Program-made: the position numbers and the translations under genes
Shown here: positions 1-32,464 of the stretch, piece by piece
Layout: each line of letters opens with the position of its first letter
How positions within the stretch are numbered: the stretch's first letter is position 1
From: a virus
Length of the DNA: 32,464 nucleotides
Virus record (IMG/VR): IMGVR_UViG_3300025138_007674
Span: 1-32,464 of that record
Strand: one strand, 5' to 3'
The notes under the pieces: model-generated
Database searches by the model: none
What the model saw: the letters and a program-made list of their open reading frames with translations, nothing else
What the model was told of the DNA's origin: nothing

Positions 1-1
1 G

Positions 2-1534
2 TCTCTACAACGCAAAGCATATTATACAGAAACATTTGCAAACTTCGAAACTACCGTGCTTGAAGAAGTTCCAGAAGATGTTTCAAATACTTGGATTGAT
101 GAACTTACTATTAGACAGTTTAACGAAGAATTAAAAGGCGTATTTCCATACGTATACAACTTAGTAAAAGAAGCAAACAAAGTAGAAGAAGTATCGCCAG
201 AAGAGTTACTAGGCGAAGGTGGCGGACGTGATATGGAGTGTGCTGACTGCGATGGTACAGGCAAAGCTAGGATCAGCGACGACTACTGTAAAACTTGTAA
301 AGGTACTGGAGAATCACAGGTAACTGGCGAAGCAGAACAACACGAAGCTATGGGTAGTGAGTATCACTGTAAAGATTGCGGAGATGTAATGCACAAACCA
401 ACAACAAGTTGTTCACATGATGTACATGATGAAAATGGTGATCATTGGGTTGATGATAACGGCAATGGTATTCATGATGCAGACGAAGGCGTAATTGATC
501 CACAAACTGCATATGCTGAAAAGATGGATGCTATTATTGCACAATCAAAACATGAACAAGAGCCAGGAGAAAAACAAATGATGACGGCAGAAGAGCAACA
601 AGCAATATGGGAAAAGTTTTCTAAGTGTGCGGCTGATGCGGCAATGAACGGCGAAAAAGAATTTATGTTTGCAGGTAAAAAATATAAAACTACAATGAGC
701 AAACTAAACGCTGAAAAGATGTTAGGCAAAAGAACAGATGAATTAACATCTGAAGACCAACAATTAAAAGAATTTTTTCCAGCACTAGCATTATTAGTTC
801 CAGCGGCTGGAGCGGCATTAAGATTTGTTGCACCAAGATTACTACCAGGTATGGCAAAAGGTGCAAAAGAAATTTTAAAATTTGGTGCTAAGAATCCAAT
901 TAAAACAACTATTGGCGGCGTAGCGGCGGCAAATCCAACTGCAACAAAAGACTTAGCGGTAGGAGCAGTAGACACTGCGGTAGGTATTAAAAAAGGTGTT
1001 GATAAAATAGGCGATGTTGCTGACGGTGCTGGAGCATTACTTGGACAAGCAAAATCAGCAATTGATAGTGCAGGCGCAACAGTTGCAAATACAGCAGACG
1101 ATCTTAAATCAATGGCGGCCGGCGCACTAGATAATATGCCAGATCTATCTAAAGTTACAAGTATTGCAAAACAATATGCTATACCAGGTGCAATAGTTGT
1201 TGCACTATTACTAGGCGGATACAAAATATTCCAAATGATATTTGGTGATGACAAAAGAGAAGACGACAATGATGCTACAACAATCGACATCAGTCCAAAA
1301 GGAAACGGTGACGAATTGAAGCAAAAGAACGAGATTCCATTAGATGAATTCATTAAAGGTATGTACGATTATACTAGTAATGCTTTCCCTAAAGGTGAAA
1401 CAGCGGTCTTAACAGCAGTACAAAAACAGTACGGTGATGAGATGGTTGACGAAGCACAAGCAGTAATGACAGACTTATTACGCTTGCAAGATACTGAAAT
1501 GGCACGTATCCAGGCCCTAGCAGGACTAAGATAA
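2..1534 (+). CDS. Unknown large protein, 5' end outside window: DnaJ-like zinc motifs, EF-hand-like loop, membrane segment
   Basis: The frame is open from the first bases of the window, so only the last 510 residues are seen; the GTG at 56 is just an internal possible start. Counting from that codon, residues 62-85 hold two CxxCxGxG units as in the DnaJ zinc domain, and C105/C108 form another CxxC. Residues 133-144 (DDNGNGIHDADE) resemble an EF-hand or dockerin-type calcium loop. A conserved-looking stretch at about 180-225 is followed by a long Ala/Gly-rich hydrophobic region (about 240-375) and a clear membrane helix near 375-395. The tail is charged. I do not recognise the family. Position before gp32 and the membrane-active look would suit a virion or ejected protein, but that is inference. 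A 130-base gap with a promoter follows. Confidence 0.75.
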   Translation, partial: SLQRKAYYTETFANFETTVLEEVPEDVSNTWIDELTIRQFNEELKGVFPYVYNLVKEANKVEEVSPEELLGEGGGRDMECADCDGTGKARISDDYCKTCKGTGESQVTGEAEQHEAMGSEYHCKDCGDVMHKPTTSCSHDVHDENGDHWVDDNGNGIHDADEGVIDPQTAYAEKMDAIIAQSKHEQEPGEKQMMTAEEQQAIWEKFSKCAADAAMNGEKEFMFAGKKYKTTMSKLNAEKMLGKRTDELTSEDQQLKEFFPALALLVPAAGAALRFVAPRLLPGMAKGAKEILKFGAKNPIKTTIGGVAAANPTATKDLAVGAVDTAVGIKKGVDKIGDVADGAGALLGQAKSAIDSAGATVANTADDLKSMAAGALDNMPDLSKVTSIAKQYAIPGAIVVALLLGGYKIFQMIFGDDKREDDNDATTIDISPKGNGDELKQKNEIPLDEFIKGMYDYTSNAFPKGETAVLTAVQKQYGDEMVDEAQAVMTDLLRLQDTEMARIQALAGLR

Positions 1535-1564
1535 CCAAATTTCAGAATAAAGTCAAAATAAAGG

Positions 1565-1593
1565 TTGACTTTATAAGTACAAGAGTGTATTAT
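1565..1593 (+). promoter_or_regulatory. Sigma70-type promoter upstream of gp32
   Basis: TTGACT at 1565-1570, a 17-base spacer, and TATTAT at 1588-1593: five of six consensus bases in each box at the ideal spacing. It lies in the only sizeable gap (1535-1664) near the start of the window. The predicted start near 1600 gives a leader of about 65 bases, unlike the other consensus promoters here, whose ATG lies almost at the start site. The leader holds a strong AGGAGG at 1651-1656. Confidence 0.8.
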
Positions 1594-1664
1594 ATATAAA
1601 GTAATGCACATTTAGGCAATACAAAACAGCTATAAGGCAATAAAACACATAGGAGGCTTATATT

Positions 1665-2663
1665 ATGGCAACACTAGCAGAAATCAGAGCTAAACTGAAA
1701 GAACAAGAAAGCAACACTGGCGGCAATCGCTCGTCAGGCGGTGACAACGCAATTTTCCCATTTTGGAACATGCAAGAAGGACAGAGTTCAACTCTAAGAT
1801 TCCTTCCAGATGGAGACGACACAAACACTTTCTTTTGGAAAGAACGTTTGATGATCAAACTTCCATTTGCAGGAATTAAAGGTGAGACAGACTCACGTCC
1901 TGTACAAGTGCAAGTTCCGTGTATGGAAATGTACGGACAAACATGCGATATCTTAAATGAGGTACGTGCATGGTTTAAAGATCCAAGTTTAGAAGACATG
2001 GGTCGTAAGTACTGGAAAAAGCGTTCATACGTATTTCAAGGATTTGTAACAGAGAATGCTCTTAACGAGGATTCAACACCAGAAAATCCTGTACGTAGGT
2101 TCATAATTGGTCCACAAATTTTCCAAATTATTAAAGCGGCACTAATGGATCCAGACATGGAAGAATTACCAACAGATTATACTGCTGGCGTAGACTTCCG
2201 TCTTAATAAAACATCCAAAGGTGGTTATGCAGACTATTCAACATCTAACTGGGCACGTAGAGAGCGTCCATTAGCAGATGCTGAAATGAATGCAGTTAAT
2301 GCAAATGGTTTGTTTAATCTAAGTGATTTCCTTCCAAAACAACCTTCAGAAGTTGAAGTAAAAGTTATGAAGGAAATGTTTGAAGCATCAGTTGATGGTG
2401 AAGCATATGACATGGATCGTTTTGGTCAATATTTCCGTCCAGCGGGAATGGCGGCAAGAACAGGTGATCCACAGAACAGAGCGGGTACACCTGCTCCAGC
2501 GGCACCACCAGCGGCACCAGCGGCAACTCCAGCACCAGAGGTAGCACCAGTAGCGGCAACTGCTCCAATAGCAGAAGCGGCACCTGTGGCAACTACAGCT
2601 GAAGTACCGCCATCAGGCAAAGCTGAAGACATTTTATCAATGATTAGAGCACGTCAATCATAA
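1665..2663 (+). CDS. 32: gp32-like single-stranded DNA binding protein
   Basis: Coats single-stranded DNA during T4-type replication, recombination and repair, and contacts polymerase, primase-helicase and UvsY. The 332-residue protein has the family layout: a basic/polar N-terminal arm (1-25), an OB-fold core with NAIFPFWNM, STLRFLPDG and KYWKKRSYVFQGFV blocks, and a flexible tail. The tail (about 265-332) is an Ala/Pro-rich linker ending in a short conserved-looking end (AEDILSMIRARQS). In the T4 zinc-ribbon region only two cysteines are seen (C86, C94) instead of a His-Cys-Cys-Cys set, so zinc binding may be lost. ATG at 1665 has a perfect AGGAGG eight bases upstream. The gene stands alone between a promoter and a hairpin, suiting high expression. 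Confidence 0.93.
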   Translation: MATLAEIRAKLKEQESNTGGNRSSGGDNAIFPFWNMQEGQSSTLRFLPDGDDTNTFFWKERLMIKLPFAGIKGETDSRPVQVQVPCMEMYGQTCDILNEVRAWFKDPSLEDMGRKYWKKRSYVFQGFVTENALNEDSTPENPVRRFIIGPQIFQIIKAALMDPDMEELPTDYTAGVDFRLNKTSKGGYADYSTSNWARRERPLADAEMNAVNANGLFNLSDFLPKQPSEVEVKVMKEMFEASVDGEAYDMDRFGQYFRPAGMAARTGDPQNRAGTPAPAAPPAAPAATPAPEVAPVAATAPIAEAAPVATTAEVPPSGKAEDILSMIRARQS

Positions 2664-2677
2664 AATAATTAATCGTT

Positions 2678-2701
2678 TGTAGGGGATTAATTTCCCCTAC
2701 A
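2678..2701 (+). terminator. Hairpin between gp32 and uvsX, possible terminator or attenuator
   Basis: Perfect 9-bp inverted repeat (2678-2686 with 2693-2701, core TAGGGG/CCCCTA) with a 6-base loop, immediately after the gp32 stop. The following bases are only moderately T-rich, so termination may be partial. A partial stop here would let gp32 be made in excess over uvsX, which has no promoter of its own that I can see. Confidence 0.6.
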
Positions 2702-2724
2702 TTAGCTTTACACAAGGAGAAACT

Positions 2725-3816
2725 ATGGCTAAATCATTTGACGTTAGTAAGTTCCGTAAGGACTTGACTAAAAGTATAACAGGTATGAGTAGTGGCTTTA
2801 ATGATCCAACAGATTGGATTAGCACAGGCTCATATGCACTAAACTATCTTATTAGTGGCGACTTTCATAGAGGCGTTCCACTAGGTAAGGTAACAGTGTT
2901 TGCAGGAGAATCAGGCGCAGGTAAAAGTTATTTCTGTGCAGGTAATATTGTAAAACACGCACAAGATCAAGGTATCTTTGTAGTATTAATTGACTCAGAG
3001 AATGCACTTGATGAAAGTTGGTTACAAGCATTAGACGTTGACACTGGAGAAGATAAACTTCTTAAACTTAATATGTCAATGATCGATGATGTAGCAAAAA
3101 CTATTAGTACATTTATGATAGACTATAAAGCAATGAACGAAGAAGATCGTCCTAAAGTATTGTTTGTAGTTGACTCATTAGGTATGTTACTAACACCAAC
3201 AGATGTTGATCAGTTCCAAAAAGGTGATATGAAAGGTGATATGGGTCGTAAGCCTAAAGCACTAACATCACTTGTTAGAAATACTGTTAACATGATTGGT
3301 AGTTACAACGTAGGACTAGTATGTACTAACCATACATACGCATCACAAGATATGTTTGATCCAGATGACAAAATCAGTGGTGGACAGGGCTTTATCTATG
3401 CATCAAGTATTGTTGTTGCAATGAAAAAGATGAAACTAAAAGAAGATGAAGCTGGTAATAAGATCAGTGAAGTACGTGGTATTAGAGCAGGTTGTAAAGT
3501 AATGAAAACTCGTTATGCAAAACCGTTTGAAGGCGTACAAGTAAAGATTCCATACGAAACAGGTATGAATCCTTATAGTGGTCTTATTGAACTGTTTGAA
3601 AAGAAAGACTTGTTAGTAAAACAAGGCAATAGACTCAAGTATATCGATCTAAAAGGTGAAGAACATCTTGATTATCGTAAGGCATGGATGACTCCAGAAA
3701 AGATGAATCTTATTATGTCAGAATACGACGAGAAAACTACGCCTGTGGTAAATATCGATGAGGATATGCCTGAAGTAGAGGCTGTCGTAGAAGCAGAACT
3801 TATTGAACAGGAGTAA
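2725..3816 (+). CDS. uvsX: UvsX, RecA-like recombinase
   Basis: ATP-dependent strand-exchange protein of the T4 recombination machinery, the counterpart of bacterial RecA. Walker A GESGAGKS is at residues 61-68, and Walker B is VLFVVDS at about 145-151. The Q-type motif region NHTYAS and the DNA-binding-loop area (KISGGQGFIYAS) follow in the usual order. Length 363 is close to T4 UvsX (about 390). The C-terminus is acidic (EDMPEVEAVVEAELIEQE), as expected for RecA-family tails. ATG at 2725 has AAGGAG at 2714-2719. It lies directly after gp32 and before the uvsY-like gene, its two functional partners. Confidence 0.95.
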   Translation: MAKSFDVSKFRKDLTKSITGMSSGFNDPTDWISTGSYALNYLISGDFHRGVPLGKVTVFAGESGAGKSYFCAGNIVKHAQDQGIFVVLIDSENALDESWLQALDVDTGEDKLLKLNMSMIDDVAKTISTFMIDYKAMNEEDRPKVLFVVDSLGMLLTPTDVDQFQKGDMKGDMGRKPKALTSLVRNTVNMIGSYNVGLVCTNHTYASQDMFDPDDKISGGQGFIYASSIVVAMKKMKLKEDEAGNKISEVRGIRAGCKVMKTRYAKPFEGVQVKIPYETGMNPYSGLIELFEKKDLLVKQGNRLKYIDLKGEEHLDYRKAWMTPEKMNLIMSEYDEKTTPVVNIDEDMPEVEAVVEAELIEQE

Positions 3817-3821
3817 AGTAT

Positions 3822-4052
3822 ATGGATAGTAGTCTTGTAGTTGACATGTGGAATACGTTTAAAGATAGCATCGATAAAAAAACTATCGAAACAACAGCTG
3901 AAACATTTGTAGATACATGTGCCGATTATGGTGCTGATGATCAATGTTTTAGAGATGCACTAGGCAGTTGTGATATCTTAGACAATGCTATTAACTATTA
4001 TTTAGATCTTGAAGAAGATGTAGATGATGACGAAGAAGATTGGGAAGATTAA
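3822..4052 (+). CDS. Small acidic hypothetical protein between uvsX and uvsY
   Basis: 76 residues, strongly acidic at the C-terminus (a run of Asp/Glu from about residue 64). It has three cysteines in the middle and a predicted helical character. Five bases separate it from the uvsX stop, with an AGGAG just upstream, and its stop TAA abuts the next ATG, so it is translated within the recombination operon. The family is not recognised. A DNA-mimic or partner of the recombinase is conceivable from charge and position only. Confidence 0.75.
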   Translation: MDSSLVVDMWNTFKDSIDKKTIETTAETFVDTCADYGADDQCFRDALGSCDILDNAINYYLDLEEDVDDDEEDWED

Positions 4053-4508
4053 ATGGGATATTACTCTGAAGTAGCTAGAGATATCAATAAGATTCCCAAC
4101 GCAATTAAGTTCTTTGAAGACGAACTTATTGAGGCCCGAAGTGAAGTAAAACTAAAAGGCAATGTTGAACGTGCCGCGGCAGAAATGCCCGGTATCGTTG
4201 AACAGCGTTTCAATCAGTTACAAGAGATTGAAGCTATATTAAATTATCTAAATATTGAGCTACGTAGATTACGTAGTTCATTTTTTAAGAAATATCTTGA
4301 AAGTTATCAACGTGCTTTGTCCAGCAGAGATGTTGAAAAATATGTTGACGGCGAAGCAGACGTTGTTGACTATGAAAAGATTATTAATGAGTTTGCATTA
4401 CTTCGTAACAAATGGTTAGGCTTGTTGAAAGGTCTTGATCAAAAACAGTGGCAGATAACAAACGTTGTCAAACTGAGAGTTGCGGGTATGGAAGATGCAT
4501 CAGTATAA
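4053..4508 (+). CDS. uvsY: UvsY-like recombination mediator
   Basis: 151-residue helical protein in the place where T4-like phages keep UvsY, the mediator that loads UvsX onto gp32-covered DNA. The second half matches my recollection of cyanophage UvsY proteins: a YQRALSSRDVEKYVDGE segment, an INEFALLRNKWLGLLKGLD helix and the ending ITNVVKLRVAGMEDASV. There is no catalytic motif, as expected for this family. The start abuts the preceding stop (4050-4052); only a weak GGGAAG precedes it. Alternative: a conserved helical protein of unknown role. Neighbouring gp32 and uvsX support the call. Confidence 0.65.
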   Translation: MGYYSEVARDINKIPNAIKFFEDELIEARSEVKLKGNVERAAAEMPGIVEQRFNQLQEIEAILNYLNIELRRLRSSFFKKYLESYQRALSSRDVEKYVDGEADVVDYEKIINEFALLRNKWLGLLKGLDQKQWQITNVVKLRVAGMEDASV

Positions 4509-5271
4509 ATTTCAAATTCCAAAAAGTTCTAAAGAGTTACGTGGACAACTGTTTTCTTATCTTTATAAACATTGTGATGTAAAAACAATAGAACGTCCAG
4601 AAGAAATTGAAAAAGATAGGTATCTAGCATTTAGTCATCCGTTTGATGATTGGGTGTTTGATGCTATTCGTAGAGATCCTAGTATTAACTTCTTTCACTT
4701 AGATAACGGATACATAGGTAATCATAAACATAAGACACCCGAATATTATAGAATAAGTTATAACTCTTTACAGAACACAAAAGTACGTCCTATACCAGGA
4801 AAAGGTCGTGCATGGAAACTTGAAATAGATGAAAGTTTGTGGCAACCTTGGAATAACGAAGGTGAATATGACCTTTTAGTAATGCCTAATAATAGTAACA
4901 TATTTAAATACTTAGGTGAAGATTACCACACATGGCGAAGAGATACAATATGTTGGTATGACAGTCTTCCAGGAAAATTAATTATACGAGAAAAAGAAGG
5001 CAAACGTAGACAACGTTTTCAAGAGATACTTCCTATGATGATGAAAGCTAAAAAAGTAATTACATATCATAGTATGGCAGTAGTTGAAGCATTGTGTTTA
5101 GGCAAGCCAATTGAAGTATTAGGACAAAGTGCAGTACAGCATTGGGAAAAACAATATGGTTTTGATAGAACAGAAATGTTAGAACATATTGCACACAGTC
5201 AATTTAAAAGAGATGAATATGCAAATGGTGATGCTTGGGCAGTAACATTTAAATATCAAGTGGAGCAATAA
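4495..5271 (+). CDS. Putative GT-B-type glycosyltransferase, paralog 1 of 4
   Basis: 258 residues from ATG 4495, preferred over the upstream TTG at 4480; it overlaps uvsY by 14 bases. It shares a two-part pattern with the products at 15632, 16488 and 18264. The N-terminal part has FFHLDNGYIGN followed by a YYRISYNSLQNTKV strand. The C-terminal part has a nucleotide-binding-like half with LIIREKEGKRRQRF and VITYHSMAVVEALCLGKPIEVLG. This second half resembles the donor-binding end of KpsS/KpsC-like capsule or surface-polysaccharide proteins. The exact sugar is unknown. It is the first gene of the glycan cluster and lacks its own promoter, so it is probably co-transcribed with uvsX/uvsY. Confidence 0.6.
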   Translation: MHQYKFQIPKSSKELRGQLFSYLYKHCDVKTIERPEEIEKDRYLAFSHPFDDWVFDAIRRDPSINFFHLDNGYIGNHKHKTPEYYRISYNSLQNTKVRPIPGKGRAWKLEIDESLWQPWNNEGEYDLLVMPNNSNIFKYLGEDYHTWRRDTICWYDSLPGKLIIREKEGKRRQRFQEILPMMMKAKKVITYHSMAVVEALCLGKPIEVLGQSAVQHWEKQYGFDRTEMLEHIAHSQFKRDEYANGDAWAVTFKYQVEQ

Positions 5272-5948
5272 TGTATACTGAAATAGACGGATGGCGATCA
5301 CTTAAAAATGATATTTGTTTAAAGAGTGCAAAGAAGCAAGGTAATGGCGATATTAACAATTACCAAAATATAGAATTAATGACAGCAATGAGCTATTGTG
5401 CTAAGTGGCGTACAGCAGTTGATGTCGGTGCACATGTAGGTATCACAGCATTTCAAATGGCAAAAAGTTTTGAACATGTACACGCATATGAAATTAATCC
5501 AAAAATTTACGAATGTATGAACTATAACTTAGAGTCTCGTGCAGTAGGTAACGTAACAACATATCCTGTAGGACTTGGACAACGCAAACATAATGTTTCT
5601 ATTAAAACAACAAATAAAAGTTTTAGTACACACGTTGCTCCAGATGTTGAAGGAGGCGATATACCAATTATGCCTTTAGATTTTTATAATTTAGAAGATG
5701 TTGATTTTATCAAAATTGATGCAGAAGGGTATGAACCTTTTGTTGCACAAGGTGGCCTTGAAACTATTAAACGTTGCTCACCAATTATACTTTACGAATG
5801 TAAAGACCACCCAATACGTTATGGACATAACGCTGACACAATTAGACACATACTTGCACCACTTGGATATAGAATGATTAGAAAAATTGGCAGAGGAGAA
5901 AAAAATGCCATTATCGGATATAGACCAGGGATAGCAATTGATGTTTAA
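5271..5948 (+). CDS. FkbM-family SAM-dependent methyltransferase
   Basis: 225 residues. SAM-binding motif I is DVGAHVGITA at about 51-60, followed by the acidic HAYEINP strand that binds the ribose. The FkbM signature VDFIKIDAEGYEPFVAQGG is near 143-162. FkbM proteins O-methylate sugars and natural products, and this one probably methylates a hydroxyl of the glycan built by its neighbours. Its ATG overlaps the preceding stop by one base and its own end overlaps the next start by 8 bases, so translation is coupled. Confidence 0.88.
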   Translation: MYTEIDGWRSLKNDICLKSAKKQGNGDINNYQNIELMTAMSYCAKWRTAVDVGAHVGITAFQMAKSFEHVHAYEINPKIYECMNYNLESRAVGNVTTYPVGLGQRKHNVSIKTTNKSFSTHVAPDVEGGDIPIMPLDFYNLEDVDFIKIDAEGYEPFVAQGGLETIKRCSPIILYECKDHPIRYGHNADTIRHILAPLGYRMIRKIGRGEKNAIIGYRPGIAIDV

Positions 5949-6795
5949 ACTTCCTGAACTAAGAGGACATATGTGTCCTAGAGAAGAACCAAATATAATA
6001 TACTTTAGTTGCGACTACGATTACTTTGATCGACATGGATTTGCACTACAACAAAGTATTAATAGAACAGTAGGTTGGGTACACGTACATTGTCATATTA
6101 TTAATGAAGGGAATATTGATCACGCTCTCTTAAAAGACTTAATGGGCAGATACAAATTTACATATACTTGGGAAGATACTAACGAACAGTTTTATAAAGA
6201 CTTGCCTAAAAATAAAAATATGATGGGCGAAGGAATGCAAATTTTTAAAACTAGTGATATAGATTATATTGCTAGACGTACATACTTGGCTAGTGTAAGA
6301 TTCATACGTATGGCAGAAATATTTACATACCCACACCAAAGAGTATTACAGATTGATTGCGACAGTATATTACGTAACGGTTTCCACGGACACGAGTTTG
6401 AAGAAGTAACTAATGTTGTTGGTGTTATGCCTAAGCCAAAAGAACAACATATTTTTATTGCTAGTGCATTAAGTCCAGGCATAGATATTAAAGGTATCGA
6501 ATGGCGTAACTTATTTGCTAGAAGAATGATTACAGCATTTGAAAACGGATGTTATTGGTTTGTAGATCAAGTAGTACTACGACAAGTAATGGCTGAATGG
6601 AAGAATATGGGTAACGATTACAATCATATTGGATATAACTGGAATAGTTGGGGTATTAAAAAGAATAATGTTTTTAGTACAGGTAAAGGTAATAAAAAAG
6701 AAGGTTTGAAGTTTAAACAAGCACAATTAAAATGGTTACCACATCACTGGTATAAAGTAGTAATGAAAGAAATACAGGTAGAAACAACAAAATGA
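5941..6795 (+). CDS. Putative GT-A glycosyltransferase
   Basis: 284 residues from ATG 5941, with the TTG at 5938 as an alternative. The N-terminus (NIIYFSCDYDYFDRHGFALQQS) looks like a Rossmann-type start. Residues near 135-140 hold VLQIDCDSIL, a DxD motif of the type that binds the metal-nucleotide sugar in GT-A enzymes. A later FVDQVVLRQV segment is typical of GT8-like folds, and the protein ends with aromatic and basic residues. The sugar donor is unknown. It overlaps the genes on both sides. Confidence 0.65.
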   Translation: MFKLPELRGHMCPREEPNIIYFSCDYDYFDRHGFALQQSINRTVGWVHVHCHIINEGNIDHALLKDLMGRYKFTYTWEDTNEQFYKDLPKNKNMMGEGMQIFKTSDIDYIARRTYLASVRFIRMAEIFTYPHQRVLQIDCDSILRNGFHGHEFEEVTNVVGVMPKPKEQHIFIASALSPGIDIKGIEWRNLFARRMITAFENGCYWFVDQVVLRQVMAEWKNMGNDYNHIGYNWNSWGIKKNNVFSTGKGNKKEGLKFKQAQLKWLPHHWYKVVMKEIQVETTK

Positions 6796-7355
6796 TTGGA
6801 TACATAATCTATCTACCAAGTTATCCTAATAGTGTTAGTATGGCTAGTCGTGCATTAGAAACAGGAACTAAACATGGTTGGAATTTAGAATTGTATGAAG
6901 GCGTTAACGGTATGAAACAAGGCCTTGCTGATTGTAATTTAAAAGTATACCAACATAAAAAAGCAGAGCGTTTGCTTGCTCGACCAGGTACACAAGGATG
7001 TTTTTTAAGCCAATACTTGTTGTGGCAAAAATGCCACGAAACAAATACACCAATATGTATATTTGAACATGATGTTGTTTTTAAAAAACCAATGGGAGAA
7101 TATGAAGACTGTGATGTATATAAGTTTGAAGGATTTAAAAAAGCAAAACCTATACCTCCTGGCAACTGGTATGAAGGTGCTAGAGCTTATCGTATTACAC
7201 CATACGGAGCAAAGAAGATATTAAACTGGGTACATGCTAACGGAGCAATGCCCGCAGACTGGATGCTATGCGATGGAATTGTGGATATGAAGTTCGATAA
7301 GTATAGTAAAGTTACATACAAAACAAACGTAAGTTTTACAAAGGATCTATCATGA
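6792..7355 (+). CDS. GT25-like glycosyltransferase (LOS-type)
   Basis: 187 residues. It has the GT25 pattern of an early YIIYLPSYPNSVSMASRALET, then GCFLSQYLLWQKC (family form GCxxSH.x.W), then PICIFEHDVVF, where the acidic ExDxxF motif of this family sits. A late YRITPYGAKKIL block also fits. GT25 enzymes transfer galactose or other hexoses to lipooligosaccharide in bacteria. The ATG overlaps the preceding stop by 4 bases. A second, more diverged member lies at 12818. Confidence 0.78.
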   Translation: MIGYIIYLPSYPNSVSMASRALETGTKHGWNLELYEGVNGMKQGLADCNLKVYQHKKAERLLARPGTQGCFLSQYLLWQKCHETNTPICIFEHDVVFKKPMGEYEDCDVYKFEGFKKAKPIPPGNWYEGARAYRITPYGAKKILNWVHANGAMPADWMLCDGIVDMKFDKYSKVTYKTNVSFTKDLS

Positions 7356-8137
7356 AGAGAATGATTTATCAAGTAGCAGTTGGCGCACAAAGCAAACTGT
7401 ACTTGCATTGTATTGAAAGTGTAAGACAATACTGTGCAAAATACGGTATTGAACATATTGTACAAAACGATCCAATCTTAAAAATTAGGCCAGACATGGC
7501 TGTAACAGGACGTAGTAAAGAAGCCGTTGAGCGTCTTGGCTACATGCCTATATACGAAAAAGAAAATGCGTTTACACACTTACACAAATATGATCAAGTT
7601 GCAATAGTTGACAGTGACATTTATATTCGACCAACTGCACCAAATATATTTGAAGACTTAACAAATGAATATGCGTTTGGTGCTGTAGCAGAACGTGAAC
7701 TGCCTTGTGCTAAAAAATACAAAAGCAAAATTAGAAAATATTCGAAAGCCGCATTTGAAAACCTTACAGATGTAGATTGGAAATGGGATCATAGAGGTGC
7801 TGAGTTTTATAATATGGGAATGATGGTAATTAATTGTCAAAAATTTTTACCATTCTTACAAGGACAAACAGCAGAACAGTTTATACGTAGGCCAGAGTTT
7901 AAAGACTTTGTTGACGGTATTGGGTATCGCAAATGGTCAACCGATCAAATGTTACTCAACTATTGGGTAAAGAAAGAAAAGATTCCTACACTTAATATGG
8001 ACTGGAGATGGAATGGATTGTTTAAAGGTATTGATGATGCACAAATACCTAAGGCATATTTTATACATTTTTTCTTAAAAGATCTATTACCACAAAAAGG
8101 TGAGAACGTTGAAGACTTGATGCGGGTGATAAATTGA
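7352..8137 (+). CDS. Putative GT-A glycosyltransferase with DxD motif
   Basis: 261 residues. It contains YDQVAIVDSDIYI (DxD donor site, about 80-92), an EFYNMGMMVIN segment that resembles the acceptor side of GT8/GT-A enzymes, and STDQMLLNYWV with a late Asp-Gln pair common in GT8. The C-terminal HFFLKDLLPQ is compatible with a metal-binding His. Specificity is unknown. It starts inside the stop codon of the upstream gene and its stop overlaps the next start, so the cluster is translated as a chain. Confidence 0.65.
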   Translation: MKRMIYQVAVGAQSKLYLHCIESVRQYCAKYGIEHIVQNDPILKIRPDMAVTGRSKEAVERLGYMPIYEKENAFTHLHKYDQVAIVDSDIYIRPTAPNIFEDLTNEYAFGAVAERELPCAKKYKSKIRKYSKAAFENLTDVDWKWDHRGAEFYNMGMMVINCQKFLPFLQGQTAEQFIRRPEFKDFVDGIGYRKWSTDQMLLNYWVKKEKIPTLNMDWRWNGLFKGIDDAQIPKAYFIHFFLKDLLPQKGENVEDLMRVIN

Positions 8138-8892
8138 AACACTTAGTAATGAGAGCATATAGTACTGTAAAGAAAAACTTTCACTACGGTGCACCTGGAT
8201 TAGGAGACAGGATACACAGTGTATTACTATCATACAACTACGGACTAATAGAAAAAAGTCCAGTAACTTTACATCTTACAAAGTATCAATGGAATAGGCA
8301 CAAGCCAGAAAGTTGGCCAGAGATAATAAGTTTATTTCCTAAAGGAAGTGTTGCAATTATGCCACACCTTGATTGTGAGCCTACAGATAATGTAGACTTT
8401 GTTAACTATGTAAGACGTACTTACAACGGACATGCACAAATATATGCAGACTATCCGCAACGCTTTGAACCAAAAGAAGGCGTTGACTTAACGCCATACC
8501 TTACACACTTTCCGCAATTAGAAGCAGAACCACAAGACATTAAACTTCCTAAAAAGTTTATTACAGTACAATTTGATAGCACGTCTAAGAAGCGTATGAT
8601 TAAGCCTAAACAACGCCAAGCAATACTAGACAAGTATAAAGACTACGAAATAGTTGTAGTAGGTGGAGAATCAAAAGATGTACTATTAAGAGATAGTCTA
8701 AAACATATTGCATACGCTATGTCAAAAGCAACTTATCATGTTGGTGTTGACAGTGGCTTTTTGCATATGTCACAAGTTTACTTTCTTCCAGAGAACATTC
8801 ACATATATACACTGAGCCCTAAGGACCGCTGGAGTCATCACATGCATAGGGCTAAAGATAACGGGATTAAAATAAATGATGGTATCAATTGA
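8134..8892 (+). CDS. GT9-like (heptosyltransferase-type) glycosyltransferase
   Basis: 252 residues. The start is most likely TTG 8134, which overlaps the previous TGA as TTGA; ATG 8149 is an in-frame alternative without a ribosome site. The N-terminus GAPGLGDRIHSVLLSY resembles the GD/GDxL entry of GT9 and tyrosine-O-GT-like folds. The C-terminal half has IVVVGG and then ATYHVGVDSGFLHMSQ, close to the GxDSGxxHxA donor-site motif of ADP-heptose:LPS heptosyltransferases. It could add a heptose or a related sugar. The HldE-like protein at 14164 would suit such a donor, although the actual donor is not shown by the sequence. Confidence 0.65.
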   Translation: MKHLVMRAYSTVKKNFHYGAPGLGDRIHSVLLSYNYGLIEKSPVTLHLTKYQWNRHKPESWPEIISLFPKGSVAIMPHLDCEPTDNVDFVNYVRRTYNGHAQIYADYPQRFEPKEGVDLTPYLTHFPQLEAEPQDIKLPKKFITVQFDSTSKKRMIKPKQRQAILDKYKDYEIVVVGGESKDVLLRDSLKHIAYAMSKATYHVGVDSGFLHMSQVYFLPENIHIYTLSPKDRWSHHMHRAKDNGIKINDGIN

Positions 8893-9256
8893 AGTATCTG
8901 TTGGCGAACTATTTGACAAGATTACTATACTTAAGATTAAACAAAAGAAACTTATAAACCAAAACCAACTTGCAAACGTCAATAAAGAATTAGAATATTT
9001 AGAAGACAAAGCATTTACTAATGACCCAGAAGTTAATGTACTAGTAGAACAACTACAAGAAATTAACGAACAATTATGGGACATTGAAAACGGAAAACGT
9101 AAGTGTGAAGCTGATAAAAGTTTTGGATCAAAGTTTGTAGAACTTGCTAGAGATGTGTATATTAAAAATGATGATCGTGCAACAATTAAAAAATTAATTA
9201 ACGTAATTACAAAGTCAAGTATTGTAGAAGAAAAAGAATATACAAGGTACGAATGA
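8876..9256 (+). CDS. DUF6165 family protein
   Basis: 126 residues. The start VSIEVSVGELFDKITILKIKQKK and the end FVELARDVYIKNDDRATIKKLINVITKSSIVEEKEY match the DUF6165 family, which I know mainly from surface-polysaccharide loci. No enzymatic motif is seen; the protein is predicted helical and probably coiled. Two adjacent ATG codons (8876, 8879) are possible starts. It overlaps the GT9-like gene by 17 bases. It may be an accessory or scaffolding partner of the transferases, but this is inference from gene neighbourhoods. Confidence 0.75.
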   Translation: MMVSIEVSVGELFDKITILKIKQKKLINQNQLANVNKELEYLEDKAFTNDPEVNVLVEQLQEINEQLWDIENGKRKCEADKSFGSKFVELARDVYIKNDDRATIKKLINVITKSSIVEEKEYTRYE

Positions 9257-9612
9257 AATATTTTACTAGAAAAATGATTGCACACAAAGATCTAAACAGT
9301 AACGGCACACTGTTTGGAGGTCGTGTGTTAGACTGGATAGACGAAGAGGCTTACATTTATTGTAGCTGTCAGTTAGACAACGACAGAGTCGTTACAAGAG
9401 CAATGAGTAATATTGATTTCCACCATAGTGCAATACGAGGTGATATAATTGAAATTGGAATGGAGACTGTTAAACTAGGTACTACAAGCATAACTATTAA
9501 GTGTGATGTAAGGAATAAGCGAACAGAAAAAACAATTACAAGTGTAGATAGAATTGTTTTTGTAAACTTAGGAAAAGATGGTAGACCATCTCCGCATGGA
9601 ATTAAAAAATGA
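9253..9612 (+). CDS. Hot-dog acyl-CoA thioesterase (YciA-like)
   Basis: 119 residues, the length of a single hot-dog domain. The signature LNSNGTLFGGRVLDWIDEEAYIYC (residues about 14-37) contains the N-x-x-G-x-x-x-GG-x-x-x-x-W-D pattern of YciA/acyl-CoA hydrolases, with Asp28 in the catalytic place. It is followed by the VVTRAMSNIDFHHSAIRGDIIEI strand pair. It would hydrolyse acyl-CoA thioesters. In this cluster it could alternatively help acylate or deacylate a sugar precursor, which is inference. It is coupled by 4-base overlaps on both sides. Confidence 0.85.
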   Translation: MKYFTRKMIAHKDLNSNGTLFGGRVLDWIDEEAYIYCSCQLDNDRVVTRAMSNIDFHHSAIRGDIIEIGMETVKLGTTSITIKCDVRNKRTEKTITSVDRIVFVNLGKDGRPSPHGIKK

Positions 9613-10289
9613 AAAAACTGTTTATACATATTCCAAAAAATGCTGGTATGACTATACGTGGCAGTGAGTCATTCTTAGAACATATTATTCCTGTGCATCG
9701 CAAATGGATTGCAAATTTTAAAGACTTTAAACATACTATGGAAAGTTATAATGAACGTGATGTTAAAGGTGTAGAACATGCACGTTGGAGAGATGTTAGT
9801 AGTCATATTACAGATCAACATCAAGCGTTTGCTGTTGTACGTAATCCTTGGAGCAAAGTTGTTAGTAGATATTTGTTTGCTAAAGAAGCAGTACAAAGAG
9901 GTAATATAGATCCATCATACGCTGATACACGCTCACTAGAACATTTTTTAGGTGAACGTAATAAATGGATTGATAAAAAATATACATGGTATAGAGCTGT
10001 TAGAGGGTGGCATCCTCAGCTTGATCATGTAGTAGATAATGAAGGTAATGTACGTTGTGACATACTACGTGTTGAAAACTTAAAACAAGATACTATGGCA
10101 TATTTTGGTATGACGGAAATGCCAAGGTCAAGAAACGTAACAAGTATTAAAGAAGACTACAGAACATTGTACAACAGCAACACAATGCAACGTGTAGCAA
10201 AATGGTATAAGAAAGATATCGATCATTGGGACTTTGATTTTGATACAGGAGCAAGGAAAAATATATGGGCTGGAAAGATTACAAACTAG
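9609..10289 (+). CDS. Sulfotransferase family protein
   Basis: 226 residues. IHIPKNAGMTI at 6-16 is the 5'-phosphosulfate loop, and FAVVRNPWSKVVSRYLF at about 72-88 is the 3'-phosphate site of PAPS-dependent sulfotransferases of the carbohydrate type (Sulfotransfer_2-like). CDILRVENLKQD fits the later conserved strand. It probably transfers sulfate from PAPS to a hydroxyl of the glycan. No PAPS synthesis genes are in the window, so the host would supply the donor. It overlaps both neighbours. Confidence 0.85.
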   Translation: MKKLFIHIPKNAGMTIRGSESFLEHIIPVHRKWIANFKDFKHTMESYNERDVKGVEHARWRDVSSHITDQHQAFAVVRNPWSKVVSRYLFAKEAVQRGNIDPSYADTRSLEHFLGERNKWIDKKYTWYRAVRGWHPQLDHVVDNEGNVRCDILRVENLKQDTMAYFGMTEMPRSRNVTSIKEDYRTLYNSNTMQRVAKWYKKDIDHWDFDFDTGARKNIWAGKITN

Positions 10290-10957
10290 TTACATTTGGC
10301 TGTAGCTTTACATACGGTCATGGGCTTTCAGATTGCATAGCTGAAGATGGTTCAAATGGACCTACAGCTAGTAAGCAAGCATGGCCTAGCATATTAGGCA
10401 AACTTCAAGGAATGAAAATTGACAATGCATCAGAGCCAGGGTCAAGCAACTTAATGATCACTAAAGCAATAGTTGATTACTCTAAGTATACAAAAAATAC
10501 AGTAGTAGTTGTTATGTGGTCAAACAACGATAGAGAAACTATTTACAGTGACTATAACAAACGAAAATTACATATGTTACCTGGATTTTTAGATGATCAC
10601 ATGCCTAGAACTTTTTGGTTTGATAAAGACAAAAACAATTTTAAGAAAACAGTAACAACATATTACGAAAATTATCATGAAGACTGGAACGCAACATTAA
10701 ACCAAATGATTAGAATGAATTTTGTACATGCATTCCTTAAAAACAAAGGCATCAAAAGTTTTCATGTACAATCTAGACAACATGCAACAGACTTTAATTA
10801 CTTTGACAAATTCTTATTAAAGAATCTTAATTTTAAATATTTTAATTACAAAAAAGATTTTTTTATAGATGATGCATTAGATATACCTAAGCCGCATCCA
10901 GGTCCAAGAAGTCATGAACTCATAGCAACTAATATACAACATTGGTTTTTCAAATGA
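10265..10957 (+). CDS. SGNH/GDSL-type hydrolase
   Basis: 230 residues. Block I is VTFGCSFTYGHG with the nucleophile Ser14. Block II lies near NASEPGSSN, block III is MWSNNDRE (the GxND position), and block V is IPKPHPGPRSHE with the catalytic His. This order marks the SGNH esterase fold, whose members add or remove acetyl groups on polysaccharides. ATG 10265 with GGAA nearby overlaps the sulfotransferase by 25 bases. It is probably an O-acetyl esterase or transferase acting on the same glycan; the substrate is not shown. Confidence 0.72.
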   Translation: MGWKDYKLVTFGCSFTYGHGLSDCIAEDGSNGPTASKQAWPSILGKLQGMKIDNASEPGSSNLMITKAIVDYSKYTKNTVVVVMWSNNDRETIYSDYNKRKLHMLPGFLDDHMPRTFWFDKDKNNFKKTVTTYYENYHEDWNATLNQMIRMNFVHAFLKNKGIKSFHVQSRQHATDFNYFDKFLLKNLNFKYFNYKKDFFIDDALDIPKPHPGPRSHELIATNIQHWFFK

Positions 10958-11640
10958 ATATAGCAATTTGTATTAGCGGAGTTAATAACAAAGGTAGTAA
11001 CATTGTAGAACAACTACGACAAAAACTTCCAGGCTGTAATTTTTATTATCATACATGGACTAATAGAACAAATCTTATTCCACAAGACATGCACGAACGA
11101 TTGTCTACAATGCATTACCCTAAATGGCATTATCATCCTATGGAAGTATCACCACAGTCTAAGCATGCCAAGTACGCACAGTATGTAAAATCAAAAGAAT
11201 TATTTGACGATTTGTATTTTGGCATTGCTCCAATTATTGCACATGCTGATCATGTTACTAAGATTCCGCAACATCATGATTTAATTATTAGAGTTGATTG
11301 GAACACACAAATAGATAGACAAGTTGACCTGCACAATTGGTTACGCATGGCGCATGAAAAAGGACCTGTAGGTTTTATGACAAGACCAAATAGAGGACCT
11401 AAGTTTGGCTCAGGGTTAATAGAACAAGTAGATAAGACTAATCCACATGATGATTGGCACGGATTTTTACCTTGCGATTTTTTAATACATCATCGTAAAC
11501 ATTTTGATCGTGCGTTAGTACGTAAGTTAGTTAAAGAACATAAACTATATCCTAATGAATGGGGTTGGTATCAAGTAATGAGCGAATGGACTAATGATAT
11601 ACATACCAGTATGCATGGCTTCGTACAAAAGATAAAATAA
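10954..11640 (+). CDS. Putative glycosyltransferase-like protein
   Basis: 228 residues from ATG 10954, which overlaps the TGA of the previous gene; an upstream in-frame TTG (10942) is less likely. The start MNIAICISGV and the mid-segment HDLIIRVDWNTQI (an R-x-D type motif) resemble GT-A-like proteins such as the WavE group. A later LPCDFLIHHRKHFD block would fit the same group. The relation is weak, and I would only call it a member of the glycan cluster with a possible sugar-nucleotide-binding fold. Confidence 0.45.
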   Translation: MNIAICISGVNNKGSNIVEQLRQKLPGCNFYYHTWTNRTNLIPQDMHERLSTMHYPKWHYHPMEVSPQSKHAKYAQYVKSKELFDDLYFGIAPIIAHADHVTKIPQHHDLIIRVDWNTQIDRQVDLHNWLRMAHEKGPVGFMTRPNRGPKFGSGLIEQVDKTNPHDDWHGFLPCDFLIHHRKHFDRALVRKLVKEHKLYPNEWGWYQVMSEWTNDIHTSMHGFVQKIK

Positions 11641-11661
11641 GTAATTATAGGAGAGCATATT

Positions 11662-12234
11662 ATGATGTTTGGCAAAAATCCAGGAACAGACGCAACCTGG
11701 AAGCGTATACCAGAGTATAGTGTAGGAGCAGAGTTAGGAGTTTGGAAGGGCGAAAGTTCTGTTAAGTTCTTAAAACGTGCTAGCCACATACACTTAGTTG
11801 ACGCATGGGCACCTGAAGTATTTGAAGGATCAAATGAATTTGGCGGTTACCAAGCATACTTAGAACGCTATTCAAAACTTACAGGAGAAGCAACTACAGA
11901 AGGCTTCCAAAGATATTATGATAAGATATACGAAGGTGTAAAAAAGAGTTTTTACGGTAGACCTGTAACAATACATCGCATGTCAACAGCACAATGGTTT
12001 GATACATTTGATCAAAAACTAGATTGGATATATGTAGATGCAAGTCATGGATATGAAGGTTGCTTACACGACTTAACAAGAGCTGTTGGTATGATTAAGC
12101 CTGGCGGAAAACTATTTGGTGACGATTATGGACCTAACAAACTAGGTGTAAAAAATGCTGTAGATCAATTTATTAAGAACACAGGATACACACTAAACAA
12201 CTTCCACGACGATCAATTTGAGGTACAGCTATGA
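11662..12234 (+). CDS. Class I SAM methyltransferase (Methyltransf_24-like)
   Basis: 190 residues. Motif I is VGAELGVWKGESSVKFLK (about 21-38), followed by IHLVDAW for the ribose-binding acidic strand. WIYVDASHGYEGCLHDLTRA and MIKPGGKLFGDDYG are the metal-site and post-motif strands usual in Methyltransf_24/CmcI-like enzymes. The two Asp in GDDYG and the VDASH motif suggest metal-assisted O-methylation. It has a 21-base gap before it and a good AGGAG at 11649-11653, so this is a separately initiated reading frame inside the cluster. Confidence 0.82.
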   Translation: MMFGKNPGTDATWKRIPEYSVGAELGVWKGESSVKFLKRASHIHLVDAWAPEVFEGSNEFGGYQAYLERYSKLTGEATTEGFQRYYDKIYEGVKKSFYGRPVTIHRMSTAQWFDTFDQKLDWIYVDASHGYEGCLHDLTRAVGMIKPGGKLFGDDYGPNKLGVKNAVDQFIKNTGYTLNNFHDDQFEVQL

Positions 12235-12821
12235 GTATTATGGAACAACTATTTGACAAGTATGGGTGCGAAAAAATATGGCACAGCTACAGCGACTTGT
12301 ATGAAGCAGACTTTGAACCAATACGTAATGATGCTGTTAATATTTTAGAAGTAGGAACATTTAGAGGCGAAAGTATTAATGTATGGTTAGAATATTTTCC
12401 TAACGCTACAATTTACACTATTGATACGTTTGGTAGAGTTGCGCCTGAAGACTTGTCTATGCTTAAAGATCCAAGAGTAAGTTATGCTAAACTAGACAGT
12501 ACTGCTCCTGAATGTAACGAACACTTCAAAGCATTAGGACAGAAGTTTGATTTTATTATTGACGACGGATTACATACTCCTGAAGGACAACAAAAAACTT
12601 TTGACAATCTTATAGAGTTTACAGACACTTATTATGTTGAAGATGTATGGAACTTAGATAAAGTTAAAATGAGTCATCCTTGGATTAAAAGTCATCCAAC
12701 TGATTTTACATCTAAAAAATGGAACAAACTACTTGAATCAGTAGGCAAATATACAGTTACACATCACGACTGGCGTTCAAAGAAAAAGCAAGATAGTTAT
12801 ATCTTAAAAGTTGTAAAATGA
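12231..12821 (+). CDS. Class I SAM methyltransferase (cephalosporin-hydroxylase/mycinamicin-OMT-like)
   Basis: 196 residues. It opens with LFDKYGCEKIWHSYSDLYEADF, the substrate-lid pattern of macrolide/sugar O-methyltransferases. Then come NILEVGTFRGESINVWLEYFPN (SAM motif I), IYTIDTFGR, and FDFIIDDGLHTPEGQQKTFDNL, where the paired Asp and His bind metal. It is probably a sugar O-methyltransferase. It overlaps the preceding methyltransferase by 4 bases, and two consecutive methyltransferases suggest two positions on the glycan. Confidence 0.8.
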   Translation: MSIMEQLFDKYGCEKIWHSYSDLYEADFEPIRNDAVNILEVGTFRGESINVWLEYFPNATIYTIDTFGRVAPEDLSMLKDPRVSYAKLDSTAPECNEHFKALGQKFDFIIDDGLHTPEGQQKTFDNLIEFTDTYYVEDVWNLDKVKMSHPWIKSHPTDFTSKKWNKLLESVGKYTVTHHDWRSKKKQDSYILKVVK

Positions 12822-13477
12822 AAGCATTTGTAATATCTATCCCGGGCCATCAAGACAGTCAGATACATGCTGATACTTGTATTCAATCTGTAAAAGATAC
12901 AAACTCAGAACTAGACATTGAAAAGTTTACTGCTATTGTTCCTGAAACAATGTGGCAAGTAGATTGGAAATGGCCTTACACTAAGAAAAAAGTTTGTCCA
13001 ACAACAGGCATGACTCTTAAAGCATACAAGACATACGATATGTCCAAACGTATTGCGGCCGCAGGCAGTCATTATAAACTATGGCAAAAGAGTGTTGAGC
13101 TTAATGAAACTATTATGATACTTGAACATGATGCTATCTTTACAAGACAATTTAAGCCATTTAAGTTTGAAGGCGGTGCTATTAGTATTAACAATCCAGA
13201 CCATGCTACATTTAATTGGAAGCTATACGACAAACTAGATAACTCAGGCGAACAAGAAGTTCCTTGGGTAGCAGACAAAAATATTCCACAAGGATTACCG
13301 GGACATAGTGCTTATATTATCAAGCCAGATGCCGCAGAAAAGATATGTAGTTTGCAAGACACAATTGGCTGGTGGCCTAATGATGCTATTATGTGCAAAC
13401 AACTATGCACATGGTTACGTTCATACAAACCATATTTTACAAAAGTACAAGGGATAAAGTCAACAACAAGCAAATGA
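12818..13477 (+). CDS. GT25-like glycosyltransferase, second copy
   Basis: 219 residues. It shares with the product at 6792 the order: start AFVISIPGHQDSQIHADTCIQS, the AAAGSHYKLWQKSVE helix (GCxxSHxxLW position), MILEHDAIF (ExD donor site) and a late GHSAYIIKPDAAEKI block. It is longer and clearly diverged, so it probably has a different acceptor. The Ala-Ala-Ala at 13055-13063 is written GCG-GCC-GCA, creating one of three GCGGCCGC sites in the window. It ends with an ATGA overlap to the next gene. Confidence 0.72.
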   Translation: MKAFVISIPGHQDSQIHADTCIQSVKDTNSELDIEKFTAIVPETMWQVDWKWPYTKKKVCPTTGMTLKAYKTYDMSKRIAAAGSHYKLWQKSVELNETIMILEHDAIFTRQFKPFKFEGGAISINNPDHATFNWKLYDKLDNSGEQEVPWVADKNIPQGLPGHSAYIIKPDAAEKICSLQDTIGWWPNDAIMCKQLCTWLRSYKPYFTKVQGIKSTTSK

Positions 13478-14139
13478 TAAATTTACCAGAATATAGAAGC
13501 GACAGAAGTTTACAAAACTGCACAGGCGGAGATCTTCAATGGGCACAATCGATTCTTTTTGATGAATATACTGAATTTTGGACAAAGTATCATAGTGATA
13601 CTGTATATGCTATGGAAGGATACTTTCCTCCTAAAGATCGTAAAACAGCAGAAAAAGTTGCCTTTATAAACTATTTAAATTTAAAAAATAAAAGCAAATA
13701 TAAGATACTAGACATTGGTACAGGTTCAGGACAGTTTGTAAAGCTATGTAATACATTAGGACATACTGCAACAGGAACTGAAGTACAAAAGCGTTTAGAC
13801 GATCCTGTATATAAAATACATCAACACTATGATTTAAAATTATTTGAACTACAACTTATGCCTAGTGAATATGTTAAGTTACCTGATACATATGATGTTA
13901 TAACATTACTACGTACACAGTTTAACGATATTCGTACACGAGAATATAAAGAAGCAGACTGGCACTACTGGAAAGATAATATGTTTGACTATCTTAATCC
14001 AGGCGGACAGTTGTTTTTAAAAACAAATTTAAAGTTTCAAAAGTCAGTGATAGGCGGAATGCAAACAGAAATAATGAAAGCATTTGGAAAACCTATCAAA
14101 GGTTTTAACAGTTACACCTACCATTTCACAAAACACTAG
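13474..14139 (+). CDS. Class I SAM methyltransferase
   Basis: 221 residues from ATG 13474, which overlaps the previous TGA; the longer frame from 13393 would lie inside the upstream gene. Motif I is YKILDIGTGSGQFVKLCNTLG, followed by TATGTEVQKR, then YDVITLLRTQFNDI and MFDYLNPGGQLFLKTN (motifs IV and post-III). The acceptor is unknown, but a sugar or lipid in the glycan pathway is likely. A 24-base gap with a late-promoter-like box follows. Confidence 0.8.
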   Translation: MINLPEYRSDRSLQNCTGGDLQWAQSILFDEYTEFWTKYHSDTVYAMEGYFPPKDRKTAEKVAFINYLNLKNKSKYKILDIGTGSGQFVKLCNTLGHTATGTEVQKRLDDPVYKIHQHYDLKLFELQLMPSEYVKLPDTYDVITLLRTQFNDIRTREYKEADWHYWKDNMFDYLNPGGQLFLKTNLKFQKSVIGGMQTEIMKAFGKPIKGFNSYTYHFTKH

Positions 14140-14150
14140 TTAACTACTCA

Positions 14151-14158
14151 CATAAATA
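14151..14158 (+). promoter_or_regulatory. T4-late-type promoter box before the HldE-cupin gene
   Basis: CATAAATA matches the T4 late promoter TATAAATA in seven of eight bases and lies in one of the few gaps of the cluster. The ATG at 14164 is only five bases further on, so a transcript from here would have almost no leader. One box in an AT-rich genome can arise by chance; its position between genes is the main support. Confidence 0.45.
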
Positions 14159-14163
14159 TCAGT

Positions 14164-14949
14164 ATGGACGTAGTATTAGTTACAGGTGGATTTGACCCAC
14201 TACACTCAGGACACTTGGCTTATTTCAAAGCCGCAAAAGAATTAGGTGACAAACTAGTTGTTGGTATTAATAGTGACGAGTGGCTCACACGCAAAAAAGG
14301 CAGACCATTTATGCCGTTTCAAGAACGTGCTGAGATTATCAAAGGATTATCTATAGTTGATCAAATTATTAGTTTTGATGATTCGGATGATACAGCATGT
14401 GGTGCAATTTATAAAACACTAGCAACACATGGTGACATAAAAATTATTTTCGCTAATGGCGGCGATAGAACAGACGCTAACATTCCTGAGATGTCTACAT
14501 ACGAAAGCACACGTTATGTTGATTTTGTATTTGGTGTTGGTGGAGAAGATAAAAAGAATTCAAGCAGTTGGATACTTAAAGAATGGAAAGCACCTAAGAT
14601 AGAACGTGAATGGGGACACTATAGAGAACTATATCAAGGAGAAGGCTTTCAAGTTAAAGAACTTGTTATTGCTCCGCATAGTAAACTTAGTATGCAACGA
14701 CACAAACATCGTAGTGAAACATGGAACATAGTAAGTGGTAACGCACATATTAAGATGAATCATAGAAGTGGCGATCCATTTGATGGCTGTGTTGTACACA
14801 AACTACATCCTGCTAATCCTGTAGATATTCCAAAAGAAGTTTGGCACCAAGGATGTAACGATAGTGATGAGCCTGCACACATTGTAGAAGTGTGGAAAGG
14901 TGAAACAGATAAGTTGATAGAAGATGATATAGAAAGGTATGATCCATGA
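14164..14949 (+). CDS. HldE-like sugar nucleotidyltransferase fused to a ManC-type cupin
   Basis: 261 residues in two domains. Residues 1-145 form a cytidylyltransferase-like domain: TGGFDPLHSGHL with the HxGH signature (H14-x-x-H17), VVGINSDEWLTRKKGRPFMPFQERAEII, and SSSWIL at 133-138 in place of the ISSTS motif. This is the pattern of the HldE/RfaE C-terminal domain. Residues 150-260 form a cupin like the C-terminal phosphomannose-isomerase part of ManC: WGHYRELYQGEGFQVKELVI, QRHKHRSETWNIVSG (metal histidines), IPKEVWHQGCN and IEDDIERYD. The fusion suggests isomerisation or sugar recognition coupled to NMP-sugar activation. The substrate is unknown. Confidence 0.82.
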   Translation: MDVVLVTGGFDPLHSGHLAYFKAAKELGDKLVVGINSDEWLTRKKGRPFMPFQERAEIIKGLSIVDQIISFDDSDDTACGAIYKTLATHGDIKIIFANGGDRTDANIPEMSTYESTRYVDFVFGVGGEDKKNSSSWILKEWKAPKIEREWGHYRELYQGEGFQVKELVIAPHSKLSMQRHKHRSETWNIVSGNAHIKMNHRSGDPFDGCVVHKLHPANPVDIPKEVWHQGCNDSDEPAHIVEVWKGETDKLIEDDIERYDP

Positions 14950-15626
14950 AAGTATTCGTAGGATATGACACTAGAGAAGATATTGCTTACCAAGTATGTA
15001 AGCACAGTATTCTTGCAAGGAGTAAAGACGCTGAAGTAATTCCGCTTAAACAACAAGAACTAAGAGATGCCGGTTGGTACAAAAGACCTGTTGATAAACT
15101 TGCAAGTACAGAATTTACATTTACACGTTTCCTTATTCCTGAGCTAACTAATTTTAAAGGTTGGGCAGTGTTTATGGATAGTGATATGATATTAACAACA
15201 GACATTGCAGAACTGTTTGCACAAGCAGATGACAAGTACGCTATTATGTGTGTACAACATGATTATAAAGTAACTGAAACTACAAAGATGGATGGACAAA
15301 AACAAACAATCTATCCACGTAAAAATTGGAGTTCAATGGTATTATGGAACTGCGGACACCCTAGTAACAAAGTTGTTGATCAAGACTTTGTAAACGAAAC
15401 TGAACTTAATGGTGCATACATGCATCGCTTTAGTTGGTTGAAAGATGAAGAAATTGGTAGCATAGATCACACATGGAACTACTTAGTAGGTGTATATGAT
15501 GATATAAAAATGCCAAAACTAATACACTATACTGAAGGTGGCCCTTGGTTTGAAAATTATAGAGACTGTGAATTTCATGCTGAATGGAAAAATGAATTAT
15601 TTAATATGATGGAAGATGAGGTATAA
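14946..15626 (+). CDS. GT8-like glycosyltransferase
   Basis: 226 residues. The start KVFVGYDTREDIAYQVCKHSI is typical of a GT8-like bacterial group. GWAVFMDSDMIL (about 72-83) holds the DxD donor-metal motif, SSMVLWNCGHPSN the middle strand, and LIHYTEGGPWF the late His motif that completes the metal site. Retaining hexose transfer is usual in this family. It overlaps the nucleotidyltransferase-cupin gene by 4 bases. Confidence 0.8.
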   Translation: MKVFVGYDTREDIAYQVCKHSILARSKDAEVIPLKQQELRDAGWYKRPVDKLASTEFTFTRFLIPELTNFKGWAVFMDSDMILTTDIAELFAQADDKYAIMCVQHDYKVTETTKMDGQKQTIYPRKNWSSMVLWNCGHPSNKVVDQDFVNETELNGAYMHRFSWLKDEEIGSIDHTWNYLVGVYDDIKMPKLIHYTEGGPWFENYRDCEFHAEWKNELFNMMEDEV

Positions 15627-15631
15627 TATAT

Positions 15632-16495
15632 ATGGATAGGTATGCAAAGAAACCAGACGGTACTGAAATACCTAAGATGTTAATGCTAAATGGTGACGAT
15701 GAAATTATGAAGCATTGGCAACATGGTACTAACGCTTTAGTAATTGATAGGAAACAAATATCAAGTAAAATTAATGAAAGTCCTTGGCCTAATGATATTC
15801 CTGTAGCGTTTCGTAGCATGACTAAACGCAAAGAAATTTGGAAGTGTTGGGAAACTGGTAGACCGTTTTATTACATCGACAACGGATACATGGGCAACTT
15901 AATGAAGAAGAAAAAGTATTATAGAGTTGTAAAAAATAATATCCAACATACAAAAATAAAACCAAATACACCTAATGATAGATATCTTGATCTATGCCAG
16001 TTTGCTCCATACATGAACTATTACGGACGTAAACCACTACAAGGTGGTCCTATTTTATTAGTTACACCAAGTGAAAAGCCCTGCCAATTTTATAATATTG
16101 ATAAAAATACATGGCTTGAAGAAACAAAAATAGAACTTCGTAAACATACAGATCGTCCAATTATTGTTAGAGAAAAAGGATTGCGACCAGATAGGATTAG
16201 AGATAACAGTGTTGCCGCTCAATGTGCAAGAGATCAAATCTATGCAGTAGTAACATATCAAAGTATGGCCGCACTAGAAGCAATACACTATGGTATTCCT
16301 GCATTTACAACAGCTCTTAGTTGTGTTGATAGTGTTGCTAATCGTAACTTAGCAGATATAGAAAATCCAAATTATCCAGCAGAAGATAAATTTTTAAACG
16401 TAATGCATTACCTTGCTTATTGTCAATATACATTAGATGAAATGAATAGGGGTGTTGCATTGAAGATGATAGAGGAGATGGAGTTATATGACTAA
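15632..16495 (+). CDS. Putative GT-B-type glycosyltransferase, paralog 2 of 4
   Basis: 287 residues. It is closest to the product at 4495: PFYYIDNGYMGN and YYRVVKNNIQHTKI correspond to FFHLDNGYIGN and YYRISYNSLQNTKV. In the C-terminal half PIIVREKGLRPDRIRDN and VVTYQSMAALEAIHYGIPAFT correspond to the same blocks. Unlike paralog 1 it has the extra end module (SVANRNLADIENPNYPAEDKFLNVMHYLAYCQYTLDEM) shared with paralogs 3 and 4. GAGG at 15618-15621 serves as ribosome site. Confidence 0.6.
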   Translation: MDRYAKKPDGTEIPKMLMLNGDDEIMKHWQHGTNALVIDRKQISSKINESPWPNDIPVAFRSMTKRKEIWKCWETGRPFYYIDNGYMGNLMKKKKYYRVVKNNIQHTKIKPNTPNDRYLDLCQFAPYMNYYGRKPLQGGPILLVTPSEKPCQFYNIDKNTWLEETKIELRKHTDRPIIVREKGLRPDRIRDNSVAAQCARDQIYAVVTYQSMAALEAIHYGIPAFTTALSCVDSVANRNLADIENPNYPAEDKFLNVMHYLAYCQYTLDEMNRGVALKMIEEMELYD

Positions 16496-17429
16496 TCCAT
16501 TAAAAGTTAATGCATATATGAATGCAATCCCTCCAGGAAATAAAAATCCTGAAAAGCCTAAGCTATTAGAATACTTCGTTGAAGGCGTACAAGCATCAGG
16601 CGATAAAGGAAGAATTATTAATTCTTATACATATGAACCGTCAGATGTTGCTGTACTGCAAGGCTTTGTACATCCAGGAAGTAAGCATGTACCACATTTA
16701 AATTTAAGACGTAATGTATTAGATGGGCAAGCAGATATTAGTAAAAGAACTATTATTGCTGATAGTAATTTATTTCTAGCATACGATAAGGGCAATACAA
16801 AAACTTACTTACGGTATAGTTACGATGGCATTTTTCCTAATACAGGAGAATATTGTGATAGTCAAATTTTACCACAGCGTTGGGCAAACTTAAGAGATGA
16901 TTTAGGTCTTGTACTAAAACCCTATAAAAAGTATGGAGATTACATTTTAATTACATGTCAAAGAGATCAAGGTTGGAGTATGGACGGACTATCTGTAATC
17001 AATTGGTTACATGTATTGTTACAAGAAATTAGAAGATATACTGATAGAAAAATATTAGTTAGGTTTCATCCAGGTGATAAAAAAGTTGCAAAGCATGTAC
17101 AGCAACTAAGAGCAATTGGACATAAGGTAGATATATCAAGTCCTACTAGCACACTACTAAAAGATTTGCACGATGCATATGCTGTGATCAGTTACAATAG
17201 TAGCCCAGCAGTTGTAGCGGCAATTGAAGGCGTTCCTATCTTTGTACTTGATCCAAAAAGAAGTCAGTCAGCAGAAGTTGCAAATAGACATCTTAAGGAT
17301 ATCGAAAATCCAGAACTTGACTTTGATAGGGAAGCATGGTTAAGAAGACTAGCAATGATGCATTGGCGATTAGATGAACTACGCTCGGGAGAGTGTTGGA
17401 GACATATGAGGAGTTGGGCAAACAGATGA
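16488..17429 (+). CDS. Putative GT-B-type glycosyltransferase, paralog 3 of 4
   Basis: 313 residues, the longest of the four. The N-terminal half differs (DVAVLQGFVHPGSKHVPHL; IIADSNLFLAYDKG), but the C-terminal half carries ILVRFHPGDKKVAKHV, AVISYNSSPAVVAAIEGVPIFVLDP and the end module ANRHLKDIENPELDFDREAWLRRLAMMHWRLDELRSG. The shared Ser-rich SYNSSPA turn before a helix and the Gly-x-Pro after it mark the donor site seen in surface-polysaccharide GT-B-like enzymes. It overlaps the previous gene by 8 bases. Confidence 0.6.
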   Translation: MTNPLKVNAYMNAIPPGNKNPEKPKLLEYFVEGVQASGDKGRIINSYTYEPSDVAVLQGFVHPGSKHVPHLNLRRNVLDGQADISKRTIIADSNLFLAYDKGNTKTYLRYSYDGIFPNTGEYCDSQILPQRWANLRDDLGLVLKPYKKYGDYILITCQRDQGWSMDGLSVINWLHVLLQEIRRYTDRKILVRFHPGDKKVAKHVQQLRAIGHKVDISSPTSTLLKDLHDAYAVISYNSSPAVVAAIEGVPIFVLDPKRSQSAEVANRHLKDIENPELDFDREAWLRRLAMMHWRLDELRSGECWRHMRSWANR

Positions 17430-18274
17430 AAGAAATAACAGTACTAACAACATTCCATCAACCAGGATTAGAAAAATACGGACAGCGTATGATTAATAGC
17501 TTTGCTGAAAAAGTCGATCCTAGAATTAAATTAATTGTATATGCAGAGGATTGTAAACCTAATAATCCTAACGAAGAAAATATTTTAATTCTAGATGCAA
17601 AACAGTCTTTACCTAAACTAAATGCATTTAAAGCACGTTGGGGCAATGTAGACAAAGCAAATGGTATTCCACCAGATGATATTAAAGCAAGACGTCCACG
17701 TGATTGGCATAAGAAGTTTAAGTGGGACGCAGTACGTTTCGCTAATAAAGTTTATGCTGTATTTGATGCATGTGAAAATAATAAAGACTGGGTAGTGTGG
17801 ATGGACGCTGATACATTTGTACACAGCAATTGGAGTTATGAACAGTTTGCTGAACAACTACCAGATGATAAATGGATTACATATGTTGGTCGAGGTAAAG
17901 GGTCACAAACATGGCCAGAGTGCGGCTTCTATGGTATGAATATGAATCATCCAATGTGCGTACAGTTTTTAAAAGAGTTTGAAAGATTTTACGAAGATGC
18001 AGATAATGGTATCTTTGAATTAGAAGAATGGCACGACAGTTACGTGTTTGGACACATACTAAACTTAATGAGAAACATTGATGCTAGTGTACATGATTAC
18101 AGTGAACACATTTATGTACAGACTGCTAAGACTGGTGGAGGAGGACATCCACTTATTAACAGTGACTTAGGCAAATGGATTGATCATATGAAAGGCGGCC
18201 GCAAGGACGATGGACATTCGAAGCGTAAAGACCTAATGGGTAATCGCAACGAAGCGTATTGGAATGAAATTTAG
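17426..18274 (+). CDS. Putative GT-A glycosyltransferase
   Basis: 282 residues from ATG 17426, which overlaps the preceding TGA; the frame extends upstream to a TTG at 17393 with little support. KDWVVWMDADTFVHSNW holds the DxD motif. RDWHKKFKWDAVRFANKVYAVFDA precedes it as an acceptor-side helix, and the ECGFYGMNMNHP block follows. The C-terminal Gly/His-rich TAKTGGGGHPLINSDLGKWIDHMKGGRKDDGHS could complete the active site. Specificity is unknown. The adjacent GCGGCCGC at 18195-18202 is a rare octamer for this base composition. Confidence 0.65.
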   Translation: MKEITVLTTFHQPGLEKYGQRMINSFAEKVDPRIKLIVYAEDCKPNNPNEENILILDAKQSLPKLNAFKARWGNVDKANGIPPDDIKARRPRDWHKKFKWDAVRFANKVYAVFDACENNKDWVVWMDADTFVHSNWSYEQFAEQLPDDKWITYVGRGKGSQTWPECGFYGMNMNHPMCVQFLKEFERFYEDADNGIFELEEWHDSYVFGHILNLMRNIDASVHDYSEHIYVQTAKTGGGGHPLINSDLGKWIDHMKGGRKDDGHSKRKDLMGNRNEAYWNEI

Positions 18275-19100
18275 TTTATGGACGCAGTATGGCGCACTCA
18301 ATAGTAAGCCTGTTTTTGATGCTTTTGCAAATAGCCTTAACAATAACGGGCATGATGTTGCTTATAATGATCTTAGTGCCGATGTTAATGTTATTTGGAG
18401 CGTGTTGTTTAATGGAAGAATGGCTGGAAACAAAGCAGTCTGGGAACAACAAAAACCAACAATAGTATTAGAAGTAGGAGGCATTAATCGTGGCACTACA
18501 TGGAAGGTAGGACTAAATGGGATTAATAGAGATGCTTACTTTGGCCCTAGTGGTAATAGCTCTGATCGTATGCGTTTACTCGGCTTACAAGTAAAACCTT
18601 GGAAGTATAGCGGCGAACATATTCTTATAGCAGGACAACATGATAAGAGTTTACAATGGAAAGATATGCCCTCAATGTCTACTTGGGTACACGACACAAT
18701 AACATTTATTCGAGCTCAAACTGATCGACCTATTATATTTAGACCGCACCCACGCTGTCCTTTACCTGCTATCGAACACGACTTCAAAGGTGTAAAAAGA
18801 CAAGAACCCTTACAAATTAAAGGGTCTTATGATGACTTTGATATGCAATTCAATAACATATGGGCTACAGTTAGTTGGTCAAGTAACCCAGGTATACACA
18901 GTATAATTAACGGTGTACCTGCATTTACTGGTCCAAGCAGTCTTGCATTTGATGTAGCAGAACAAAACTTACGTAATATTGAGAATCCTTTATATGGTGA
19001 TAGAACACAATGGCTTAATGACTATGCACACACCGAATATACTATTGGAGAAATATCACAAGGAATTCCACTAAAACACTTGACTTCTAAGTTAATTTAA
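18264..19100 (+). CDS. Putative GT-B-type glycosyltransferase, paralog 4 of 4
   Basis: 278 residues. It shares with paralog 3 the core PIIFRPHPRCPLPAI, then ATVSWSSNPGIHSIINGVPAFTGPSS, and the end module VAEQNLRNIENPLYGDRTQWLNDYAHTEYTIGEISQGIPLKHL. The first half has NVIWSVLFNGRMAGNKAVWEQQ. It is the last gene of the glycan cluster; the next gene has its own promoter, whose -35 lies inside the end of this gene. It overlaps the previous gene by 11 bases. Confidence 0.6.
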   Translation: MKFSLWTQYGALNSKPVFDAFANSLNNNGHDVAYNDLSADVNVIWSVLFNGRMAGNKAVWEQQKPTIVLEVGGINRGTTWKVGLNGINRDAYFGPSGNSSDRMRLLGLQVKPWKYSGEHILIAGQHDKSLQWKDMPSMSTWVHDTITFIRAQTDRPIIFRPHPRCPLPAIEHDFKGVKRQEPLQIKGSYDDFDMQFNNIWATVSWSSNPGIHSIINGVPAFTGPSSLAFDVAEQNLRNIENPLYGDRTQWLNDYAHTEYTIGEISQGIPLKHLTSKLI

Positions 19101-19108
19101 GTTATAAT
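19080..19108 (+). promoter_or_regulatory. Consensus sigma70 promoter, leaderless, before the uvsW operon
   Basis: TTGACT at 19080-19085, a 17-base spacer, TATAAT at 19103-19108. The ATG of the next gene is at 19115, six bases after the -10 box, so transcription should begin at or next to the A of the ATG. There is no Shine-Dalgarno sequence. It marks the boundary between the glycan cluster and the uvsW group. Confidence 0.8.
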
Positions 19109-19114
19109 ACATAT

Positions 19115-20338
19115 ATGAACTTAGAAAAACCATCTACGTGTGAGGACTGCTTATCTTTTTTACTTAAAGAAGGACAAGCATCGATACCAGATAAAGGTAT
19201 ATTAGTTAGTCTCAATAAGCAGTTATCTAAAAAAATTGCACTAACTGATAGACAATATGCATTGTTAAAAGGCAAGTTGCTAAACTATTCTAGGTGTTGG
19301 CAACAAAATGATATTGACGAAAGTGTATTAGATAATTTAAAATATCCATTAAGAGAAATAGATAGAGCACATTGGATTAAAATACTTGATTATCAAGATA
19401 AAGAAGTAATTGGTATTAGGTTTCCTTTTAATAAAAAAGTTATTGATAGAATAGAAGACTTACGTAAGTTAGATACCTATAATCAAAAAAGTCATTACTA
19501 TAAAGATAATACACATTGTTTTCCGTTAACACCTAAAAATATATTTCAAATAGTTGAAATAGCAAATAGGTTTAATACTAAATTTACTGTACAGGATGAT
19601 ATAATTAATATCTATAATCAGCTGTTAGAATATGAAAAGAATAAAGATGATTACATACCAGGTGTATATGATTATACCGTTTCAAATATTCCAGATATAG
19701 CAAAAGAAAATTTAAAAAACGAATTAGGAGAGTGTGACAAAGATACATTATCACTATACTACGACCGAAGATACTTGTACGGATTAAAAGAATTTAATCA
19801 GCATCTAGTTGATGAAAGTATAAAGCAACACAGTATTATAGCTCAAACTATTATTAAAAGAGATAATGCAGTTGTGCTACTTAACAATAAAAGTGTAAAC
19901 TTAAATGACTTATTATCAGCAATACCTGAAATTAATAGGCTACCTATGCTTGTCTCGCTTAACCCAGATAATGCACACGATACATTGTTTGCAGTACATA
20001 ATGTACTTAAACACATCATACCTACTGAACAAATGAGTGTAATGTTTAGGAAACTAGGCAATGATCCAATTAATGAATATATTAAAGAACAAAAACTTAA
20101 TAATATGGTTGACAAAGCCACCAAAGTAGTGTATATTAGTAGTATAAAATTACCAAAGCCGTTATTACAAGCAAATTGGAAAGCGAGCTGTGTTCTATCT
20201 TTTGATAGTTCTAAGTTAACATTTAACAATGTAACTAATTATGTAGACGGATTTGATTTGCGTATTACATATGATGAGATTGCAATTGGTGGACTTTGGG
20301 ATAGAGGCGAGAGGAGATATATACGTGCGAACATGTAA
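19115..20338 (+). CDS. Unknown protein upstream of UvsW
   Basis: 407 residues. It begins with a Cys pair (CEDC, about 9-12) and a helical TDRQYALLKGKLLNYSRCWQ segment of a type I have seen in phage helicase-associated proteins. RFPFNKKVIDRIEDLRKL and YNQKSHYYKDNTHCFPLTPKNI follow; the rest is mixed alpha/beta without a nucleotide-binding motif. It is transcribed from the leaderless promoter directly before it and overlaps uvsW by 14 bases, so a role with UvsW is plausible. I do not recognise the family. Confidence 0.75.
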   Translation: MNLEKPSTCEDCLSFLLKEGQASIPDKGILVSLNKQLSKKIALTDRQYALLKGKLLNYSRCWQQNDIDESVLDNLKYPLREIDRAHWIKILDYQDKEVIGIRFPFNKKVIDRIEDLRKLDTYNQKSHYYKDNTHCFPLTPKNIFQIVEIANRFNTKFTVQDDIINIYNQLLEYEKNKDDYIPGVYDYTVSNIPDIAKENLKNELGECDKDTLSLYYDRRYLYGLKEFNQHLVDESIKQHSIIAQTIIKRDNAVVLLNNKSVNLNDLLSAIPEINRLPMLVSLNPDNAHDTLFAVHNVLKHIIPTEQMSVMFRKLGNDPINEYIKEQKLNNMVDKATKVVYISSIKLPKPLLQANWKASCVLSFDSSKLTFNNVTNYVDGFDLRITYDEIAIGGLWDRGERRYIRANM

Positions 20339-21788
20339 ACTAGTCATTGAAGACGAAGTGAATATTAAACTAGAAGGACTAGAGGTAGATGTACGGAGAA
20401 AACTTGCAAGTGCATTAAAGTTTGAAGTACCGTATGCACGTTATATGCCACAATACAAATTAGGACGTTGGGATGGCAAAGTAGCTTTCTTTGGTATTGG
20501 AGGCACAGGGTATGTTAATCATCTTAATGTAGTACAAGATGTTCTTGCAAAAAATAATGTAGAAATAAGTGACATTGAAGACAGAAGACATCCTATTGAT
20601 TTAAAATTTACACATTGTAATGAACGCTATTGGGCAGACCAAGGCGTATGTTGGCCAGAAGGTCATCCAGCAGAAGGCGAAGAAATTATCCTGCGTGATT
20701 ATCAAGTTGAAGCTATTAATAATTTTCTTGATAATCCGCAGAGCTTGCAACAGATCGCTACTGGTGCAGGCAAGACTATCACCACAGCAACACTAAGTCA
20801 TATGACAGAGAAATACGGGCGTAGCCTTGTTATTGTCCCCAATAAAAGTCTCGTCGAGCAAACGGAAGAGGACTACATTAATTGTAATCTAGATGTGGGT
20901 GTGTACTTTGGTGATAGGAAACAATTAGGTAAGACTCATACTATTTGTACTTGGCAAAGTTTAAATATACTTGACAAGAAGAATAAAGATGGCTCAGCAA
21001 TGTTATCATTAGCAGAGTTTCTTGAAGGTGTGAACACAATTATTATTGATGAAGTACACCAAGCAAAAGCAGAAGTACTTAAAAACTTGTTAACACGTAA
21101 CCTACGTAATGCTCCAATCCGTTGGGGACTTACTGGTACTGTTCCAAAAGAGAAGTTTGAGTTTGAAAGTATACATGCAAGTTTAGGTCCTGTGATAGGC
21201 AACATTACAGCAAAAGAATTACAAGACAAAGGCGTACTATCAAACTGTCATGTTAATGTGTGTCAGTTAATTGATACTGTAGCACATAGCGATTATCAAT
21301 CAGAATTAAAATATCTTGTTACTAATACTGCACGTATAGAATATATGGCAAAGTTATTAGATAAGATATCACAATCAGGCAATACTCTAATCCTTGTTGA
21401 TAGGATTAGTGCAGGCGAAATGTTAGCAGAGCTAATACCAGACAGCACCTTCGTAAGCGGAAGTGTTAAAGTTAAAGACCGAAAAGAGACTTATGATGAA
21501 ATACGTGAAGGAACTAATAAGGTCATTATCGCAACTTACGGAGTTGCGGCAGTGGGGCTTAATATACCTAGGATTTTTAATCTTGTACTTATTGAACCTG
21601 GAAAATCTTTTGTTCGGGTAATTCAGTCAATTGGTAGAGGTGTCCGTAAGGCAAAAGATAAAGACTTCGTACAAATATGGGACTTGACATCTACATGCAA
21701 GTTTGCGAAGCGACATCTGACTCAACGTAAAAAGTTTTACAAAGAGGCAGAGTATCCTTTTACAATTGAAAAAATAGACTGGAACTAA
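20325..21788 (+). CDS. uvsW: UvsW, DEXH-box DNA helicase
   Basis: Superfamily 2 helicase that unwinds branched DNA and R-loops and moves Holliday junctions in T4. 487 residues from GTG 20325, chosen because GAGGAG (20311-20316) precedes it and the start residues match the family; an in-frame TTG at 20253 lies inside the upstream gene. The N-terminal domain has PQYKLGRWDGKVAFF. Motif Q/I is RDYQVEAI...IATGAGKT (about 125-152), motif II is IIIDEVHQAK (about 239-248), motif III LTGT, and motif VI VIQSIGRGVRKAK (near 445-457). All are intact. Confidence 0.93.
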   Translation: MRTCKLVIEDEVNIKLEGLEVDVRRKLASALKFEVPYARYMPQYKLGRWDGKVAFFGIGGTGYVNHLNVVQDVLAKNNVEISDIEDRRHPIDLKFTHCNERYWADQGVCWPEGHPAEGEEIILRDYQVEAINNFLDNPQSLQQIATGAGKTITTATLSHMTEKYGRSLVIVPNKSLVEQTEEDYINCNLDVGVYFGDRKQLGKTHTICTWQSLNILDKKNKDGSAMLSLAEFLEGVNTIIIDEVHQAKAEVLKNLLTRNLRNAPIRWGLTGTVPKEKFEFESIHASLGPVIGNITAKELQDKGVLSNCHVNVCQLIDTVAHSDYQSELKYLVTNTARIEYMAKLLDKISQSGNTLILVDRISAGEMLAELIPDSTFVSGSVKVKDRKETYDEIREGTNKVIIATYGVAAVGLNIPRIFNLVLIEPGKSFVRVIQSIGRGVRKAKDKDFVQIWDLTSTCKFAKRHLTQRKKFYKEAEYPFTIEKIDWN

Positions 21789-21791
21789 TAT

Positions 21792-22298
21792 ATGCAAATA
21801 TTAACATTAGAAAATGAAGCATTAGATTTAAACACTTTACCTGATCAAATTGAGGAAGATATTAGATTTAGTGTATTAGATAATTCGGATAAAGAAAATC
21901 CTGATTTCTTTTACATTCCTTTAATTTTCTTAGAATCATTTAGCTCGCCTGGCGTTGTTTTAAAAGTTGGCGAGACAGAAATACAAATGCCAATTGATTG
22001 GCACATTGCTGTAGGCTGTAGCGAAAGCGGAAACGACTTAGAAGTGTTACCACTAACAAGTATAGGTGATAGAGGATTTGAAGCATTTTTATTTAATCCA
22101 CTAGCCAGCTTCAAACCTGAGTTTGGAGAAGTAAAGGTAATTAATTATTACAACGATGTTAAATGGTACTTCCCTAAGATGCGTAATGGACAACTTCTTA
22201 CTGTACCTATGGAAACAAAGAAAGAGCCATTATGTGCATTTTTCATCAAAGACATTACAAGGCAAACGGAAGTAATAAAATATGGAGAATTATTCTAA
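21792..22298 (+). CDS. Hypothetical protein after uvsW
   Basis: 168 residues, beta-rich, acidic at the N-terminus, without cysteine-rich or nucleotide-binding motifs. Segments such as MPIDWHIAVGCSESGNDLEVLPL and VKWYFPKMRNGQLLTVPM suggest a compact conserved protein. It is not the late sigma factor gp55, whose sequence pattern is absent. It begins three bases after the uvsW stop and overlaps the ATG at 22282. The function is unknown. Confidence 0.75.
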   Translation: MQILTLENEALDLNTLPDQIEEDIRFSVLDNSDKENPDFFYIPLIFLESFSSPGVVLKVGETEIQMPIDWHIAVGCSESGNDLEVLPLTSIGDRGFEAFLFNPLASFKPEFGEVKVINYYNDVKWYFPKMRNGQLLTVPMETKKEPLCAFFIKDITRQTEVIKYGELF

Positions 22299-22299
22299 A

Positions 22300-22650
22300 A
22301 TGAAAGCAGGAAAAATTTGGGGTCAAACAGAATTGATCCACGCAAACGGTGTACTAGAATTTCACCGTATTGAATACAAAGCAGGATACAAATGTTCAGA
22401 ACATGAACACGAATTTAAATGGAACGGATTCTTTGTTGAATCGGGCAAGATGATTGTCCGTGTTTGGCAAGATGATCAAGATGGTCTCGTAGATGAAACC
22501 ATTCTTGAAGCAGGGGATTTTACACAGGTTAAACCAGGTAAGATCCATCAGTTTGAAGGTCTCGAAGATGGAGTAGCCTTTGAACTTTATTGGGCAGAAT
22601 TTAATCACAATGATATTGTGCGTAGATCTGTCGGAACAAAAGTAAAATAA
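22300..22650 (+). CDS. Cupin-domain protein 1
   Basis: 116 residues from ATG 22300, preferred because GGAG lies upstream; ATG 22282 inside the previous gene would add six residues. Cupin motif 1 is YKCSEHEHEFKWNGFFVESG with histidines for a metal, and motif 2 is GDFTQVKPGKIHQFEG. It is a single small beta-barrel, probably a sugar isomerase, epimerase or binding protein. It opens the metabolic block that continues with the transporter, KdsA and KdsB. The substrate is unknown. Confidence 0.75.
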   Translation: MKAGKIWGQTELIHANGVLEFHRIEYKAGYKCSEHEHEFKWNGFFVESGKMIVRVWQDDQDGLVDETILEAGDFTQVKPGKIHQFEGLEDGVAFELYWAEFNHNDIVRRSVGTKVK

Positions 22651-22661
22651 CAGGAGAACAT

Positions 22662-23378
22662 ATGTTAACAAAACTTTTAGAAGGTGTAGACAAGACGCTT
22701 GTTAGGAATCTTGTGATTCTACACACCCTAGTAATTGCAGTAAGTAATTACTTGGTAACAATTAGATTTGATCTATTCCCAGGGGCAGAGTTGCCTTTGT
22801 TTGGATCATTTCCATTAGCGGCGGCGGCATTTACATTTCCGATCGTTGTTGTAGCAACTGACTTGACTGTAAGACTTGTTGGTAAAGAAGCAGGTAGAGC
22901 TGTTGTAGCAATGGCAATTATTCCAGCTATTGTAGCATCAGTACTAGTACTATTAGCACTAGGTGATGAACATGCATACAGAGTAGGTTTTGCATCAGGT
23001 ACTGCATACGCAATTGGTACAATGCTTGACGTATATGTATTCCAAGCAATTAGAGAACGTTCAAATGCATGGTGGGCGGCACCAGCACTTTCAACAGTTG
23101 TTGCAAACGTTATTGACACATACTCATTCTTTTATGTGGCATTTGCAGGTTCAACAGACGCTGAAGGCAAACTAACTTGGATTGGTGAAAACTGGCACAT
23201 TGTTGCACAGAACAATACACTGACTAAGATTGCAGTTGGTTTAATTGTATTCCTTCCAGCATATGGATTATTACTTTCTTACTTAGGTAAAAAAGTTGCA
23301 ACAGAACCATTAGTACTTAAAGACGAAGTAGTTGAAAAGCCTAAGGCTAAGAAAAGAACTACAAAGAAAAAGACATAA
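22662..23378 (+). CDS. VUT/YhhQ-family transporter, probable preQ0 (queuosine precursor) uptake
   Basis: 238 residues with about six hydrophobic segments. It has the YhhQ/VUT pattern: an early helix with SNYLVTIRFDLFPG, then AAAAFTFPIVVVATDLTVRLVGKEAGR, AYAIGTMLDVYVFQAIRER, and STVVANVIDTYSFFYVAF. Family members import the 7-deazaguanine precursor preQ0 or preQ1. In a phage this can feed tRNA queuosine or 7-deazaguanine DNA modification. The C-terminal tail is very Lys-rich (KPKAKKRTTKKKT). AGGAG sits just before the ATG. Confidence 0.82.
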   Translation: MLTKLLEGVDKTLVRNLVILHTLVIAVSNYLVTIRFDLFPGAELPLFGSFPLAAAAFTFPIVVVATDLTVRLVGKEAGRAVVAMAIIPAIVASVLVLLALGDEHAYRVGFASGTAYAIGTMLDVYVFQAIRERSNAWWAAPALSTVVANVIDTYSFFYVAFAGSTDAEGKLTWIGENWHIVAQNNTLTKIAVGLIVFLPAYGLLLSYLGKKVATEPLVLKDEVVEKPKAKKRTTKKKT

Positions 23379-23383
23379 TTGAT

Positions 23384-23653
23384 ATGGGTAATCTTATACC
23401 CAATCAAGCATTGATATATGAGCGTAGCGACGGTGTTGTCTACGCTCATTATCGCGACCCACCACATAACAAAATACCGCGTTGGGTAATAGGTGGTGAA
23501 CCAGATTCAACTGCAAGAGCATTAGGCATTGTAAGTTACGACGAATGGAAAAAAGTAATGCATATTGCAGAAAGTAATGCAAATATTAAAAATGCATTAC
23601 AAAGATTAATGACAATGTATTATATAGTAAAAGATGAAACGGAGTCGCAATGA
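23384..23653 (+). CDS. Conserved hypothetical protein
   Basis: 89 residues. The start NLIPNQALIYERSDGVVYAHYRDPP and the middle IPRWVIGGE resemble a small protein I recall from T4-like cyanophages, without known function. The C-terminal half is helical (YDEWKKVMHIAESNANIKNALQRLMTMYYIV). No clear ribosome site precedes it. It may be coupled to the transporter gene five bases upstream. Confidence 0.75.
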   Translation: MGNLIPNQALIYERSDGVVYAHYRDPPHNKIPRWVIGGEPDSTARALGIVSYDEWKKVMHIAESNANIKNALQRLMTMYYIVKDETESQ

Positions 23654-23979
23654 GATTAAGTGTTAATGATATTGGCGGAGAAGTTGCTAAACAAGATGAA
23701 AGATATGTTGTAAAAGATAATACAACACTAAAGAATTTAGTAGTTAGTAGCACTAGACTACAACCACGCAAAGCAACATCAGGTCACAAGCACGAAGGCC
23801 AAGAAGAAGTATATTACTTTATTGAAGGTACTGGTAAGATGGAACTAGATGGTGATACTATCAAAGTTCAGCCTGGCGATGTTGTACTAATTGAAGATGG
23901 AGTATTCCATAGAGTACATGCAGGTATGTACGAAGAACTTTATTTTGTATGTGTGTTTGATGGAAGGAGATCACATTGA
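23650..23979 (+). CDS. Cupin-domain protein 2
   Basis: 109 residues. Classic cupin motifs: SGHKHEGQEEVYYFIEGTGKMELDG (metal histidines and glutamate) and VQPGDVVLIEDGVFHRVHAG. Similar small cupins occur next to sugar-nucleotide genes. It directly precedes kdsA (4-base overlap) and could act on the KDO precursor or another sugar phosphate. No KdsD isomerase or KdsC phosphatase is in the window, so these steps are host-supplied or done by an unrecognised protein. Confidence 0.82.
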   Translation: MRLSVNDIGGEVAKQDERYVVKDNTTLKNLVVSSTRLQPRKATSGHKHEGQEEVYYFIEGTGKMELDGDTIKVQPGDVVLIEDGVFHRVHAGMYEELYFVCVFDGRRSH

Positions 23980-24749
23980 GAATTATAGCAGGACCTTGTC
24001 AACACGAAACACTTACAGAAAGTTTAATGATTGCTAAAGAGTGTCAACGTGTATGTGATAAACACGGCATTGAGTATTACTTTAAAGCAAGTTTTGACAA
24101 AGCAAATAGAAGTAGTATGCAAGGCAAGCGAGGTGTTGGATTAAATGCAACACTAACTGACTTTCAACAAATAAAAGACACAGTGGGCTCTAAGACGCTC
24201 ACAGACGTTCATACAGTAGAGCAAATTAGTCACGTTACTACTTTCTTTAATAATGCTGTAGACGTACTACAAATACCCGCATTTCTTTGTAGACAAACTG
24301 ACCTACTACAAGCGGCTTGTTCTACAGACAAAATAGTAAATATAAAGAAGGGACAATTCTTAGCTCCCTGGGATGTCAAAGGTATACTAAGCAAGTGTAC
24401 AGACGCTAAAGAAGTTTGGATTACTGAGAGAGGAACAAGTTTTGGATACAATAGTCTTGTTGTGGATTATACTGGTCTTATCTATATGCTCGATAATTAT
24501 GATTCTGATATTGTGTTTGATGTCACGCACTCTGTACAAAAACCCGGAGGACTGGGGGATAGTAGCGGCGGGAATCGTGATTACGTGCCTGGGCTCGCTC
24601 GTGCTGGGTCTGCTCTTGGGATCACTTCCTTCTTCCTCGAAGTCCACCCTATGCCTGATGACTCGCCAAGCGATGGTCCAAATATGCTTAGACTAGATGA
24701 CTTTGAACAAGTAGTGGATGACTTAGTTAAATATCAATATGAACAATAA
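23976..24749 (+). CDS. kdsA: 3-deoxy-8-phosphooctulonate (KDO-8-P) synthase
   Basis: Condenses D-arabinose 5-phosphate with phosphoenolpyruvate to give KDO-8-P, the committed step of LPS inner-core sugar synthesis. 257 residues with all family blocks: IAGPC (2-8), FKASFDKANRSS (36-47), LQIPAFLCRQTDLL (98-111), VNIKKGQFLAPWD (121-133), TERGTSFGYN, FDVTHSVQKPGG and SDGPNML. Cys8, His185, Glu222 and Asp233 form the metal set of the metal-dependent class. Bases 24541-24650 are about 60 percent G+C, far above the rest. The TTG start at 23976 overlaps the cupin gene. Confidence 0.95.
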   Translation: MRIIAGPCQHETLTESLMIAKECQRVCDKHGIEYYFKASFDKANRSSMQGKRGVGLNATLTDFQQIKDTVGSKTLTDVHTVEQISHVTTFFNNAVDVLQIPAFLCRQTDLLQAACSTDKIVNIKKGQFLAPWDVKGILSKCTDAKEVWITERGTSFGYNSLVVDYTGLIYMLDNYDSDIVFDVTHSVQKPGGLGDSSGGNRDYVPGLARAGSALGITSFFLEVHPMPDDSPSDGPNMLRLDDFEQVVDDLVKYQYEQ

Positions 24750-25716
24750 ATTTCAAAATGCATGTAACGGAATAAAACAAGCCTGCCCACCTATATGGAT
24801 GATGCGACAAGCAGGTAGATACCAAAAAGGTTACATGGCTATGAAAGAGCAATGGTCGTTTGAACAAATGTGTAAACTACCAAGACTAGCATGCGAAGTT
24901 GCTATGCTACCAATTAATCAGTTTGATTTTGATATTGCAATACTGTTTAGTGATATACTATTTCCTATTGAAGGATTAGGCGTACCATTAAAGTTTGATC
25001 CAGGTCCAAAGTTTGAATGGTTTATTAATGAAGAAAATTATAAAGATCATTCTAATATTGAACTTGCAGTAAAACATATGGAGTTCCAAGCAAGAGCAGT
25101 AACAGCAACAAGAGAAGCATTACCTGCTAAAAAAAGTTTAATAGGTTTTGTTGGCGGACCTTGGACACTGCTAAACTATGCTATAGGCAAAGATGCAAAA
25201 GTAAGTTTAGGTTGGAAAACAAAATATATGAATGAAGTTATTATGCCTTTGCTTGTACGTAATATTCATTTACAATTAGATGCCGGTGCTGAAAAGGTAA
25301 TGATACTTGATAGTGGCGTAGGTAATATGAGCGAAAGCTATTTCAAAAAACATTATGTTAATACACTACAACCAATGATACAAACCGACACAGGGTATTA
25401 TACACAGTACTTAAATCAAAAGTGCTTGCCTACTTTATATAAAATGGGTTGGGCAGGAATAGGAGTTGATAGTATAGTAGATATTACAAACACATTTAAA
25501 AAATACAACGACGGATTTATTCAAGGCAACTTTGATGAAAAACTTTTACTGTTACCTAAAGAAGAATGTAGATCACACATTGAAGATTTTTGTAACACAA
25601 TGCAAAGAGTGGACCATACAGGTTGGGTTTGTGGACTAGGACATGGTATTCATAAAACTACACCAGAAGAAAATGTTCAAATGTTTGTAAGTATGATTAG
25701 AGAAAGGTTCAAATGA
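24739..25716 (+). CDS. HemE-like uroporphyrinogen decarboxylase family protein
   Basis: 325 residues, near the usual 340-355. In uroporphyrinogen decarboxylase, which makes coproporphyrinogen III for heme and chlorophyll, the key residues are conserved, and all can be seen here. WMMRQAGRY gives Arg23 and Arg27, LFSDILFP gives Asp72, FVGGPWTLLNY gives Tyr147, LDSGVGNMS gives Ser192, and LGHGIHKTTPEENV gives His302. IQGNFDEKLL is also typical. The start lies 11 bases inside kdsA and the end overlaps kdsB. This family also contains corrinoid methyltransferases, but the Arg/Asp/Tyr set favours a true decarboxylase. Confidence 0.85.
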   Translation: MNNKFQNACNGIKQACPPIWMMRQAGRYQKGYMAMKEQWSFEQMCKLPRLACEVAMLPINQFDFDIAILFSDILFPIEGLGVPLKFDPGPKFEWFINEENYKDHSNIELAVKHMEFQARAVTATREALPAKKSLIGFVGGPWTLLNYAIGKDAKVSLGWKTKYMNEVIMPLLVRNIHLQLDAGAEKVMILDSGVGNMSESYFKKHYVNTLQPMIQTDTGYYTQYLNQKCLPTLYKMGWAGIGVDSIVDITNTFKKYNDGFIQGNFDEKLLLLPKEECRSHIEDFCNTMQRVDHTGWVCGLGHGIHKTTPEENVQMFVSMIRERFK

Positions 25717-26378
25717 AAACAGCAATATTAATACCAGCAAGATTAAAGAGTACACGTTTAGCTGATAAGATGCTATGTGAACTTGACGGAGTACCACTTA
25801 TTAAAAGAGTGTATGATATATGTAGTCAAACTGATTATGACACATATGTTGTTACAGACAGTTTAGAGATTGCAGAAATATGTCCTAGTTTTATTCTTAC
25901 AGAAGAAGCACGTAACGGTACAGAAAGATGTGCAATGGCCGCAAAGCAATTAGATTATGATTACTATGTAAACGTACAAGGTGATATGCCTGACATTAGG
26001 CCCGACATGATTAACTTAGTAGCTGAACAATTAAAGCATGAATATTCTGTGACAACATTGTATACAGACATGCGTGAAGAAGAACAAAACAAACCCGATA
26101 GTGTAAAGTTAATTAGAAACGGCGACGAAGCACTATGGATGGGTAGAGGTATGACAGGTTACGGTGACTGGCATTTAGGTATATATGGATATGTTAAAGT
26201 TGCACTAGATATGTATCTACATTTAGATATATTTGTTGAAGAGACCGTAGAAAAACTAGAACAGTTGCGATGGTTAAAAAATGGATTTAAAATTGGTTGT
26301 TTTCATACAGATTTTAATGGTGTAGAAATAAACACACAGGAAGATATTCTTCTTTGGAATTACAAAAATAATGCTTGA
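25713..26378 (+). CDS. kdsB: CMP-KDO synthetase (3-deoxy-manno-octulosonate cytidylyltransferase)
   Basis: Activates KDO with CTP to CMP-KDO for transfer to a glycan. 221 residues, somewhat shorter than the usual 245. It has the N-terminal nucleotide loop ILIPARLKSTRLADKML, then LIKRVYD, NGTERCAMAA, VNVQGDMPDIRPDMI, HLGIYGYVKVAL and the C-terminal VEKLEQLRWLKNGFKIGCF with INTQEDI. The 4-base overlap with the HemE-like gene ties the two together. It closes the metabolic block, and the following promoter overlaps its last codon. Confidence 0.93.
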   Translation: MKTAILIPARLKSTRLADKMLCELDGVPLIKRVYDICSQTDYDTYVVTDSLEIAEICPSFILTEEARNGTERCAMAAKQLDYDYYVNVQGDMPDIRPDMINLVAEQLKHEYSVTTLYTDMREEEQNKPDSVKLIRNGDEALWMGRGMTGYGDWHLGIYGYVKVALDMYLHLDIFVEETVEKLEQLRWLKNGFKIGCFHTDFNGVEINTQEDILLWNYKNNA

Positions 26379-26403
26379 CTTTACTAGTAAAAGGTACTAT
26401 AAT
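26375..26403 (+). promoter_or_regulatory. Consensus sigma70 promoter, leaderless, before the gp62-like gene
   Basis: TTGACT at 26375-26380, a 17-base spacer, TATAAT at 26398-26403; the ATG at 26410 is six bases further on. The transcript should start at the ATG. There is no ribosome site. The same geometry occurs at 19080, and nearly the same at 31124. Confidence 0.85.
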
Positions 26404-26409
26404 TAAACT

Positions 26410-26865
26410 ATGAATAAACTTCCAATTAAAGATATATTAGCCGCAGTTGACATGGGTGCATTAACAGTGTGGGATGAACTGTCAGATGAAGAACGCAAAC
26501 AAGTAAGTTTCTACTTATTAAACAGATATGTTAGCAGTGTAAAGGGCGATAGAGAAAAGCAAGAACTTGCTGTATTCAAAACAAATGAATACTACAACAA
26601 AGGTTTCTTTGTATTACAAAAGCACAAAAAACTTTTATGGCAACTATTATGTTTAAGTGGTAACACAGGTAAGATTGCATATCACGAATGGATTGGTTAT
26701 AAAAAGAAAACTGGAGACAACTCTAAAGCCGCAAAGTTTTTAAGTAATATGTTTCCTAATATGAAACAAGATGAGGTGGAATTACTTGCTAGAATATCTA
26801 CAAAAAAAGAATTACGGGAATACGCAGAAGCCCACGGAACTGATAAAAAAGATGTCAATATCTAA
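26410..26865 (+). CDS. 62: gp62-like sliding-clamp-loader small subunit
   Basis: 151 residues, matching the shorter gp62 proteins of marine T4-like phages. LSDEERKQVSFYLLNRYVSSVKGDREKQELAVFKTNEYYN is followed by FFVLQKHKKLLWQLLCLSG. The late SKAAKFLSNMFPNMKQDEVELLARISTKKELREYAEAHG block is the part I associate with this family. In T4, gp62 with gp44 loads the gp45 clamp. The gp44 gene is not next to it here. It has a leaderless promoter of its own, and the next gene overlaps it by 14 bases. Confidence 0.68.
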   Translation: MNKLPIKDILAAVDMGALTVWDELSDEERKQVSFYLLNRYVSSVKGDREKQELAVFKTNEYYNKGFFVLQKHKKLLWQLLCLSGNTGKIAYHEWIGYKKKTGDNSKAAKFLSNMFPNMKQDEVELLARISTKKELREYAEAHGTDKKDVNI

Positions 26866-27538
26866 ACCATACAAATGCGAATACTGCGGAGCTTCTTTCA
26901 CAAGAGAAAAAACTCTAGCTGTACATATGTGTGAGAAGAAAAGGCGTAGATTACAAAAAAATGAAAAACGTGTACAAACAGGATACTATGCATTTACCCG
27001 TTTTTATACAATAAGTGCAGGCACTAAAAAAGAAAAAACATATGAAGACTTTTGTGCAAGTCCTTATTACAATGCATTTGTAAAGTTTGGATCATTTGTA
27101 AACAATGTACGTCCTTTATATCCAGAGAAGTATATTGACTATGTTGTTACTTCAGGAGTTAAACTTGACCACTGGTGTCGTGATGCATTGTATGAAAAGT
27201 ATGCAACAGAACTAGTACTTAAAGAAAGTATGGAAACTGCTATTGAGAGGTCAATACAAACTATGATGGATTGGGCTACTGAAGCTGAAGCACCTTGGAA
27301 TGATTACTTTAGGTATGCAAGTTTAAATAGAGTTACTAGAGATATTAAGGACGGTAAAGTTAGTCCTTGGCTTATACTAAACTGTAACAGTGGAAAAGAA
27401 ATGTTAAGCAAATTTAGTGATGAACAATTAGGATTTGTATATGAAGTAATAGAACCTAAACATTGGGCATTACGCTTCAGAAGAGCATCAAGCGATGTTG
27501 AAGTAGTAAAAGAAGTAGCTAGGGAAAGTAAATTATGA
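26852..27538 (+). CDS. Zinc-finger protein of unknown function
   Basis: 228 residues from ATG 26852, chosen because the finger then lies at the very N-terminus. C9-x2-C12-x12-H25-x-C27 is a C2HC-type zinc finger (YKCEYCGASFTREKTLAVHMC), followed by a basic KKRRRLQKNEKR stretch, so nucleic-acid binding is likely. The rest is helical with several Trp and no known catalytic motif. It takes the position that regA holds after gene 62 in T4, but it is not RegA by sequence or size. A regulatory or DNA-processing role is inference only. Confidence 0.75.
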   Translation: MSISKPYKCEYCGASFTREKTLAVHMCEKKRRRLQKNEKRVQTGYYAFTRFYTISAGTKKEKTYEDFCASPYYNAFVKFGSFVNNVRPLYPEKYIDYVVTSGVKLDHWCRDALYEKYATELVLKESMETAIERSIQTMMDWATEAEAPWNDYFRYASLNRVTRDIKDGKVSPWLILNCNSGKEMLSKFSDEQLGFVYEVIEPKHWALRFRRASSDVEVVKEVARESKL

Positions 27539-28098
27539 AAACACATTTATTAGGTAATGAACATCAATGGATTATTGAAACACACTATGATGATAGTGAA
27601 GAGTTTGATTATCACTGGGATAAGAAAGTTTTTCCAGCAGAAACACGTGAAGATGTAAGTGATCAAACTAGTACATACAGAGGTAAGCAGTGGAATATTC
27701 ATCCACAAGCATTTTTAAATGAATGGAAGTATAAGCCATTTTTGCAGTCTAAAATAGACAAAGTAGGATTAAATATAGAGTTAACAGAGTTGTGTGCATT
27801 GTGGACAGTTGAGTATCGTAAAGGTGGTTGGCAGAAAGCACATAGGCACAGTGACCAAACTGCAAAGAAGATTAGTGCAGTATGTTACTTAACTGAACCT
27901 GATGAAGATACAACATCATTTCACGGAGCAACTTTTGCATACTTGTATGACGGTGAAGGTAACACACATGACTTATGTTACAAGCCTAATATAGGTGACG
28001 TACTAATATTAAAAAGCACAGTATTACATGGATCATATCCAGTAAGACAAAACAAAAGAGTATTTGTAGTTGACTACTTTTACAAAGATAAACAATAG
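27535..28098 (+). CDS. 2OG-Fe(II) oxygenase-like protein
   Basis: 187 residues. The double-stranded beta-helix iron site can be followed: HRHSD (His105 and Asp107) in the HxD position, then VLHGS with the distal His165, and an Arg at 171 or 175 for 2-oxoglutarate (YPVRQNKRVFVVDYFY). GDVLILKS before the distal His is typical of phage members of this family. The substrate may be a protein, nucleic acid or glycan; the sequence does not tell. It overlaps the zinc-finger gene by 4 bases. Confidence 0.8.
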   Translation: MKTHLLGNEHQWIIETHYDDSEEFDYHWDKKVFPAETREDVSDQTSTYRGKQWNIHPQAFLNEWKYKPFLQSKIDKVGLNIELTELCALWTVEYRKGGWQKAHRHSDQTAKKISAVCYLTEPDEDTTSFHGATFAYLYDGEGNTHDLCYKPNIGDVLILKSTVLHGSYPVRQNKRVFVVDYFYKDKQ

Positions 28099-28110
28099 GA
28101 GATTAATAAT

Positions 28111-28629
28111 ATGGAACTAGAACTTATTATTGCACCAGACGAAAGACTAGATACAGCAGTTACTAAAGAATGGGATTTTGATAATCCACAGTATGATGCA
28201 GTAGAACTTAAAGAGGCAATGATTGCAGTAATGATAAAGCATCGCGGTCTTGGGTTATCTGCAAACCAAGTAGGTATAATGGACGCAAGATGTTTTCTAT
28301 TTCAAAACAATCAAGCAAACAACGACTATGATAGAAACGTATTAGCATTACATCCGTCATATGAAGTAGTTACAGAACATCCAGAAGTTGGAATGTTTGA
28401 AGGTTGTTTAAGTTTTCCAGATATAACATTGAGCATTGTTCGTCCAGCACGTATTAAAGCTAAATGGAAATCTATAGATGGAAAACAGTGGGAAGATGAA
28501 TTGTATGGATACCAAGCACGTTGCTTTATGCATGAGATGGATCACTTAGATGGCATAAGCATGAACGAACACGTTTCACCTAAGATATGGAGAGAAGCTG
28601 TAGCAAATGCAGAAGCAAAGAAAACTTAA
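28111..28629 (+). CDS. def: Peptide deformylase
   Basis: Removes the formyl group from the starting Met of new proteins. 172 residues with the three motifs: GLGLSANQVG (46-55), EGCLS (97-101, metal Cys99) and HEMDH (141-145, two metal His and the catalytic Glu). Phage deformylases are well known in marine T4-like phages and usually lack the C-terminal extension, as here. Good GGAG ribosome site. The next small frame starts inside its end. Confidence 0.93.
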   Translation: MELELIIAPDERLDTAVTKEWDFDNPQYDAVELKEAMIAVMIKHRGLGLSANQVGIMDARCFLFQNNQANNDYDRNVLALHPSYEVVTEHPEVGMFEGCLSFPDITLSIVRPARIKAKWKSIDGKQWEDELYGYQARCFMHEMDHLDGISMNEHVSPKIWREAVANAEAKKT

Positions 28630-28786
28630 GAACGGAGTTACAGTGTATGAGCTTGATGAACCAGTTGAGCTTATAGTAAAAACAAGAGCGCCTATGAAGT
28701 GGAAACTAATTGATCAAGAAACAGGAGAAGAGTACGTTGGACAAACTCCTAAAGAAGGCCAACCTAACAGTTGGAGAAAACTATGA
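28607..28786 (+). CDS. 59-residue hypothetical protein
   Basis: Short frame that starts 23 bases inside the deformylase gene and ends with ATGA overlapping the next start. The product begins with a basic stretch (QKQRKLKNG), then VYELDEPVELIVKTRAPMKWKLIDQETGEEYVG, which looks like a small beta-rich domain, and ends WRKL. The tight packing with the genes on both sides supports translation. Function unknown. Confidence 0.65.
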   Translation: MQKQRKLKNGVTVYELDEPVELIVKTRAPMKWKLIDQETGEEYVGQTPKEGQPNSWRKL

Positions 28787-28950
28787 TTAGAGATACTAAA
28801 GATAAGAAAGACTATACGATTCCGTCACCACAAGAACTACAACAACAACTTGATGAACGTATGGCTAAGTTTTTAGCAAAGGGTGGCAAGATAGAAAAAG
28901 TAGATCCTATGAAGCCTACAAAAGAACAATTAAAGAGTTGGACTGTATAA
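28783..28950 (+). CDS. 55-residue hypothetical protein
   Basis: Starts in an ATGA overlap with the preceding 59-residue frame and stops at TAA just before ATG 28951. The product is charged and helical (YTIPSPQELQQQLDERMAKFLAKGG), with a short tail ending KSWTV. It directly precedes the DnaE-like gene and may be its small partner, which is inference from position. No family recognised. Confidence 0.65.
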   Translation: MIRDTKDKKDYTIPSPQELQQQLDERMAKFLAKGGKIEKVDPMKPTKEQLKSWTV

Positions 28951-29502
28951 ATGCCTGATATTGATATCGATTTTGCTGATAGAACGATTGCTCTTAAAAA
29001 GCTAACACATCGTGTGGCAAAATTAGATACAGGTAAAAAACATAACACTGGAGTGTATGTTACAGAATGTCCACACAATCCAGTTGATAACCTATGTACT
29101 GTTGATTACAAGACAGCAGAAGACAGAGGTTATTTTAAATTAGACTTTCTTAATGTAAGCATATACGATAAGGTAAGAGACGAAGAACACTTACGACACT
29201 TAATGAACAAGGAGCCGTTATGGGAACTGTTAGAAGAAAAAGACTTTTGCGATCTAGTGTTTCATGTATCAGGACATCACGAACTAATCAAAAAACTAAA
29301 GCCAAAGAATATCCCACAACTGGCCGCTGTATTGGCTATCATACGTCCAGCAAAGAGACATCTACAAGATAGCAATTGGAATACTATTACAGAACAAGTG
29401 TGGGCTAAACCAGAAGAAGGTTACTTCTTTAAGAAAGCACATGCTGTAAGTTATGCGGCCGCAGTAGTTGTACATATGAATTTAATCTGCGAAGGAGCAT
29501 AA
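28951..29502 (+). CDS. Miniature DnaE-like (DNA polymerase III alpha, C-family) protein
   Basis: 183 residues that align in order with pieces of the bacterial replicase. PDIDIDF (2-8) matches PDFDVDF, with the two palm aspartates. GKKHNTGVYVTECPHNPVDNL (28-48) matches the NAGKHAGGVVIAP region. DRGYFKLDFLNVSIYDKV (58-75) matches the GLVKFDFLGL strand with the third catalytic Asp (Asp65). IPQLAAVLAIIRP matches the DMVALVALYRPGP region, and YFFKKAHAVSYAAAVVVH (158-175) the YGFNKSHAAAYA motif. The PHP domain and the stretch between the first two motifs are missing. A DNA-polymerising role is not proved; it could be a structural or regulatory relic. Confidence 0.75.
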   Translation: MPDIDIDFADRTIALKKLTHRVAKLDTGKKHNTGVYVTECPHNPVDNLCTVDYKTAEDRGYFKLDFLNVSIYDKVRDEEHLRHLMNKEPLWELLEEKDFCDLVFHVSGHHELIKKLKPKNIPQLAAVLAIIRPAKRHLQDSNWNTITEQVWAKPEEGYFFKKAHAVSYAAAVVVHMNLICEGA

Positions 29503-29504
29503 CA

Positions 29505-29741
29505 TTGAATTGGGAAGTAGAAGACTTTAGACGCAAAAAACCAAAACAAGATCCAGGGCCTTGGATAACATGGGCATGGCCAAGAGAACTAGTTGGAGCA
29601 TATCTTTGGAGAATTATGTTTTGGACATTACTAGTTCCAATCTTAATATTTGGATCAATACTTACGCCAGCAGGATTCTTCCTACAATTACTAGTAATTG
29701 ATTACTTCACTTATCTACAATATAAGAATAATATTACTTAG
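29505..29741 (+). CDS. Small membrane protein
   Basis: 78 residues starting at TTG 29505 with GGAG upstream. A basic, Trp-rich N-terminus (RRKKPKQDPGPWITWAWPREL) is followed by two hydrophobic helices (about 32-52 and 56-72), with the second near the C-terminus. No family recognised; it is probably an inner-membrane protein. It converges with and overlaps the minus-strand gene by 8 bases. Confidence 0.7.
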   Translation: MNWEVEDFRRKKPKQDPGPWITWAWPRELVGAYLWRIMFWTLLVPILIFGSILTPAGFFLQLLVIDYFTYLQYKNNIT

Positions 29742-30105
29742 AGGGTTTTTTAAGTAACTGTACGCTTTTACGTTTCACTCGTTTTACAGATAACTTGTTA
29801 AGATTAACTGTAGGCCCTAAGGTTACTTTAACATCTTTGCTATTCATAGTCATCATAATATACTTAAACTGCTCCATATCTTTGTTTAAAAATATATTAA
29901 TAGGAATCATTCTATTTGATTCCCACCACCAGTCTTCGCCTAGTTGTACAAACTTAGCTTTATCAACGTCAGATCGCAGATTGGTGTAGATGTACATGCT
30001 TGTTATAAAAGCATCTTGATTGTTAATGATTCCTATATATTCGTTGCCACCATACGTAACAACGCTTAAAAACGGAAATTTTTCTTCTATATCTTTTCTC
30101 AACAT
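29734..30105 (-). CDS. Conserved hypothetical protein, the only minus-strand gene
   Basis: 123 residues. The N-terminus MLRKDIEEKFPFLSVVTYGGNEYIGIINNQDAFITSMY and the LGEDWWWESNRMIPINIF block look like a small conserved T4-like cyanophage protein of unknown role. The C-terminus is very basic (KRVKRKSVQLLKKPSK), so it could bind nucleic acid. It diverges from the late virion gene at 30142 with 36 bases between start codons, and no clear promoter or ribosome site is seen for it. Confidence 0.78.
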   Translation of the reverse strand: MLRKDIEEKFPFLSVVTYGGNEYIGIINNQDAFITSMYIYTNLRSDVDKAKFVQLGEDWWWESNRMIPINIFLNKDMEQFKYIMMTMNSKDVKVTLGPTVNLNKLSVKRVKRKSVQLLKKPSK

Positions 30106-30110
30106 AATCC

Positions 30111-30118
30111 AATAAATA
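30111..30118 (+). promoter_or_regulatory. T4-late-type promoter box before a probable virion gene
   Basis: AATAAATA matches TATAAATA in seven of eight bases and lies in the 36-base divergent gap, 23 bases before the ATG at 30142; AGGAA (30130-30134) serves as ribosome site. The gene behind it looks like a structural protein, which suits late expression. Confidence 0.5.
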
Positions 30119-30141
30119 CAACTAGTGTTAGGAAATTAATT

Positions 30142-30909
30142 ATGCAACTAGTTACAAGATATTTAGCAACTAATCAATCGGTGGTAGTCTCAGATGGCTT
30201 TGCCGGCAACGTGGAGTATAGGAAAGTGTACCAGAATAATATAAAAGTTACTAAAGGGATAGACAATGTTATTACCTTTACAATTAAGAACAGCGACCAT
30301 AAACCTGTATCAATACTTAATACATACATACCGTATGTAGAAGTGTTTACAGAAGATAAAGTAATGCTCAAGCGTTACACAGGAACTATTAAGGAAACTA
30401 GTACCCCAAACTACAAAGGACAGTTTACAATCAATATTACAGATGCTGATACATTGAATATTGATGGACAGTATATGAGTTATGTTGTATACCTTAATAA
30501 AACAGCTGATGCTACTAACACACTAACATATGCTGATTCACAATTTGGACCATCAGGTACAATTGAATTAATAGGCTCTGCTTTCCCAGGTGCTATTGAT
30601 AGTAAGTCAGTATCAACATTTTTAGATGATACTAGCACAGTAGTAGATGCTGAACCACATATTAACAGCAACGAAGCTCTACACACTGCGGCTATATACT
30701 CAACAGGATTTGCTGGCACAGTAAAAGTACAAGGTACTTTAGGTGACAATACCAGCACTAGTTGGTTTGATATTACAACGGAAACGTTATCAACTCCAAC
30801 AACTCCTCACTATGTGAACTTCAACGGAGTGTTTAGTAATTTACGTTTTGTAAAAACAAACGACTCTGGTAATGTAGGAAGCATAGATAAAATCTTAATT
30901 AGAAACTAG
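30142..30909 (+). CDS. Probable virion structural protein
   Basis: 255 residues, beta-rich, high in Thr, Ser, Val and Asn, without Cys and without catalytic motifs. Two domains can be guessed: an immunoglobulin-like half (NNIKVTKGIDNVITFTIKNSDHKPVSILNTYIPYVEVF; about 30-120) and a second beta domain (TGFAGTVKVQGTLGDNTSTSWFDI; about 185-255), as in surface or baseplate-associated proteins of marine T4-like phages. The late-type promoter box and lone placement support a structural role. The exact place in the virion is unknown. Confidence 0.65.
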   Translation: MQLVTRYLATNQSVVVSDGFAGNVEYRKVYQNNIKVTKGIDNVITFTIKNSDHKPVSILNTYIPYVEVFTEDKVMLKRYTGTIKETSTPNYKGQFTINITDADTLNIDGQYMSYVVYLNKTADATNTLTYADSQFGPSGTIELIGSAFPGAIDSKSVSTFLDDTSTVVDAEPHINSNEALHTAAIYSTGFAGTVKVQGTLGDNTSTSWFDITTETLSTPTTPHYVNFNGVFSNLRFVKTNDSGNVGSIDKILIRN

Positions 30910-30922
30910 AAGGGTACAAGTA

Positions 30923-31120
30923 ATGGAAAATCTAATTGCTGTCATCTTTCTGGCTATGGCCTCACATTCAAATGCAGAATTTATCGAACGAAGTAATGAA
31001 CAGATCGCACAGGGATATAAATGGACATATGTAGGTAAGCAAGCACCATCGGGTGACCCTGCTATCACAATAAAGCCAGAACATGCTGACGAATTTATTT
31101 TGTTTAAATTGGTAAAATAA
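30923..31120 (+). CDS. Small protein with a signal-peptide-like start
   Basis: 65 residues. Residues 1-18 (MENLIAVIFLAMASHSNA) are hydrophobic with an Ala before Glu19, like a signal peptide with an AxA-type site (SNA), although the N-terminus has no Lys or Arg. The mature part (QGYKWTYVGKQAPSGDPAITIK) is compact and recalls a conserved small cyanophage protein. Placement between a virion gene and the primase promoter gives no functional hint. Confidence 0.65.
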   Translation: MENLIAVIFLAMASHSNAEFIERSNEQIAQGYKWTYVGKQAPSGDPAITIKPEHADEFILFKLVK

Positions 31121-31123
31121 TAC

Positions 31124-31152
31124 TTGACATAGTGTATTAAAGATAGTATACT
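31124..31152 (+). promoter_or_regulatory. Consensus sigma70 promoter, leaderless, before primase
   Basis: Perfect TTGACA at 31124-31129, a 17-base spacer, TATACT at 31147-31152; the ATG at 31160 lies seven bases after the -10 box. An earlier ATG at 31153 is followed at once by TAG. No ribosome site is present. This is the third promoter with this geometry in the window. Confidence 0.85.
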
Positions 31153-31159
31153 ATGTAGT

Positions 31160-32155
31160 ATGAGTATAGTCTTTGACACATTAACACAGTATTTGCCGCC
31201 GAAGCGTAAGACTACTCCTAGTGGTTGGACTTCGTTTAATGCACCTTGTTGTATACACAACGGAGATAGTGCAGATAAAAGACAACGTGGTGGATTAATA
31301 TCTAACGGTGACGAAGGTGTAAGCTATCACTGTTTTAATTGTGGTTTCAAATGTAGTTGGCAACCAGGGCGTAACCTAAGTGGTAAAATGCGTAGACTAC
31401 TACAATGGCTTAATGCACCTGATGATACTATTAATAAACTTGCACTTACTGTTATGCAAGAGAACGAAGGTATACAAACAACACAGCAGTTAGTAGAACT
31501 ACCAACATTTAAAACTGTGCCACTACCAGATGATGCTATTAAGATTGCAGACATAACAGAATTTAACAAGTATAGTTTAGCAATACTTGAATACATGTCA
31601 ACACGAGGACTTAACTTAGATGACACTGATTACTATTGGTCACCTAGTTTAGGATATCGTGATAGACTTATTATCCCATTCTTATATGAAAAACGTATTG
31701 TAGGCTGGACTGCTAGAACAGTACAAGCTGATAAACAACCTAAGTACATGAGTGAACAACAACCCGGCTTTGTATATGGATTAGATGAGCAAGGACATAA
31801 CAAAGTATTTTGTATAGTATGTGAAGGTCCTATGGATGCTATACACATTGATGGTGTAGCACTTCTCGGATCAGAAGTAAAAGACCAACAAGCCATGCTA
31901 ATTAATAGAGTAGGCAAACAAATTATTGTAGTACCTGATAGAGATCAAGCAGGTGCTAAGTTAATAGATCAAGCAATAGAGCTTGGATGGTCAGTTAGTT
32001 TACCAGAGTGGACTGACGACATTAATGACATTGGTGATGCTGTTGCAAAGTATGGTAGACTATATACATTGTATAGTATTGTTAATAACGCAGAGTCTAA
32101 CGAACTTAAAATTAGACTACGGAGTAAAAAATGGTTAAGTGGATTAAAAGATTAA
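31160..32155 (+). CDS. 61: gp61-like DNA primase
   Basis: Makes RNA primers for lagging-strand synthesis with the gp41 helicase. 331 residues. An N-terminal zinc ribbon is formed by C30 or C31, H33, C58 and C61 (APCCIHNGD and YHCFNCG). The TOPRIM domain has RLIIPFLYEKRIVGWTART, then CIVCEGPMDAIHIDG with the catalytic Glu, and IIVVPDRDQAG with the Asp-x-Asp metal site. The order and length fit T4 gp61. The start at the promoter-proximal ATG implies leaderless translation. A tiny frame overlaps its end. Confidence 0.93.
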   Translation: MSIVFDTLTQYLPPKRKTTPSGWTSFNAPCCIHNGDSADKRQRGGLISNGDEGVSYHCFNCGFKCSWQPGRNLSGKMRRLLQWLNAPDDTINKLALTVMQENEGIQTTQQLVELPTFKTVPLPDDAIKIADITEFNKYSLAILEYMSTRGLNLDDTDYYWSPSLGYRDRLIIPFLYEKRIVGWTARTVQADKQPKYMSEQQPGFVYGLDEQGHNKVFCIVCEGPMDAIHIDGVALLGSEVKDQQAMLINRVGKQIIVVPDRDQAGAKLIDQAIELGWSVSLPEWTDDINDIGDAVAKYGRLYTLYSIVNNAESNELKIRLRSKKWLSGLKD

Positions 32156-32235
32156 TTGCTGATTACAAACGTAAGAAGGCATTAAAAAAGAAAATAGAAG
32201 AACTTAAAAAGAGAGATCCTTTTATCTACAAGTAA
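32131..32235 (+). CDS. 34-residue basic peptide
   Basis: Overlaps the last 25 bases of the primase gene. The product MVKWIKRLIADYKRKKALKK continues to the end KKRDPFIYK: highly basic, one amphipathic helix. Similar tiny proteins with a RDPFIYK end occur in T4-like cyanophages as far as I recall. It could contact nucleic acid or the primase. Too short for a firm family call. Confidence 0.6.
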   Translation: MVKWIKRLIADYKRKKALKKKIEELKKRDPFIYK

Positions 32236-32251
32236 GGAGAGCTAAAAATTG

Positions 32252-32464
32252 ATGACTGAATTTACTAAAGGAATAGTTAATGTTTTCAGACATAATATGG
32301 ATGAAAGTCTAGCACTTGCAATAATCTATACTTGCGGCCATATTATAATAGCAATGAATGTTGTGTATTGGATGACTGGTGCAAGTATATGGGAAGCAGG
32401 TGCAGTAGCACTTGTTGAACCTTGTATCAATGGGGTATGGTTTTACGGATTACATAAACTATGG
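32252..32464 (+). CDS. DUF2061-like membrane protein, 3' end outside window
   Basis: 71 codons are visible with no stop before the window ends. AAGGAG at 32235-32240 precedes ATG 32252. Two hydrophobic segments (SLALAIIYTCGHIIIAMNVVYWMTG and WEAGAVALVEPCINGVWFYG) and the late HKLW resemble DUF2061 proteins, which are small two-helix membrane proteins with a conserved Glu and a His-x-x-W end. Function is unknown. Confidence 0.65.
   Translation, partial: MTEFTKGIVNVFRHNMDESLALAIIYTCGHIIIAMNVVYWMTGASIWEAGAVALVEPCINGVWFYGLHKLW

What the first reader, a model, noticed from the sequence alone, without database searches (positions are those of the whole stretch)
14164..14949. HldE-type nucleotidyltransferase fused to a ManC-type cupin
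The two domains normally belong to different pathways: ADP/CDP-heptose activation and GDP-mannose/phosphomannose isomerisation. The fusion in one 261-residue chain suggests that a new sugar is both shaped and activated by one enzyme. A late-type promoter box lies just before it.
Basis: partly seen in the sequence, partly recalled or inferred. Interest (0 to 1): 0.55.

Follow-up and report, generated by a model that had tools for sequence, protein, structure and literature searches.

The report
Phage copy of alternative GDP-mannose enzyme
A marine phage carries a small two-part enzyme that most likely makes the activated sugar GDP-mannose using an unrelated catalytic domain in place of the textbook one, and abundant ocean bacteria seem to use the same substitute.

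Summary
The fusion is real. One 261-residue ORF (14164-14949) joins an HxGH nucleotidyltransferase (NTase) to a ManC-type phosphomannose-isomerase (PMI) cupin. The 80 viral loci kept by the search are fused in one frame as well, so it is not a sequencing error. The "late promoter" box is at chance level.

The "new sugar from two mixed pathways" reading is probably wrong. The same fused gene is chromosomal in SAR11, SAR86 and Patescibacteria. Natural rearrangements place the NTase in the guanylyltransferase slot of GDP-mannose synthesis: fused to PMI; to PMI plus GDP-mannose dehydratase; to phosphomannomutase beside two GH130 mannoside phosphorylases. Its carriers lack the normal enzyme. Among 117 SAR11-order genomes, 58 have ManC, 48 have NTase-cupin, none has both. 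Among 239 Patescibacteria, 39 have a strong NTase match; none of these has a ManC guanylyltransferase domain, against 116 of 239 overall.

Best reading: a ManC analogue, PMI plus an unrelated HxGH-fold mannose-1-phosphate guanylyltransferase, carried by a probably jumbo-like phage in its glycan island. The chemistry is inferred, not assayed. The SAR11 split is clade-level, so its P-value overstates independence.

The parts
14164..14949 (+). Fused NTase-cupin gene (261 aa plus stop)
   Evidence: 80 viral loci kept with the same one-frame fusion
14164..14586 (+). N-terminal HxGH nucleotidyltransferase domain (residues 1-141)
   Evidence: Pfam PF01467 6-78; single-domain cyanophage relatives end at residue 138-141; fold matches 3glv, 2b7l, 1coz, 5xf2, 5x3d
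14203..14214 (+). HSGH nucleotide-binding motif, residues 14-17
   Evidence: H14, S15 and H17 52/52, G16 51/52
14557..14577 (+). NSSSWIL motif, residues 132-138; in the place of the RTxGISTT motif of the HxGH superfamily (motif name recalled)
   Evidence: 52/52 at each position; SSS also invariant in 12 sequences from Patescibacteria, SAR11, SAR86, Woeseia and viruses
14596..14943 (+). C-terminal PMI-type cupin domain (residues 145-260)
   Evidence: Pfam PF01050; fold match to Thermococcus phosphomannose isomerase 7zvm/7zvy, Z 15.8
14695..14847 (+). Likely metal ligands Q178, H180, E185, H228 (Gln-His-Glu-His, as recalled for type I PMI)
   Evidence: Q178, H180, E185, H228 invariant 52/52; the second His of HxH (182) kept in 18 of 52. 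Metal binding itself untested.
14946..15626 (+). GT8-like glycosyltransferase gene, start overlapping the stop of the fused gene (ATGA)
   Evidence: relatives at +1 or +2 in 63 of the 161 loci examined (51 at +1, 12 at +2)
4480..19100 (+). Glycan island around the gene: glycosyltransferase, methyltransferase and sulfotransferase-like genes and many ORFs without a Pfam match

Best explanation
The gene encodes a bifunctional enzyme that works like ManC. The C-terminal cupin isomerises fructose-6-phosphate to mannose-6-phosphate (PMI). A host phosphomannomutase makes mannose-1-phosphate. The N-terminal HxGH nucleotidyltransferase then joins GTP and mannose-1-phosphate to give GDP-mannose and pyrophosphate. 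That last step is normally done by the unrelated GT-A-like domain of ManC, so this is a non-homologous replacement of that domain next to the same kind of PMI partner. Shown here: both domains, their fusion, the conserved active-site residues, the gene-order and fusion links to PMI, PMM, Gmd and GH130, and the mutual exclusion with ManC in the sampled genomes. Inferred: the substrates, GTP as donor, and that the viral copy, in a glycan island of a probably jumbo-like phage, feeds the glycosyltransferases next to it.
For: Fusions: NTase-PMI cupin; NTase-PMI-Gmd in one frame, L154; NTase-PMM (PF03332, E 8.2e-15) beside two GH130 genes, L217. Neighbours: NTase, one gene, PMI cupin, two GH130 genes in L209 and L210; NTase then a PMM-type HAD in L225; Gmd within 3.5 kb of the cupin or in its frame in 7 of 15 Gmd-bearing genomes. 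Exclusion: 24 of 24 chosen carriers lack the ManC guanylyltransferase part, two of them with Gmd have no PF00483 protein at all at E 1e-5; 0 of 39 strong-NTase Patescibacteria against 116 of 239 overall; 58 ManC, 48 NTase-cupin, 0 both in 117 Pelagibacterales; 12 ManC, 47 cupin-only frames, 0 both in 91 of the SAR86 order. Fold: cupin like Thermococcus PMI.
Against: No assay. The nearest solved NTase relatives use CTP or ATP (substrates from family knowledge). Specificity cannot be read from the sequence. 17 of 63 Patescibacteria with Gmd over cut-off have neither enzyme. At 99 bits or more, 12 of 39 NTase carriers have Gmd at E 1e-60 and 27 do not; several standalone NTases sit beside unrelated housekeeping genes. 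At a 60-bit threshold 14 of 57 NTase genomes also have ManC, and the 99-bit threshold was set after seeing the list. The SAR11 split follows clades. TIGR01479 does not cover other guanylyltransferase types, and some PF00483 proteins in carriers stay unclassified. The viral cupin has lost the second His of HxH in 34 of 52 sequences.
Confidence: 0.65

Rival explanations
1. Heptose activator: the cupin isomerises sedoheptulose-7-phosphate (GmhA-like work) and the NTase makes an ADP-, CDP- or GDP-heptose from heptose-1-phosphate, as the HldE name suggests.
For: NTase best NCBIfam match is the HldE domain; PHROG 7878 carries the heptose name; fold match to HldC 5xf2.
Against: HldE match is far below cut-off, 72 of 181.5 bits. 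Fusion partners and neighbours are PMI, PMM, Gmd and GH130. Mutual exclusion with ManC has no reason under this reading. No heptose kinase was recognised among the neighbours listed, though a genome-wide search for one was not made.
Confidence: 0.15
2. The NTase activates another substrate with CTP (glycerol- or polyol-phosphate, or a phosphonate), and the cupin is a sugar epimerase or oxygenase unrelated to PMI work.
For: Fold and sequence matches to glycerol-3-phosphate and ethanolamine-phosphate cytidylyltransferases and to Fom1; the CapF cupin scores as high as PMI; NTase-only copies in cyanophages and some Patescibacteria lie away from mannose genes.
Against: TIGR01518 (glycerol-3-phosphate cytidylyltransferase) 48.8 of 165.4 bits. 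Cupin belongs to MannoseP_isomer over cut-off and the genome evidence points to GDP-mannose.
Confidence: 0.13
3. One reading: a new sugar is shaped by the cupin and activated by the NTase, combining two pathways in one phage enzyme.
For: The fused viral form has diverged in the cupin and is absent as a fusion from sequenced phages in the collection searched.
Against: The fused gene is chromosomal in SAR11, SAR86 and Patescibacteria and tracks one known pathway.
Confidence: 0.06
4. Sequencing or assembly artefact that joined two genes.
For: Separate NTase and cupin genes exist in some distant bacteria.
Against: 81 of 81 viral copies, the window's own included, and 48 SAR11-order genomes carry the two domains in one open frame.
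Confidence: 0.01

Closest known systems
ManC / AlgA, bifunctional mannose-1-phosphate guanylyltransferase / mannose-6-phosphate isomerase (TIGR01479)
   Same: Same C-terminal PMI cupin family (PF01050) and same position relative to it; found as its replacement in the sampled genomes
   Different: N-terminal catalytic domain is HxGH CTP_transf_like (PF01467) instead of NTP_transferase (PF00483); 261 aa instead of about 400-470
HldE C-terminal domain / HldC, heptose-1-phosphate adenylyltransferase (TIGR02199)
   Same: Same HxGH nucleotidyltransferase superfamily; HldC structure 5xf2 fits the NTase domain with Z 13.5
   Different: Score 72 against cut-off 181.5; no kinase domain in the ORF; partner is a PMI cupin; the KxxSSS stretch stands where RTxGISTT is expected (motif recalled)
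Glycerol-3-phosphate cytidylyltransferase TagD (TIGR01518; 1coz, 2b7l)
   Same: Fold (Z 14.3-14.6)
   Different: 48.8 bits against cut-off 165.4; no cupin
Thermococcus phosphomannose isomerase (7zvm, 7zvy)
   Same: Single-domain cupin PMI whose structure fits residues 144-259 (Z 15.8, rmsd 1.5-1.6)
   Different: No NTase domain
Standalone cyanophage NTase (P-TIM68, S-SSM7, Sf-FS3; PHROG 7878)
   Same: 51-57% identical over the NTase domain
   Different: No cupin; lies just after DNA polymerase gp43, or one small gene away

Membership tests
ManC (GMP_PMI, TIGR01479) | N-terminal NTP_transferase (PF00483) guanylyltransferase domain | tested here: not met
   No PF00483 match; TIGR01479 matches only 358-461 of 467, 62 of 372.95 bits
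ManC (GMP_PMI, TIGR01479) | C-terminal PMI cupin (PF01050) | tested here: met
   E 1.2e-18, over cut-off; fold match to PMI
ManC (GMP_PMI, TIGR01479) | GDP-mannose and mannose-6-phosphate activities | not testable with these tools
   Inferred only from fusions, neighbours and exclusion
HldE nucleotidyltransferase domain (TIGR02199) | Score over the curated cut-off | tested here: not met
   72 of 181.5 bits
HldE nucleotidyltransferase domain (TIGR02199) | HxGH motif of the superfamily | tested here: met
   HSGH at 14-17, both His 52/52
HldE bifunctional enzyme | N-terminal heptose kinase domain in the same chain | tested here: not met
   ORF starts with the NTase; no kinase family matched
Glycerol-3-phosphate cytidylyltransferase (TIGR01518) | Score over the curated cut-off | tested here: not met
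   48.8 of 165.4 bits
PMI cupin, metal site | Four ligands Gln, His, Glu, His (set recalled from type I PMI) | tested here: inconclusive
   Q178, H180, E185, H228 invariant 52/52, second His of HxH 18/52; mapping onto a solved PMI metal site not done

The most novel reading that the evidence does not exclude
An unrecognised, non-homologous family of GDP-mannose pyrophosphorylase (HxGH fold) has replaced the catalytic domain of ManC in large parts of SAR11, SAR86 and Patescibacteria, and phages with a UvsX closest to jumbo phages carry the fused form to supply their own glycan genes.
Probability: 0.62. Interest if true: 0.75.

Novelty: new variant of a known kind. Interest (0 to 1): 0.6.

Why it matters
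GDP-mannose is a central sugar donor. If true, an unannotated enzyme family fills a gap in the metabolism of some of the most abundant ocean bacteria, genes now labelled heptose or glycerol-phosphate enzymes in marine phages need renaming, and a clear case of fold replacement inside a conserved two-domain enzyme becomes directly testable with a single purified protein.

Tried and rejected
Late promoter: CATAAATA upstream is not above chance. Sequencing or assembly artefact: rejected. Search for the fused gene in sequenced phages: 39 records match but none over 80% of the query, so cultured-phage annotation gave no function. In-place swap of ManC's first domain in SAR11: not supported; ManC lies after valS-ilvD (ten ManC loci read; names by eye) and NTase-cupin after polA, and in the cupin tree the two cupins do not group. 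A link to DNA replication from the polA neighbour in SAR11 and the gp43 neighbour in cyanophages: considered and dropped, because SAR86, Patescibacteria and the window show no such neighbour. Foldseek/VIA on the whole model fills mainly with cupins; NTase matches appear but the list is not exhaustive. A PDB sequence search with a SAR11 cupin to map the metal ligands listed the PMI chains but the alignments printed were of other cupins, so the mapping was not made. Papers: nine searches of the open-access library found no description of an HxGH-type GDP-mannose pyrophosphorylase or of this fusion (listings only). Four papers were opened for passages only: PMC11898729 (no hit for the terms), PMC8231724, PMC7304191, PMC8066274. 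Subscription journals are not covered. Recalled, from no call: the RTxGISTT motif, the type I PMI ligand set, the substrates of the solved NTase relatives and the product of GH130 enzymes. Gene names of neighbours not covered were given by eye.

Full report
What is there. Window 14164-14949 (+) is a single 261-codon ORF. Residues 6-78 match Pfam CTP_transf_like (E 3.1e-14) and residues 145-260 match MannoseP_isomer (E 1.2e-18), both over their cut-offs. It overlaps the next gene, a GT8-like glycosyltransferase, by ATGA. The record is a 32,464-base virus fragment whose UvsX is closest to those of jumbo phages such as Sinorhizobium phage Phosso, Vibrio phage 2.275.O and Agrobacterium phage Atu_ph07 (59-66% identity in the 15 rows listed). 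The gene lies in a run of glycosyltransferase, methyltransferase and sulfotransferase-like genes. The proposed late promoter box is at chance level.

Not an artefact. Of 240 viral relatives found in IMG/VR, the 80 kept all carry both domains in one open frame, as does the window's own copy. In 52 distinct sequences the residues of GGFDPxHSGH and NSSSWIL are invariant or nearly so, and in the cupin Q178, H180, E185 and H228 are 52/52 while the second His of the HxH pair is kept in only 18. Sequenced phages hold only the single domains: 39 records match, none over 80% of the query. Three cyanophages read have a standalone NTase just after DNA polymerase or one small gene after it.

Fold. An AlphaFold model from 23 sequences has mean pLDDT 89.2 but pTM 0.55, so the mutual placing of the domains is unsure. 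The cupin fits solved Thermococcus phosphomannose isomerases (7zvm and 7zvy, Z 15.8, rmsd 1.6 and 1.5 A) and the CapF cupin (Z up to 16.1); the NTase fits 3glv, glycerol-3-phosphate cytidylyltransferases, HldC and the Fom1 cytidylyltransferase domain (Z 13.5-14.7). A shared fold does not tell the substrate.

Bacterial relatives. Besides phage-like contigs binned in MAGs, these include 33 Pelagibacteraceae loci, in all 33 of which the gene follows polA and precedes an MFS-transporter-like gene (names by eye), many SAR86 loci and several Patescibacteria. Five loci (L149, L151, L161, L163, L165) match the NTase alone, and L145 (Elusimicrobium) has NTase and cupin as two adjacent ORFs.

Rosetta-stone evidence. 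L154 (Patescibacteria) is an in-frame NTase, cupin and GDP-mannose-4,6-dehydratase chain (PF01467, PF01050, PF16363) followed by a GDP-fucose-synthase-like gene (by eye). L217 is an NTase fused to a eukaryotic-type phosphomannomutase (PF03332, E 8.2e-15) next to two GH130 mannoside phosphorylases, enzymes whose product is mannose-1-phosphate (family knowledge). L209 and L210 have NTase, one gene, cupin and two GH130 genes in a row. L225 has an NTase followed by a PMM-type HAD (PF03332, E 3e-9). In 7 of the 15 Gmd-bearing genomes of the 24-genome set, Gmd lies within 3.5 kb of the cupin or in its frame (G001, G002, G003, G006, G007, G009, G011). Each neighbouring step of GDP-mannose metabolism thus turns up fused or adjacent, and the NTase occupies the one slot left, the guanylyltransferase.

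The canonical enzyme is missing. In 24 chosen genomes with the gene, TIGR01479 (ManC) matched only the cupin part in all 24, none over cut-off, while 15 of 24 have Gmd, 13 over cut-off. Of the 15 Gmd genomes, two (G005, G011) hold no PF00483 protein at E 1e-5. Of the PF00483 proteins in the others, 10 of 40 rows were scanned: they resemble RmlA, RfbF (over cut-off), GlmU, archaeal GlmU-like, MurU and a CBS-linked type, and none passes the mycobacterial mannose-1-phosphate guanylyltransferase cut-off; some stay unclassified.

Mutual exclusion. In 239 Patescibacteria genomes, 116 have a match to the ManC guanylyltransferase part. Of the 39 with an NTase match of 99 bits or more, none does (Fisher 1.8e-13); of the 24 at 170 bits or more, none does. 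At 60 bits, where other HxGH families probably enter, 14 of 57 do. The threshold was set after seeing the list. Within 63 genomes with Gmd over cut-off, 37 have GMP only, 9 NTase only, none both, and 17 neither. In 117 Pelagibacterales genomes, 58 carry ManC, 48 carry full NTase-cupin, none carries both, one (G277) is cut by a contig end and 10 have neither. ManC sits after valS-ilvD in the ten loci read and NTase-cupin after polA. IlvD identity to a ManC-type reference is 77-100% in the ManC group and 75-76% in nearly all of the NTase-cupin group that has a match (one short fragment reads 83%), so the split follows clades and counts as one or few events; the Fisher value of 1.8e-22 must not be read as that many independent cases. 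In 91 genomes of the SAR86 order, 12 carry ManC, 47 carry a cupin-only match, nearly all in frames of 253-291 aa, none both, and 32 neither (Fisher 6.7e-5); there the NTase half was inferred from frame length in this search, except for members already seen. All these genomes are mostly single-cell or metagenome assemblies, so absence is weaker evidence than presence.

History. In the NTase tree (113 rows, 146 columns, many forks unresolved) the viral copies form one clade (97/95) beside a SAR11, gammaproteobacterial and cyanophage clade, with Patescibacteria apart; fused and standalone forms are interspersed. In the cupin tree SAR11 ManC cupins do not group with SAR11 NTase-cupin cupins, and the main SAR86 cupins nest among viral ones.

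Conclusion. The finding is a real, conserved fusion whose most likely work is that of ManC with a non-homologous guanylyltransferase domain. It is not a member of the ManC family by the domain test, because the PF00483 domain is absent, and not a member of HldE by score, but it probably works like ManC. The chemistry, the nucleotide and the phage use are inferred. I found no paper describing it in nine searches of an open-access library, which does not cover subscription journals.

Noticed in passing
window 23976-26378: A Kdo-8-phosphate synthase (NF003543, 331.8 bits, over its cut-off of 242), a uroporphyrinogen-decarboxylase-like gene (Pfam URO-D) and a CMP-Kdo-synthetase-like gene (below NCBIfam cut-offs) lie in a row; the phage may also make CMP-Kdo.
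   Followed up: partly
window 22662-23378: Queuosine-precursor transporter family protein (TIGR00697, over cut-off) in a phage: possible link to 7-deazaguanine modification.
   Followed up: no
window 22282-22650 and 23650-23979: Two further single-domain cupin genes (Cupin_2), not PMI-type by cut-off.
   Followed up: no
window 9253-9612: Hot-dog (4HBT) thioesterase gene, YciA-like below cut-off, inside the glycan island.
   Followed up: no
L107, L121, L128, L130 and related SAR86 loci: In the cupin tree the cupins of the main SAR86 NTase-cupin group nest within a mainly viral clade (100/99), while their NTase domains do not: possible phage-host exchange of one domain.
   Followed up: partly
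L082, L083, L084 and L088-L127, L153: NTase genes follow a DNA polymerase in two unrelated settings: gp43 in three cyanophages and polA in 33 of 33 SAR11 loci. No explanation beyond chance was found.
   Followed up: partly
L228:2380-4707 (-): A GDP-mannose dehydratase fused to a C-methyltransferase in a Patescibacteria genome (G157) without a ManC match or strong NTase match.
   Followed up: no
L087, L095, L129, L137, L147, L149: Contigs binned as Marinimicrobia, Rhodobacteraceae, Bacteroidetes or Rickettsiales carry phage-like or island-like gene sets around the gene and look like viral contigs in bacterial MAGs (by eye).
   Followed up: partly
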